From: Prostheceraeus crozeri
Taxonomy: Eukaryota; Platyhelminthes; Polycladida; Euryleptidae
Length of the DNA stretch: 64,000 nt
NCBI GenBank assembly: GCA_907163375.1
Contig: CAJQUW010003430.1
Span: 213,381-277,380, forward strand
Reading direction: 5' to 3'
The position numbers and the translations under genes are program-made. Positions 1-64,000 of this stretch are shown in pieces. The notes beneath the pieces are model-generated. The model was not told the origin of the DNA. It ran no database searches and saw only the letters and a list, made by a program, of their open reading frames with translations. How positions within the stretch are numbered: the first letter of the stretch is position 1; each line of letters starts with the position of its first letter.

Positions 1-193
1 TCTTTGTGACATATAAGTGAAGTGTTCTCTGGCGAATTCTATATTTGAGGCGTACAAGTGAACTGCTCTCTCGTGAAGTCTCTATCTTGTTGAAGTATCA
101 ACCTTAAACTTGACTTCGTTGAAATGGTAAGTTGAAAATTTCTTCACTCATCTCCCTCAATCGTGTGGCTAATAGCATCTTCCTCAATTTCAG
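1..193 (+). promoter_or_regulatory. Left terminal promoter and leader of copy 1 (partial)
   Basis: A TATA-like motif lies at about 11-17, roughly 110 nt before an ATG at 124-126 that is followed directly by a GTAAGT donor. The intron ends at 193. Copy 2 has the same layout at 49008-49189. The right end of copy 1 carries a diverged inverted version at 16067-16280, which identifies this as the inner part of a terminal inverted repeat. The CCAAT boxes seen in copy 2 fall outside the window here. Confidence 0.7.
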
Positions 194-3100
194 GCATCAA
201 CTTCATCACCAACGCCCTCCCTTCTCGAGGAAAGTTTAGAGTTGTTGAGTCAAAGTAGGTTGTAACAATACACTGAGACTTGAACAGAGATGATAGAATG
301 ATTTCTCTTTCAGGTGATGTGAGTTCCAGCTCAGGACTCTCGCGACAAGGCAACGAGTGGGAATGTGCCGACTGCGGACATATGTTTACAAGGAAGCACA
401 GTCTCCTTCGACACATCAAACAACGTGTGTGTCAACGCAAAGCGGCGTCAATCTCCGGAGGTGAAGTTGATTCTGACGATGACATCTCCTTTCCTTGCGA
501 TTTGTGCCCTCTTTCTTTTGATAGTCACTTTCAGCGATCTTCGCACAGACTTCAACACACGCATGCAAATGATCACTACACCAACGGTACCTCTACCATC
601 TCCCTCATTAATGTTTCACACAATAATTTAGTACGCGACTACTGTATGGAGTCCAATACTCAAATAGTAGATTTTCCTGAGTGGCTCCTTCAAAATTCTA
701 ACATTATCGAAGCGCTCTTCAACAATTTAGACAATTTTAGAATGAAGGCGCTCATCTACCTTAAACTAAAATATATTAAGATAGATTTTCAAACGGGTCA
801 AGTGACGGAGAGAATACAGTTTCATGTTCCTTCCTCTTCCGCAACCGAAGTTGTAGACTGCGAGTCTTGGCTAAATTTTCACATTCAATGTTTAAAATCA
901 AATGTAGATAAATTCAATCAACGCAACAGCGCTCTCATTTTTGATGGTGTGGATTCAGCCATATTCAAAATTTCCCTATTAGAAAGTCATGCAGCTCGAG
1001 GCACATTTAAACTACCAAAAACGTTGTATAATAAGAAAGCTGTCATCAATGTCGATTGTAAATCACAGTGTTTCAAATATGCAGTCCTATCCATCCTTCA
1101 CTATAATGATATCAACGCGAATCGAAATCATACCTATAGCTATAGACAGTGGGAGGATGAACTAGTCTTTGAAGGTTGTGATAGTGACAACATGAAAATC
1201 AAAGATGTAGAAACGTTCGAAAAACATAATAAGATTAAAATTGTCGTTCACGTGTGGGAGAAGGGGTTGAAGGGTGCCCGCTATAATTCACGTTCAACTT
1301 GTTATGAACGTGTAGTCAACCTCTTATTAGTAAAACAAGATGATAGCGAGGAATGGCACTACTGTGGTATTTCCAAAATCTCTCGCTTGTACACTAACTT
1401 GGGGCACTTTAAAAGAGGTGAACATTTTGTATGCGACCGCTGCATCCGCTCCTTTTGGAGTAAAGATAAATTTGAAACTCACTATGAATGGTGCAAGCGA
1501 CATAAATTACAAATGGAACGCATGCCCAAAGATAAAATATTTTCACATAGGGATAATGGTGACGAATTAAGTCTCCTGCGTGTCATTTACGCAGACATAG
1601 AATGCTACATTGATGATATCATCCACAAGGCAGCAGCCCTATCCTGCTATGAAGTATGGCATGACCACTTTAGGAATAGACAAAACAAAATGCATACTTG
1701 GCAAGGTGAAGATTGTATTTCAAAATTTCTAGAATTTCTCGATAGAGCTGCCAAATTTCAACAATCATATGATTCCCAATTGCAGCATAAGTCACTACAT
1801 ATGTCAGATGAAGACAAACAGAAATTTGAAAGTTGCACATCGTGCCCTAAATGTCATAAAACGTTTGATGACGATAAAATTAAGAAAGTGCGTGATCATG
1901 ATCACATCACTGGTAAATTTAGAAACGCACTCTGCTCCAAATGTAACTTTTCACTTAGGTTGAGACGTCGCGCACTACCCGTCATTTTTCATAACTTTAA
2001 GGGCTATGACAGGTATATGCTCATAAAAGGAGGGTTGAGCCAGATGAAATCGTGGCAGTTTAATGTAATAGCGCAAATGAGAGAAAAATTCATGGCAATG
2101 ACAGCAAAAGTACCAGTAGATAAAACTAAAGAAAATAAGACAGTCTTCTTCGAAATAAAATTTTTAGATTCATTCCAATTTATGTCAGCGTCACTAGCTT
2201 CTCTCGTTCGTAATCTCAAGTTTCTTCCCCATAGTCAAACTTTGAAGAAACACTATCCAAACTTAACGGATGAAATAATCACTCGCAAAGGAGTCTTTCC
2301 CTATGCGTATTTTAGCTCAATGTCTAAACTAAATGAAACAACCCTTCCTTCCATTGACAAATTCCAAAACGATTTGACGGGTCAAGATTGTCCAGTGGAG
2401 GACTATGAACATGCTCAAGAGGCATGGTTAAAATTTGATTGTAAAACGTTTGGCGATTATATGATCGCTTACTTAGAATTAGATGTCATTTTCCTGGCTG
2501 ATGTCTTTCAGGAATTTCGACGAGTGGCATTAGAAGAAGACAAATTAGATCCTGTCCACTTTGTCAGTCTACCAGCCATGTCCTTTAAATCAGCCTTTAA
2601 AATGACTGGTGAGACCATCCATCTCTTACAAGAACCGGAGATGTATAACATATTTGAGCGCGGAATACGCGGTGGTCTCACATTTGTGAATAAACATCAC
2701 ATAAAATCTAAAACAGTAGGTAATGATCATATCCACCTAAAGTACTATGACCAAAATAATTTATATGGCAGTTCACTGTCTAAACCACTACCTCATTCCG
2801 AGTTTAGTTGGTTAAATCAAGATGAGCTTGCGTATTACTCCAACCCTTCAAACATTCTGAAGATTCCAGATGAAGGTGATTGGGGATATTATTTTGAAGT
2901 GGATTTGATTTATCCAAATAGTATTAAAAATAAAACTGCTGATTTCCCACTCGCACCTCAATCTGGTGAAGTGACTGAAGATATGTTTTCACCATTCATG
3001 TCACAATTTCATAATAACTTAACAGAGTGTGGACAGCCAAGGTACAAACCATGCCGCAAACTTTTGCTCAACCAATATGATAAGAAAAATTATCTCGTGC

Positions 3101-4056
3101 ACTTCTGCATACTAAAATTCTATTTAGAAATGGGCATGCTTCTAAAGTCAGTTCATCGCATTATCAAATTTAGACAGAAAGCCTTCCTCAAACCCTACAT
3201 AGATAGTAACAGTCAAAAACGTGCACTCGCCCAAAGTAATTTTGAAAAGGATTTTTATAAATATAAGAATAACAGTCTTTTCGGAAAGACCATGGAGGAT
3301 CTTAGAAAACGTATGAACTACAAACTAGTCGTTGATGAACAAAAATATCACAAATTGACCTCATCACCTCTTTTCATTGATAGAGACATCATCGATGAGG
3401 ATCTTGTAGGTGTTAAAATGATAAAATCAGAAGTTGAGTTGTGCAAATCCATCTATATTGGGCAAGCCGTTTTAGATTATTCCAAGCTTGAAATGTATCA
3501 ACTCTTCTACAAAATATTAAAACCATGCTCTCTCGTAAAAGAGGTTCGCTTGCTGGGTGGTGATACAGATAGTTTCTTTTTAGGAATTACCACTCAAAAA
3601 GATTTAAATTTTAATGAAGTAGGTAAGTCATCAGAAAAATATTTCTATACATCTAACTACAATCCCACTCATCCACTCTATTCCATACAGAATAAAGCCA
3701 AACTTGGTTGTTTTAAGGATGAAACAGCAGGAAAGGAAATAGATGAAATGATTCTCCTCCGTCCTAAAATGTATTCCATGAAACTAAAAGAATGTGCAGA
3801 TAGTATTAAGCGTGCTAAAGGTATATCAAAATCCATTGTTCACAAAATGAAACATCGGTCCTATAAGAAGGCCTATAAAAATAAAACTATAACGTTTGTC
3901 AATATGACAATCTTAAAATCTCAAGTTCATACTGTGAAAACGCACACGTTCAAGAAACGAGCACTTTCAGCATGGGAGGATAAGAGGTGTTGGATAGGAC
4001 ATAACACATCTCTTCCACATGGAAATCCTGACACATACCTCCACCCAAAAGAATAA
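124..4056 (+). CDS. polB: Protein-primed-type family B DNA polymerase, copy 1 (spliced, altered C-terminus)
   Basis: This polymerase would replicate the element. I place the start at an ATG-only exon (124-126), followed by exons 194-254 and 314-4056. Both introns (67 and 59 nt) are GT-AG and the joins stay in frame, giving about 1268 aa. Visible in order: C2H2-type fingers near 365-570 and 1425-1500, an endonuclease VII-like DHDHITGK/CN motif near 1890-1950, exonuclease motifs YADIECY (about 1589), FHNFKGYD (about 1990) and YLELDVI (about 2470), then polymerase motifs A (YDQNNLYGSS, about 2750), B (NNSLFGK, about 3270) and C (GGDTDSFF, about 3560). Relative to copy 2, about 4 nt are missing near 4035, which shifts the last residues and removes a basic tail. 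An unspliced start at 280 is the alternative but would discard the conserved exon 2. Confidence 0.92.
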
Positions 4057-4244
4057 AACTCATGCTACCACATTCAGGAGATGTATTGACATAATCAACT
4101 TTAACTCAGTATTTTGATGTTGCTTTTTGTAGATATACATGGTTGTTTTATGTATCGCATGAGATCGTTTCTTCCTTGTGAATATATGCCTACAGTCAGC
4201 CCATTCCCCCTATATCTGTGAAAAGACTTTTTCATATACATATT

Positions 4245-4258
4245 TTTATTTCAATAAA
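4245..4258. terminator. Back-to-back poly(A) signals between convergent genes
   Basis: A TTTATT (4245-4250, minus-strand AATAAA) sits 2 nt from an AATAAA (4253-4258). They serve the leftward WEVG gene and the rightward polymerase respectively. The same 14-nt arrangement is present in copy 2. Confidence 0.7.
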
Positions 4259-4273
4259 CATATCACAATGACT

Positions 4274-5824
4274 TCACTTTGTTTTCCGAAACACTAAAGT
4301 TACGAGGGATTTAGTATCTTTCACATGGATGCACTCTTGTAAACCATTGGCAATTTCGATAGCAATAGAGGGTATAGTTTGTTTGACGACGGGATGATAG
4401 AAAATAGATTCAAACATTTTCTCGACTATTCCATATGAAGCGTCTTTATCATGAATGAAATCACGTAAAATGTATTCTTTTTTCTCACCAACAGAAATAG
4501 GTAGAATCAAATCACTTTGAATGTAAAGTTGCTGTTCATGTTTATCAAGTGTCATTGGTGTTTCTATACCAATCGTATGCGCAGCAGCAAACACTGTTTG
4601 TAGCATTGAAAAACCAAAGAGTTTTTTCAAATTTTTACTCAATTGACATTGAATGTCATCACCCAGTTTCAGAACAACGCGTTGATTTTTAATTGAAAAC
4701 GAAATGTGGTGTGTCTTTACATCATATTTACTTTTCATCACATGCTTCAACTTCTGTTGTATATAAGGATTTACTACATGAATGAAGCTTTCAACTGTAT
4801 GATATAGACGCGGCATTATATTGATAGCAACTTTAGATTCTTGATAAGACTGGTAAAGTTTCTTGATGCGATCACCATAGATGTCCACCCACCATTCATC
4901 ATTAACTGAATCAGCTTTAGTGTGATATTCATGACAAGCATACACCAGACCGCTTCCAATAATAGGGGTTGGATGTCTTACAAAATGGCGCAAGGTTGGA
5001 GAGAAATAAACTGTAAGTTTGTCATTATATTTCTGAATAACCAACTTATTTTTGTCCGCCATAATTTTCTCTCCATACTTCTTACCCACAGTCTCATTCC
5101 ATCGTTTTACTAACTCAATAAGTGATAAAAGTTGAACACCACGCTTTTTCAAAATGATGCGTTCTTCGCATTCTACAACATCTTCATCAAATATTTTAAA
5201 TTTATAATGAAATTTGTTGATTCGATTTGAATAAACTTTTTTAACATTTGCAGTAGCAATTGACGTTAGATGTAGTCCATGGCCAAAACCGAGATGTGGA
5301 TAGAATTCATTATCTAACCTCAGTGTAAGACCTTTAGTAAAAGAATGAAAGCGAAGGAACTGTCTCCCACTCCAATGATCGATAGTAAACTCATAAACTT
5401 TCTGATCCTTATTCTTCATGATGGAAGTATTACCACTGTTGAATGCCTTAATAATTTTCTCATTCCCAAATGGACCATAATAATCTGATTTTATCTGAAT
5501 ACATTCATAGTTCCACTTTCCATCTGACGTTAAATTGTATGGGAACTGGAATGCATTATTGATCGTTAATCCATCATGGGTGCGAGGAGTCAATATCATT
5601 TCTTCCAAATCATTCACATTCTGAATATTGCTATCATAGCAAATACTAGAAACGCCAACCTCCCATTCACCTTCTAAATGCAGTGGGCGATTTAATTCTA
5701 CTCGATAGTCTGATGGTTTATTTTTGGGAAATTTATTCATAGAAGCATTACTGGGCAAGTAGATTAGAAACGAGTCCTTATTTTCACTTTCCATATTATT
5801 CACATTGGAAATATATATCAGCAT
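4274..5824 (-). CDS. WEVG-motif structural-type protein 1, copy 1
   Basis: This 516-aa protein opens with a block reading roughly LPSN-FPKNKPSDYRVELNRPL-L-G-WEVGVSSI. A related block starts the next gene, so the two are ancient paralogues. Such proteins accompany capsid genes in animal Polinton-like elements; a virion role (penton, fibre or minor capsid) is inference from that context. The start could be the first ATG at 5824 or the ATG twelve codons in, just before the conserved block. It is intact in both copies with scattered substitutions. It lies 9 nt downstream of the next WEVG gene and ends before a bidirectional poly(A) signal. Confidence 0.72.
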   Translation of the reverse strand: MLIYISNVNNMESENKDSFLIYLPSNASMNKFPKNKPSDYRVELNRPLHLEGEWEVGVSSICYDSNIQNVNDLEEMILTPRTHDGLTINNAFQFPYNLTSDGKWNYECIQIKSDYYGPFGNEKIIKAFNSGNTSIMKNKDQKVYEFTIDHWSGRQFLRFHSFTKGLTLRLDNEFYPHLGFGHGLHLTSIATANVKKVYSNRINKFHYKFKIFDEDVVECEERIILKKRGVQLLSLIELVKRWNETVGKKYGEKIMADKNKLVIQKYNDKLTVYFSPTLRHFVRHPTPIIGSGLVYACHEYHTKADSVNDEWWVDIYGDRIKKLYQSYQESKVAINIMPRLYHTVESFIHVVNPYIQQKLKHVMKSKYDVKTHHISFSIKNQRVVLKLGDDIQCQLSKNLKKLFGFSMLQTVFAAAHTIGIETPMTLDKHEQQLYIQSDLILPISVGEKKEYILRDFIHDKDASYGIVEKMFESIFYHPVVKQTIPSIAIEIANGLQECIHVKDTKSLVTLVFRKTK

Positions 5825-5833
5825 ACTTTTGCA

Positions 5834-7230
5834 TTAACTCTTCATTCGGAAATGGAGTGTGATACTTGTCACAGCATCTTTATGAAAAGGAATCAACGCA
5901 CCAGCATCGTCATAAATTGCAATATCAATTTGTGGGATGTAGTTTGATTTCAGCTTTGTATAATGCACTTTCTTGAAAGCATGCTCAGATAAAATACTGC
6001 AGCTTTTTGGCTGGTATGGTATCATTGCTAGCAATGGAGCTTCAACATCTCCCACACGTACATCTTCACCAATATTGGAATATATCTGAAAATAGTTAAT
6101 ACGACGCGATAGTGACATGTCTGCGCTAGCTTTGGTTACAGTACCACTTTTAAAGATATTTTGATCAAAACCCAAAATGTCCATTAGAGTTTTATCCATA
6201 ATTAGTTCAATACCTTTTCCACTTATAGTGAGAGACAAAACACCTTCTTTTTCAGAAAATGAAATTTGTTGGTCATTAATCACTTCATTTAAATAATCTA
6301 CAACCAATTTAACTGAAGTAATAATGCGAGGCATCAACACTCTTGTTTCATGTAAGATACCACCTAAAGGCTCTACACACTTTCTGTATAAAGATACGGT
6401 CCATTCTGTATCAAATTGATTTGACCTTTCACATGGTAAATGTTGCATATCAAATTTTCCATGAACAGCTGCAGAACGATGTCGTAAGAACTGATGAAAA
6501 TCTTTTGAACAAACTAATACTAGATCATCATCATTTAATTTACTTATTGCAATATGATTAGATGATTTGATATACGTCAATGTTGCCACTTGTTTACCAT
6601 CAACTCGAAGGAGATAATTAAATTTCTTCAATAATGTTTCAGGAGTCATGTTTGTCTTTCTTGGCTTAATCACAATCTTCTTCACCAACGTCTTCTCATT
6701 TCTTGGAATAAGATCTACATAATAAGCTTCCTCTCGATATATTAACTGTTTATGACCACTTATGTGGTAATTAACGTTATAATTATCATAGCTTGTTAAG
6801 GCGCTAGCGAGGTAACCTAAATCATTTCTTAAACTTGGACTTAAACCAAAATCCAATCTTTCTCAACTACATGATGTACATAAGTATGATCATCATTGTG
6901 CGGAGTAAATTGGACACTATGTTTACACGCTTTATTCAAGAAATCATATATAAACTTTTTACATGATAAGAGATCTTTCTTTGGCCACTGTGGAATGTAT
7001 ACTCGGCACCCCTTTTCACATTGGTAAGCAGCTGTGCGTCTCATATTAATAGTCATCACCTCATGATCAAAAGTATAGACACAGTTGCTATGAACAAGTT
7101 GAGTGACACCCACTTCCCACTTTCCATTTAGCTGTTGTGCATGATCAATGGGAGTAGAAAAGAGTGCGGCTCGATTACTAGCAAATCTATTTGCAGCCGC
7201 ATTGCTAAGCAAAATATGATAAAACGACAT
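5834..7230 (-). pseudogene. WEVG-motif structural-type protein 2, copy 1 (frameshifted)
   Basis: The N-terminal part (from ATG 7230) has the WEVGVTQL block. Near 6847-6856 one base is missing relative to copy 2, so the frame breaks after about 128 codons, and the remaining 330 or so residues lie in another frame (5834-6856). Copy 2 keeps a single 465-aa frame. It is probably a virion component like its paralogue, by context only. It starts 35 bp from the divergent 118-aa gene, so the two must share a very compact promoter region. Confidence 0.8.
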
Positions 7231-7265
7231 TTTGATATTGCTGATCTGCGGCTTTGCATAACATC

Positions 7266-7622
7266 ATGAAGACTTGGATTTTGGACTCTCTACAATATAT
7301 CAGAGTTGATCGTAATGGAAACGTACATTTCAAAAATTCTCATGGTCATGCATCAAGAGGTATTACATCAACATGGCGACAATTTGTCAACCTCAATGAT
7401 ATCATGAGGGATTTGGAATATTTTGAAACATTAAGATTCATCTCCTTGGGTGATCAAGTTTGGCTTCAACATTACAGAAATGAAATTCAAATCTGCCATT
7501 CTCATTCCGCAAACTGTTTCTCATTTCGCAAATACAATTGGGAGAAGTATAGAAGATACATACATCGCTCCATCATTACATTTATTCGTCGTGAGTTCAT
7601 CGCCCTACTATGCAAATCTTAA
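7266..7622 (+). CDS. Small protein, paralogue of the next gene
   Basis: This 118-aa protein begins at ATG 7266; an upstream TTG is in frame but unlikely to be used. Its plan, WxLDSLQxI...DRxxNVxFK...RxFxxLxxIMxDLxYF...W.KY.R.vHRSI, is shared with the neighbouring gene, so one arose by duplication. I do not recognise it firmly. The strand pattern followed by an 'aromatic-x2-L-x2-I' helix vaguely recalls the PC4-type ssDNA-binding fold, which would suit a neighbour of a TBP-like gene; this is weak inference. It is nearly identical in copy 2. Confidence 0.65.
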   Translation: MKTWILDSLQYIRVDRNGNVHFKNSHGHASRGITSTWRQFVNLNDIMRDLEYFETLRFISLGDQVWLQHYRNEIQICHSHSANCFSFRKYNWEKYRRYIHRSIITFIRREFIALLCKS

Positions 7623-7644
7623 TCAGACATGACTACCACGCACC

Positions 7645-8142
7645 ATGAGTTGGAAATTAGATTCCCTACAACGTATTGAAACGGATCATGATCGAAACGT
7701 CTATTTCAAAGATTCAACTGGAAATGTGAGAAGAGAGTTTGCTTTATCTTATCGTCATTTTCAATCTCTACATCATATCATGAAGGATTTGAAATACTTC
7801 TATATGAAAAAACATTCACGTATTGGAAATCGCATCTGGTTGCGCGTCAACAAACGGCGAATTCAACTCTATCATTCCCAACTCCATACTAACTTCACAT
7901 TTCATCAAGGTAGTTGGGAAAAGTATAAAAGGAAGGTACATCGCTCAATTTACTCATTTTTTCATCATGAAGCGCCATCACTACACCATCGTCAACATTC
8001 TCCGTCGCTTCAGACTCTACACCAAAATCGATCTCACGACATTACACAAACACCTTCCAAACAGCAAGTATTACCCGGGCCGTCCTCAAATGTTAGTGGT
8101 GAAGATGAACAATTCACGGAATCTTCAACTCTTCCCAAATGA
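7645..8142 (+). CDS. Small protein, paralogue of preceding gene; overlaps TBP-like gene (shortened in copy 1)
   Basis: ATG at 7645; 165 aa here. Residues 1-110 align with the preceding 118-aa protein. The rest lies in a different frame over the TBP-like gene and is rich in Ser, Gln and His. In copy 2 the frame runs on to 216 aa; here a TGG codon has become TGA at about 8140-8142. The same base change alters one residue (Gly to Glu) in the overlapping TBP-like frame. The conserved domain ends almost exactly where the TBP-like frame begins, so the C-terminal extension may be fortuitous. Confidence 0.6.
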   Translation: MSWKLDSLQRIETDHDRNVYFKDSTGNVRREFALSYRHFQSLHHIMKDLKYFYMKKHSRIGNRIWLRVNKRRIQLYHSQLHTNFTFHQGSWEKYKRKVHRSIYSFFHHEAPSLHHRQHSPSLQTLHQNRSHDITQTPSKQQVLPGPSSNVSGEDEQFTESSTLPK

Positions 8143-8512
8143 GACTGTACAGATTCTCGGCGCCCTTTCTCATTCATCGGCGCAGTCAATGCGCTTAGAG
8201 CTACAGAGACTACTACGTCGGATATGGAAGAGGGAGAGGTGTGTGATGTCGAATCTGACTGTAGACAATATGGTGATCTCTACTCAATTGAGTGAAAGTG
8301 TATCATTTTTGAAGATTCGTACCAGCAGTTACAATTTGTGTTATGAACCCGAACTTTTTCCTGCAGCTCTCATTAGTTGTTGGTTACCTGTGCATGTTGC
8401 AATCTTTCATAATAGTAAAGTGATCATTACTGGACTAAAATCTCATGTACAAGCAAATGTGATCCTATACTATCTCATCGAGTATGTACGTACCCAGCGG
8501 ATTGTAAAATAA
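7967..8512 (+). CDS. TATA-binding-protein-like protein, copy 1
   Basis: From ATG 7967 this frame gives 181 aa, the size of a bare TBP core. The second half carries YEPELFP (residues 126-132) followed by IFHNSKVIITG (146-156), matching the C-terminal TBP repeat. The first half has a second, weaker repeat with KIDL (20-23), YYP (36-38) and QLFPNETVQILGA (54-66). Known TBP inserts four phenylalanines into the minor groove; here three equivalents are visible (F56, F131, F147) and the fourth position is Pro40. The inferred role is element-specific promoter recognition; TATA boxes are present at both element ends. The stop codon lies inside an AATAAA. A TTG-started longer frame from 7823 exists but the added part does not look like TBP. 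Confidence 0.82.
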   Translation: MKRHHYTIVNILRRFRLYTKIDLTTLHKHLPNSKYYPGRPQMLVVKMNNSRNLQLFPNETVQILGALSHSSAQSMRLELQRLLRRIWKRERCVMSNLTVDNMVISTQLSESVSFLKIRTSSYNLCYEPELFPAALISCWLPVHVAIFHNSKVIITGLKSHVQANVILYYLIEYVRTQRIVK

Positions 8513-8543
8513 AAAACAATTTTTCCAACATGATGTTTTTATT
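8508..8543. terminator. Convergent poly(A) signals overlapping stop codons
   Basis: AATAAA at 8508-8513 contains the TAA of the TBP-like gene. On the other strand TTTATT at 8538-8543 overlaps a TAA (8539-8541) that closes the open frame downstream of the protease stop. Both signals are conserved in copy 2 near 57509-57544. Confidence 0.6.
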
Positions 8544-8703
8544 TCAAATCATGATAGAACTTACAAATCATTTTTTCATTAGAGGATGGATTACATGAAA
8601 AGTTTTGAATAACAGATACAAATCGAGATACATGTAAACGTTTTAAGATGAAGTACAGTACAAAAGCACCACACGTTGATGAAAGTGGATGTTGTAGTAT
8701 GCG
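8539..8703 (-). other. In-frame continuation of the protease beyond its stop (holds catalytic-type Gln and Cys)
   Basis: After the protease TAA the same frame stays open for 54 codons to a second TAA. It contains Gln 5 codons and Cys 12 codons into the full count past residue 98, within the motif STCGAFVLYF. In adenain the oxyanion Gln lies 7 residues before the catalytic Cys, as here. Copy 2 differs by K/R, V/I and M/I exchanges only, with no frame break. The poly(A) signal overlaps the second stop, so this segment would be in the mRNA. Confidence 0.65.
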
Positions 8704-9000
8704 TTAATTTCGCTGATATTGACGCGTATGTTTTCTCAACCACTGCTGTGTTGGTATATTTGGAGGTTGAGCAAGAGAGTCAAATAGTTCACCACGTCGG
8801 TCTTCTCCAATAAAGATCGCTTTCCAATGCTCACCACCTAAATTCTGCGAATGAGTGTTTAGCACAATAAAGATGGGATAGTGATTTACTGCATGTGGTA
8901 AGGTATCGAGCGAATAGACATTATCGAAAGCTTTCAACGTCGCTTCGTCTGCATTACGCTGTAGTTTAGTTTTAATATCGTCAGCAGTCAACCAACTCAT
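8704..9000 (-). CDS. Adenain-like cysteine protease, N-terminal part ending at in-frame UAA (copy 1)
   Basis: The 98 residues up to the first stop hold GGEHW (His58) and ELFDSLA (Asp74), the His and acidic residues of adenovirus-type maturation proteases (about 200 aa in adenoviruses). The nucleophile Cys is missing from this part but appears in the same frame 11 codons after the UAA. Both copies have the UAA. The product would cleave capsid or core precursors in the particle. The ATG overlaps the stop of the capsid-type gene in the pentamer TAATG. Whether the enzyme is made by readthrough, editing or splicing, or is dead, cannot be decided here. Confidence 0.75.
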   Translation of the reverse strand: MSWLTADDIKTKLQRNADEATLKAFDNVYSLDTLPHAVNHYPIFIVLNTHSQNLGGEHWKAIFIGEDRRGELFDSLAQPPNIPTQQWLRKHTRQYQRN

Positions 9001-10277
9001 TAACGATTATACTGAAGAATCACGTCACGATACTTCGTAATTTTAATATTTGAATCGAAGACTGCATAAACTAATACATTGATCGTCTCAGGTAGTGTTC
9101 TTTTGAACGTCAAATCCAAACGAATATTATGAGGCACGTTCGCTTGACGATAGGGTGCACTAATATCGCTGTCAGCAGTCAAATCAAATGCATAAATAGT
9201 ATATCCACTCTTAAACACTTTCATAGTCAGTCCGTTGGTGTCATCCGTATTGTAAAAGCCAAAGACATCCATAAAATCAACATAACTGCGCATAAATTGA
9301 TCCGAAGCAAAATCTGGTTTGTAGGGTGGACCAGGATGACTCACACCATTTACACGTAAAGCAATTTCACTTAACTGATTATGTTTAAAATTGAAAGGAT
9401 TCTTCTTTATATTACCATTAAATGCATCATTTTCAACCATTGCCACCATGAGGAGCTTCGGTGCTTCCGATGGAAAGAGGCCATCTTTCATGAAACTCTT
9501 TTGATCTTTCGGAATTGTAAAGGTGAGAAGCTTTGTATGCTGAACGGGGTAAATGGCATTTTGGCGGTTAAGACCTTCAGCATGCCCTCTAATGACACTT
9601 GGATTCGGTACTACTCGACGAATGTAAAGTGCAATATCTTCCACATGAATTCTAAAATTGTCAACTTTAGCAAATGCATTCAGCGCAAATTCAGGCTTAT
9701 TCAATGTCAGCTTGAGTCGCATGCTGGTATTACAGAGTAAAAACTTTGACTGTCTAAAGACGTCTAAATTCAGCGGACCATATAGCTGACATACTCTACT
9801 ATCTTTAATCATAGCAGATCGCTTTACAAAGCCACTGTTTGTTTCAGCATCAAATTTTCCTGCTTCATCTCTGTACCATTCCATGGCTTCTATATGACTT
9901 TTTTGTGCTGCTGGATAGAACTGTGATGCATGATTGAAATATGATTTATAGGGATAATCGTTTTGACCACCTTCCACCTGCTGCTCTCCAATCGTTAGAG
10001 AAACATCACGAAGTAATGTAGTCAATGGTAAATTGTTCATTCCAACTTTATGTGTATCGTCAATAGCAGTTCCATCTGCTTGCTGAATTCTAAATCTCAA
10101 ATCAACCATCGCATAACTCAAATCTATGTAGTCATCACTACCACCAGGAATAACAAATTCAATGGGGCCAGCATTCTCAGCTGTTCGAGGATGATAATCT
10201 ACAATACTTGAACTAAGAATATCTGTCTGTATGGCTTGTTGATCAAACAAACAAAACCCGGAAGTTTTACACTCCAT
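9000..10277 (-). CDS. F54H12.2-like capsid-type protein, copy 1 (intact)
   Basis: This 425-aa protein begins MECKTSGFCLFDQQAIQTDI and has the phrases VIPGGSDDYIDLSYAMVDLRF and SLTIGEQQVE. They are typical of a widespread animal family that databases label F54H12.2-like and that occurs in Maverick-type elements. I take it as the likely major capsid or capsid-type protein from context; I cannot show a jelly-roll fold by eye. In copy 2 a single-base loss near 58154 changes the C-terminus, so only this copy is intact. Its stop overlaps the protease start (TAATG), and the basic protein gene ends 3 nt upstream. Confidence 0.75.
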   Translation of the reverse strand: MECKTSGFCLFDQQAIQTDILSSSIVDYHPRTAENAGPIEFVIPGGSDDYIDLSYAMVDLRFRIQQADGTAIDDTHKVGMNNLPLTTLLRDVSLTIGEQQVEGGQNDYPYKSYFNHASQFYPAAQKSHIEAMEWYRDEAGKFDAETNSGFVKRSAMIKDSRVCQLYGPLNLDVFRQSKFLLCNTSMRLKLTLNKPEFALNAFAKVDNFRIHVEDIALYIRRVVPNPSVIRGHAEGLNRQNAIYPVQHTKLLTFTIPKDQKSFMKDGLFPSEAPKLLMVAMVENDAFNGNIKKNPFNFKHNQLSEIALRVNGVSHPGPPYKPDFASDQFMRSYVDFMDVFGFYNTDDTNGLTMKVFKSGYTIYAFDLTADSDISAPYRQANVPHNIRLDLTFKRTLPETINVLVYAVFDSNIKITKYRDVILQYNR

Positions 10278-10279
10278 GA

Positions 10280-10735
10280 TTAGAAGTTATGGCAGCGTCG
10301 TCGTTTAGCGCCTGATGAATGATTAGAGCCTCTGCGACGTTTGCGTGAATGCCTTTTGACTGAAGATCGCACCTTACCAGCTCCGCGAAGTTTCCTTCTT
10401 CCTTTATTCATTCGTTTAGGCGATTTCTTTCCTTGAGTAACACCAGCAAAGGTCTGCTTCAATGTTTTTAAACCGCGTTCCTTCCCACGATTCAACAAAC
10501 TGCTCTCAAAACTTCTACCTCTGGAAAGATCACTAGCAACATCACCAGCAAAGCCAACGGCATTACTTAAAACATTTCGTTTTAAAGATCTTCCGACATT
10601 GGGTATGAGAGGTGCTACAACAGATTTCAGTGCACCAAGTATGCTACCTCCACGTTGGCGGCGAGCGCCGCTGTAAATTTGTCCTCCACTACTTACATAG
10701 GAGGGTCATGAATAAAATGAGGCAGTTGGATTCAT
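10280..10735 (-). pseudogene. Basic core-type protein, copy 1 (early nonsense codon)
   Basis: The frame matches the 151-aa copy 2 protein. CGA at codon 10 has become TGA (10706-10708), a CpG-type transition, so the native start no longer gives a full product. Downstream the frame is open and keeps a Gly-rich stretch, an amphipathic segment (GGSILGALKSVVAPLI) and a very Arg/Lys-rich C-terminus (KRHSRKRRRGS, GAKRRRC). The composition suggests a DNA-condensing core or membrane-active protein like adenovirus pVII or pVI; this rests on composition, not clear homology. Confidence 0.7.
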
Positions 10736-10776
10736 AGCTCAAACCCTAAACATTGTTAGTTACAACTTTGCATGAA

Positions 10777-11995
10777 TCACTGTCGATCACTTAGATGAAA
10801 GATGTCGGCACGACGCATCCAAGAGTTCATACTTGAAGGATAACCAGTCCATTTAACAAGACACCATTCTTCACCTTGCCGTTTTTTACATCGAATGATT
10901 TTCTCTACCAAATATGTTTCACTTTCAGTGACTACCTCAATCTCATCGCGGTAAAAGCTACCCTCAATTTCTTCATTATCGTAATCTTTCAACTTGTAGG
11001 TGGTGGGAGAGTCTTTTTGATCAATCCTTGATACTGTAAATACCTCCTCTGTCCAATTCGGAAGGTACCCTTTAGCAAAAACACTTCACTTTTGAGATAC
11101 GAACTTTATCACCAATTTTCACATAACTTTTCACATGAGTGCGTTTACGTTGGAATGATTCGCGCACTTTATCTACATTGTCAGCATTTACATCTACTGG
11201 TCTGAGTCCAATAGAACGATGGATAGAGTGATTGTAGGCATGGAGTGTATCTTGTAGAACCTTTGTCCAATTTTGTGTCAAGTTGGCAGTAAAATGTCGC
11301 CACAAGCGATTTTTTAATGTGCGATTAAAACGTTCAACGAGTGCAGCTTTATAGGCACTCTTTACACTAAACAACTCAATGTCATGCCTCTCAAATAATC
11401 TTGTCACATGCTGATTTTCAAACTCTTTTCCTTGATCAATCTGAATTCTTTTTGGAATGCGACCTTCTCGAAAAATTGTTTGGAATGCTTTTGCTACTCC
11501 TTTCCCTTCTTTAGTTTTTAAAGGTTGAGCCCACGCATAACGCGAGAAAATATCAATGACGGTTAAAATAAAATTATTGCCCGAGTTATGTTTTGAAATG
11601 GAGGCAACATCACACAAATCTGCTTGCCACTGTTCATCGATGTCATGACCAATATAATGGCGGGTGCGGTACTTCTTTTTCGCTTGTTTGTGGAGTGTAT
11701 AGGTAGCCTGACCCTTTAATCATCGTTTCACTTGTGATTGTGGAAGACCACTCGCTTTTGATAATTTCTTGATAGATGCAAATCCTGCCGGATGTTTTAC
11801 ATCATAATAGATTGACCTCAAACGTTCAGTCGATGACGACTGACTCTTTTTCCTCCTTCTCATCTTTTTGCTTTCTTGCCTTTTTACATTTACAACAACT
11901 GCAGCATTTAGCTTTAGCGGTTTTGCGATCGTGTTCACATTGCTTAGGAGTTTCATTGTGAGAGCTGGCGCAGCAAGTGCAAGTGACAACGACAC
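10777..11995 (-). pseudogene. Retrovirus-type integrase with chromodomain, copy 1 (broken)
   Basis: The frame equals the intact integrase of copy 2. It is interrupted by TGG to TGA at 11720-11722 and by a loss of 2 nt near 11085. The catalytic core (from about 11617 down to 11080) keeps the DDE-type residues in the phrases QADLCD, DQGKEF and VERFNRTLKN; the residue before the second Asp is Ile instead of Ser. A C-terminal chromodomain-like part (VEKIIRCKKRQGEEWCLVKW) lies at about 10790-10920. The position corresponding to the copy 2 N-terminal ATG is GTG here, which argues that translation starts further in, near 11863. Confidence 0.88.
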
Positions 11996-12041
11996 TCATC
12001 TCCGGCGGCTCATTACATGGCAAGCAACACATCTGCTTCAT
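11826..12041 (-). CDS. Small Cys-rich protein overprinted on integrase N-terminus, copy 1
   Basis: ATG at 12041 follows the stop of the 230-aa gene by 1 nt. The 71 residues hold thirteen Cys in clusters (CCLPC, CTCC, CCSCCKC), then a charged tail (KARKQKDEKEEKE). It suggests a metal-binding protein. It overlaps the integrase N-terminal region in another frame. Between copies all Cys are kept and changes in this frame are mild (V/M, N/S, R/K, A/V), while the integrase frame changes more radically. That favours this frame as the real one here. Not recognised by family. Confidence 0.55.
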   Translation of the reverse strand: MKQMCCLPCNEPPEMSVVVTCTCCASSHNETPKQCEHDRKTAKAKCCSCCKCKKARKQKDEKEEKESVVID

Positions 12042-12042
12042 A

Positions 12043-12735
12043 TTAATAGTCTGAGAACATGTATTTCTTGGGAGGAGGTGTTTTACGTTTTCCTTTTACT
12101 AGTTTTAGTGGTGGCGTAGATCTACGTCGAGTTCTTCCTCTTGTTTCCTTAGTGAGTGTGGGAGGGGATGTAGCAGGTGACGTCTTAAACCAATTTGTTG
12201 GCATTTTCATCGTCTGAAGCATTGGAGCAGTAGCCACTGTTGAATCACGTTCTTTCAATGTCTCATTATTCAAAGCAAATTTTGGCACATTATGCTTTTT
12301 CAATAGTTTAAGAAAGTATGACCAACCAGGTGGAACATAGCCTTGACGGCGCTTTCTACGTGTCGCATACTGAATCAAGTCTTCATAACGTGAAGCATCA
12401 ATCACTTTATTTTCATCTGTAATGATTTCTCCTCTATCATTTACATTGAGATGGGGTTCAATACTGTTGAAAAGAGATATGGCATGTGCGCGAGATGCTA
12501 AAGGTGTAGCAGTGGACACAGAGTCACGCATCTTATTCTTCAAATTTTTTAGTTGCTCAACAGTTTCCGATTGTAATAATACAGCACGATGTGGATCTTT
12601 GATGTGAACATTTTGCTGATAATCTATTTCTTTCCTATACATTTGATTTGCAAGAGCTTGCTTTACTTGCTGCATGGCAGTCAATTGTACATATTCATCC
12701 TGAGAAATAACAATCATGCGAGAATAAGAACTCAT
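12043..12735 (-). CDS. Conserved protein between ATPase and integrase, copy 1
   Basis: This 230-aa protein is not recognised. The N-terminal half is rich in Gln, Lys and Asn and probably helical. The middle has EDLIQYATRRKRRQGYVPPGW and FLKLLKKHNVP, and the C-terminus is basic and Pro/Ser/Thr-rich (RGRTRRRSTPPLKLVKGKRK). Its start overlaps the ATPase stop in the tetramer ATGA. Position in the packaging/core block suggests a virion or DNA-binding role, by inference only. It is full length in both copies. Confidence 0.7.
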   Translation of the reverse strand: MSSYSRMIVISQDEYVQLTAMQQVKQALANQMYRKEIDYQQNVHIKDPHRAVLLQSETVEQLKNLKNKMRDSVSTATPLASRAHAISLFNSIEPHLNVNDRGEIITDENKVIDASRYEDLIQYATRRKRRQGYVPPGWSYFLKLLKKHNVPKFALNNETLKERDSTVATAPMLQTMKMPTNWFKTSPATSPPTLTKETRGRTRRRSTPPLKLVKGKRKTPPPKKYMFSDY

Positions 12736-13349
12736 AGTTTGTAGATAATCATGGGAGTTTTCAAAATATCACTTCGAAATCTAAATTCTTCCGGACACTC
12801 TTGCGTAAAGTCAATGAATAAGTAACCGTGTGGTTTTTTAGTAGCTGCTTGAAAAATTTCAATTAAGGCTTTTGATCCTCTGGGTGCAACTTGTCGCGCT
12901 AAAATTTCAAATTGACTTTTATCTCGCGGATTCTTGAAAATAGCATAATAGTGTGTATTCAGGTTTCGTGTACGAGCTTCTTTTCCATCAGGAAACAAAT
13001 TTTGTGTGATATAGATGATAAAGCACCGTTTATGATGTGCTGCGCGAGTGAACATATCTGTAACATCTTTTGAATTCTTACTTTCTTTTAATAAATCATC
13101 CAATACAACAACATCATTAGACTGAAGTTTATCCACTGGAATAATTCCTTCATGTCGAATAAAGTTGCGACTTTGCAATTCCTGAAACAGCGACGGTCGA
13201 TAAATACCATAACACCAAATCACTCGATTGATAGGTTCCTTAAACAACTCCCTTCTTTTATCCAATAAATTCAGCGTGAAAACAGTTTTACCTGCATGAG
13301 ATGGACCTGATACAGTCAGAACTTTATCACATTGAAGTCTGAAATCCAT
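12732..13349 (-). CDS. A32/FtsK-HerA-type packaging ATPase, copy 1
   Basis: ATP-driven genome packaging is the known role of this family. Walker A is GPSHAGKT, Walker B is VVVLDDLL, and a sensor-like ITQN follows. I start it at ATG 13349 (MDFRLQC) because this residue and what follows are shared by both copies, while the upstream frame overlaps the pX-like gene's end and diverges. This gives 205 aa, a usual size for Polinton ATPases. The stop overlaps the start of the 230-aa gene (ATGA). Confidence 0.9.
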   Translation of the reverse strand: MDFRLQCDKVLTVSGPSHAGKTVFTLNLLDKRRELFKEPINRVIWCYGIYRPSLFQELQSRNFIRHEGIIPVDKLQSNDVVVLDDLLKESKNSKDVTDMFTRAAHHKRCFIIYITQNLFPDGKEARTRNLNTHYYAIFKNPRDKSQFEILARQVAPRGSKALIEIFQAATKKPHGYLFIDFTQECPEEFRFRSDILKTPMIIYKL

Positions 13350-13380
13350 TATAATACTTTGAGATTCAACATTTGCATAA

Positions 13381-13746
13381 TTAACGTCTAGAGCCAAAGA
13401 TATTACCAAATACGTTGCCCACGATAGGAGCTAGCATCGGTAGTAACGCTGGAAGGAAACCGCCCTTTTGTGTTAGAGTTTCCCTCTTTCTTTGAAGGGT
13501 GACTTTAGGATTGGAGATGAAACGCAATTTCGTAGCATATCGCTTAAGTAACTTTCGTTGTTTTGGTGCTAATTTCTTCGTCCTCAACTTTCTCACATGA
13601 GAAATAATTTCACGGATGAATTTATCGTTAGCATGTCGTATAGCATTGTATCGCTGATTTGCTTTCATTCGTCGGAGAGCTTGAATGGCTGAAGAAAACT
13701 TTGAAGACTTTTGACTTTTACGTTTCGTCATTTTACGTTTCGCCAT
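13381..13746 (-). CDS. Basic core protein with adenovirus pX-like tail, copy 1
   Basis: The protein has 121 aa. The N-terminus is strongly basic (MAKRKMTKRKSQK, then LRRMKANQRYNAIRHAN and KLRTKKLAPKQRKLLKRY). The C-terminus has a diglycine followed by a hydrophobic helix (GGFLPALLPMLAPIVGNVFG), the arrangement of adenovirus/adintovirus pX (mu) precursors, in which the viral protease cuts near the Gly-Gly. A DNA-condensing core role follows from that family. It is intact in both copies with small length differences near the N-terminus. Confidence 0.75.
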   Translation of the reverse strand: MAKRKMTKRKSQKSSKFSSAIQALRRMKANQRYNAIRHANDKFIREIISHVRKLRTKKLAPKQRKLLKRYATKLRFISNPKVTLQRKRETLTQKGGFLPALLPMLAPIVGNVFGNIFGSRR

Positions 13747-13797
13747 TTTCCGTGTTAGTCTTTGCTAAAACCTGTCTTTACCGCATTTGCATAGGTA

Positions 13798-14121
13798 CTA
13801 ACTATTGCGGCATAAGTGACACTCGAAATGAGCAATATCACAGTGGTTACATTTGCAAAGTTGAATGCAATTAGGTATGAAACAGCGTTGACAAAAAGCA
13901 TGCTTACATCTCTTGAAGATGCGCTTTTCATTTCCATCCTTTCGCCTACATACATCGCAACACATAGTTTCACCGTTACTGTTGTCTATAGCAAGTCTTT
14001 TTGAAGACATGAATTTGCTAGCCTTTTCTAAATAATAGACGCATGTACAGAAGGAATATACTTCGAGAGTGAGCAGACATAGCTCGAAAACCAGTTGTGC
14101 TACAATCAAGTACCACTGCAT
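13798..14121 (-). CDS. Membrane-anchored RING-type protein, copy 1
   Basis: ATG 14121 gives 107 aa. A hydrophobic N-terminal segment (WYLIVAQLVFELCLLTLEVY) predicts one membrane pass. The C-terminal half has CCDVC, then RCKHAFCQRCF and CIQLCKCNHC...CHLC, a RING-like Cys/His pattern. A ubiquitin-ligase role in the membrane is inference. The ATG lies just after the stop of the upstream 139-aa gene. In copy 2 a 7-nt loss just after the ATG puts the start out of frame. Confidence 0.65.
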   Translation of the reverse strand: MQWYLIVAQLVFELCLLTLEVYSFCTCVYYLEKASKFMSSKRLAIDNSNGETMCCDVCRRKDGNEKRIFKRCKHAFCQRCFIPNCIQLCKCNHCDIAHFECHLCRNS

Positions 14122-14123
14122 TT

Positions 14124-14543
14124 TCAATTTTTCTTTATGGAAATTTGAATGTGAATATCTGAAATCGCTTCAATCACTAGACTGCTACCATGATGGTTAA
14201 ATGCGTTAAAACGTTCAGCAATTTTTATCATATGTCTTTTAAAAAATTCTTGGGGGTGATCTACCACTTCCATTGAATAAGAAGCAAAATGGAAAGAGCG
14301 ACTTTCCACCTCTTCCTTTCCAAAATGACTAAACTTAATTTTCGCAACTAATCGCGCCATGATAATGCTATCAGAGAATGTATTCATTAACTCTAGAAAT
14401 AGAGTGCTTGCATCATCGACCACTGCTTCGATGTCGGTTACATCTTTATGAAAATTTATCACATAATCTTGAACAGCTCCTTTTAAACTTTGCCTATGAA
14501 AATGTAATGTTCCGCAGTCGTTTGAGAAAGACATGATCGCCAT
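14124..14543 (-). CDS. Conserved 136-139-aa protein with FNxxGSS motif, copy 1
   Basis: The phrase IAERFNAFNHHGSSLVIEAISDIHI resembles the 'I..F...GSG..I..I' signature I associate with N-terminal regions of polymerase-type proteins of animal virus-like elements. That link is tentative. Copy 2 lacks the first ATG; the ATG three codons in (MSFSND) is shared, so translation probably starts there (14534). Full length in both copies. Function unknown; perhaps replication. Confidence 0.65.
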   Translation of the reverse strand: MAIMSFSNDCGTLHFHRQSLKGAVQDYVINFHKDVTDIEAVVDDASTLFLELMNTFSDSIIMARLVAKIKFSHFGKEEVESRSFHFASYSMEVVDHPQEFFKRHMIKIAERFNAFNHHGSSLVIEAISDIHIQISIKKN

Positions 14544-14809
14544 TTATCTAACCCATCCATTGCATGAAAACAACTCTTCTCATAGTAACATTTATTGAAT
14601 AACGGTAACAAGCATGCATTATAAATCAATGGTTTGAAAGAGATAAAATAGATACAGCTGGTAAATATCATACAGCGAGCAATGATAACCATACAAGACT
14701 TTGGCAGTGTTGAGGTAAGGAGGAAAGAAGCATTGGTTATGAACGCAGCTACTACAACGAACAGACAAAATAGGAACACACAAATCCTTAAAACGTTTCG
14801 TGACTTCAT
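14483..14809 (-). CDS. Possible two-pass membrane protein, copy 1 (overlapping frame)
   Basis: This 108-aa frame has two hydrophobic stretches (VLRICVFLFCLFVVVAAFI and SCMVIIARCMIFTSCIYFI). It overlaps the C-terminal third of the exonuclease-like gene and the start of the 139-aa gene. It is open in copy 2 (63469-63798) with mostly mild changes, even though the overlapping exonuclease frame is broken there. It may be a real small membrane protein or a shadow; the evidence is balanced. Confidence 0.4.
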   Translation of the reverse strand: MKSRNVLRICVFLFCLFVVVAAFITNASFLLTSTLPKSCMVIIARCMIFTSCIYFISFKPLIYNACLLPLFNKCYYEKSCFHAMDGLDKWRSCLSQTTAEHYIFIGKV

Positions 14810-15167
14810 GATAATGTTGATTCACTCTACTATCCCAAGGCGGGAGCAAAATATCATCAATGATTAGATTGGGAAATACTTTCCTCTCCTTACCAGGATT
14901 ATTACAAAAGATGCGTATAACATTGAAAGCAGCTAACCATCGTTTAAAGTCAATAAGAAGAGCACTCTCACAAGAAAAGCCATAGTCTTGCAAATATTTC
15001 AGATTAAGTCCATGAATGTGTTTTCTCGCCCATTGATCAACATTGGGATTGCAGTTGGCATGTTGATGATAGACACTAACAATCTGATATGTCCAATTGT
15101 TCATAGCAATAGCACTGAGCTCCTGTACAGGTTCACCCTCACAATCCATAAAAATGATGATAGAAGC
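14619..15167 (-). CDS. DEDDh exonuclease-like protein, copy 1
   Basis: The frame opens exactly at an acceptor-like TTTTAG (15168-15173) and reads ASIIIFMDCEGEP, a beta-strand leading to a D-x-E pair. It continues with ARKHIHGLNLKYLQDYG and ALLIDFKRWL, resembling the RNase T/exonuclease fold; a clear third motif is not seen. The first downstream ATG is 15149 (MDCE), but that start would cut the strand carrying the catalytic pair. Joining to the distant ATG exon at 16136 would be in frame, as for the right-end gene. In copy 2 a one-base loss near 63831 breaks the frame. Confidence 0.55.
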   Translation of the reverse strand, partial: ASIIIFMDCEGEPVQELSAIAMNNWTYQIVSVYHQHANCNPNVDQWARKHIHGLNLKYLQDYGFSCESALLIDFKRWLAAFNVIRIFCNNPGKERKVFPNLIIDDILLPPWDSRVNQHYHEVTKRFKDLCVPILSVRCSSCVHNQCFFPPYLNTAKVLYGYHCSLYDIYQLYLFYLFQTIDL

Positions 15168-15201
15168 CTAAAACGGAAATTTACACATCTAAAGAAACGT
15201 T

Positions 15202-15327
15202 CTATAACATATTACAAAATGAAGAATTACATCGATGCTTTTCACGACAAAATACACAAATGATATGATGGCAACGAAGAAGTAAAATGTATCTAATAAG
15301 ACCACGTCTACGACACTCAAAGCACAT
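15202..15327 (-). CDS. Tiny RING-like Cys/His protein
   Basis: From ATG 15327 this encodes 41 aa with CFEC, RCHHIICVFC and CNSSFC, spaced like a minimal RING or zinc knuckle. The frame is open further upstream to about 15450 without an ATG, so a spliced longer form is possible. It lies between the exonuclease-like and right-end genes. The corresponding part of copy 2 is outside the window, so conservation cannot be tested here. Confidence 0.4.
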   Translation of the reverse strand: MCFECRRRGLIRYILLLRCHHIICVFCREKHRCNSSFCNML

Positions 15328-15361
15328 AAGCGAATTGTCATAGGGTAGAGTTAGGAAAGGA

Positions 15362-16136
15362 CTAGTAATTCTCCTTCTTTGATTTGCGTTTTGATGCAGT
15401 ATTCTTCTCCGACTTGCGCTTCGTACCACTGCTGTTAAGGATTTGATCAATTATGTCATCTACGTTGGGTGGTTTTGGAATATATAGGATGGATTCCATA
15501 TGCATGGAGAGATAGACTATTTTATTATCCTTGTGTCGACCATAATATAGCCCATTCACTTTGAAAAGGATATCCCAAGTACCGTCTCCGAGCTCATCAC
15601 ATCTGATGGGTATTGATTGATCTCCATCCTTCTTATAGTAAGTGCACCAATGTGATACCGGTAGGCAAATGTGATTACCATCCCAAATCTTTCTATAGGG
15701 AGTATCCTTGTCATCTCTCGCCTTCCACTCTTGAGCAAGAGGAGTAGGAATGTCCATATTTAATGTCACGTACTCCTCAATAATATCAAGTTGGCAGCGA
15801 ATGTACGGACTCACGGGGATCAGTATGTAGTCCCCATACTGATTGCGCATTATCTTAACATCCGTGGAAGGGAGCATTCCCGTTTGGAGTACTACGCTAT
15901 GATCGTCATAACGCAAGACTTGCTTAAATTTACGCTGTAGCGGTGTAGGATTATGTACCTTGGTTGTTTCTTCCACTGGCCTCAGTTGTAGATGATCTGA
16001 TCGTAGCGAACCTTGTAACGTTTGACCGCCATTTTGTCCTACTAGTGCAGCAGATGGAGTAGATGCCTGAAAATGAAAAAGATTGTATTAAGTTTACGTT
16101 CAAGGGAGATGAGGGAGGAAAGTAGCGACTTACCAT
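15362..16136 (-). CDS. Right-end gene with ATG-only first exon, unknown function
   Basis: Exon 1 is the ATG at 16134-16136, followed by a GTAAGT donor and a 67-nt intron (16067-16133). Exon 2 runs from 16066 (GCATCTACT) to the stop at 15362, giving 235 aa in frame. The exon layout mirrors the polymerase gene at the other end. The protein is not recognised; it has a central mixed domain (IWDGNHICLPVSHWCTYY) and a basic nuclear-signal-like C-terminus (KRKSEKNTASKRKSKK). By position it resembles terminal early-type genes of adenovirus-like genomes; a replication role such as terminal protein is only a guess. Confidence 0.7.
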
Positions 16137-16280
16137 TTTAGTTGGATAATAGAATAGAGAGAGAGAGAGAAAATGTGCGTCCGTCACTCGTGCGATTCAA
16201 CGATGGAATGATTCTCACTGTGGAAGGCTCGCTATTTATAAAGAAATGCTTGATTCTCATTGGATGATGATCCTCATTGG
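16067..16280 (-). promoter_or_regulatory. Right terminal inverted repeat with promoter, ATG and intron
   Basis: Read leftward: CCAAT (16276-16280), a second CCAAT 17 nt on (16259-16263), TATAAATA 23 nt further (16233-16240), a leader of about 100 nt, ATG, GTAAGT, and an acceptor at 16067. Copy 2's left end has the two CCAAT boxes and TATA at the same 17- and 23-nt spacings and a 67-nt intron. The rest is diverged but alignable. A GA microsatellite (about 16154-16170) lies in the leader. Confidence 0.75.
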
Positions 16281-16291
16281 ACAATAACATC

Positions 16292-17640
16292 AAGCTGATT
16301 CCAAATCTGAAATCCGTTTTCCCATCCGATGCTTCGTTTTGGCGCTACAGCCCAAAACGTCCAAAATTCTAACTCTGTCGTTTTTCGACAATCTCCCAAA
16401 ATCTTAAATGGTGTCTCACATCTAAACGAAGACAGATATGAACAAGCCGATTCTTTCAGTGAATTTGTCTCACTCTTAGCTTTCAAACGAGCTATTGCAC
16501 GACAAAATCCGTCCATTAGAAGCAAAGTTGGAAAGTCGGTGCCGATGGGGGGGGCGTCAGCGAAACTTTTTCTCTCCGATTGACTTGAAACTCACCATAC
16601 CGATGCAGAATTTCACGCTGAATCCGAATCTGGCCTCCGTTTTCCCATCCGATGCTTCGTTTTGGCGCTACAGCCCAAAACGTCCAAAATTCTAACTCTG
16701 TCGTTTTTTCGAACAATGTTGAAAATTTTTTCTCTCCGATTGCGTTCAAATTCACCATACCGATGCAGAATTTCACGCTGAATCCGAATATGGCCTCCGT
16801 TTTCCCATCCGATGCTTCGTTTTGGCGCTACAGCCCAAAACGTCCAAAATTCTAACTCTGTCGTTTTTCGCCAATCTCCCAAAATCTTAAATGGCGTCTC
16901 ACATCTAAACGAAGACAGATATGAACAAGCCGATTCTTTCAGTGAATTTGTCTCACTCTTAGCTTTCAAACGAGCTATGGTACGACAAAATCCGTCCACT
17001 GGAAGCCAAGATCGAAGCTAGCTCTCCCGAGGGGGGGGGGTCAGTGAAATTTGATGAAACAAACTTTGGTCAGGGTCCCAGGTCGAAATGCCACACTTTG
17101 GAAAATTTTCAAAATTTTACCCATACAAAGTCACTCTGACACTTAGGATTTTTTCAGGTGAGCTCCGACCTAAAATCTTGTAACAGCTCTAACTTTTGAA
17201 CGGCTGGTCCGATTGACTCGCGACAAAAATGTCGTCGAGCAGTTTTTTCTTCTCTTTCAAACGAGTAGCTGTAAGACAAAATCCGTCCACTAGAACCAAA
17301 GTTAGAAGATTGCTGTCGGGGGGGGGGGGGGGTCGGTGAAATTTCATGAAAAATGTTTTGCTAAAGGTTCCAGATCGAAATTCCACACTTTGGAAAATTT
17401 TCAAAATTTTACCCATACAAAGCCAGGATTTTTTCAGGTGAGCTACGACAGTCCACCCTCCCAACCTGGCCGCACACCACGCCAACCTGGAGAGCACATC
17501 ACACACCACCTCGCGCTACGACGGCCGGCCAGAGGGGGGGGACGTCAGACTCGAAGCAACACGGCGGCACACCACGACCGACTCGACTGACAGGAGGGGG
17601 GGGGACGTCAGCGACTTTTTTCGACGGCGGCCATCTTGCG
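16292..17640. repeat. Poly-G-containing dispersed repeat block 1
   Basis: Non-coding modules recur here and at 23.4-24.4 and 40.4-44.05 kb. They include a roughly 140-nt unit centred on CCGATGCTTCGTTTTGG, a roughly 150-nt unit with GAAGACAGATATGAACAAGC, and G-runs of 8 to 13 bases followed by GTCAG. Reading frames exist on both strands but show no coding pattern. Copy 1 of the transposon abuts this block inside a repeat unit. Confidence 0.8.
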
Positions 17641-18578
17641 CTATCCAGAAGTGGAGTTTTACTTACTACTTGTGAAAGAAACATTTAGCCAATCAGACTA
17701 TCAAATCTTCTCATTAAGTTGGCTACGATATCTTGACGATTGTTTTGTGATCTGGAAAGACTCTTTTGGAAATGTGAATAATTTTCTTACATTTATCAAT
17801 ACCTTGAATGACAGTATAACGTTCACTATGGAAATCGATAGAGAAAATTAAAATTTTTTGGACGTACATATCTTTAAAGAAGGCAATAAGATCGAACGAG
17901 ATATTCATTTTAGATCGACAGACAGTCACAACTATCTCCCATTCGGGACACCCAAAACATGTGATACGCAGCATTCCCTACACACTGGCTAGCAGAATTA
18001 ACTCAATTGTCTCTAAATCTGAAATTAAGGATCTCCTATAGTTACAAATGAAAACACGTTTGACAGAGCTTGGTTATCCAGAGCAACTAATACAAGAGGC
18101 CATAAATAAGTGCACTACGATTCGTACGAAACAACCAAATCAGGATAAATCAGTAATCAATTTTGTTCAAACATTTAATCCCAACAACCCAGAAATATAT
18201 AACAGCGTAATTAAGCCTGTTTTCTCAGGGTTGCAGTTAACTGACCCATTTGATAAATGTATGGTCCGAAAATCTTATCGTCAACCTCCATCACTACTCC
18301 GAATATTACGAAAGCAGAAAGATGAATGTGTTGATGGAGTTACAAAATGTGGAGATAAAAAATGTAAGTGCTGTGAATCTATCATAGTAGGGAAAGAATT
18401 CAAATATAAACATGGTGAACAGACGAAAATAATTCACATAAAAACAAACATGACTTGTGATTCCAAAGATCTAATTTATGTGCTAAAATGCCACGGATGC
18501 GAAGCCTTCTTTATATGTGGGACAAACGGGCGATTCTCTTCGATCGAGAGTGCGAGTCCATCGCCAGCAAATAAATGA
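17640..18578 (+). pseudogene. Penelope-like retroelement reverse transcriptase fragment
   Basis: The frame from 17636 carries SLSWLRYLDDCFVIW, the catalytic YLDD-type motif of Penelope-like reverse transcriptases. The next segments (NFLDV, then STDSHNYLPFG) continue after an in-frame stop and a frameshift. The frame from 18048 holds the linker region with KCGDKKCKCCESI and a decayed GIY-YIG start (LIYVLKCHGCEAFFICG). Several stops and shifts show it is dead. It lies in opposite orientation to the GIY-YIG fragment at 21.7 kb. Confidence 0.8.
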
Positions 18579-19454
18579 TTCCTCCTATCGTTCACTACGT
18601 GTTAGTAAACATATCTATGAATGTGCTAGCAATGATCCCCCTTCTATGTTATGACTGTACTTAAACTCCCATCAAACTGTGACCGACTTTATAGAGAAAC
18701 AAAAGAAGAGGTATGTATAAAGATGATGAGTCCTTCTCTAAATAAGCATCCACAGACCAAATGCAATGATAGCAATCTATGACCACCGCCACCGCTATAT
18801 TTTCCTTGTTTTGAATCTATGACACAGATTTTTGATGTATTTTAATTTGCAAATAGGATCATTTAGCCCTTGAGAATCCTGCAAGTCAGGCAGAAACCGG
18901 TTGGGCAGAAATATTTGTGTTTTCTTTTCCTTGCACGCATCCAAGTGTGATTTATTTTATGAATATGTATACGGCATGTAGGCCTAAATATCAAAATAAT
19001 TAAAATAGACAAGGGCAATAAAAAAAATATTATTTCTGATGATATTTCCATTGACTCTTTGTCAAATCTGATCATGTAAAAATATCAAATTTGCTAGATC
19101 TGGCGAAACGGTTCCATAGATGACGGAGTTCATAGGTACGTCACACAGGCACGCACTCACCACGCATACGACGTCTCTAAGAGTGTAAGAATGTTGGTTT
19201 AACTTCGCTACTCCCCATATTCGGGGCTTGGACGCTGCTGACATGTCAAATTTTCATTTGGAGCGTTGTGATCTTTTAGTCCGGATGCCGTTCCTGACGA
19301 CTTCCAACGACACTTTCGGAGCTTGACCTCTGGAACAAAAGATCGCTAGGCCAAGTACTTGCCTTAGCGAACAATGCGTTCCCGTCTAAAAGAACACATA
19401 TCATCGGGTGCATCATTGGTCTACCGGCAATCAAACGAATTTCATAGATATCTA
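18579..19454. other. No gene recognised
   Basis: AT-rich sequence downstream of the dead Penelope-like element. Short frames here have no recognisable content and no conserved partner elsewhere in the window. Confidence 0.6.
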
Positions 19455-20183
19455 TGTCCATCGCTGAGTAGTCTTTAATGGCAAGTGTTACATTCAGGTC
19501 TCACGAATACTCAATTGCGTCGAAGTATCGAGTTGTATGAGATTAGAGCTCGCAATCTGGACTTAAATGTTCAGTTGTAATCACTGTTTTACCCTTTGCA
19601 TGACTAAGCCCGGTGCGAAACGTCGCGTGTTTTTTTTAATATAATTTCTCGATCGTAGAATTTGGAATTTTTGTAATATATTGATATACTTTATGTCTTT
19701 ATGTATTTGTGTAAATGAAACACTACAATGTAATGCAATAATTAACTATGTTTTCAGATCTAATACATATCATTTCGATTTATTCAAGCTAAGGTTCGTT
19801 GTCCACTATTGATAGAAACTTAAACTGGGCATATACTTTATCAACGGAGGCATTACTACAGGGAATGACAATCAAACTTATTGGTGGTCTCTGTGGCAAG
19901 TGCATTACATTGTAGTGTTTCATTTACACAAATACATAAAGACATAAAGTATATCAATATATTACAAAAATTCCAAATTCTACGATCGAGAAATTATATT
20001 AAAAAATACACGCGACGTTTCGCACCGGGCTTAGTCATGCAAAGGGTAAAACAGCGATTACAACTGAATATTTAAGTCCAGATTGCGAGTTCTAATCTCA
20101 TACAACTCGATACTTCGACGCAATTGAGTATTCGTGAGACCTGAATGCAACACTTGCCATTAAAGACTACTCAGCGATGGACT
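19455..20183. repeat. Inverted pair of Penelope-like element tails
   Basis: Arms of about 284 bp (19455-19739 and 19899-20183) are near-perfect inverted copies around a spacer of about 160 bp. Each contains the stretch AAACGTCGCGTGT followed by T-rich sequence; a third, single copy occurs at about 21837-21912 beside the GIY-YIG fragment, which ties the unit to that retroelement family. Confidence 0.75.
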
Positions 20184-21387
20184 AGATTATCTCAGCTTAA
20201 GTGTCTTCGGTCCAGCACCGCTGGTCATTATCAAAGCAATCCTTATAAAACCACCACTTATCATTATCAAACCACCGCTTATACCAACATCAGATATCAT
20301 CACTATGGCCTAAATTATAAATATAAAAATCGAAGCTATGGTCTAGACCATTTTTATTACTACATTTATGACTAAAACATAATATTTTTGATTGCAATTG
20401 GCAACACTTTGATAGTAATTTATAGTATAATGATAACTTTTGGATATAATGGAAAATAAAATGATTTTACTTTTATTCAGATTATTTGTTTTAAATTGTA
20501 AATTTATGGATGAATTTAGTGTCATGGATACCGTCAATAGAAAATGCTATCAAATCAAGAGATCAACAGAGAAGCGAGTTTCTGGTCTTCCTTTCCGATC
20601 CAATCAGTCTTTTAACAACCAATATTGCAGGTAATGAGTGATAATATTCATCTCTAAATAAGACAACTGATGAAGATGTCCTAGATGAATTTTTGTCACT
20701 ACATTATTTTCGTTCATTTTGGCACTTATATTTGACTGAATTGGGATGAGTTATTATTTTGTTTTTTGCTAATTTCGTGTTTCTTTGATGGCGATATTTT
20801 GCCTGATACGATTTCAGCAAGAACAATGAGCTACGATATATTTAACCGGTTATCATAGTCTAAGATGGATATACCGTGCTTCCGGATATTCATGAAATAA
20901 TTGGTATGTATACATTTCTCTACTTATTGTTTTGGAAGTTAATATTTCATTTTGGATGTATATTTGAAAATGTAATTAATTGATAAATGAATGAATAATA
21001 AACGAAATGATCGCTTTTGCATAACTCTCAAGCGATGTATCAGAGTATAACCCGCTATAACTTATTATTTCACCAATCTCCTGGTGTACTCTAGGATTAA
21101 AATAAACAAGATAATTTTTCACATAACCGATGAAATTTTTCCTTTTTTCCCTAAACATCTAGAATTATTTATAACGTCACTCATCAGTATCGCATTTATA
21201 GTATATTCTTTTAAAGAACGTCAGACGAATGTAAACTTTCAATATCGATATGAATAATATAAATATTCTTGCGACATTAAAAAATGAAAGAATAATCTAG
21301 TTGTGTAAAGAAATGCGCTAGTCTACGGCATCCTAGGCATATGTAAACATGGCAAAACAACAACAAATCAACTAGACGTCAAAACGT
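20184..21387. other. AT-rich sequence without recognised gene
   Basis: Frames here are short (about 64 aa at most) and of low complexity. No motif, splice pattern or repeat partner was found. Confidence 0.6.
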
Positions 21388-21586
21388 ATTTTTCATGCGT
21401 GAATCACATATGAATCACGCATTAAAACTACTTTTGCCCTTATAACTTTGACAAATCTGACTTTTGGGCTGAAAGGAAATGAAATTTGATGACGTCGAGT
21501 CATATCGCTTAATATTCTAAGCAATACCATGGGCAGTACGATTGTTTTATTATAAAAACAATACGCGTGTTTCACGCATGAAAAAT
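21388..21586. repeat. MITE-like element with 16-bp terminal inverted repeats
   Basis: ATTTTTCATGCGTGAA at 21388-21403 is exactly inverted at 21571-21586, enclosing 167 bp without coding capacity. Size and ends fit a non-autonomous DNA transposon; a target duplication was not identified. Confidence 0.55.
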
Positions 21587-21603
21587 TTCAGATAAATTAA
21601 TGC

Positions 21604-21804
21604 CTATGCATGCGCGAAACATGCATAAAATGGTGTATGTACATGAAACACGCGTGAATTAACCGTGTCGGGCAACCAGTGATATCTATGAAATTCGTTT
21701 GATTTTGATATGTGTTCTTTTAGACGGGAACGCATTGTTCGCTTGGATTCTCCGATGTACATGTAGAATGAGCTGCACTCTCGACATCGGATAAGGTAGA
21801 CCAC
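21604..21804 (-). pseudogene. GIY-YIG endonuclease fragment (Penelope-like)
   Basis: The frame reads VYLIRCRECSSFYMYIGES and then RSRLKEHI, the core of a GIY-YIG nuclease as found at the C-terminus of Penelope-like elements. It lacks an ATG, has an extra residue pair in the YIG region, and loses the frame after about 45 residues. It is a remnant; the Penelope tail unit at 21837 lies immediately upstream on this strand. Confidence 0.7.
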
Positions 21805-23042
21805 ATGCTTAACAAAGGTGGAAGTCGAAAAAATTGAAACGTCGCGTGTATTTTTTTAATATAATTTCTCGGTCATAGAATTTGGAAATTTTTTTGTAAT
21901 ATATTGATAACTTATTCCGACCGATGAAGTTGAAGGACTTCACTGGATTTGCAATTCGCAATCATAAATGGATACATAAAGTATATTTTCAGGATATTTT
22001 GTAGAAGTAAAAAGCATATTTCTCTGAAATTGAAAAGAAAATCCGAGCCCTACTCATGACTTTATCTAATGATTTGACTTGATATCAAGAAGCATCCGCT
22101 CCTTCCAGCGTGACTCATATTTTATTTCATCTCAGCTATCATTTCATTGTCTCATCTAGAAATTGTAAATAGATATCATCACAAATGTCATGTGCATCAT
22201 AATCTGTATTCATCCATAATTTGTAATCATCATGATAATCAACGTGTTTTCATTTTTGAAAAATAAACGTTTCTGACTTCTATTTGGAGCTAAAAATGAT
22301 TGCAGTGAAACATCGTTCATAACTTCGGGAATAACTTAGGGATCAATTTTAGGTCCTTTTTTGTCACAGTCGGCTCTTTTCCATGTGATGACTTTATAAT
22401 GAATTTTGATGAATCTTGACTTTTAAAAGAACACATAATTGTCGGACACAGTCGACTCAATGAATGGCCATGTTTACACGATATGGAACTAATTCAAGGT
22501 TCATGCAAATGCAAATCTCTCATTATCAAGAAACGTAATTATTAACAAAACCTTGAAAATACCTTCTGTGGGAAATTCTAACCCACCAATGCGCGAGGTG
22601 CCTTCAAAGATTGCTTTTCCATATTTAGGATGCAATTCATGAGGGCTCCAGGCATTGTCCGAGGTTGTTAGTGGCGCCACACAAATGTATGGATCTCCTC
22701 TTTCTTTTTAGTTGCAATTTCTTGTCACTTCATTGGGTCAACGCAAAGTGGGTCAACGTTACTTCGCTGATTGAATTCGGCGTGACAGGAATGTTGCTAA
22801 CTTTTTCGATTTCAATCGTGAAACACTTCCTATTGTCCTTTAAATGAATGCATATAGGCCTATCACTTGTTTCTAGCTTGGCTCGCTTAAAAAGCAAGCA
22901 TAGTTTTGATATGTTTCGAAAACAGTTTTGAAAAAAGCTCCATATTCTAGAAAAAATTACTCTATTGAATTTCTTTGAAAAATATATATCTTTGTCTCAA
23001 AACTGCACTTGATGCGTTTTCAGATGGATGCATTTGAAACTG
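21805..23042. other. No gene recognised; contains one Penelope tail unit
   Basis: About 21837-21912 repeats the tail unit of 19.6 kb. The rest is AT-rich, with only short frames and no recognisable protein. Confidence 0.55.
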
Positions 23043-23301
23043 CACTGTAAACTTTACACCGTTAAAACAGCTAAAATAACCGTCAAGAGTAACAGAAAAG
23101 CTTCACAGAAAACATCCGCAAATATCTGTTAAAATGATGACGTCACCACGTGATGAGTGATGACGTAGCAGTTAAAATCCGCTCATATCGGATGAACAAA
23201 CGTCTGTTTGTGCGGATATTCACAGTTCAGACTGCAAAAAGCCGTGAAACTAATTTAAGTTGTTAACTTTTGCGGATATTTACGGTTTATAGTTCACAGT
23301 G
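23043..23301. repeat. Possible second MITE-like element
   Basis: The ends (CACTGTAAACTTTACACCGT and the inverted form of CACTGTGAACTATAAACCGT) match imperfectly over about 24 bp with roughly four mismatches. The 259-bp interior has repeated TGCGGATATT phrases and TGACGT motifs and no gene. Confidence 0.45.
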
Positions 23302-23399
23302 TGTATTCCAAGCTGTATTATCACCAATTGCTGTGTCTGAAATTCTTTCAATTGCTTGCCGTCAAAAACGGTTATTGCCCATCGCTTCTGCATGTACGT

Positions 23400-24440
23400 A
23401 ATAAGTAGTAATAAAACGGCGAACACTCGACCGGCGCGCCCCCTCTGGAACGACAGAGTGTCGTGGACGGCCGCCGTGGTGCTTCGAGTCTGACTCCCCC
23501 CCTCTGGAACGACAGAGGTCTGTCGTGGTGTGCCGGCCAGGTTGGTCCACGTTCACAAAATGTTCGCTGACGTCCCCCCCCTCGAAAACGACAGAGTGTG
23601 AGACTCGGGTGTGTTGGTCTCGTGTGGGTTGACGTGGCCGACCACCTAGGTTGACGTGGGCGACCGCCTAGGTTGACGTGGGCGACCGCCAAGGTTGACG
23701 TGGGCGACCGTCTAGGTTGTCGTGGTGGAATGGTGAAACGGACTTTAGATTCGTGATCAGCGTAAAATTCTGCATCGGTATGGTGAATTTGAAGTCAATC
23801 GGCGAGAAAAAATGTTTCTTCAAAATTTTGACAGAGTTAAAATGTTGGACGTTTTTGGGCTGTAGCGTCAAAACGAAGCATCGGATGGGAAAACGGAGGC
23901 CAGATTCGGATTCAGCGTGAAATTCTGCATCTGTATGGTGAGTTTCAAGTCAATCGGAGAGAAAAAGTTTCGCTGACGTCCCCCCCCCCTCGGGAGAGCT
24001 CGCTTTGATCTTGGCTTCCAGTGGACAGATTTAGTTGTGCCATAGCTCGTTTGAAAGCTAAGAGTGAGACAAATTCACTGAAAGAATCGGTTTGTTCATA
24101 TCTGTCTTCGTTTAGATGTGAGACGCCATTTAAGATTTTGGGACATTGGCAAAAAACGACAGAGTTAGAATGTTGGACGTTTTGGGCTGTAGAGCCAAAA
24201 CGAAGCATCGGATGGGAAAACGGAGGCCAGATTCGGATTCAGCGTGAAATTCTGCATCGGTATGGTGAATTTGAACGCAATCGGAGAGAAAAAATTTTTC
24301 ATCACAAAATTTTTTCGAAATTAGAATTTTTTCGATGGCTGCCTGCTGTAGAGCCAAAACGAAGCATCGGATGGGAAAACGGAGGCCAGATTCGGATTTA
24401 GCGTCAAATTCTACATAGAAATGGTGTATTTCCAGCTCAA
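23400..24440. repeat. Poly-G/poly-C dispersed repeat block 2
   Basis: Modules shared with 16.3-17.6 and 40.4-44.0 kb, including C-runs of 7-10 bases next to CTCTGGAACGACAGAG and a short tandem phrase (GACGTGGGCGACCG, 23635-23710). The inner part belongs to the left arm of the large palindrome. Confidence 0.75.
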
Positions 24441-24479
24441 TCGGACCTCTAGAATCGGCGATAGAAGCGTTTTAAGTGT

Positions 24480-24570
24480 TTGGATGATGGATATTACGTC
24501 ATCAGCTGATCGCCACACACTAAATAAGCTGGGAACCGAGAGAGACTTGTCATTAAGACGAGAGCGATTG
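24480..24570 (+). promoter_or_regulatory. Possible cassette promoter, left arm
   Basis: A TATA-like CTAAATAAG (about 24520) is followed by AAGACGAG at about 24555, which aligns with the TATA and splice-donor-containing start of the third cassette at 44239-44292. The donor GT is not present here. A TGACGTAA-type site lies just upstream. Confidence 0.35.
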
Positions 24571-24740
24571 TCAGAGGGAGGTCGTCTCTAAGGCGTCAGA
24601 CTTAGAGGTTCGCCAGGAGTTGGCCTTCGTCTCCAGGCCATAAAAGACTCCAAAACTTTAAAGGCTTGTAACTTTGCTTCTACAAGTCCGTTTGACTTGA
24701 TTCAAAAAAGGTTCGGTCGCTATTGACCTGCCCTAAGTGA

Positions 24741-24770
24741 TAGACTACTTATAAAATTTCATAAGTAGTG
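24741..24770 (+). other. Perfect 9-bp hairpin near cassette start
   Basis: ACTACTTAT and ATAAGTAGT flank an 8-nt AT-rich loop. The third cassette has a shorter ACTACT/AGTAGT version at about 44412-44440, so the feature persists despite sequence change. Confidence 0.45.
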
Positions 24771-24929
24771 CTAAAAAGTTGAAAAATTTAAATTCACTAG
24801 TTTTGGAGGTTTTCTGGGGTTTTCGACCCTGCCGAAGTCAATGAAAGCATTTTTAATGATGTCGGAGCCAGTCTTCTCATGGTATAAGCGGCTTTTCACT
24901 GAAAGCGAGCAAGACACGGAGAGTTTTGC

Positions 24930-25140
24930 TGTAATATTCCACTGACAGGGTGTTCCTTCGGGACGGCGGACGATGCCGTAGTGATAAGTGTGGCAAGGGA
25001 GTGTGTCATAGTTTAGACCGTAACCGCTGGGACAACTCATGTCTCATGTTGGGCATTTGACACAGTTCTCAACGTAACACTTTGAACGCCAATCGGTTGA
25101 GTGTTAGCTATCTTGTCATGGGTGGCCTCTAAACATCTCC
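24930..25140 (+). ncRNA. Structured-module candidate A (family A/B/C)
   Basis: Related to modules at 25.6 and 27.1 kb: a TGTAATA start, a GTTCC-TTCG-GGAC hairpin, an ACGGC/GCCGT hairpin with 7-nt loop, then GTTTAGACCG-AACC and CTCATGTTGGG. A minus-strand frame (24771-25040) exists but has no coding pattern. Transcription is unproven. Confidence 0.35.
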
Positions 25141-25173
25141 ATTGCAAAACGCTGGTGAATCAAGCTCTCTACG

Positions 25174-25187
25174 GCTTGCTATCAAGC
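25174..25187 (+). other. GCTATC-loop hairpin (GCTT/AAGC stem)
   Basis: GCTT-GCTATC-AAGC. One of several hairpins sharing the loop GCTATC on different stems in the cassettes. Confidence 0.5.
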
Positions 25188-25226
25188 TGATCAAAGCAAT
25201 AACTTGGGATGTTTCCTCAAGGTTTT

Positions 25227-25500
25227 CAAGTATGCTGAGTTCAAATCTGCTATCAGATTTCAAATTTAACTAAGTCTAAGGCAGCTTTGAGGGGTTAGAT
25301 CCCAGCTACTGTTCACTACCTGTGACTCGGCGTTGCTGTTACCACTTCGGGGCAGTGAGAATGATGTCTTAAGCTGTAAATAGCGGGTATCGGGGAAGAT
25401 CTCTTACTTTCCTAGTGATCAGTACAAGGCCTTCGGGCTGTCGACGGGATCGAGTGCCACTCACTACACTCAAATCTATCATTCCTCACTAAGTGTAAAT
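25227..25500 (+). ncRNA. Structured-module candidate U, left arm
   Basis: A roughly 275-nt unit present four times in the window. It starts with an AAATCT-GCTATC-AGATTT hairpin (25243-25260). ACTGTTCACTA and TAGTGATCAGT can pair over about 100 nt (one mismatch here, perfect in the third cassette), and GGCC-TTCG-GGCT follows. Within the domain a GGGAAG/CTTCCC hairpin of the third cassette becomes GGGAAG/CTTTCC here, keeping pairing through G-U. These suggest a structured RNA; a pol III B-box-like GTTCAAATC lies at the start. Confidence 0.45.
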
Positions 25501-25518
25501 TACTGACTATACATTTGT

Positions 25519-25577
25519 CCTGCTATCAGGTTGTTTTGACTTGCTATCTAGTTGAATAGTCTCTTGCTATCAAGAGA
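25519..25577 (+). other. Cluster of three GCTATC-loop hairpins
   Basis: CCT-GCTATC-AGG (25519-25530), ACT-T-GCTATC-T-AGT (25539-25552) and TCTCTT-GCTATC-AAGAGA (25560-25577). The loops agree while the stems differ and stay complementary. Confidence 0.55.
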
Positions 25578-25599
25578 TTCACTTCTGCTCATAAAGCAA

Positions 25600-25800
25600 A
25601 TCATCGCTGTAATACCTCCTTTGCTCGAGCGTTCCTTCGGGACGGCGGGTACTGCCGTAGAGGGATTGTGTTGCACGGGTTGTTCGTCGTTTGTTAGACC
25701 GAAACCTCTGAGCCGTTGCTCATGTTGGGCGTTCGACTTCATACTCAACGTGACTCTTTCTCTCACCAGGTCAGAGTACTTCAGCCATTCGACAAAGGTT
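25600..25800 (+). ncRNA. Structured-module candidate B
   Basis: Same family as modules A and C: TGTAATACCTCC, GTTCC-TTCG-GGAC, ACGGC/GCCGT with a 7-nt loop, TGTTAGACCG-AACC, then CTCATGTTGGG. The frames crossing it on both strands look like shadows. Confidence 0.35.
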
Positions 25801-25955
25801 AGTCTTTATGATATGGAGTAGAGTGAAATGTAATTCATTAGTTGTCCCTTCAATGATTGCTCCCATGATAAACGTTGATGAGACAAATGAAATGATTCTC
25901 ATCTTCCCTTTTCAGTGATTGAAATCTGCTAACACACTACCGTATAATCGTCCAC

Positions 25956-26056
25956 TATGGGGCAAGACGTGATAGAGCCTCCACGCGGTTTGCCCTGGGC
26001 AGTCTTTAGACTGGCGAATACTATCATTAAGTTGAATCTGCTATCAGTCAACTTGA
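25956..26056 (+). other. Stop-proximal structured module M (partial), upstream of 88-aa gene
   Basis: Contains GGGCAA/TTGCCC pairing, CAGTC-TTTA-GACTG, and an AAGTTGA/TCAACTT hairpin around the GCTATC loop (26029-26054). The 5' part of the full module is missing here. Confidence 0.5.
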
Positions 26057-26078
26057 ACGTTGCGTCGCGTTAGAAGGG

Positions 26079-26085
26079 TATATAA
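26079..26085 (+). promoter_or_regulatory. TATA box of the 88-aa gene
   Basis: TATATAA 38 nt before the ATG; preserved at 46679-46685 in the third cassette. The leader between is a TTTCA tandem. Confidence 0.6.
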
Positions 26086-26122
26086 ACCACTACCTCTCAT
26101 TTCATTTCATTTCATTTCAATC

Positions 26123-26389
26123 ATGCAGACGCCGAACAGTCAAGTCAGCTCTCCTCGCGGACCGCAGTTAAGGCCGCGAAATTTATTTGATGAATTTGCT
26201 AGAATAGAGGAGCAAGACAGAGTCCACAACAATCTTGCTCAGATTGGTAATGCGATGACAGCAAGTGTTGTCAATCCAACGGAATGGCGCTACATTCCAC
26301 TTTTCAGTCACATACCAATTAGCGTGGAAGTCGACACTGCTACCAAGGAGAGAGTCAAAGACTCTCTCAGCAGAATCGGTAGGCTGTAA
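26123..26389 (+). CDS. Cassette protein 1 (88 aa), left arm
   Basis: The protein is not recognised. The N-terminus is Ser/Pro/Arg-rich (SSPRGPQLRPRNLFDEF), followed by a probable helix (ARIEEQDRVHNNLAQIG), an aromatic WRYIPLF and a charged C-terminus (TKERVKDSLSRIG). It is identical in the right arm and diverged in the third cassette (46718-46984) without indels or stops; by hand about 13 synonymous and 13 non-synonymous changes, implying a dN/dS of roughly 0.3. I use the first ATG after the TATA box rather than upstream non-ATG starts. Confidence 0.65.
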   Translation: MQTPNSQVSSPRGPQLRPRNLFDEFARIEEQDRVHNNLAQIGNAMTASVVNPTEWRYIPLFSHIPISVEVDTATKERVKDSLSRIGRL

Positions 26390-26400
26390 GATGACGACCC

Positions 26401-26540
26401 CCGAGAACAAACCACCGGCCCTGATAAGGGCCACCATAGGGCAAGACATGACAGAACCTCCACGCGGTTTGCCCTGGGCAGTCTTCAGACTGGCGAATAC
26501 TATCATTAAGTTGAATCTGCTATCAGTCAACTTGAACGTT
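26401..26540 (+). other. Stop-proximal structured module M after the 88-aa gene
   Basis: It begins about 12 nt after the stop. Contains GGGCAA/TTGCCC with an inner ACC/GGT pairing, CAGTC-TTCA-GACTG (26480-26493), and the GCTATC-loop hairpin (26508-26533). It ends before the TATA box of the next gene, so it could be a 3' UTR element or an upstream DNA element. Confidence 0.5.
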
Positions 26541-26605
26541 ATGCAGTCGATTGCTATCCCTGAAGCATTCTGATTCGCTGTTGAGCAATTCATTGTTGAA
26601 AACTC

Positions 26606-26612
26606 TATATAA
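26606..26612 (+). promoter_or_regulatory. TATA box of the 84-aa gene
   Basis: TATATAA 48 nt before the ATG, preserved at 47203-47209 in the third cassette. Confidence 0.6.
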
Positions 26613-26653
26613 GCCAGAAGATTGTAGCGCTTCTCATTCAATTTTAAGTCACG

Positions 26654-26908
26654 ATGGAAGCAACATCTGCTAGCACCATTCCCGTCTTCATCGATGAAGA
26701 CAACGCCATTCCCGACTTCATCATCCTCGACGAGTGGGATGAAGAGGATGAGAAGAAGGGGAAGATTAAGAAGATCATTTGGACGGATGAGGTGTGGACT
26801 CCGAATACCACTCGCATCCGAAAGGTGCCAGATGCACCAGCACGACCTAGGCGGTATAGGGTCTATGACAACCTAACCGTCATACCCATTGACTATTCCA
26901 GCCAATAG
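26654..26908 (+). CDS. Cassette protein 2 (84 aa, acidic), left arm
   Basis: The protein is not recognised. The first half is very acidic (FIDEDNAIPDFIILDEWDEEDEKKGKI), the second basic and conserved (RIRKVPDAPARPRRYRVYDN). Such charge separation is common in small viral regulators and histone-mimic proteins, but nothing specific supports that here. It is identical in the right arm. The third cassette copy (47251-47505) has about 8 synonymous and 11 non-synonymous changes, nearly all in the N-terminal half; the last 30 residues differ at one position only. TATA-driven, single exon. Confidence 0.65.
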   Translation: MEATSASTIPVFIDEDNAIPDFIILDEWDEEDEKKGKIKKIIWTDEVWTPNTTRIRKVPDAPARPRRYRVYDNLTVIPIDYSSQ

Positions 26909-26921
26909 TCAACTTAATTGA

Positions 26922-27064
26922 CACCGAGAACGAACCATCGGCTCTCTTTAGGGCCACCATGGGGCAAGACATGATAGAACCTCCTCGCGGTTTGCCCTAG
27001 GCAGTCTTCAGACTGGCGAATACTATCATTAAGTTGAATCTGCTATCAGTCAACTTGAACGTTG
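26922..27064 (+). other. Stop-proximal structured module M after the 84-aa gene
   Basis: It starts about 14 nt after the stop with CGAGAACGAACCATCGGCTC and carries the same three hairpins, including CAGTC-TTCA-GACTG and the GCTATC loop. Confidence 0.5.
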
Positions 27065-27290
27065 CAAATGAAGTTCGGTGTAATACTTCCTTTCGACGGG
27101 CGTTCCTGTAAAGGGCGGCGGTGAAACCCGTAGCTATGTATACCGCAAGGGACATTCGGCAATGGTCAATCTTGTTAAACCTCTCTGCGTCATGTTTGCA
27201 AGTGATTGCCTCTGTCTCAACGTAGTATGCATTCCCGCCAGGGCGACATTTAGCCAACTGTCGAAGGTTGCCTAAAACTTTCCATTGCAT
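27065..27290 (+). ncRNA. Structured-module candidate C
   Basis: Third member of the A/B/C family: TGTAATACTTCC, GCGTTCC, GGCGG/CCGT pairing, TTGTTAAACC, then CTCAACGT. Nearly identical copies lie at 37414-37639 (inverted) and 47660-47886. A minus-strand frame runs through it into module M; no coding pattern. Confidence 0.35.
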
Positions 27291-27540
27291 ACGTTATGAG
27301 AACCATGAGTTCTACCTGTCTCTATCAATGAGACGAATTGATGAATGGAATGAAATGGGAGGACACTCACGCGCCACACGCAACATAACACACTTCTCTC
27401 TTCCGTAGTCTAACAAGTTCTTTACACATGGATCGCAGTCGATTGCTATCCCTGTATCATGTAAAATATCTAAATTTTATTTAACACTATTTCAGCTACC
27501 ATCATTGCACATATGAAGTGTCATAAGATTTACAAGTTAG
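27291..27540. other. Junction between cassette and array, left
   Basis: Contains GATCGCAGTCGATTGCTATC and a segment (ACAAGTTAGACTA-GCGTTCTAC) that recurs in both arrays' edges and, as a tandem pair, at 48001-48410. No gene. Confidence 0.6.
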
Positions 27541-30500
27541 ACTAGGCGTTCTACTATTTGTAAATGAAAGATATAGTTTCAACAGTTTACAGATTAAAAA
27601 TAAAGTTTCAATAGTGTGTGCGTTAGAAATAAAGCTTTATCTGTTTGTATATCAAAAACAAAGTTTCAAGAGTTTACAAGTTAGAAATAAAGTTTCAATA
27701 GTGTATGCGTTAGAAATGAAGTTTTAGCTGTTTGTATATCAAAAACAAAGTTTCAAGAGTTTACAAGTTAGAAATAAAGTTTCAATAGTGTATGCGTTAG
27801 AAATAAAGTTTTAGCTGTTTGTATATCAAAAACAAAGTTTCAAGAGTTTACAAGTTAGAAATAAAGTTTCAATAGTGTATATGTTAGAAATAAAGGTGTA
27901 ACTGTTTGTAAAAATAAGATCGCAAGATTTACTAGTTTACAAGTTAGACTAAGTGTAAATTAAAAATAAAATTATAACTGTTCACGAGTTAAAGCGTTGA
28001 TGCAACGATGAACAATTAATAAGCTGAAAAGTTTTAGATTCACTTTAACATTACCATATGTTTACAGATAGAAATGTATCACAGCAAAGCTACTTCATGA
28101 GTTAGTTTGCCAGGAGTGTATCATCTCAAACTTTTACTCCGACTGTGGAACATTGATTTCCATGATGAAGATTTAAATAGTTAGATTCGATGACGAACAA
28201 GATTTACTAGTTTACAAGTTGGACAAAGCGTTCTACAATTTGTAAATGAAAGATATCATTTCAACAGTTTACCAGTTAGAAATAAAGTTTCAACAGTCTA
28301 CAAGTTAAAAATAAAGTTTCAACCGTTTACAAGTTAAAAATGAAGGTTCAATAGTGTGTATGTTAAGAATAAAGTTCTATCTGTTTATATGTTAGAAATA
28401 AAAATGAAGGTTCAATAGTTTACAAGTTATGAATAAAGTTTTATCTGCTTGTATGTCAGAAATGAAATAAAGTTTCACCAGTTTACAAGTTAAAAATAAA
28501 GTTTCAATAATGTGTACGTTAGAAACAAAGTTTCAACCGTTTACAAGTTAAAAATAAAGTTTCAATAGTTTACAAGTTAAGAATAAAGTTTCAATAGTGT
28601 GTATGTTAAGATTAAAGTTTTATCTGTTTGTATGTTAGACATAGAATGAACTTTCACCAGTTTACAAGTTAAGAATAAAGTTTTATCTGCTTGTATGTAG
28701 GAAATGAAATAAAGTTTCACCAGTTGAAAAGTTAAAAACAAAGTTTCAATAATGTGTACGTTAGAAATAAAGTTTCAACCGTTACCGTTTACAAGTTAAA
28801 AATAAAGTTTCAATAGTGTGTATGTTAAGAATAAAGTTCTATCTGTTTATATGTTAGAAATAAAAATGAAGGTTCAATAGTTTACAAGTTAAGAATAAAG
28901 TTTTATCTGCTTGTATGTCAGAAATGAAATAAAGTTTCACTAGTTGAAAAGTTAAAAATAAAGTTTCAATAGTGTGTACTTTAGAAATAAAGTTTCAACC
29001 GTTACCGTTTACAAGTTAAAAATAAAGTTTCAATAGTGTGTATGTTAAGAATAAAGTTCTATCTGTTTATATGTTAGAAATAAAAATGAAGGTTCAATAG
29101 TTTACAAGTTAAGAATAAAGTTTTATCTGCTTGTGTGTCAGAAATGAAATAAAGTTTCACCAGTTTAAAAGTTAAAAATAAAGTTTCAATAATGTGTACG
29201 TTAGAAACAAAGTTTCAACCGTTTACAAGTTAAAAATAAAGTTTCAATAGTTTACAAGTTAAGAATAAAGTTTCAATAGTGTGCATGTTAAGAATAAAGT
29301 TTTATCTGTTTGTATGTTAGAAATAGAATGAAGTTTCACCAGTTGGCAAGTTAAGAATAAAGTTCTATCTGTTTGTATGATAGAAATAAAACAAAGTTTC
29401 AACCGTTAACAAGTTAAAAATAAAGATTCAATAGTTTGCAAGTTAAAACTAATGAATCAATAGTGCGTATGTTAAGAATAAAGTTTTATCTGTTTGTATG
29501 TTAGAATTAAAATGAAGCTTCACCAGTTTACAAATTAAAAATAAATTTTTAATAGTGTGTACGTTAGAAATAAAGTTTCAACCGTTTACAAGTTAAAAAT
29601 AAAGTTTCAACAGTGTCTACGTTAGAAATAAAGTTTTATCTGTTTGTAAAGTACGATCGTAGGATTTACTAGTTTGCAAGTTAGACTCAGCATTCTACTA
29701 GCTGTAAATGAAAAATATCGTTTCAACAGTTTACAGATTAGAATAAAGTTTCAATAGTGTGCACGTTAGAAATAAAGTTATGACTGTTTATGTGTGTGTG
29801 TGTTAGAAATAATGTTTCAACCGTTTACAAGTTAAAAATAAAGTTTGAACAGTGTGTATGTTAGAAATAAAGTTTTATCTGTTTATATGTTAGAAACAAA
29901 GCAAACTTTCAACAGTTTACAAGCTGAAAAATAAAGTTTCAACAGTGTGTACGTTAGGAATAAAGTTTTATCTGTTTGTAAGTTAGAAATAAAGTTTTAA
30001 CTGCTTGTATGTTAGAAATAGAGGTATGACAGTTTATATGATAGAAAGAAAGGTATAACTGTTTGTAAGACAAGATCGTAAGATTTACTAGTTTGCAAGT
30101 TAGACTCAGCGTTCTACTAGTTGTAAATGAAAAATATCGTTTCAACAGTTTACAGATTAAAATAAAGTTTCAATAATGTGTATGATGGAAATAAAGTTTA
30201 AGCGCTTTGTGCGTTAGAAATAAAGTTTCAGCCGTTTACAAGTTAAAAATAAAGTTTCAATAGTTTACAAGTTAAGAATGAAGTTTCAATAGTGTGTATG
30301 TAAAGAATAAAGTTCTATCTGTTTATATGTTAGAAATAGAATGAAGTTTCAACCGTTTACAAGTTAAGAATAAAGTTCTATCGTTTTGTATGTTAGAAAT
30401 AAAGTTCTATCTGTTTATATGTTAGAAATAGAATGAAGTTTCACCAGTTTACAAGTTAAGAATAATATTCTATCAGTTTATATGTTAGAAATAAAATGAT

Positions 30501-32734
30501 GTTTCATCAGTTTACAAGTTAAGAATAAAGTTTCAATAGTTTACAAGTTAAGAATAAAGTTTTATCTGTTTGTATGTTAGAAATAAAACAAAGTTTCAAC
30601 CGTTAACAAGTTAAAAATAAAGTTTCAATAGTGTGTATGTTAAAACTAATGTTTCAATAGTGCGTATGTTAAGATTAAAGTTTTATCTGTTTGTATGTTA
30701 GAAATAAAATGAAGCTTCACCAGTTTACAAGTTATGAATAAAGTTTTATCTGCTTGTATGTCAGAAATGAAATAAAGTTTCACCAGTTTACAAGTTAAAA
30801 ATAAAGTTTCAATAATGTGTACGTTAGAAACAAAGTTTCAACCGTTTACAAGTTAAAAATAAAGTTTTACTAGTTTACAAGTTAAGAATAAAGTTTCAAT
30901 AGTGTGTATGTTAAGATTAAAGTTTTATCTGTTTGTATGTTAGAAATAGAATGAAGCTTTACCAGTTTACAAGTTAAGAATAAAGTCTATCTGCTTGTAT
31001 GTCAGAAATGAAATAAAGTTTCACCAGTTGAAAAGTTAAAAACAAAGTTTCAATAATGTGTACGTTAGAAATAAAGTTTCAACCGTTACCGTTTACAAGT
31101 TAAAAATAAAGTTTCAATAGTGTGTATGTTAAGAATAAAGTTCTATCTGTTTATATGTTAGAAATAAAAATGAAGGTTCAATAGTTTACAAGTTAAGAAT
31201 AAAGTTTTATCTGCTTGTATGTCAGAAATGAAATAAAGTTTCACTAGTTGAAAAGTTAAAAATAAAGTTTCAATAATGTGTACTTTAGAAATAAAGTTTC
31301 AACCCTTACCGTTTACAAGTTAAAAATAAAGTTTCAATAGTGTGTATGTTAAGAATAAAGTTCTATCTGTTTATATGTTAGAAATAAAAATGAAGGTTCA
31401 ATAGTTTACAAGTTAAGAATAAAGTTTTATCTGCTTGTGTGTCAGAAATGAAATAAAGTTTCACCAGTTTAAAAGTTAAAAATAAAGTTTCAATAATGTG
31501 TACGTTAGAAACAAAGTTTCAACCGTTTACAAGTTAAAAATAAAGTTTCAATAGTTTACAAGTTAAGAATAAAGTTTCAATAGTGTGCATGTTAAGAATA
31601 AAGTTTTATCTGTTTGTATGTTAGAAATAGAATGAAGTTTCACCAGTTGGCAAGTTAAGAATAAAGTTCTATCTGTTTGTATGATAGAAATAAAACAAAG
31701 TTTCAACCGTTAACAAGTTAAAAATAAAGTTTCAATAGTTTGCAAGTTAAAACTAATGAATCAATAGTGCGTATGTTAAGAATAAAGTTTTATCTGTTTG
31801 TATGTTAGAATTAAAATGAAGCTTCACCAGTTTACAAATTAAAAATAAATTTTTAATAGTGTGTACGTTAGAAATAAAGTTTCAACCGTTTACAAGTTAA
31901 AAATAAATTTTTAATAGTGTGTACGTTAGAAATAAAGTTTCAACCGTTTACAAGTTAAAAATAAAGTTTCAACAGTGTCTACGTTAGAAATAAAGTTTTA
32001 TCTGTTTGTAAAGTACGATCGTAGGATTTACTAGTTTGCAAGTTAGACTCAGCATTCTACTAGTTGTAAATGAAAAATATCGTTTCAACAGTTTACAGAT
32101 TAGAATAAAGTTTCAATAGTGTGCACGTTAGAAATAAAGTTATGACTGTTTATGTGTGTGTGTTAGAAATAAAGTTTCAACCGTTTACAAGTTAAAAATA
32201 AAGTTTCAACAGTGTGTATGTTAGAAATAAAGTTTTATCTGTTTATATGTTAGAAACAAAGCAAACTTTCAACAGTTTACAAGCTGAAAAATAAAGTTTC
32301 AACAGTGTGTACGTTAGGAATAAAGTTTTATCTGTTTGTAAGAGAGAAATAAAGTTTTAACTGCTTGTATGCTAGAAATAGAGGTATGACAGTTTATATG
32401 ATAGAAAGAAAGGTATAACTGTTTGTAAGACAAGATCGTAAGATTTACTAGTTTGCAAGTTAGACTCAGCGTTCTACTAGTTGTAAATGAAAAATATCGT
32501 TTCAACAGTTTACAGATTAAAATAAAGTTTCAATAATGTGTATGATGGAAATAAAGTTTAAGCGCTTTGTGCGTTAGAAATAAAGTTTCAGCCGTTTACA
32601 AGTTAAAAATAAAGTTTTAACAGTTTGTACGTTAGAAATAAAGTTTCAGCTGTTTATATGTTAGAAACAAAATAAAGTTTCAACAGTTTACAAGTGGAAA
32701 AATAAAGTTTCAACAGTGTGTACGTTAGAAATAA
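27541..32734 (+). repeat. AT-rich minisatellite array, left arm
   Basis: Degenerate units of about 25-30 bp with consensus resembling GTTAGAAATAAAGTTTCAAC-AGTTTACAA. Almost every unit holds AATAAA on the plus strand. A higher-order duplication of about 2.3-2.36 kb is visible (28.4-29.9 versus 30.7-32.3 kb). Units lack the spaced-identical-repeat pattern of CRISPR. Frames inside are artefacts. Confidence 0.9.
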
Positions 32735-32834
32735 ATGAAAGTAAGAACTTCATCGTATGAGTATTCAAATCATGTTTTGTAAATCAAATGTGTGTTATAC
32801 TGACATGATAGAATCAAATGAACTTGACAAACGC
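32735..32834. other. Unique spacer at the palindrome centre
   Basis: About 100 bp that is not itself palindromic and does not match the array units. Repeat orientation flips across it. Confidence 0.75.
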
Positions 32835-35800
32835 GTACATATAAACAGCTAAAACTTTATTTCTAACGTACACACTGTTAAAACTTTATTTTTAACTTGT
32901 AAACGGCTGAAACTTTATTTCTAACGCACAAAGCGCTTAAACTTTATTTCCATCATACACACTATTGAAACTTTATTTTAATCTGTAAACTGTTGAAACG
33001 ATATTTTTCATTTACAACTAGTAGAACGCTAAGTCTAACTTGCAAACTAGTAAATCTTACGATCTTGTCTTACAAACAGTTACACCTTTCTTTCTAGCAT
33101 ATAAACTGTCATACCTCTATTTCTAACATACAAGCAGTTAAAACTTTATTTCTAGCTTACAAACAGATAAAACTTTATTCCTAACGTACACACTGTTGAA
33201 ACTTTATTTTTCAGCTTGTAAACTGTTGAAAGTTTGCTTTGTTTCTAACATATAAACAGATAAAACTTTATTTCTAACATACACACTGTTGAAACTTTAT
33301 TTTTAACTTGTAAACGGTTGAAACTTTATTTCTAACACACACACACAAACAGTCATAACTTTATTTCTAACGTGCACACTATTGAAACTTTATTCTAATC
33401 TGTAAACTGTTGAAACGATATTTTTCATTTACAACTAGTAGAATGCTGAGTCTAACTTGCAAACTAGTAAATCCTACGATCGTACTTTACAAACAGATAA
33501 AACTTTATTTCTAACGTAGACACTGTTGAAACTTTATTTTTAACTTGTAAACGGTTGAAACTTTATTTCTAACGTACACACTATTGAAACTTTATTTTTA
33601 ATTTGTAAACTGGTGAAACTTCATTTTATTTCTAACATACAAGCTGATAAAACTTTATTCTTAACTTGTAAACTGGTGAAGCTTCATTTTAATTCTAACA
33701 TACAAACAGATAAAACTTTATTCTTAACTTGCCAACTGGTGAAACTTCATTCTATTTCTAACATACAAACAGATAAAACTTTATTCTTAACATACACACT
33801 ATTGAAACTTTATTCTTAACTTGTAAACTATTGAAACTTTATTCTTAACTTGTAAACGGTTGAAACTTTGTTTCTAACGTACACATTATTGAAACTTTAT
33901 TTTTAACTTTTAAACTGGTGAAACTTTATTTCATTTCTGACATACAAGCAGATAAAACTTTATTCATAACTTGTAAACTATTGAACCTTCATTTTTATTT
34001 CTAACATATAAACAGATAGAACTTTATTCTTAACATACACACTATTGAAACTTTATTTCTAACGTACAGATTATTGAAACTTTGTCTTTAACTTTTCAAC
34101 TGGTGAAACGATATTTCATTTCTGACATACAGGCAGATGAAACTTTATTCTTAACTTGTAAACTGGTGAAGCTTCATTTTATTTCTAACATACAAACAGA
34201 CAAAACTTTATTCTTAACATACGCACTATTGAAACATTAGTTTTTACTGGTAAACTATTGAAACTTTATTTTTAACTTGTTAACGGTTGAAACTTTGTTT
34301 TATTTCTAACATACAAACAGATAAAACTTTATTTTTAACTTGTAAACTGATGAAACTTCATTTTATTTCTAACATATAAACAGATAGAACTTTATTCTTA
34401 ACTTGTAAACTGGTGAAACTTCATTCTATTTCTAACATATAAACAGATAGAACTTTATTCTGAACATGCAGACTATTGAAACTTTATTCTTAACTTGTAA
34501 ACTATTGAAACTTTACTTTTAACTTGTAAACGGTTGAAACTTTGTTTTATTTCTATCATACAAACAGATGAAACTTTATTCTTAACTTTTAAACTTAAAC
34601 AGATAGAACTTTATTTTTAACTTGTAAACGGGTGAAACTTCATTCTATTTCTAACATATAAAGAAATAGAACTTTATTCTGAACATGAACACTATTGAAA
34701 CTTTATTCTTAACTTGTAAACTGATGATACTTCATTTTATTGTAACATATAAACAGATAGAACTTTATTTCTAACATACAAACAGATAGACCTTTATTCT
34801 TAACTTGTAAACGGTTGAAACTTCATTCTATTTCTAACATATAAACAGATACAACTTTATTCTTAACATACACACTATTGAAACTTTATTCTTAACTTGT
34901 AAACTATTGAAACTTTATTTTTAACTTGTTAACGGTTGAAACTTTGTTTTATTTCTATCATACAAACAGATAGAACTTTATTCTTAACATACACACTATT
35001 GAAACTTTATTTTTAACTTGTAAACGGTAAGGGTTGAAACTTTATTTCTAACGTACACATTATTGAAACTTTGTTTTTAACTTTTCAACTGGTGAAACTT
35101 TATTTCATTTCTGACATACAAGCAGATAAAACTTTATTCTTAACTTTTAAACTGGTGAAACTCCATTCTGTTTCTAACATACAAACAGATAAAACTTTAA
35201 TCTTAACATACACACTATTGAAACTTTATTCTTAACTTGTAAACTAGTAAAACTTTATTTTTAACTTGTAAACGGTTGAAACTTTGTTTCTAACGTACAC
35301 ATTATTGAAACTTTATTTTTAACTTGTAAACTGGTGAAACTTTATTTCATTTCTGACATACAAGCAGATAAAACTTTATTCATAACTTGTAAACTGGTGA
35401 AGCTTCATTTTTATTTCTAACATATAAACAGATAGAACTTTATTCTTAACATACACACTATTGAACCTTCATTCTTAACTTGTAAAGTATTGAAACTTTA
35501 TTCTTAACTTGTAAACTGATGAAACTTCATTTTATTTCTAACATATAAACAGATAGAATATTATTCTTAACTTGTAAACTGGTGAAACTTCATTCTATTT
35601 CTAACATATAAACAGATAGAACTTTATTCTTAACATACACACTATTGAAACTTCATTCTTAACTTGTAAAGTATTGAAACTTTATTTTTAACTTGTAAAC
35701 GGTTGAAACTTTGTTTTATTTCTATCATACAAACAGATAAAACTTTTTTTTAACATATGCACTATTGAAACATTAGTTTTAACTTGCGAACTATTGAAAC

Positions 35801-36940
35801 TTTATTTTTAACTCTTAAACTGGTGAAACTTTATTTCATTTCTGACATACAAGCAGATAAAACTTTATTCTTAACTTGTAAACTATTGAACCTTCATTTT
35901 TATTTCTAACATATAAACAGATAGAACTTTATTCTTAACATACACACTATTGAACCTTCATTTTTAACTTGTAAACGGTTGAAACTTTATTTTTAACTTG
36001 TAGACTGTTGAAACTTTATTTCTAACTGGTAAACTGTTGAAATGATATCTTTCATTTACAAATTGTAGAACGCTTTGTCCAACTTGTAAACTAGTAAATC
36101 TTGTTCGTCATCGAATCTAACTATTTAAATCTTCATCATGGAAATCAATGTTCCACAGTCGGAGTAAAAGTTTGAGATGATACACTCCTGGCAAACTAAC
36201 TCATGAAGTAGCTTTGCTGTGATACATTTCTATCTGTAAACATATGGTAATGTTAAAGTGAATCTAAAACTTTTCAGCTTATTAATTGTTCATCGTTGCA
36301 TCAACGCTTTAACTCGTGAACAGTTATAATTTTATTTTTAATTTACACTTAGTCTAACTTGTAAACTAGTAAATCTTGCGATCTTATTTTTACAAACAGT
36401 TACACCTTTATTTCTAACATATACACTATTGAAACTTTATTTCTAACTTGTAAACTCTTGAAACTTTGTTTTTGATATACAAACAGCTAAAACTTTATTT
36501 CTAACGCATACACTATTGAAACTTTATTTCTAACTTGTAAACTCTTGAAACTTTGTTTTTGATATACAAACAGCTAAAACTTTATTTCTAACGCATACAC
36601 TATTGAAACTTTATTTCTAACTTGTAAACTCTTGAAACTTTGTTTTTGATATACAAACAGCTAAAACTTTATTTCTAACGTATACACCATAGAAACTTTA
36701 TTTTTAACTTGTAAACTCTTGAAACTTTGTTTTTGATATACAAGCAGCTAAAACTTTATTTCTAACGTACACACTATTGAAACTTTATTTTTAACTTGTA
36801 AAGTGGTGAAACTTTACTTTTTATCTTGTAAACTTTATTTTGTTTCTAACATACAAACAGATAAAGCTTTATTTCTAACGCACACACTATTGAAACTTTA
36901 TTTTTAATCTGTAAACTGTTGAAACTATATCTTTCATTTA
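32835..36940 (-). repeat. AT-rich minisatellite array, right arm
   Basis: Same units as the left array, inverted, so AATAAA now lies on the minus strand. About 1 kb shorter than the left array, with internal indels, so the arms are not exact mirror images. Confidence 0.9.
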
Positions 36941-37413
36941 TAAATAGTGGAACGCTTAGTCTAACTTGTAAATCTTATGACACTTCATATGGGTGATGAT
37001 GGTAGAGGAAATAGTGTTCAATAAAATTTAGATAGCTTACATGATACAGGGATAGCAATCGACTGCGATCCATGTGTAAAGAGCTTGTTAGACTACGGAT
37101 GGGCTTAAGTGGATGATTTAAACATGTATACTTTATTCATTTGGAAATAGTAGCACGCTTAGTCTAACTTGTAAATCTTATGACACTTCATATGTGCGAT
37201 GATGGTAGCTGAAATAGTGTTAAATAAAATTTAGATATTTTACATGATACAGGGATAGCAATCGACTGCGATCCATGTGTAAAGAACTTGTTAGACTACG
37301 GAAGAGAGAAGTGTGTTATGTTGCGTGTGGCGCGTGAGTGTCCTCCCATTTCATTCCATTCATCAATTCGTCTCATTGATAGAGACAGGTAGAACTCATG
37401 GTTCTCATAACGT
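36941..37413. repeat. Junction between array and right cassette, with tandem duplication
   Basis: The 190-200-bp junction unit holding TACAGGGATAGCAATCGACTG occurs twice (about 36950-37140 and 37150-37300), whereas the left arm has it once. No gene. Confidence 0.65.
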
Positions 37414-37782
37414 ATGCAATGGAAAGTTTTAGGCAACCTTCGACAGTTGGCTAAATGTCACCCTGGCGGGAATGCATACTACGTTGAGACAGAGGCAATC
37501 ACTTGCAAACATGACGCAGAGAGGTTTAACAAGATTGACCATTGCCGAATGTCCCTTGCGGTATACATAGCTACGGGTTTCACCGCCGCCCTTTACAGGA
37601 ACGCCCGTCGAAAGGAAGTATTACACCGAACTTCATTTGCAACGTTCAAGTTGACTGATAGCAGATTCAACTTAATGATAGTATTCGCCAGTCTGAAGAC
37701 TGCCCAGGGCAAACCGCGAGGAGGTTCTATCATGTCTTGCCCCATGGTGGCCCTAAAGAGAGCCGATGGTTCGTTCTCGGTG
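37414..37782 (-). ncRNA. Module candidates C and M, right arm
   Basis: Inverted equivalents of 26922-27290 (module C at 37414-37639, module M at 37640-37782), differing by very few bases. Confidence 0.35.
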
Positions 37783-37795
37783 TCAATTAAGTTGA

Positions 37796-38050
37796 CTATT
37801 GGCTGGAATAGTCAATGGGTATGACGGTTAGGTTGTCATAGACCCTATACCGCCTAGGTCGTGCTGGTGCATCTGGCACCTTTCGGATGCGAGTGGTATT
37901 CGGAGTCCACACCTCATCCGTCCAAATGATCTTCTTAATCTTCCCCTTCTTCTCATCCTCTTCATCCCACTCGTCGAGGATGATGAAGTCGGGAATGGCG
38001 TTGTCTTCATCGATGAAGACGGGAATGGTGCTAGCAGATGTTGCTTCCAT
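37796..38050 (-). CDS. Cassette protein 2 (84 aa, acidic), right arm
   Basis: Encodes the same protein as 26654-26908, without a single residue difference. Such identity against clear divergence in the third cassette points to recent inversion-duplication or gene conversion between the arms. It reads toward the palindrome centre. Confidence 0.65.
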   Translation of the reverse strand: MEATSASTIPVFIDEDNAIPDFIILDEWDEEDEKKGKIKKIIWTDEVWTPNTTRIRKVPDAPARPRRYRVYDNLTVIPIDYSSQ

Positions 38051-38163
38051 CGTGACTTAAAATTGAATGAGAAGCGCTACAATCTTCTGGCTTATATAGA
38101 GTTTTCAACAATGAATTGCTCAACAGCGAATCAGAATGCTTCAGGGATAGCAATCGACTGCAT

Positions 38164-38303
38164 AACGTTCAAGTTGACTGATAGCAGATTCAACTTAATG
38201 ATAGTATTCGCCAGTCTGAAGACTGCCCAGGGCAAACCGCGTGGAGGTTCTGTCATGTCTTGCCCTATGGTGGCCCTTATCAGGGCCGGTGGTTTGTTCT
38301 CGG
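38164..38303 (-). other. Module M after the 88-aa gene, right arm
   Basis: Mirror of 26401-26540 with the same three hairpins. Confidence 0.5.
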
Positions 38304-38314
38304 GGGTCGTCATC

Positions 38315-38581
38315 TTACAGCCTACCGATTCTGCTGAGAGAGTCTTTGACTCTCTCCTTGGTAGCAGTGTCGACTTCCACGCTAATTGGTATGTGACTGA
38401 AAAGTGGAATGTAGCGCCATTCCGTTGGATTGACAACACTTGCTGTCATCGCATTACCAATCTGAGCAAGATTGTTGTGGACTCTGTCTTGCTCCTCTAT
38501 TCTAGCAAATTCATCAAATAAATTTCGCGGCCTTAACTGCGGTCCGCGAGGAGAGCTGACTTGACTGTTCGGCGTCTGCAT
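38315..38581 (-). CDS. Cassette protein 1 (88 aa), right arm
   Basis: Identical at protein level to 26123-26389, with the same TATA box (38619-38625) and TTTCA-repeat leader. It reads toward the centre of the palindrome, convergent with the left copy. Confidence 0.65.
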   Translation of the reverse strand: MQTPNSQVSSPRGPQLRPRNLFDEFARIEEQDRVHNNLAQIGNAMTASVVNPTEWRYIPLFSHIPISVEVDTATKERVKDSLSRIGRL

Positions 38582-38647
38582 GATTGAAATGAAATGAAAT
38601 GAAATGAGAGGTAGTGGTTTATATACCCTTCTAACGCGACGCAACGT

Positions 38648-39800
38648 TCAAGTTGACTGATAGCAGATTCAACTTAATGATAGTATTCGCCAGTCTAAAG
38701 ACTGCCCAGGGCAAACCGCGTGGAGGCTCTATCATGTCTTGCCCCATAGTGGACGATTATACGGTAGTGTGTTAGCAGATTTCAATCACTGAAAAGGGAA
38801 GATGAGAATCATTTCATTTGTCTCATCAACGTTTATCATGGGAGCAATCATTGAAGGGACAACTAATGAATTACATTTCACTCTACTCCATATCATAAAG
38901 ACTAACCTTTGTCGAATGGCTGAAGTACTCTGACCTGGTGAGAGAAAGAGTCACGTTGAGTATGAAGTCGAACGCCCAACATGAGCAACGGCTCAGAGGT
39001 TTCGGTCTAACAAACGACGAACAACCCGTGCAACACAATCCCTCTACGGCAGTACCCGCCGTCCCGAAGGAACGCTCGAGCAAAGGAGGTATTACAGCGA
39101 TGATTTGCTTTATGAGCAGAAGTGAATCTCTTGATAGCAAGAGACTATTCAACTAGATAGCAAGTCAAAACAACCTGATAGCAGGACAAATGTATAGTCA
39201 GTAATTTACACTTAGTGAGGAATGATAGATTTGAGTGTAGTGAGTGGCACTCGATCCCGTCGACAGCCCGAAGGCCTTGTACTGATCACTAGGAAAGTAA
39301 GAGATCTTCCCCGATACCCGCTATTTACAGCTTAAGACATCATTCTCACTGCCCCGAAGTGGTAACAGCAACGCCGAGTCACAGGTAGTGAACAGTAGCT
39401 GGGATCTAACCCCTCAAAGCTGCCTTAGACTTAGTTAAATTTGAAATCTGATAGCAGATTTGAACTCAGCATACTTGAAAACCTTGAGGAAACATCCCAA
39501 GTTATTGCTTTGATCAGCTTGATAGCAAGCCGTAGAGAGCTTGATTCACCAGCGTTTTGCAATGGAGATGTTTAGAGGCCACCCATGACAAGATAGCTAA
39601 CACTCAACCGATTGGCGTTCAAAGTGTTACGTTGAGAACTGTGTCAAATGCCCAACATGAGACATGAGTTGTCCCAGCGGTTACGGTCTAAACTATGACA
39701 CACTCCCTTGCCACACTTATCACTACGGCATCGTCCGCCGTCCCGAAGGAACACCCTGTCAGTGGAATATTACAGCAAAACTCTCCGTGTCTTGCTCGCT
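38648..39800 (-). ncRNA. Modules M (partial), B, U and A, right arm
   Basis: Mirror of 24900-26056: module M at 38648-38748, B at about 38904-39104, U at 39204-39477 and A at about 39564-39774, with GATAGC marking the inverted GCTATC loops. No frame here has coding support. Confidence 0.4.
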
Positions 39801-40359
39801 TTCAGTGAAAAGCCGCTTATACCATGAGAAGACTGGCTCCGACATCATTAAAAATGCTTTCATTGACTTCGGCAGGGTCGAAAACCCCAGAAAACCTCCA
39901 AAACTAGTGAATTTAAATTTTTCAACTTTTTAGCACTACTTATGAAATTTTATAAGTAGTCTATCACTTAGGGCAGGTCAATAGCGACCGAACCTTTTTT
40001 GAATCAAGTCAAACGGACTTGTAGAAGCAAAGTTACAAGCCTTTAAAGTTTTGGAGTCTTTTATGGCCTGGAGACGAAGGCCAACTCCTGGCGAACCTCT
40101 AAGTCTGACGCCTTAGCTGATATCAGCAATGAAATTTTCTAAGTCGGTTTCTTACAGAAACCCGGAATTAGGAATGTCCGAAGCTATCATCGGAGCTCAG
40201 AGAGACGACCAGCCTCTGACAATCGCTCTCGTCTTAATGACAAGTCTCTCTCGGTTCCCAGCTTATTTAGTGTGTGGCGATCAGCTGATGACGTAATATC
40301 ATCATCCAAAAACTTTAAACGCTTCTATCACCGATTCTAGAGGTCCGATTGAGCTGGAA

Positions 40360-43300
40360 ATACACCATTTCTATGTAGAATTTGACGCTGAATCCGAATC
40401 TGGCCTCCGTTTTCCCATCCGATGCTTCGTTTTGGCTCTACAGCAGGCAGCCATCGAAAAAATTCTAATTTCGAAAAAAATTTGTGATGAAAAATTTTTT
40501 CTCTCCGATTGCGTTCAAATTCACCATACCGATGCAGAATTTCACGCTGAATCCGAATCTGGCCTCCGTTTTCCGATCCGATGCTTCGTTTTGGCGCTAC
40601 ACACCAAAACGTCCCAAATTCTAACTCTGTCGTTTTTTCGAAAAATGTTGAAAATTTTTTCTTTCCGATTGACTTGAAACTCACCATACCGATGCAGAAT
40701 TTCACGCTGATTCCAAATCTGAAATCCGTTTTACAATCCGATGCTTCGTTTTGAAGCTACAGCCCAAAACGTCCCAAATTCTAACTCTGTCGTTTTTCGC
40801 CAATGTCCCAAAATCTTAAGTGGCGTCTCACATCTAAACGAAGACAGATATGAACAAGCCGATTCTTTCAGTGAATTTGTCTCACTCTTAGCTTTCAAAC
40901 GAGCTATGGCACAACTAAATCTGTCCACTGGAAGCCAAGATCGAAGCGAGCTCTCCCGAGGGGGGGACGTCAGCGAAACTTTTTCTCTCCGATTGACTTG
41001 AAACTCACCATACAGATAGAGAATTTCACGCTGATTCCAAATCTGAAATCCGTTTTCCAATCCGATGCTTCGTTTTGAAGCTACAGCCCAAAACGTCCCA
41101 AATTCTAACTCTGTCGTTTTTCGCCAATGTCCCAAAATCTGAAATGGCGTCTCACATCTAAACGAAGACAGATATGAACAAGCCGATTCTTTCAGTGAAT
41201 TTGTCTCACTCTTAGCTTTCAAACGAGCTATGGCACGACAAAATCCGTCCACTAGAAGCAAAGTTGGAAGGTCGGTGTCGAGGGGGGGGGACGTCATCGA
41301 AAATTTTTTCTCTCCGATTGCGTTCAAATTCACCATACCGATGCAGAATTTCACGCTGAATCCGAATCTGGCCTCCGTTTTCTCATCCGATGGTTCGTTT
41401 TGGCGCTACACACCAAAACGTCCAAAATTCTAACTCTGTCGATTTTTCGAAAAATGTTGAAAATTTTTTCTCTCCGATTGACTTGAAACTCACCATACAG
41501 ATGCAGAATTTCACGCTGATTCCAAATCTGAAATCCGTTTTGCTCTCCGATGCTTCGTTTTGGCTCTACAGCCCAAAACGTCCAACATTCTAACTCTGTC
41601 GTTTTTTCGACAATCTCCCAAAATCTTAAGTGGCGTCTCACATCTAAACGAAGACAGATATGAACAAGCCGATTCTTTCAGTGAATTTGTCTCACTCTTA
41701 GCTTTCAAACGAGCTATGGCACAACTAAATCCGTCCACTGGAAGCCAAGACCGAAGCGAGCTCTCCCGAGGGGGGGGGGACGTCAGCGAAACTTTTTCTA
41801 TCCGATTGACTTGAAACTCACCATGTTGATAGAGAATTTCATGCTGATTCCAAATCTGAAATCCGTTTCCCCATCCGATGCTTCGTTTTGGCTCTACAGC
41901 CCAAAACGTCCAAAATTCTAACTCTGTCGTTTTTCGCCAATGTCCCAAAATCTGAAATGGCGTCTCACATCTAAACGAAGACAGATATGAACAAGCCGAT
42001 TCTTTCAGTGAATTTGTCTCACTCTTAGCTTTCAAACGAGCTATGGCACGATAAAATCCGTCCACTGGAAGCCAAGTTCAAAGCGAGCTCTCCCGAGGGG
42101 GGGGGACGTCAGTAGTAAGTAAAACTCCACTTCTGGATAGCGCAAGATGGCCGCCATCGCTGACGTCCCCCCCCCTCTGGCACGGCAGAGTATCGTGGTC
42201 GGCCGCCGTGGTGCTTCGGGTCTGAGTCCCCCCCCTCTGGAACGACAGAGGTTGTGGTCTGTCGTGGTGTGCCGGCCAGGTGGGTTCAGGTTCACAACAT
42301 GTTCGCTGACTCCCCCCCCCTCTGCAACGACAGAGTGTGAGACTCGGGTGAGTTGGTCCGACCGCCTGGTTGACGTGGGCGACCGTCTAGGTTGACGTGG
42401 GCGACCGCCAGGATTAGTCTTGAGGCTATAGTGTGTGATGTTTTTCGTGCAATCTGCTGAATGTTGGGTTGTAAAATGGGTTGTTTCGAGTGGAAGGAGT
42501 GGTCGGATGAGAAAACGGAGGTCGGATTCGTATTCAGCGTGAAATTCTGCATCGGTAGGGTGAGTTTCAAGTCAATCGGTGAGAAAAAATTTTCAACATT
42601 TTTCGAAAAACGACAGAGTTAGAATTTGGGACGTTTTGGTGTGTAGCGTCAAAACGAAGCATCGGATGTGAAAACGGAGGTCAGATTCGGATTCAGCGTG
42701 AAATTCTGCATCGGTAGGGTGAGTTTCAAGTCAATCGGAGAGAAAAAATTTTCGGCTGACGTCCCCCCCCCTGGACAGCTTGCTTCGATTTTGGCTTCCA
42801 GTGGACGGATTTTGTCGTGCGATAGCTCGTTTGAAAGCTAAGAGTGAGACAAATTCAGTGAAAGAATCGGCTTGTTCCTATCTGTCTTCGTTCAAAAGTT
42901 AGAGCGGTTACAAGATTTTAGGTCGGAGCTCGCTTACTTGAAAAAATCCTAAGTGTCAGAGTGACTTTGTATGGGTAAAATTTTGAAAATTTTCCAAAGT
43001 GTGGAATTTCGACCTGGGACCGCCACCAAAACATTTTTCATCAAATTTCACTGACCCCCCCCCCGACAGCAATCTTCTAACTTTGGTTCTAGTGAACGGA
43101 TTTTGTTCGTTCGAGTTGCATTGGAAAGAGGATGAAAAACTGCTCGACAACATTTTTTGTTGCGAGTCAATCGGACCAGCCGTTCATAAGTTAGAGCGGT
43201 TACAAGATTTTAGGTCGGAGCTCGCTCACCTGAAAAAATCCTAAGTGTCAGAGTGACTTTGTATGGGTAAAATTTTGAAAATTTTCCAAAGTGTGGAATT

Positions 43301-44050
43301 TCGACCTGGGACCGTCACCAAAACATTTTTCATCAAATTTCACTGACCTCCCCCCCCCCGACAGCAATCTTCTAACTTTGGTTCCAGTGGACGGATTTTG
43401 TCGTGCGATAGCTCGTTTGAAAGCTAAGAGTGAGACAAATTCAGTGAAAGAATCGGCTTGTTCCTATCTGTCTTCGTTCAAAAGTTAGAGCGGTTACAAG
43501 ATTTTAGGTCGGAGCTCGCTTACTTGAAAAAATCCTAAGTGTCAGAGTGACTTTGTATGGGTAAAATTTTGAAAATTTTCCAAAGTGTGGAATTTCGACC
43601 TGGGACCGCCACCAAAACATTTTTCATCAAATTTCACTGACCCCCCCCCCGACAGCAATCTTCTAACTTTGGTTCTAGTGAACGGATTTTGTTCGTTCGA
43701 GTTGCATTGGAAAGAGGATGAAAAACTGCTCGACAACATTTTTTGTTGCGAGTCAATCGGACCAGCCGTTCATAAGTTAGAGCGGTTACAAGATTTTAGG
43801 TCGGAGCTCGCTCACCTGAAAAAATCCTAAGTGTCAGAGTGACTTTGTATGGGTAAAATTTTGAAAATTTTCCAAAGTGTGGAATTTCGACCTGGGACCG
43901 TCACCAAAACATTTTTCATCAAATTTCTCTGAATGAGGGGGGGAGGGGGGGGGGTCAGTGAAATTTGATGAAAAATGTTTTGGTAAAGGTCCCAGGTCGA
44001 AATTCGGAAGTTTTAAATTTTTCAAAATTTTCACCACACTGGAGCTCTCA
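40360..44050. repeat. Poly-G-containing dispersed repeat block 3
   Basis: Several tandem and dispersed units of the same family as blocks 1 and 2, with G-runs or C-runs at about 40970, 41280, 41770, 42100, 42170, 42230, 42320, 42765, 43060, 43355, 43645 and 43937. A 586-bp segment (about 42797-43382) is repeated directly behind itself almost without change. No gene. Confidence 0.8.
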
Positions 44051-44238
44051 CACTTAGGAATTTTTTCACTTGTGGCATGTTACATGCACATGTGCTGACG
44101 GACCAACTTCCCGTGGTCATATGAGAATGGTTCAGGTGTCATATTGTAAAGAATGATGAGACGAATCGTTTGCAACAAGCCGCATGTCGCTACGATGAAT
44201 ACTTTCGGAGATAGAGCCATTTTAAGTTTTCTTCCGAG

Positions 44239-44300
44239 CATATATAAACCCCCGACAACGTAAGTCTGATCACTTCATCGAAAGACGAGGTAAGCGACGG
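44239..44300 (+). promoter_or_regulatory. Promoter and splice donor at start of third cassette
   Basis: CATATATAAAC (about 44239) is followed by a short leader and AGACGAG|GTAAGC near 44290, a good TATA-leader-donor arrangement. The acceptor it would join is not clear. Confidence 0.45.
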
Positions 44301-44509
44301 TCGTCGTTCTGAGCTCCCGATATCGGGTGTTTCAAAGGACTCTATCTTTTGAAGTAGGCAAGCTATCTTCTTACTTCAAAGTTTGTATGATAGAGTTTGA
44401 TAGTGTCTTTACTACTGATAAAATTTTTTAAAAGTAGTATGAGTAGTAAAATGCGGAATTTTTTAAAAATTCTTAATTTTCAGTTTTTTCAAAGTTTTAA
44501 CATATAGAC

Positions 44510-44791
44510 TAAGGTTTTCAAGTATCCTGAGTTCAAATCTGCTATCAGATTTGAAATTTAACTAAGTCTAAGGCAGCTTTGAGGGGTTAGATCCCAGCTA
44601 CTGATCACTACCTTTGACTCGGCGTTCCTGTTACCACTTCGGGGCAGTGACAATGATGTCTTCAGCTGTAAATAGCGGGTATCGGGGAAGATCTCTCACT
44701 TCCCTAGTGATCAGTAAAAGGCCTTCGGGCTGTCGACGGGATCGAGTGCCACTCACTACACTCAAATCTATCATTCCTCACTAAGTGTTGA
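44510..44791 (+). ncRNA. Structured-module candidate U, third cassette, unit 1
   Basis: TTCAAATCT-GCTATC-AGATTTGAA is a perfect 9-bp hairpin. ACTGATCACTA (44600-44610) is perfectly complementary to TAGTGATCAGT (44705-44715), and GGGAAG/CTTCCC lies between. GGCC-TTCG-GGCT follows. Confidence 0.5.
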
Positions 44792-44857
44792 TATTATGTT
44801 GAATGTTGACTAAGTTGAATGTTGAATGATGATATTATGTTCTAGGTCGTATGCTAC

Positions 44858-45116
44858 ATTCAAATCTGCTATCAGATTTGAAATTTAACTCAGTCTAAGG
44901 CAGCTTTGAGGGGTTAGATCACAGTTACTGATCACTACCTTTGACTCGGCGTTCCTGTTACCACTTCGGGGCAGTGACAATGATGTCTTCAGCTGTAAAG
45001 AGCGGGTATCGGGGAAGATCTCTCACTTCCCTAGTGATCAGTACAAGGCCTTCGGGCTGTCGACGGGATCGAGTGCCACTCACTACACTCAAATCTATCA
45101 TTCCTCACTAAGTGTT
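44858..45116 (+). ncRNA. Structured-module candidate U, third cassette, unit 2
   Basis: Tandem repeat of the preceding unit with all paired elements kept; the base just before the first hairpin differs, removing the B-box-like match. Confidence 0.5.
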
Positions 45117-45137
45117 ATGCTTTAGTCTGTATACTAC

Positions 45138-45803
45138 ATGATTCCAAACTTATACAATTTTCATTATCTTACAGTTAACGATAAAATCGCAGCCATGGTC
45201 AACAATGACAAAAATAAAAAGTTCCACATTAAAATGTGTGTATGCGGCCGAATTAACCGCCGAGACGGTCTCAAGGACCACATCAAGAAGGCAGGGGCCG
45301 ACCACATGGTTATCCTGAGTAGGGTTGCCTGTGTGAAGTGCAGGGTGCTGTTGGTTGTTGGGCAGGAGGCCGAGTTTTATTTGAGGCATGGTGAGTGCAC
45401 AGGAGGGTTGGTGACCGATTTGAGATTTGTGGAGTTGATGAATGCTGAGAAGAAGCGAATGTTGGGGAAAGAGGGCAAGAATGTTGTTGAGAATGCTAGT
45501 GGGAATGTTGTTGAGAATGCTAGTGGGAATTCTGTGGAGAATGCTAGTGGGAATGCTGTGGAGAATGAGGTAGAGAATGCTGTGGCCGGTTTGAAGGCTG
45601 ACAAGTGGCGGAAGAGAGTGTTTGAGAGTGATGATGAGGATGATGTGGATTTGGATAGGGAGCGAGTGAGGAAGTGTGTGAGGAAGTTGAGCTCTTCATC
45701 GTCGGAGGTATCCAATATTGTTATTAGCGACCCCCAGAAGAGCTCATCTTCCCCAATAGTGAAGGGTGGTGGGGTACGGAAGCAGTCGGCGCGGTGGGAT
45801 TAG
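45138..45803 (+). CDS. Zinc-binding-type protein ending at in-frame TAG (third cassette only)
   Basis: 221 aa from ATG 45138; an internal ATG at 45195 is also possible. CVCGRINRRDGLKDHI, then CVKC and a later HGEC suggest a zinc module. Four copies of an 8-residue repeat (VVENASGN-type) follow, then an acidic patch (SDDEDDVDLDRERVRK) and a Ser-rich tail. The TAG at 45801-45803 is followed by the same frame open for 205 further codons. From about 45400 the plus strand is strikingly poor in C, so minus-strand frames here are artefacts. Function unknown. Confidence 0.55.
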   Translation: MIPNLYNFHYLTVNDKIAAMVNNDKNKKFHIKMCVCGRINRRDGLKDHIKKAGADHMVILSRVACVKCRVLLVVGQEAEFYLRHGECTGGLVTDLRFVELMNAEKKRMLGKEGKNVVENASGNVVENASGNSVENASGNAVENEVENAVAGLKADKWRKRVFESDDEDDVDLDRERVRKCVRKLSSSSSEVSNIVISDPQKSSSSPIVKGGGVRKQSARWD

Positions 45804-46421
45804 GACACGGAAAAGAAGCATGTGTCGCAGCAAGCGGCACATGCTTTGTTGGTAGATCGCTACGAAAGTTTGAAGAAGGTGAATGAGAGAACGTTGAGTG
45901 AGTTGAGTGAGCTGAAAATGAAGGAGGTGAAATGTAAGGAGGTGGCAGATGAGAATATCCGTATGAGGCGTGTTGTGAAAGAGTTGAAGGAGAATGTGCG
46001 AGTGTTGGAAGACAAGAATGATGAGTGTGAGAAGAGGGCGAGTGCTGCGGAGAGGAGAATGGGAGAGGCAGAAGCGAAGTTTGAGGAGATGATGAAGGAG
46101 ATGAGTGTGTTGAGAGCGAGGAATGTTGAGTTGGAGAGGACTGTGGCTCGGCGGGGTGATGAGAGGCAGGCATGTGAGAAGTTGGAGCGCATGAGGGATG
46201 ACTGGGAACGTGTGAATGAGGATCGTTTGTTTGAGTTCCACATCCCTATTCGGGATAACCATCTGGCCGGCGAAGTCCTCGTCAACCAAAGTCTGGACGA
46301 GAGCATAATCTGTTATAATGGCCATTCGAGTAAGAAATGCCTCCACGCCACTCTATGTATGCGCGGGCATCTGCACAAATTTTCAATCAGGAAGCCCGCG
46401 AGACTGCCTAAGGATGACTAA
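45804..46421 (+). CDS. In-frame continuation after TAG: coiled-coil protein part
   Basis: 205 codons in the same frame as the preceding gene, without an early ATG of its own (the first are internal). Most of it is Lys/Glu/Arg-rich heptad-like coiled coil (VKELKENVRVLEDKNDECEK). The last 65 residues (RLFEFHIPIRDNHLAGEVL, CLHATLCMRGHLHKF) look globular, with normal base composition. A 96-nt GT-AG excision (45708-45803) would remove the TAG in frame, but lacks a pyrimidine tract. Confidence 0.5.
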   Translation, partial: DTEKKHVSQQAAHALLVDRYESLKKVNERTLSELSELKMKEVKCKEVADENIRMRRVVKELKENVRVLEDKNDECEKRASAAERRMGEAEAKFEEMMKEMSVLRARNVELERTVARRGDERQACEKLERMRDDWERVNEDRLFEFHIPIRDNHLAGEVLVNQSLDESIICYNGHSSKKCLHATLCMRGHLHKFSIRKPARLPKDD

Positions 46422-46425
46422 CTTG

Positions 46426-46485
46426 GTAAGTGAAAAGCAAATAAGATAGTATATCCTATTCTAATACATATCATTTTCATTGCAG
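46426..46485 (+). other. Probable 60-nt intron just after the stop codon
   Basis: GTAAGTG opens it 4 nt after the TAA at 46419-46421 and TTTTCATTGCAG closes it, with a CTAATAC branch-like site. The length matches the transposon's introns. Confidence 0.5.
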
Positions 46486-46512
46486 ATCTTTGCCTGCCTT
46501 CACCACCCCATC

Positions 46513-46665
46513 AATTCACTCCCGAGAACGAACCATCGGCTCTCTTAAGGGCCACCTAGGGGCAAGACATGATAGAACCTCCTCGCGGTTTGCCCTGGGC
46601 AGTCTTCGGACTGGCGAATACTATCATTAAGTTGAATCTGCTATCAGTCAACTTGAACGTTGCGT
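46513..46665 (+). other. Structured module M, third cassette, unit 1
   Basis: Follows the preceding gene's stop and intron. Carries CAGTC-TTCG-GACTG at 46600-46613, a perfect stem on a UUCG tetraloop, and the GCTATC-loop hairpin. Confidence 0.55.
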
Positions 46666-46717
46666 CGCGTTAGAGGGGTATATAAACCACTGCCTCTCAT
46701 TTCATTTCATTTCAATC

Positions 46718-46984
46718 ATGCAGACGCCGAACAGTCAAGTCAGCTCTCCTCGCGGACCGCAGTTAAGGCCGCGAAATTTATTTGAGGAGTTTGTCAGGCT
46801 AGAGGAGCAAGACAGAGTTTTTAATAATCTTGCTCGGATTGGCAATCCGATGACAGCAACTGCTGTCAATCCAACGGAATGGCGCTACATTCCACTTTTT
46901 AGCCATGTGCCAGTTAGTGTGGAAGTCGACAGTGCTACCAAAGAGAGAGTCAAAGACTCTCTCAGCAGAATTGGTAGGGTGTAA
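46718..46984 (+). CDS. Cassette protein 1 (88 aa), third cassette
   Basis: Diverged relative of 26123-26389 with the same length and TATA position. About 13 of its roughly 26 nucleotide changes are silent, and most residue changes are conservative (I/L, I/V, A/V, D/E, S/T). It supports a real gene under constraint. Confidence 0.65.
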   Translation: MQTPNSQVSSPRGPQLRPRNLFEEFVRLEEQDRVFNNLARIGNPMTATAVNPTEWRYIPLFSHVPVSVEVDSATKERVKDSLSRIGRV

Positions 46985-46994
46985 GATGACGTTA

Positions 46995-47140
46995 CTCCCG
47001 AGAACGAACCATCGGCTCTCTTAAGGGCCACCATGGGGCAAGACATGATAGAACCTCCTCGCGGTTTGCCCTGGGCAGTCTTCGGACTGGCGAATACTAT
47101 CATTAAGTTGAATCTGCTATCAGTCAACTTGAACATTATG
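46995..47140 (+). other. Structured module M, third cassette, unit 2
   Basis: Starts about 12 nt after the 88-aa stop. CAGTC-TTCG-GACTG at 47076-47089, then the AAGTTGA/TCAACTT hairpin with GCTATC loop. Confidence 0.55.
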
Positions 47141-47250
47141 CAGTCGATTGCTTTCCCTGAAGCATTCTGATTCGCTGTTGAGCAATTCATTGTTGAAAAC
47201 CCTATATAAGCTAGAAGATTGTAGCGCTTCTCATTCAATTTGAAGTCACG

Positions 47251-47505
47251 ATGGAAGCGACATCTGCCGACAACATTCCCGTCTTCACTGATGAAGACAA
47301 CGGCATTCCCGAGTTCGTCATCCTCGACGAGTGGGATGAGGAGGATGAGAAGAAGGGGAAGATCAAGAGGATCGTTTGGACGGATGAGGTATGGACTCCA
47401 AATACCACTCGCATCCGAAAGGTGCCAGATGCACCAGTACGACCTCGGCGGTATAGGGTCTATGACAACCTAACCGTCATACCCATTGACTATTCCAGTC
47501 AATAG
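47251..47505 (+). CDS. Cassette protein 2 (84 aa, acidic), third cassette
   Basis: Same length and layout as 26654-26908; TATA at 47203-47209. N-terminal residues differ (SADNIPVFTDEDNGIPEF), while the acidic block and the C-terminal RPRRYRVYDNLTVIPIDYSS are kept. Confidence 0.65.
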   Translation: MEATSADNIPVFTDEDNGIPEFVILDEWDEEDEKKGKIKRIVWTDEVWTPNTTRIRKVPDAPVRPRRYRVYDNLTVIPIDYSSQ

Positions 47506-47518
47506 TCAAATTCACGTC

Positions 47519-47658
47519 CCCGAGAACGAACCATCGGCTCTCTTAAGGGCCACCATGGGGCAAGACATGATAGAACCTCCTCGCGGTTTGCCCTGGGTAG
47601 TCTTCGGACTGGCGAATACTATCATTAAGTTGAATCTGCTATCAGTCAACTTGAACGT
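47519..47658 (+). other. Structured module M, third cassette, unit 3
   Basis: Starts about 14 nt after the 84-aa stop. The UUCG hairpin reads TAGTC-TTCG-GACTG, so the outer C-G pair has become U-G and pairing is kept. Confidence 0.55.
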
Positions 47659-47659
47659 T

Positions 47660-47886
47660 GCAAATGCAGTTCGGTGTAATACTTCCTTTCGACGGGCGTT
47701 CCTGTAAAGGGCGGCGGTGAAACCCGTAGCTATGTATACCGCAAGGGACATTCGGCAATGGTCAATCTTGTTAAACCTCTCTGCGTCATGTTTGCAAGTG
47801 ATTGCCTCTGTCTCAACGTAGTATGCATTCCCGCCAGGGCGACATTTAGCCAACTGTCGAAGGTTGCCTAAAACTTTCCATTGCAT
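47660..47886 (+). ncRNA. Structured-module candidate C, third cassette
   Basis: Almost identical to 27065-27290, more so than the adjacent genes are to theirs, which suggests either strong constraint or recent exchange. Confidence 0.35.
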
Positions 47887-48000
47887 ACGTTATGAGAACC
47901 ATGAGTTCTACCTGTCTCTATCAATGAGACGAATTGATGAATGGAATGAAATGGGAGGACACTCACGCGCCACACGCAACATAACACACTTCTCTCTTCC

Positions 48001-48410
48001 GTAGTCTAACAAGCTCTTTACACATGGATCGCAGTCGATTGCTATCCCTGTATCAGAAGTGTAAGCTATCTTAATTTATTTGACACTATTTCATCTACCA
48101 TCATCGTCCATATGAAATGTTTTAAGATTTACAAGTTAGACTAAGCGTGCTACTATTTCCAAATGAAAAAGTATACATGGTTAAATCATCCACTTAAGCC
48201 CATCCGTAGTCTAACAAGCTCTTTACACATGGATCGCAGTCGATTGCTATCCCTGTATCAGAAGTGTAAGCTATCTTAATTTATTTGACACTATTTCATC
48301 TACCATCATCGTCCATATGAAATGTTTTAAGATTTACAAGTTAGACTAAGCGTGCTACTATTTCCAAATGAAAAAGTATACATGGTTAAATTATTCACTA
48401 AAGCCCCATT
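48001..48410. repeat. Tandem pair of 205-bp junction units
   Basis: Two nearly identical units beginning GTAGTCTAACAAGCTC, related to the units at the array edges (27.4 and 36.9-37.3 kb). No minisatellite follows here, so this looks like a cassette that lost or never had its array. Confidence 0.75.
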
Positions 48411-48456
48411 CAAGTAAGTCAGTATGAAAGCAAAGATAATACGAAATAAACATTTA

Positions 48457-48894
48457 TTATGGCATGTATTTCAAAAGGTCTTCATCGTCAATATCGTCCC
48501 AGAGTCTGACTTCACATAGATCACAAAAACAGTTGAGCTGCTTTAAACGTTCTTCTGCAGCGTCCCTCACTTTCTCAATGTACGCCCACTCCGCCACGGT
48601 TCGCGGTTGGGAGTTAGGGGTGTACCACTCCCATATTTGATGCAAGTGCGACTTGCTGGTCATCTCCATCACCCCTTCGGCATCATATTGTAAATATTTC
48701 CACCGTATGCCTGTTAGGTCGGGCAACTCCTCTTCATCATCCTCCGATAATGATAACTTTCGTATATTGTCGAGATTTTATGTCTTCTCCACCTTCGCCT
48801 TTCTTGGTGCATTTGGTGTAACGAGCACCTTTGCTGATGTACATGGAGAGGAGAACTCCAATGCGGTATTTGGTGTTGTTGGAGGACTTGTCAT
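48457..48894 (-). CDS. Small gene with in-frame TAA, next to copy 2 left end
   Basis: ATG 48894 opens 38 codons (Pro/Thr-rich, ending PRKAKVEK), then TAA at 48778-48780, then the same frame continues for 106 codons to a stop at 48457. The second part has an acidic patch (SLSEDDEEELPDLTG) and a WEWYTPNSQPRTVAEW core with CFCDLCEVRLWDD. The final stop overlaps a minus-strand AATAAA, and a plus-strand AATAAA lies beside it. A 36-nt GT-AG stretch would remove the stop but is shorter than normal introns. Not recognised. It diverges from the polymerase promoter. Confidence 0.45.
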
Positions 48895-48967
48895 GTTGTC
48901 TTTGAAATGCTGACTTTGAATAATGATAACTTTAACATTTTTCTAATTCTTAAGTATACACAAGCAG

Positions 48968-49189
48968 CCAATCAGAATGAACATCCAATGAATGAAGAGA
49001 GTGAAAGTATATAAGCAAAGTGACATTCAGGTCATTTCATTTAATCTGTGAATCATACAAGTGACGAACGCACGATCTCTCTCTTTGACTATTATTCTGT
49101 CTGATCATATTTCATTAAAATGGTAAGTTAAAGATTTCCTCTCTCATCTCCCTCAAACGTGTGACTAATAGCATCTTCCTCAATTTCAG
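48968..49189 (+). promoter_or_regulatory. Left terminal inverted repeat of copy 2 with promoter, ATG and intron
   Basis: CCAAT at 48968-48972 and 48985-48989, TATATAA at 49008-49014, ATG at 49120-49122, GTAAGT donor and acceptor at 49189. Spacings between the boxes equal those at the right end of copy 1. Confidence 0.78.
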
Positions 49190-52100
49190 GCATCAACTTC
49201 ATCACCAACGCCCTCTCTTCTCGAGGAAAGTTTAGAGTTATTGAGTCAAGGTAGGTTGTAACACTACACTGAGGCTTGAACAGAGATGAAAGAATGATTT
49301 CTCTTTCAGGTGATGTGAGTTCCAGCTCAGGACTCTCGCGGCAAGGCAACGAGTGGGAATGTGCCGACTGCGGACATATGTTTACAAGGAAGCACAGTCT
49401 CCTTCGACACATCAAACAACGTGTGTGTCAACGCAAAGCGGCGTCAATCTCCGGAGGTGAAGTTGATTCTGACGATGACATCTCCTTTCCTTGCGATTTG
49501 TGCCCTCTTTCTTTTGATAGTCACTTTCAGCGATCTTCGCACAGACTTCAACACACGCATGCAAATGATCACTACACCAACGGTACCTCTACCATCTCCC
49601 TCATTAATGTTTCACACAATAATTTAGTACGCGACTACTGCATGGAGTCCAATACTCAAATAGTAGATTTTCCTGAGTGGCTCCTTCAAAATTCTAACAT
49701 TATCGAAGCGCTCTTCAACAATTTAGACAATTTTAGAATGAAGGCCCTCATCTACCTCAAACTAAAATATATTAAGATAGATTTTCAAACGGGTCAAGTG
49801 ACGGAGAGAATACAGTTTCATGTTCCTTCCTCTTCCGCAACCGAAGTTGTAGACTGCGAGTCTTGGCTAAATTTTCACATTCAATGTTTAAAATCAAATG
49901 TAGATAAATTCAATCAACGCAACAGCGCTCTCATTTTTGATGGTGTGGATTCAGCCATATTCAAAATTTCCCTATTAGAAAGTCATGCAGCTCGAGGCAC
50001 ATTTAAACTACCAAAAACGTTGTATAATAAGAAAGCTGTCATCAATGTCGATTGTAAATCACAGTGTTTCAAATATGCAGTCCTATCCATCCTTCACTAT
50101 AATGATATCAACGCGAATCGAAATCATACCTATAGCTATAGACAGTGGGAGGATGAACTAGACTTTGAAGGTTGTGATAGTAACAACATGAAAATCAAAG
50201 ATGTAGAAACGTTCGAAAAACATAATCAGATTAAAATTGTCGTTCACGTGTGGGAGAAGGGGTTGAAGGGTGCCCGCTATAATTCACGTTCAACTTGTTA
50301 TGAACGTGTAGTCAACCTCTTATTAGTAAAACAAGATGATAGCGAGGAATGGCACTACTGTGGTATTCCCAAAATCTCTCGCTTGTACACTCACTTGGGG
50401 CACTCTAAAAGAGGTGAACATTTTGTATGCGACCGCTGCATCCGCTCCTTTTGGAGTAAAGATAAATTTGAAACTCACTATGAATGGTGCAAGCGAGGTA
50501 AATTACAAATGGAACGCATGCCCAAAGATAAAATATTTTCACATAGGGATAATGGTGACGAATTAAGTCCCCTGCGTATCATTTACGCAGACATAGAATG
50601 CTACATTGATGATATCATCCACAAGTCAGCAGCCATATCCTGCTATGAAGTATGGCATGACCACTTTAGGAATAGACAAAACAAAATGCATACTTGGCAA
50701 GGTGAAGATTGTATTTCAAAATTTCTAGAATTTCTCGATAAAGCTGCTAAATTTCAACAATCATATGATTCCCAATTGCAGCGTAAGTCACTACATATGT
50801 CAGATGAAGACAAACAGAAATTTGAAAATTGCACATCGTGCCCTAAATGTCATAAAACGTTTGATGATGATAAAATTAAGAAAGTGCGTGATCATGATCA
50901 CATCACTGGTAAATTTAGAAACGCACTCTGCTCCAAATGTAACTTTTCACTTAGGTTGAGACGTCGTGTACTACCCGTCATTTTTCATAACTTTAAGGGC
51001 TATGACAGTCATATGCTCATAAAAGGAGGGTCGAGCCAGATGAAATCGTGGCAGTTCAATGTTATAGCACAAACGAGAGAAAAATTCATGGCAATGACAG
51101 CAAAAGTACCAGTAGATAAAACTAAAGAAAATAAGACAGTCTTCTTCGAAATAAAATTTTTAGATTCATTTCAATTCATGTCAGCGTCACTAGCTTCTCT
51201 CGTTCGAAATCTCAAGTTTCTTCCCCATAGTCAAACTTTGAAGAAACACTATCCAAACTTAACGGATGACATGATCACTCGCAAAGGAGTCTTTCCCTAT
51301 GCGTATTTTAGCTCAATGTCTAAACTAAATGAAACAACCCTTCCTTCCATTGACAAATTCAAAAACGATTTGACGGGTGAAGATTGTCCAGTAGAGGACT
51401 ATGAACATGCTCAAGAGACATGGTTAAAATTTGATTGTAAAACGTTTGGCGATTATATGATCGCTTACTTAGAATTAGATGTCATTTTGCTGGCTGATGT
51501 CTTTCAGGAATTTCGACGAGTGGCATTAGAAGAAGACAAATTAGATCCTATCCACTTTGTCAGTCTACCAGCCATGTCCTTTAAATCAGCCTTTAAAATG
51601 ACTGGTGAGACCATTCATCTCTTACAAGACCCGGAGATGTATAATATATTTGAGCGCGGAATACGCGGTGGTCTCACATTTGTAAATAAACATCATATAA
51701 AATCTAAAACAGTAGGTGATGATCATATCCACCTAAAGTACTATGACCAAAATAATTTATATGGCAGTTCACTGTCTAAACCACTACCTCATTCCGAGTT
51801 TAGTTGGTTAAATCAAGATGAGCTTGAGTATTACTCCAACCCTTCAAACATACTGAAGATTCCAGATGAAGGTGATTGGGGATATTATTTTGAAGTGGAT
51901 TTGATTTATCCAAATAGCATTAAAAATAAAACTGCTGATTTCCCACTCGCACCTGAATCTGGCGAAGTGACTGAAGATATGTTTTCACCATTCATGTCAC
52001 AATTTCATAATAACTTAACAGAGTGTGGACAGCCAAGGTACAAACCATGCCGCAAACTTTTACTCACCCAATATGATAAGAAAAATTATCTCGTACACTT

Positions 52101-53094
52101 CTGCATATTAAAATTCTATTTAGAAATGGGCATGCTTCTAAAGTCAGTTCACCGCATTATCAAATTTAGACAGAAAGCCTTCCTCAAACCCTACATAGAT
52201 AGTAACAGTCAAAAACGTGCACTCGCCCAAAATAATTTTGAAAATGATTTTTATAAATATAAGAATAACAGTCTATTCGGAAAGACCATGGAGGATGTTA
52301 GAAAACGTATGAATTACAAACTAGTCGTTGATGAACAAAAATATCACAAATTGACCTCATCACCTCTTTTCATTGATAGAGACATCATCGATGAGGATCT
52401 TGTAGGTGTTAAAATGATTAAATCAGAAGTTGAGTTGTGCAAACCCATCTATATTGGGCAAGCCGTTTTAGATTATTCCAAGCTTGAAATGTATCAACTC
52501 TTCTACAAAATATTAAAACCATGCCCTCTCGTAAAAGAGGTTCGCTTGCTGGGTGGTGATACAGATAGTTTCTTTTTAGGAATTACCACTCAAAAAGATT
52601 TAAATTTTAATGAAGTAGGTAAGTCATTAGAAAAATATTTCGACACATCTAACTACAATCCCACTCATCCACTCTATTCCATACAGAATAAAGCCAAACT
52701 TGGTTGTTTTAAGGATGAAACAGCAGGAAAGGAAATAGATGAAATGATTCTCCTCCGTCCTAAAATGTATTCCATGAAACTAAAAGAATGTGCAGATAGT
52801 ATTAAGCGTGCTAAAGGTATATCAAAATCCATTGTTCATAAAATGAAACATCGGTCCTATAAGAAGGCCTATAAAAATAAAACTATAACGTTTGTCAATA
52901 TGACAATCTTAAAATCTCAAGTTCATACTGTGAAAACGTACACGTTCAAGAAACGAGCACTTTCAGCATGGGAGGATAAGAGGTGTTGGATAGGACATAA
53001 CACATCTCTTCCACATGGACATCCTGACACAAACATACCTCCACCCAAAAGAATAAAACTCACGCTACCACATTCAGGAGATGTATTGACATAA
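49120..53094 (+). CDS. polB: Protein-primed-type family B DNA polymerase, copy 2 (intact)
   Basis: Exons 49120-49122, 49190-49250 and 49310-53094 join in frame to about 1282 aa. Intron lengths (67 and 59 nt) equal copy 1 despite base changes, supporting the splice model. All exonuclease and polymerase motifs listed for copy 1 are present. Unlike copy 1 it keeps the basic C-terminal PPPKRIKL, a nuclear-signal-like patch, followed by TLPHSGDVLT. It is the intact reference for the damaged copy 1 tail. An overlapping frame on the other strand near 49128-49415 is a shadow. Confidence 0.93.
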
Positions 53095-53244
53095 TCAACT
53101 TTAACTCAGTATTTTGATGTTGCTTTTTGTAGATATACATGGTTGTTTTATGTATCGCATGAGATCGTTTCTTCCTTGTGAATATATGCCTACAGTCAGC
53201 CCATTCCCCCTATATCTGTGAAAAGACTTTTTCATATACATATT

Positions 53245-53258
53245 TTTATTTCAATAAA
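53245..53258. terminator. Back-to-back poly(A) signals, copy 2
   Basis: Same TTTATT/AATAAA pair as in copy 1, serving the convergent polymerase and WEVG gene. Confidence 0.7.
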
Positions 53259-53273
53259 CATATCACAATGACT

Positions 53274-54824
53274 TCACTTTGTTTTCCGAAACACTAAAGT
53301 TACGAGGGATTTAGTATCTTTCACATGGATACACTCTTGTAAACCATTGGTAATTTTGATAGCAATAGAGGGTATAGTTTGTTTGACGACGGGATGATAG
53401 AAAATAGATTCAAACATCTTCTCGACTATTCCATATGAAGCGTCTTTATAATGAATGAAATCACGTAAAATGTATTCTTTTTTCTCGCCAACAGAAATAG
53501 GTAAAATCAAATCACTTTGAATGTAAAGGTGCTGTTCATGTTTATCAAGTGTCATTGGTGTTTCTATACCAATCGTATGCGCAGCAGCAAACACAGTTTG
53601 TAGCATTGAAAAGCCAAAGAGTTTTTTCAAATTTTTACTCAATTGACATTGAATGTCATCACCCAGTTTCAGAACAACGCGTTGATTTTCAATTGAAAAC
53701 GAAATGTGGTGTGTCTTTGCATCATATTTACTTTTCATCACATGCTTCAACTTCTGTTGTATATAAGGATTTACTACATGAATGAAGCTTTCAACTGTAT
53801 GATATAGACGCGGCATTATATTGATAGCAACTTTAGATTCTTCATAAGACTGGTAAATTTTCTTGATGCGATCGCCATAGATGTCCACCCACCATTCATC
53901 ATTAACTGAATTAGCTTTAGTGTGATATTCATGAGAAGCATACACCAGACCGCTTCCAATAATAGGTGTATAATGTCTTACAAAATGACGCAAGGTTGGA
54001 GAGAAATGAACTGTAAGTTTGTCATTATATTTCTGAATAACCAACTTATTTTTGTCCGCCATAATTTTCTCTCCATACTTCTTACCCACAGTCTCATTCC
54101 ATCGTTTTACTAACTCAATAAGTGATAAAGGTTGAACACCACGCTTTTTCAAAATGATGCGTTCTTCGCATTCTACAACATCTTCATCAAATATTTTAAA
54201 TCTATAATGAAATTTGTTGATTCGATTTGAATAAACTTTTTTAACATTTGCAGTAGCAATTGACGTTAGATGTAGTCCATGACCAAAACCAAGATGTGGA
54301 TAGAATTCACTATCCAACCTCAGCGTAAGACCTTTAGTAAAAGAATGAAAGCGGAGGAACTGTCTCCCACTCCAATGATAGATAGTAAACTCATAAGCTT
54401 TCTGATTTTTATTCTTCATGATGGAAGTATTACCACTGTTGAATGCCTTAATAATTTTCTCATTCCCAAATGGCTCATAAGAATCTGATTTTATCTGAAT
54501 CCATTCATAGTTCCACTTTCCATCTGATGTTAAATTGTATGGGAACTGAAATGCATTATTCATCGTTATTCCATCATGGGTGCGAGGAGTCAATATCATT
54601 TCTTCCAAATCATTCACATTCTGAATATTGCTATCATAGCAAATACTAGAAACGCCAACCTCCCATTCACCTTCTAAATGCAGTGGGCGATTTAATTCTA
54701 CTCGATAGTCTGATGGTTTATTTTTGGGAAATTTATTCATAGAAGCATTACTGGGCAAGTAGATTAGAAACGAGTCCTTATTTTCACTTTCCATATTATT
54801 CACATTGGAAAAATATATTAGCAT
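53274..54824 (-). CDS. WEVG-motif structural-type protein 1, copy 2
   Basis: 516 aa, same length as copy 1 with scattered substitutions and no break. Two intact copies with mainly conservative differences support recent function. Confidence 0.72.
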   Translation of the reverse strand: MLIYFSNVNNMESENKDSFLIYLPSNASMNKFPKNKPSDYRVELNRPLHLEGEWEVGVSSICYDSNIQNVNDLEEMILTPRTHDGITMNNAFQFPYNLTSDGKWNYEWIQIKSDSYEPFGNEKIIKAFNSGNTSIMKNKNQKAYEFTIYHWSGRQFLRFHSFTKGLTLRLDSEFYPHLGFGHGLHLTSIATANVKKVYSNRINKFHYRFKIFDEDVVECEERIILKKRGVQPLSLIELVKRWNETVGKKYGEKIMADKNKLVIQKYNDKLTVHFSPTLRHFVRHYTPIIGSGLVYASHEYHTKANSVNDEWWVDIYGDRIKKIYQSYEESKVAINIMPRLYHTVESFIHVVNPYIQQKLKHVMKSKYDAKTHHISFSIENQRVVLKLGDDIQCQLSKNLKKLFGFSMLQTVFAAAHTIGIETPMTLDKHEQHLYIQSDLILPISVGEKKEYILRDFIHYKDASYGIVEKMFESIFYHPVVKQTIPSIAIKITNGLQECIHVKDTKSLVTLVFRKTK

Positions 54825-54833
54825 ACGTTTGCA

Positions 54834-56231
54834 TTAACTCTTCATTCGGAAATGGAGTGTGATACTTGTCACAGCATCTTTATGAAAAGGAATCAACGCA
54901 CCAGCATCGTCATAAATGGCAATATCAATTTGTGGGATGTAGTTTGATTTCAGCTTTGTATAATGCACTTTCTTGAAAGTATGCTCAGATAAAATACTGC
55001 AGCTTTTTGGCTGGTATGGTATCATTGCTAGCAATGGAGCTTCAACATCTCCCACACGTACATCTTCACCAATATTGGAATATATCTGAAAATAGTTAAT
55101 ACGACGCGATAGCGACATGTCTGCGCTAGCTTTGGTTACAGTACCACTTTTAAAGATATTTTGGTCAAAACCCAAAATGTCCATTAGAGTTTTATCCATA
55201 ATTAGTTCAATACCTTTTCCACTTATAGTGAGAGACAAAGTACCTTCTTTTTCAGAAAATGAAATATGTTGCTCATTAATCACTTCATTTAAATAATCTA
55301 CAACCAATTTAACCGAAGTAATAATGCGAGGCATCAACACTCTTGTTTCATGTAAGATACCACCTAAAGGCTCTACACACTTTCTGTATAAAGATACGGT
55401 CCATTCTGTATCAAATTGATTTGACCTTTCACATGGTAAATGTTGCATATCAGATTTTCCATGAACAGCTGCAGAACGATGTCGTAAGAACTGATGAAAA
55501 TCTTTTGAACAAACTAATACTAGATCATCATCATTTAATTTACTTATTGCAATATGATTAGATGATTTAACATAAGTCAATGCTGCCACTTGTTTACCAT
55601 CAACTCGAAGGAGATAATTAAATTTCTTCAATAATGTTTCAGGAGTCATGTTTGTCTTTCTTGGCTTAATCACAATCTTCTTCACCAACGTCTTCTCATT
55701 TCTTGGAATAAGATCTACATAATAAGCTTCCTCTCGATATATTAACTGTTTATGACCACTTATGTGGTAATTAACGTTAAAATTATCATAGCTTGTCAAG
55801 GCGCTAGCGAGGTAGCCTAAATCATTTCTTAAACTTGGACTTAAACCAACAATCCAATCTTTCTCAACTACATGATGTACATAATTATAATCATCATTGT
55901 GCGGAGTAAATTGGACAATATGTTTACACGCTTTATTCAAGAAATCATATATAAACTTTTTACATGATAAGAGATCTTTCATTGGCCACTGTGGAATGTA
56001 TACTCGGCACCCCTTTTCACATTGATAAGCAGCTGTACGTCTCATATTAATAGTCATCACCTCATGATCAAAAGTATAGACACAGTTGCTATAAACAAGT
56101 TGAGTGACACCCACTTCCCAATTCCCATTTAGCTGTTGTGCATGATCAATGGGAGTAGAAAAGAGTGCAGCTCGATTACTAGTAAATCTCTTTGTAGCCG
56201 CATTGCTAAGCAAAATATGATAAAACGACAT
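54834..56231 (-). CDS. WEVG-motif structural-type protein 2, copy 2 (intact)
   Basis: 465 aa from ATG 56231 (MSFYHILLSNAA); an in-frame TTG seven codons upstream is not needed. The N-terminal WEVGVTQL block is paralogous to WEVGVSSI of the neighbouring gene, and weaker similarity runs further in (PRxIxxVKxVxDYLN and PRLYHTVESF regions). The intact frame shows that copy 1 is frameshifted. Virion role inferred from context. Confidence 0.75.
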   Translation of the reverse strand: MSFYHILLSNAATKRFTSNRAALFSTPIDHAQQLNGNWEVGVTQLVYSNCVYTFDHEVMTINMRRTAAYQCEKGCRVYIPQWPMKDLLSCKKFIYDFLNKACKHIVQFTPHNDDYNYVHHVVEKDWIVGLSPSLRNDLGYLASALTSYDNFNVNYHISGHKQLIYREEAYYVDLIPRNEKTLVKKIVIKPRKTNMTPETLLKKFNYLLRVDGKQVAALTYVKSSNHIAISKLNDDDLVLVCSKDFHQFLRHRSAAVHGKSDMQHLPCERSNQFDTEWTVSLYRKCVEPLGGILHETRVLMPRIITSVKLVVDYLNEVINEQHISFSEKEGTLSLTISGKGIELIMDKTLMDILGFDQNIFKSGTVTKASADMSLSRRINYFQIYSNIGEDVRVGDVEAPLLAMIPYQPKSCSILSEHTFKKVHYTKLKSNYIPQIDIAIYDDAGALIPFHKDAVTSITLHFRMKS

Positions 56232-56266
56232 TTTTATATTGCTAATCTGCAACTTTGCATAACATC

Positions 56267-56623
56267 ATGAAGACTTGGATTTTGGACTCTCTACAATATA
56301 TCAGAGTTGATCGTGATGGAAACGTACATTTCAAAAATTCTCATGGTCATACATCAAGAGGAATTACATTAACATGGCGACAATTTGTCAACCTCAATGA
56401 TATCATGAGGGATTTGGAATATTTTGAAACATTAAGATTCATCTCCTTGGGTGATCAAGTTTGGCTTCAACATTACAGAAATGAAATTCAAATCTACCAT
56501 TCTCATTCCGCAAACTGTTTCTCATTTCGCAAATACAATTGGGAGAAGTATAGAAGATATATACATCGCTCCATCATGACATTTATTCGTCGTGAGTTCA
56601 TCGCCCTACTATGCAAATCTTAA
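56267..56623 (+). CDS. Small protein (118 aa), copy 2
   Basis: Counterpart of 7266-7622 with a handful of mostly conservative changes. It shares a divergent promoter region of 35 bp with the WEVG gene. Confidence 0.65.
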   Translation: MKTWILDSLQYIRVDRDGNVHFKNSHGHTSRGITLTWRQFVNLNDIMRDLEYFETLRFISLGDQVWLQHYRNEIQIYHSHSANCFSFRKYNWEKYRRYIHRSIMTFIRREFIALLCKS

Positions 56624-56645
56624 TCAGACATGACTACCACACATC

Positions 56646-57296
56646 ATGAGTTGGAAATTAGATTCCCTACAACGTATTGAAACGGATCATGATCGAAACG
56701 TCTATTTCAAAGATTCAACTGGAAATGTGAGAAGAGAGTTTGCTTTATCTTATCGTCATTTTCAATCTCTACATCATATCATGAAGGACTTGAAATACTT
56801 CTATATGAAAAGACATTCACGTATTGGAAATCGCATCTGGCTGCGCGTCAACAATCGGCGAATTCAACTCTATCATTCCCAACTTCATACTAACTTCACA
56901 TTTCATCAAGGTAGTTGGGAAAAGTATAAAAGGAAGGTACATCGCTCAATTTACTCATTTTTTCATCATGAAGCGCCATCACTACACCATCGTCAACATT
57001 CTCCGTCGCTTCAGACTCTACACCAAAATCGATCTCACAACATTACACCAACAGCTTCCAAACAGCAAGTATTACCCGGGCCGTCCTCAAATGTTAGTGG
57101 TGAAGATGAACAATTCACGGAATCTTCAACTCTTCCCAAATGGGACTGTACAGATTCTCGGCGCCCTTTCTCATTCATCGGCGCAGTCAATGCGCTTAGA
57201 GCTACAAAGACTACTACGTCGGATATGGAAGAGGGAGAGGTGTGTGATGTCGAATCTGACTGTGGACAATATGGTGATCTCTACTCAATTGAGTGA
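56646..57296 (+). CDS. Small protein paralogue with extended C-terminus, copy 2
   Basis: 216 aa. The conserved domain (residues 1-110) is followed by about 106 residues that overlap the TBP-like frame and end in an acidic segment (DMEEGEVCDVESD). In copy 1 the frame stops 51 residues earlier. Conservation of the extension is therefore weak. Confidence 0.6.
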   Translation: MSWKLDSLQRIETDHDRNVYFKDSTGNVRREFALSYRHFQSLHHIMKDLKYFYMKRHSRIGNRIWLRVNNRRIQLYHSQLHTNFTFHQGSWEKYKRKVHRSIYSFFHHEAPSLHHRQHSPSLQTLHQNRSHNITPTASKQQVLPGPSSNVSGEDEQFTESSTLPKWDCTDSRRPFSFIGAVNALRATKTTTSDMEEGEVCDVESDCGQYGDLYSIE

Positions 57297-57513
57297 CAGT
57301 CTATCATTTTTGAAGATTCGTACCAGCAGTTACAGTTTGTGTTATGAACCCGAACTTTTTCCTGCAGCTCTCATTAGTTGTTGGTTACCTGTGCATGTGG
57401 CAATCTTTCATAATAGTAAAGTGATCATTACTGGACTAAAATCTCATGTACAAGCAAATATGATCCTAGACTATCTCATTGAGTATGTACGTACCCAGCG
57501 GATTGTAAAATAA
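56968..57513 (+). CDS. TATA-binding-protein-like protein, copy 2
   Basis: Same 181-aa frame as 7967-8512, with YEPELFP and the IFHNSKVIITG motif unchanged. Differences from copy 1 are few (for example E/G, N/S, V/M, Y/D). The stop lies within AATAAA as in copy 1. Confidence 0.82.
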   Translation: MKRHHYTIVNILRRFRLYTKIDLTTLHQQLPNSKYYPGRPQMLVVKMNNSRNLQLFPNGTVQILGALSHSSAQSMRLELQRLLRRIWKRERCVMSNLTVDNMVISTQLSDSLSFLKIRTSSYSLCYEPELFPAALISCWLPVHVAIFHNSKVIITGLKSHVQANMILDYLIEYVRTQRIVK

Positions 57514-57539
57514 AAAACAATTTTTCCAACATGATGTTT

Positions 57540-57704
57540 TTATTTCAAATCATGATAGAACTTACAAATAATTTTTTCATTAGAGGATGGATTACATGAA
57601 AAGTTTTGAATAACAGATATAAATCGAGATACATGTAAACGTCTTAAGATGAAGTACAGTACAAAAGCACCACACGTTGATGAAAGTGGATGTTGTAGTA
57701 TGCG
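57540..57704 (-). other. In-frame continuation of the protease beyond its stop, copy 2
   Basis: 54 open codons with STCGAF and the Gln seven residues before Cys, as in copy 1, ending at a TAA inside the minus-strand poly(A) signal. Confidence 0.65.
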
Positions 57705-58001
57705 TTAATTTCGCTGATATTGACGCGTATGTTTTCTCAACCACTGCTGTGTTGGTATATTTGGAGGTTGAGCAAGAGAGTCAAATAGTTCACCACGTCG
57801 GTCTTCTCCAATAAAGATCGCTTTCCAATGCTCACCGCCTAAATTCTGCGAATGAGTGTTTAGTACAATAAAGATGGGATAGTGATTTACTGCAGGTGGT
57901 AAGGTATCGAGTGAATAGACATTATCGAAAGCTTTCAACGTCGCTTCGTCTGCATTACGCTGCACTTTAGTCTTAATATCGTCAGCAGTCAACCAACTCA
58001 T
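57705..58001 (-). CDS. Adenain-like protease, N-terminal part ending at in-frame UAA, copy 2
   Basis: 98 aa with GGEHW and ELFDSLA; differs from copy 1 by L/V and H/P. The UAA is at the same codon, so it predates or was shared by both copies. Confidence 0.75.
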   Translation of the reverse strand: MSWLTADDIKTKVQRNADEATLKAFDNVYSLDTLPPAVNHYPIFIVLNTHSQNLGGEHWKAIFIGEDRRGELFDSLAQPPNIPTQQWLRKHTRQYQRN

Positions 58002-59277
58002 TAACGATTATACTGAAGAATCACGTCACGATACTTTGTAATTTTAATATTTGAATCGAAGACTGCATAAATTAATACATTGATCGTCTCAGCTAGTGTT
58101 CTTTTGAACGTCAAATCCAAACGAATATTATGAGGTACGTTCGCTTGACGATAGGTGCACTAATATCGCTGTCAGCAGTCAAATCAAATGCATAAATAGT
58201 ATATCCACTCTTAAACTCTTTCATAGTAAGTCCGTTGGTGTCATCCGTATTGTAAAAGCCAAAGACATCCATAAAATCAACATAACTGCGCATAAATTGA
58301 TCCGAAGCAAAATCTGGTTTGTAGGGTGGACCAGGATGACTCACACCATTTACACGTAAAGCAATTTCACTTAACTGATTGTGTTTAAAATTGAAAGGAT
58401 TCTTCTTTATATTACCATTAAATGCATCATTTTCAACCATTGCCACCATGAGGAGCTTCGGTGCTTCCGATGGAAAGAGGCCATCTTTCATGAAACTCTT
58501 TTGATCTTTCGGAATTATAAAGGTGAGAAGCTTTGTATGCTGAACGGGGTAAATGGCATTTTGGCGGTTAAGACCTTCAGCATGCCCTCTAATGACACTT
58601 GGATTCGGTACTACTCGACGAATGTAAAGTGCAATATCTTCCACATGAATTCTAAAATTGTCAACTTTAGCAAATGCATTCAGCGCAAATTCAGGCTTAT
58701 TCAATGTCAGCTTGAGTCGCATGCTGGTATTACAGAGTAAAAACTTTGACTGTCTAAAGAAGTCTAAATTCAGCGGACCATATAGCTGACATACTCTACT
58801 ATCTTTAATCATAGCAGATCGCTTTACAAAGCCACTGTTTGTTTCAACATCAAATTTTCCTGCTTCATCTCTGTACCATCCCATGGCTTCCATATGACTT
58901 TTTTGTGCTGCTGGATGAAACTGTGATACATGATTGAAATATGATTTATAGGGATAATCGCTTTGACCACCTTCCACCTGCTGCTCTCCAATCGTTAGAG
59001 AAACATCGCGAAGTAATGTAGTCAATGGTAAATTGTTCAGTCCAACTTTATGTGCATCGTCAATAGCAGTTCCATCTGCTTGCTGAATTCTAAACCTCAA
59101 ATCAAGCATCGCATAACTCAAATCTATGTAGTCATCACTACCACCAGGAATAACAAATTCAATGGGGCCAGCATTCTCAGCTGTTCGAGGATGATAATCT
59201 ACAATACTTGAACTAAGAATATCTGTCTGTATGGCTTGTTGATCAAACAAACAAAAACCGGAAGTTTTACACTCCAT
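58001..59277 (-). pseudogene. F54H12.2-like capsid-type protein, copy 2 (C-terminal frameshift)
   Basis: Matches copy 1 for about 370 residues. One base is lost in a G run near 58154, so the native frame is left and the product would end at 58111 after 388 aa. The original stop overlapping the protease ATG (TAATG) is still present at 57999-58003. Confidence 0.8.
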
Positions 59278-59279
59278 GA

Positions 59280-59735
59280 TTAGAAGTTATAGCAGCGTCG
59301 TCGTTTAGCGCCTGATGAATGATTAGAGCCTCTACGACGTTTGCGTGAATGCCTTTTGACTGAAGATCGCACCTTACCAGCTCCGCGATGTTTCCTCCTT
59401 CCTTTATTCATTCGTTTAGGTGATTTCTTTCCTTGAGTAACACCAGCAATGGTCTGCTTCAATGTTTTTAAACCGCGTTCCTTCCCACGATTCAACAAAC
59501 TGCTCTTAAAACTTCTACCTCTGGAAAGATCACTAGCAACATCACCAGCAAAGCCAACGGCATTACTTAAAACATTTCGTTTTAAAGATCTACCGACATT
59601 GGATATGAGAGGTGCTACAACAGATTTCAGTGCACCAAGTATGCTACCTCCACGTTGGCGGCGAGCACCGATGTAAATTTGTCCTCCACCACTTACGTAG
59701 GAGGGTCGTGAATAAAATGAGGCAGTTGGATTCAT
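59280..59735 (-). CDS. Basic core-type protein, copy 2 (intact)
   Basis: 151 aa: a short Tyr/Gly-rich N-terminus, a GGSILGALKSVVAPLI amphipathic segment, then a long Lys/Arg-rich tail. The diglycine plus hydrophobic helix recalls the pX-like protein of this element. Probably a core or membrane-active virion protein; no firm homology. Confidence 0.68.
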   Translation of the reverse strand: MNPTASFYSRPSYVSGGGQIYIGARRQRGGSILGALKSVVAPLISNVGRSLKRNVLSNAVGFAGDVASDLSRGRSFKSSLLNRGKERGLKTLKQTIAGVTQGKKSPKRMNKGRRKHRGAGKVRSSVKRHSRKRRRGSNHSSGAKRRRCYNF

Positions 59736-59776
59736 AGCTCAAACCCTAAACATTGTTAGTTACAACTTTGCATGAA

Positions 59777-60997
59777 TCACTGTCGATCACTTAGATGAAA
59801 GATGTCGGCACGACGCATCCAAGAGTTCATACTTGAAGGATAACCAGTCCATTTAACAAGACACCATTCTTCACCTTGCCGTTTTTTACATCGAATGATT
59901 TTCTCTACCAAATATGTTTCACTTTCAGTGACTACCTCAATCTCATCGCGGTAAAAGCTACCCTCAATTTCTTCATTATCGTAATCTTTCAACTTGTAGG
60001 TGGTCGGAGAGTCTTTTTGATTAATCCTTGATACTGTAAATACCTCCTCTGTCCAATTCGGGAGGTACCCTTTAGCAAAAACACTTTTCACTTTTGAGAT
60101 ACGAACTTTATCGCCAATTTTCACATCACTTTTCACATGAGTGCGTTTACGTTGGAATGATTCGCGCACTTTATCTACATTGTCAGCATTTACATCTACT
60201 GGTCTGAGTCCAATAGAACGATGGATAGAGTGATTGTAGGCATGGAGTGTATCTTGTAGAACCTTTGTCCAATTTTGTGTCAAGTTGGCAGTAAAATGTC
60301 GCCACAAGCGATTTTTTAATGTGCGATTAAAACGTTCAACGAGTGCAGCTTTATAAGCACTCTTTACACTAAACAACTCAATGTCATGCCTCTCAAATAA
60401 TCTTCTCACATGCTGATTTTCAAACTCTTTTCCTTGATCACTCTGAATTCTTTTTGGAATCCGACCTTCTCGAAAAATTGTTTGGAATGCTTTTGCTACT
60501 CCTTTCCCTTCTTTAGTTTTTAAAGGTTGAGCCCACGCATAACGCGAGAAAATATCAATGACGGTTAAAATAAAATTATTGCCCGAGTTATGTTTTGAAA
60601 TGGAGGCAACATCACACAAATCTGCTTGCCACTGTTCATCGATGTCATGACCAATATAATGGCGGGTGCGGTACTTCTTTTTCGCTTGTTTGTGGAGTGT
60701 ATAGGTAGCCTGACCCTTTAACCATCGTTTCACTTGTGATTGTGGAAGACCACTCGCTTTTGATAATTTCTTGATAGATGCAAATCCTGCCGGATGTTTT
60801 ACATCATAATAGATTGACTTCAAACGTTCAGTCGATGACGGCTGACTCTTTTTCCTCCTTCTCATCTTTTTGTTTTCTTGCCTTTCTACATTTACAACAA
60901 CTGCAGCATTTAGCTTTAGCGGTTTTGCGATCGTGTTCACATTGCTTAGGGGTTTCATTATGAGAGCTGGCGCAGCAAGTGCAAGTGACAACGACAT
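59777..60997 (-). CDS. Retrovirus-type integrase with chromodomain, copy 2 (intact)
   Basis: Integrases of this type insert Polinton DNA into host chromosomes. Catalytic residues lie in QADLCD, SDQGKEF and VERFNRTLKN, with the usual spacing of the D,D-35-E core. The C-terminus carries a chromodomain-like VEKIIRCKKRQGEEWCLVKW. 406 aa from ATG 60997, but the first 44 codons overlap the Cys-rich frame and the ATG is not conserved in copy 1, so ATG 60865 (MRRRKK) is the more likely start. Confidence 0.9.
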   Translation of the reverse strand: MSLSLALAAPALIMKPLSNVNTIAKPLKLNAAVVVNVERQENKKMRRRKKSQPSSTERLKSIYYDVKHPAGFASIKKLSKASGLPQSQVKRWLKGQATYTLHKQAKKKYRTRHYIGHDIDEQWQADLCDVASISKHNSGNNFILTVIDIFSRYAWAQPLKTKEGKGVAKAFQTIFREGRIPKRIQSDQGKEFENQHVRRLFERHDIELFSVKSAYKAALVERFNRTLKNRLWRHFTANLTQNWTKVLQDTLHAYNHSIHRSIGLRPVDVNADNVDKVRESFQRKRTHVKSDVKIGDKVRISKVKSVFAKGYLPNWTEEVFTVSRINQKDSPTTYKLKDYDNEEIEGSFYRDEIEVVTESETYLVEKIIRCKKRQGEEWCLVKWTGYPSSMNSWMRRADIFHLSDRQ

Positions 60998-61043
60998 TCA
61001 CCTCTGGCGGCTCATTACATGGCAAGCAACACATCTGCTTCAT
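60828..61043 (-). CDS. Small Cys-rich protein, copy 2
   Basis: 71 aa, all Cys of copy 1 conserved (CCLPC, CTCC, CCSCCKC). Begins 1 nt after the 230-aa gene's stop and overlaps the N-terminal integrase frame. Metal binding inferred from composition. Confidence 0.55.
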   Translation of the reverse strand: MKQMCCLPCNEPPEVNVVVTCTCCASSHNETPKQCEHDRKTAKAKCCSCCKCRKARKQKDEKEEKESAVID

Positions 61044-61044
61044 A

Positions 61045-61737
61045 TTAATAGTCTGAGAACATGTATTTCCTAGGAGGAGCTGTTTTACGTTTTCCTTTTA
61101 CCAGTTTTAGTGGCGATGTAGATCTACGTCGAGTTCTTCCTCTTGTTTGCTTAGTGAGTGTGGGAGGGGATGTAGCAGGTGACGTCTTAAACCAATTTGT
61201 CTGCATTTTCATCGTCTGAGGCATTGGAGTAGTAGCCACTGTTGAATCAAGTTCTTTCAATGTCTCATTATTTAAAGCAAATTTTGGTACATTATGCTTT
61301 TTCAATAGTTTAAGAAAGTATGACCAACTAGGTGGAACATAGCCCTGACGGCGCTTTCTACGTGTCGCATACTGAATCAAGTCTTCAAAACGTGAAGCAT
61401 CAATCACTTTATTTTCATCTGTAATGATTTCTCCTCTATCATTTACATTGAGATGGGGTTCAATACTGTTGAAAAGAGATATGGCATGTGCGCGAGATGC
61501 TAAAGGTGTAGCAGTCGATACAGAGTCACGCATCTTATTCTTCAAGTTTTTCAATTGCTCAACAGTTTCCGATTGTAATAATACAGCACGATGTGGATCT
61601 TTGATGTGAACATTTTGCTGATAATCTATTTCTTTCCTATACATTTGATTTGCAAGAGGTTGCTTTACTTGCTGCATGGCAGTCAATTGTACATATTCAT
61701 CCTGAGGAATAACAATCATGCGAGAATAAGAACTCAT
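61045..61737 (-). CDS. Conserved protein between ATPase and integrase, copy 2
   Basis: 230 aa, colinear with copy 1, with scattered changes in the Pro/Ser/Thr-rich C-terminal part. Start overlaps the ATPase stop (ATGA). Confidence 0.7.
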   Translation of the reverse strand: MSSYSRMIVIPQDEYVQLTAMQQVKQPLANQMYRKEIDYQQNVHIKDPHRAVLLQSETVEQLKNLKNKMRDSVSTATPLASRAHAISLFNSIEPHLNVNDRGEIITDENKVIDASRFEDLIQYATRRKRRQGYVPPSWSYFLKLLKKHNVPKFALNNETLKELDSTVATTPMPQTMKMQTNWFKTSPATSPPTLTKQTRGRTRRRSTSPLKLVKGKRKTAPPRKYMFSDY

Positions 61738-62351
61738 AGTTTGTAGATAATCATGGGAGTTTTCAAAATATCACTTCGAAATCTAAATTCTTCCGGACAC
61801 TCTTGCGTAAAGTCAATGAATAAGTAACCGTATGGTTTTTCAGTAGCTGCTTGAAAAATTTCAATTAAGGCTTTTGATCCTCTGGGTGCAACTTGTCGCG
61901 CTAAAATTTCAAATTGACTTTTATCTCGCGGATTCTTGAAAATAGCATAATAGTGTGTATTCAGGTTTCGTGTACGAGCTTCTTTTCCATCAGGAAACAA
62001 ATTTTGTGTGATATAGATGATAAAGCACCTTTTATGGTGTGCTGCGCGAGTGAACATATCTGTAACATCTTTTGAATTCTTACTTTCTTTTAATAAATCA
62101 TCCAATACAACAACATCATTAGACTGAAGTTTATCCACTGGAATAATTCCTTCATGTCGAATAAAGTTGCGACTTTGCAATTCCTGAAACAGCGACGGTT
62201 GATAAATACCATAACACCAAATCACTCGATTGATAGGTTCCTTAAACAACTCCCTTCTTTTATCCAATAAATTCAGCGTGAAAACAGTTTTACCTGCATG
62301 AGATGGACCTGATACAGTCAGAACTTTATCACATTGAAGTCTGAAATCCAT
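61734..62351 (-). CDS. A32/FtsK-HerA-type packaging ATPase, copy 2
   Basis: 205 aa from ATG 62351, with GPSHAGKT, VVVLDDLL and ITQN. Only a few residues differ from copy 1, making it one of the best conserved genes of the element. Confidence 0.9.
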   Translation of the reverse strand: MDFRLQCDKVLTVSGPSHAGKTVFTLNLLDKRRELFKEPINRVIWCYGIYQPSLFQELQSRNFIRHEGIIPVDKLQSNDVVVLDDLLKESKNSKDVTDMFTRAAHHKRCFIIYITQNLFPDGKEARTRNLNTHYYAIFKNPRDKSQFEILARQVAPRGSKALIEIFQAATEKPYGYLFIDFTQECPEEFRFRSDILKTPMIIYKL

Positions 62352-62382
62352 TTTATCACTTTGAGATTCAACATGTGCATAA

Positions 62383-62739
62383 TTAACGCTTAGAGCCAAA
62401 GATATTACCCAATAGGTTGCCCACGGCAGGAGCTATCATTGGAAGTATTGCTGAAAGGAAACCGCCCTTTTGTGTTAGAGTTTCCCTCTTTCTTTGAAGG
62501 GTGACTTTAGGATTGGAGATGAAACGCAATTTCGTAGCATATCGCTTAAGTAACTTTCGTTGTTTTGGCGCTAATTTCTTCGTCCTCAACTTCCTCACAT
62601 GAGAAATAATTTCACAAATGAATTTATCGTTAGCATGTCGTATAGCATTGTATCGCTGATTTGCTTTCATTCGTCGGAGAGCTTGAATGGCTGAAGAAAA
62701 CTTTTGACTTTTACGTTTCGCCATTTTACGTTTCGCCAT
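62383..62739 (-). CDS. Basic core protein with pX-like tail, copy 2
   Basis: 118 aa; three residues shorter than copy 1 near the N-terminus. Tail GGFLSAILPMIAPAVGNLLG keeps the diglycine-plus-helix design. Confidence 0.75.
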   Translation of the reverse strand: MAKRKMAKRKSQKFSSAIQALRRMKANQRYNAIRHANDKFICEIISHVRKLRTKKLAPKQRKLLKRYATKLRFISNPKVTLQRKRETLTQKGGFLSAILPMIAPAVGNLLGNIFGSKR

Positions 62740-62790
62740 TTTCCGTGTTAGTCTTTGCTAAAACCCATCTTTACCACATTTGCATAGGTA

Positions 62791-63114
62791 CTAACTATTG
62801 CGACATAAGTGACACTCGAAATGAGCAATATCACAGTGGTTACATTGGCAAAGTTGAATGCAATTACGTATGAAACAGCGTTGACAAAAAGCATGCTTAC
62901 ATCTCTTGAAGATGCGCTTTTCATTTCCATCCTTTCGCTTACATACATCGCAACACATAGTTTCACCGTTACTGATGTCTATAGCAGGTCTTTTTAAAGA
63001 TATGAATTTGCTAGCCTTTTCTAAATAATAGACGCATGTACAGAAGGAATATACTTCGAGAGTGAGCAGACATAGCTCGAAAACCAGTTGTGCTACAACC
63101 ACTGCATTTTCAAT
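62791..63114 (-). pseudogene. Membrane-anchored RING-type protein, copy 2 (start broken)
   Basis: The RING-like half is kept (CCDVC, RCKHAFCQRCF). Seven bases are missing right after the ATG region (about 63100), which puts the ATG out of frame, and no other ATG precedes the membrane segment. Confidence 0.6.
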
Positions 63115-63520
63115 TTTTCTTTATGGAAAGTTGAATGTGAATATCTGAAATCGCTTCAATCACTAGACTGCTACCATGATGGTTAAATGCGTTAAGACGT
63201 TCAGCAATTTTTATCATATGCCTTTTAAAAAATTCTTGGGGGTGATCTACCACTTCCATTGAGTAAGAAGCAAAATGGAAAGAGCGACTTTCCACCTCTT
63301 GCTTTCCAAAATGACTAAACTTAATTTTCGCAACTAATCGCGCCATGATAATGCTATCATAGAATGTATTCATTAATTCTAGAAAAAGAGTGCTAGCATC
63401 ATCGACCACTGCTTCGATGTCGGTCTCATCTTTATGAAATTTTATCACATAATCTTGAACAGCTCCTTTTAAACTTTGCCTATGAAAACGTAATGTTCCG
63501 CAGTCGTTTGAGAAAGACAT
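63110..63520 (-). CDS. Conserved 136-aa protein with FNxxGSS motif, copy 2
   Basis: From ATG 63520 (MSFSND), the start shared with copy 1. The GSSLVIEAISDIHI segment is unchanged except near the last residues. Confidence 0.65.
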   Translation of the reverse strand: MSFSNDCGTLRFHRQSLKGAVQDYVIKFHKDETDIEAVVDDASTLFLELMNTFYDSIIMARLVAKIKFSHFGKQEVESRSFHFASYSMEVVDHPQEFFKRHMIKIAERLNAFNHHGSSLVIEAISDIHIQLSIKKN

Positions 63521-63798
63521 GATCGCCCTTTATCTAACCCATCCATTGCATGAAAACAACAACTCTTCTCATAGTAACATTTATTGAATAACGGTAACAA
63601 GCATGCATTATAAATCAATGGTTTGAAAGAGATAAAATAGATACAGCTGATAACTATCATACAGCGAGCAATGATAACCATACAGGACTTTGGCAGTGTT
63701 GAGGTAAGGAGGAAAGAAGCATTGGTTATGAACGTAGCTACTACAACGAACAGACAAAATAGGAACACACAAATCCTTAAAACGTTTCGTGACTTCAT
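63469..63798 (-). CDS. Possible two-pass membrane protein, copy 2
   Basis: 109 aa; the two hydrophobic segments persist with small changes, although the overlapping exonuclease frame is disrupted upstream. This modestly favours a real gene. Confidence 0.4.
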   Translation of the reverse strand: MKSRNVLRICVFLFCLFVVVATFITNASFLLTSTLPKSCMVIIARCMIVISCIYFISFKPLIYNACLLPLFNKCYYEKSCCFHAMDGLDKGRSCLSQTTAEHYVFIGKV

Positions 63799-64000
63799 GA
63801 TAATGTTGATTCACTCTACTATCCCAAGGCGGAGCAAAATATCATCAATGATTAGATTGGGAAATACTTTCCTCTCCTTACCAGGATTATTAGAAAAGAT
63901 GCGTATAACATTGAAAGCAGCTAACCATCGTTTAAAGTCAATAAGAAGAGCACTTTCACAAGAAAAGCCATAGTCTTGCAAATATTTCAGATTAAGTCCA
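63608..64000 (-). pseudogene. DEDDh exonuclease-like protein, copy 2 (frameshifted, truncated by window)
   Basis: Relative to copy 1 one G is missing near 63831, so the frame breaks; the remainder (63608-63814) matches the C-terminal part. The N-terminal motif region lies beyond the window. Confidence 0.6.

Follow-up and report, generated by a model that had tools for sequence, protein, structure and literature searches.

Giant viruses, mirusviruses, nimaviruses and herpesviruses are already known to encode TATA-box-binding proteins (TBPs), mostly together with viral partners. How the expression of virion genes is timed in a small element that has no recognised polymerase of its own is a testable question, and it is raised by an open reading frame (ORF) of the polyclad flatworm Prostheceraeus crozeri, which an earlier note on this DNA had described as a two-repeat TBP core encoded inside a Polinton-type element. 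The locus was analysed within a stretch of 64,000 nucleotides, called the window here, in which two copies of the element lie.

The Element and Its Gene Set

The two copies are 97.5% identical over 14.9 kb, copy 2 extending beyond the window, and the element measures about 16 kb. Its genes follow one another in the order polB-type, 516-aa and 472-aa capsid-type, two PUR-like, TBP, protease-type, MCP-type, 151-aa, integrase, 230-aa, ATPase-type, 121-aa, 109-aa, 139-aa, 176-aa and 204-aa (Table 1); several of these labels, including MCP-type and protease-type, are our own assumption. The right end of copy 1 recurs in inverted orientation at the left end of copy 2, with about 70% identity over 167 nt. 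With Polintons/Mavericks the element shares an integrase that has an rve core and a chromodomain and, going by the labels given here, genes of polB, ATPase, MCP and protease type as well as inverted terminal stretches; it differs from them in having a TBP gene. Judged by its integrase, its gene complement and these terminal stretches, the element appears to be of Polinton type, in agreement with the earlier assignment.

Table 1. Features of the element in the window (window positions; copy 1 unless stated otherwise)
Feature	Position	Strand	Remarks
Left-end TATA-like box CATATAAG	10..17	+	copy 2: TATATAAG, 49008-49015
Left-end ATG, then GTAAGT	124..193	+	acceptor-like CAG 67 nt on
polB-type ORF	280..4056 (copy 2: 49276-53094)	+	with endonuclease VII-like insert
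Capsid-type, 516 aa	ATG at 5824	-	
ATGCAAA before 516-aa gene	5828..5834	-	10 nt from ATG
Capsid-type, 472 aa	ATG at 7230	-	frame split in copy 1
ATGCAAA before 472-aa gene	7253..7259	-	
PUR-like protein 1	7266..7622	+	122 aa if from TTG 7254; AlphaFold of copy 2 protein
ATGCAAA before PUR-like protein 2	7610..7616	+	kept in B; one base changed in C
PUR-like protein 2	7645..8142	+	165 aa; copy 2: 216 aa (56646-57296)
TATAAAAG before TBP ATG	7924..7931 (copy 2: 56925-56932)	+	43 nt upstream
TBP-fold protein, copy 1 (P0001)	7967..8512	+	181 aa from ATG; by profile, predicted fold and residues
TBP-fold protein, copy 2	56968..57513	+	intact; 13 nt and 8 aa differences from copy 1
Protease-type	8704-9000		overlaps end of MCP-type gene; label presumed
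MCP-type	9000..10277	-	label presumed
151-aa core-type	copy 1 start 10735, set by homology (copy 2: 59280-59735, intact)	-	precedes MCP-type and protease-type
ATGCAAA before 151-aa gene	10767..10773	-	
Integrase	11072-11995, in pieces (copy 2: 59777..60997)	-	rve core and chromodomain
Packaging-ATPase-type	12732..13409	-	GPSHAGKT by eye
ATGCAAA before 121-aa gene	13786..13792	-	
Right-end ATG/GTAAGT/CAG arrangement	ATG 16136 to about 16068	-	
Right-end TATA box TATAAATA	16233..16240	-	

The copy 2 ORF of the integrase matches rve (E 5.4e-11) and Chromo (E 6.6e-7), and weak matches were obtained for the ATPase-type ORF (Pox_A32, E 0.036; a PHROG ATPase, E 0.0064) and for the copy 2 form of the 121-aa gene (adenovirus pX/mu, E 0.0028). 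The polB-type ORF gave no Pfam polymerase match at E ≤ 0.1 and no PDB polymerase match at E ≤ 1; its motifs NNLYG, NSLFG and GDTDS were recognised by eye and are taken by us to be polB-type. This ORF also has a weak N-terminal C2H2 zinc finger, and its endonuclease VII-like insert matches PF02945 (E 1e-6). No Pfam or NCBIfam match was found for the MCP-type ORF and no Pfam match for the protease-type ORF, and the 151-aa gene of copy 1 has no listed ORF of at least 90 aa. The 109-aa protein (13798-14127, minus strand), which is without a Pfam match, shows by eye a RING finger-like Cys/His pattern. When the 17 ORFs were scanned with Pfam, each in one copy or the other, neither a TFIIB nor an RNA polymerase was detected.

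PUR-like protein 1 of copy 2 is predicted by AlphaFold to fold as beta4-alpha-beta4-alpha, with Pur-alpha repeats I-II as the best structural matches of the model; Foldseek alone gave zero matches at E ≤ 0.001. PUR-like protein 2 of copy 2 is 44% identical to protein 1, and the 3' part of its gene overlaps the TBP ORF in another frame. A JGI contig (10,296 nt, P0051) encodes a protein 99% identical to PUR-like protein 2 (56646-57296), and this contig could be either host DNA or a circulating element.

Identity and Relatives of the TBP Gene

The product of the copy 1 ORF, P0001, matches the Pfam TBP profile (PF00352) in two stretches with 63.5 bits against a cut-off of 22.9, which together with the coordinates and the ATG agrees with the two-repeat, 181-aa core described earlier. 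Ten NCBIfam TATA-box-binding models also match (E 5e-17 to 3e-5), each below its own curated cut-off. The second repeat contains YEPELFP and IFHNSKVIITG, in line with the two stretches mentioned earlier, and the structure prediction named in the earlier note as a check gave a model with the TBP saddle and not another fold. P0001 is 22% identical to yeast TBP. Compared with the cellular TBP core (PF00352; yeast 1ytb, M. jannaschii 2z8u), the Polinton protein is alike in its predicted two-lobed saddle, its size, its second-lobe DNA contacts and its TFIIB-contact Glu pair, whereas identity is 19-26%, the first lobe has Pro/Gln/Gln/Leu in place of Phe/Leu/Val/Thr, and the N-terminal extension is absent, leaving a bare 181-aa core.

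Protein searches (5.8 billion proteins) gave 49 matches and then 206, the best 120 of which were listed; among the relatives listed, three are named by source, two of them as TATA-box-binding protein. The genome searched amounts to 2.05 Gb. With P0001 as query, the best 150 of 11,804 first-look candidates were scored and 149 of the 150 had no stop in the match; with a distant relative as query, 14 of the best 150 of 10,972 had stops, and both lists, which may overlap, being those of the best scorers, these open-frame fractions do not extend to all copies. Element copies are very numerous in this genome, and most of those scored have an open TBP frame. At 5% divergence, 51 copies (the two of the window and 49 fetched) form four clusters of 21, 20, 2 and 8 members. 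All members of the 21-member cluster, which is biased in that its 19 fetched copies are the best protein scorers, are intact; 28 of its 44 variable sites are third positions, and mean dN and dS are 0.0064 and 0.0405. Comparisons among the representatives of three clusters gave dN/dS values of 0.24, 0.29 and 0.18; no pair came from the two-member cluster, whose representative has a broken frame in the comparison. The TBP gene is under purifying selection, and the claim that it is preserved in both window copies holds.

The search at the same locus elsewhere, another check proposed earlier, found the gene in this genome in two more subfamilies, B and C, and in a deep family, D. One locus each of B (C1213) and C (C5953), covered by two larger pieces per subfamily, matches all 17 genes of the window element (A) with their order unchanged, some frames being broken and polB partly missing. 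At the single locus of family D (C12605), matches to 14 of the 17 genes keep this order and TBP occupies its usual position; the 109-aa gene, the 204-aa gene and the second PUR ORF were unmatched there at E ≤ 1e-3. Identity to family D is 42-43% for TBP, 53% for MCP, 47% for polB, 64% for integrase and ATPase, 31% for the two capsid-type genes and 23% for the one PUR ORF, and D is a much deeper family than the subfamilies B and C. The TBP locus is fixed across A, B, C and D. In family D (C12605:330400-347800; L087, L088), two adjoining genes resemble the 121-aa protein, with 38% and 33% identity.

Whether the PUR-like neighbour accompanies other TBPs was judged from the 26 of 121 TBPs with a read-through extension of at least 10 residues before the chosen start, by asking if the shifted frame can encode the end of a PUR-like protein, with 500 shuffles each. 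Fourteen of the 26 beat at least 499 of 500 shuffles, one gave P 0.024 and 11 were negative (P 0.15-0.93); the same PUR-like neighbour is accordingly present in those 14.

The reading that would have undone the claim, a host TBP copy or processed pseudogene trapped in the element, shares with P0001 its fold and profile, and is nevertheless hardly credible. Host TBP is split over two separated exons on contig C9306, one (120470-120829) 79% identical to yeast TBP over residues 5-124 and the other (105711-105821) 86% identical over 37 residues, or 94% over 34 by blastp, against 22% for P0001. The 120 diverse relatives among the matches listed, the dN/dS of 0.18-0.29 and the same locus in family D at 42-43% identity also argue against it, and no unspliced host-like TBP copy was seen at the TBP place of the element. 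A third TBP-like locus (C3829; 39%, one stop within the match) is presumably a TRF2/TBPL1 paralogue.

Conserved and Changed Residues

Residues were counted in 121 TBPs (P0001 and its relatives) in yeast numbering, and the DNA-contact, TFIIB-side and TFIIA-side roles of the positions are those that we presume for yeast TBP. Three of the four kinking Phe residues had been recognised earlier, with Pro40 at the fourth position, and this was borne out: P0001 has Phe56, Phe131 and Phe147, and Pro40 is a family-wide feature, Pro replacing first-lobe Phe99 in 115 of the 116 relatives that are ungapped at this position. Further changes in the first lobe are Gln at the positions of Leu114 (111/121) and Val122 (121/121) and Leu at that of Thr124 (106/121; Thr in 0/121), and the residues kept are Asn69 (101/101) and Phe116 (121/121). 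The second lobe keeps Asn159, Val161, Phe207 and Thr215 (120/120 each), Phe190 (120/121) and Pro191 (121/121); the Leu205 position aligns to a gap, and Ser163 (63/120) and Arg196 (53/121) are variable. On the TFIIB side, the second stirrup has the Glu pair Glu186 (119/121) and Glu188 (121/121) characteristic of a TFIIB-recruiting TBP, with Leu (106) or Ile (13 of 121) at the Leu189 position, and varies outside the two Glu (Pro187 is Pro in 52/121). The TFIIA-side Lys138 position holds Lys in 17/121 and Glu in 70/121. Of the marks of a canonical TATA binder, three of four intercalating Phe are present, as are both Asn and the second-lobe Thr, and the first-lobe Thr is absent. The four changed first-lobe contact positions should lower the affinity for TATAAAA-type sites.

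TATA Boxes and a GCAA-Type Upstream Motif

TATA boxes had been claimed for both element ends. At the right end, TATAAATA lies 98-108 nt before an ATG/GTAAGT start in 8/8 pieces having that start (13 examined); at the left end, a TATA-like box occurs in 7 of the 11 pieces having the start (13 examined) and is absent from the other 4, so that the claim stands for both ends but not for every left end. The ATG and the splice-donor-like GTAAGT are followed 67-68 nt on by an acceptor-like CAG in 8/13 right-end and 11/13 left-end pieces, so that a spliced mini-exon in the terminal region seems to supply the start codon of each terminal gene. Upstream of the TBP gene, the canonical TATAAAAG is found at -43 in A and in both further subfamilies, and family D has it at -46; it lies within Tyr-Lys-Arg codons of the upstream ORF. 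The count of TATAWAWR over the whole window is at chance level.

The commonest 7-mer in the 70 nt upstream of the 17 starts of copy 1 is ATGCAAA, present at five. In copy 1, equal commonness of any 7-mer was reached in 59 of 5,000 random window sets (P 0.012), and the corresponding tests for any 6-mer and any 8-mer gave P 0.074 and P 0.35; five windows with ATGCAAA itself occurred in none of 20,000 random sets, a test chosen after the motif was seen. The total of ATGCAAA in the element is not raised (8 against 5.9 expected). The motif precedes 5/16 starts in B, where TTTTCAT ties with it, and 4/16 in C, at -10 to -52. Its flanks have decayed at the 472-aa, 151-aa and 121-aa genes; at the 516-aa gene conservation extends over the entire stretch upstream, and the motif there overlaps the previous stop codon. 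In family D, some starts of which were set by homology, the commonest upstream 6-mer is AAGCAA (7/16 starts; P 0.0035 over all 6-mers). A joint pattern, [AT]A[ATG]GCAA, whose consensus was drawn by eye after the sites were seen, occurs at 7/16 starts in D (random mean 0.8) and 5/17 in A (random mean 0.7), each count being reached by none of 3,000 random sets. The five genes of A preceded by ATGCAAA are the two capsid-type genes, PUR-like protein 2, the 151-aa gene and the 121-aa gene, the last also core-type. In A, ATGCAAA is missing from the polB, TBP and 204-aa genes and also from the MCP, protease, ATPase and 230-aa genes, and these last four would therefore need shared transcripts under the late-promoter model set out below.

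Proposed Mechanism and Alternatives

We think it fairly probable that the Polinton-specific TBP is a late-promoter initiation factor working in the host nucleus. Early, host TBP/TFIID would read the canonical end boxes (polB at the left, the 204-aa gene at the right) and the box before the TBP gene; late, the element TBP would bind an (A/T)A(T/A/G)GCAA(A)-like motif lying mostly 29-52 nt upstream of several virion-type genes. The second lobe would act through its canonical minor-groove and kinking residues, and the first lobe, in which Pro replaces Phe, Gln replaces both Leu and Val, and Leu mostly replaces Thr, would tolerate or read the G.C pair, such that the protein would prefer TTATGCAAA and TTAAGCAAA duplexes to the TATA duplex TATAAAAG. 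Recruitment of host TFIIB and Pol II by the conserved Glu pair is proposed because none of the element's genes was recognised as coding for TFIIB or an RNA polymerase, and the two PUR-like neighbours may help by holding single-stranded promoter DNA. From sequence we infer the action as an initiation factor itself, and likewise its DNA target, TFIIB recruitment, the early/late timing and the PUR-like role. The rebuilt first lobe and the shared non-TATA motif suggest that the protein would serve internal late genes and not the end boxes; the earlier interpretation is supported except in this part, the end boxes being canonical ones that should be read by host TBP. The fuller proposal, that animal Polintons carry a minimal early/late switch in which a half-rebuilt TBP of 181 aa, encoded beside PUR-like single-strand-binding proteins, reads the (A/T)A(T/A/G)GCAA promoters of virion genes via host TFIIB/Pol II, is put forward tentatively, with slightly less than even confidence.

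The nearest working precedent for this mechanism is KSHV ORF24, which is reported to be a viral TBP mimic acting at non-TATA late promoters (TATTWAA) with host Pol II, a multidomain protein of 752 residues that depends on all four Phe and on cooperation with five further viral activators (PMC12529657); EBV BcRF1 is likewise treated as a herpesvirus late TBP mimic (PMC4922670). The herpesvirus mimics differ from the Polinton protein, a bare 181-aa core with three Phe and the TFIIB signature. Against the late-promoter model count the need of ORF24 for four Phe, one of which is Pro here, the motif only 10 nt from the ATG of the 516-aa gene, and the changed site before PUR-like protein 2 in C, as do the P values for 6-mers and 8-mers, the tie with TTTTCAT in B, the virion-type genes of A that lack ATGCAAA, the coding position of TATAAAAG before the TBP gene, the left ends without a box and the variable stirrup outside the Glu pair.

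If the TBP-fold factor instead acted on the canonical TATA boxes of the two element ends and of its own gene, boosting or replacing host TBP, the presence of such boxes at these places and a second lobe that is canonical at the contact positions examined would be accounted for; four canonical DNA-contact positions of the first lobe are, however, changed family-wide, host TBP already serves such boxes and several virion-type genes have the other motif, and we regard this reading as unlikely. Similarly improbable is that the upstream motif is a host activator site of POU octamer type, the TBP working elsewhere or being delivered by protein contacts. ATGCAAAT is what we take to be the POU octamer, the ATGCAAA-like motif could be read by a host factor, and a motif-ATG distance ranging from 10 to 52 nt would fit such a site, but family D has AAGCAA/AGGCAAA and no octamer at the corresponding positions, and the distance is TATA-like for most sites. 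A decoy that keeps the TFIIB contact, binds DNA poorly and dampens host transcription by sequestering TFIIB would explain a near-invariant TFIIB Glu pair beside a DNA surface of which half is changed; it is quite unlikely, because a decoy would not need second-lobe DNA contacts conserved like the TFIIB contacts, nor first-lobe changes that are themselves fixed.

Relation to Known Viral TBPs

Structure matches of the Polinton TBP in BFVD include TBPs of Heterosigma akashiwo virus and Terrestrivirus, identity being 6-20% in the 50 structure matches listed. TBPs are also reported from mirusviruses and from a nimavirus (wsv303); Chrysochromulina parva virus BQ1 is reported to encode a TBP together with two TFIIB and presumably relies on the polymerase of its host, and the TBPs of these dsDNA viruses are found mostly with a viral TFIIB and in some cases with a viral RNA polymerase. 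Viral TBPs are described as mostly losing the TFIIB signature and mostly being accompanied by their own TFIIB (PMC7221094), whereas the Polinton TBP retains the signature and no TFIIB is among the 17 ORFs of its element. A Cymbomonas study reports some TBPs in integrated elements of another kind, which have neither polymerase nor capsid genes. No report of a TBP in a Polinton was found in the accessible literature on Polintons, Mavericks or adintoviruses and TBP, a body in which subscription journals are mostly uncovered. On that literature, the novelty would lie in the kind of element that carries this viral TBP, in the fixed change of one lobe and in a candidate cognate promoter motif.

Two further questions become testable with this gene: whether the DNA specificity of a TBP can be altered in one lobe alone, and whether TBP capture dates back to small elements of a kind presumably akin to the ancestors of large DNA viruses. 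If the proposal is true, the element would have what is maybe the smallest viral preinitiation switch and would bring a second TBP specificity into an animal nucleus, and the switch would be so old that it is shared by families whose TBPs are 42% identical. The numerous copies, with open TBP frames in most of those scored, also raise the question of the effect of the factor on host promoters.

Between the two elements of the window lies an inverted repeat of 2,981 nt (24588-27568 and 37136-40116; 99.7% identical), which adjoins tandem arrays; such arrays also follow the right end of copy 1. An ORF of 176 aa at 18048-18578 (plus strand) is reminiscent of the C-terminal part of a Penelope-like retroelement.
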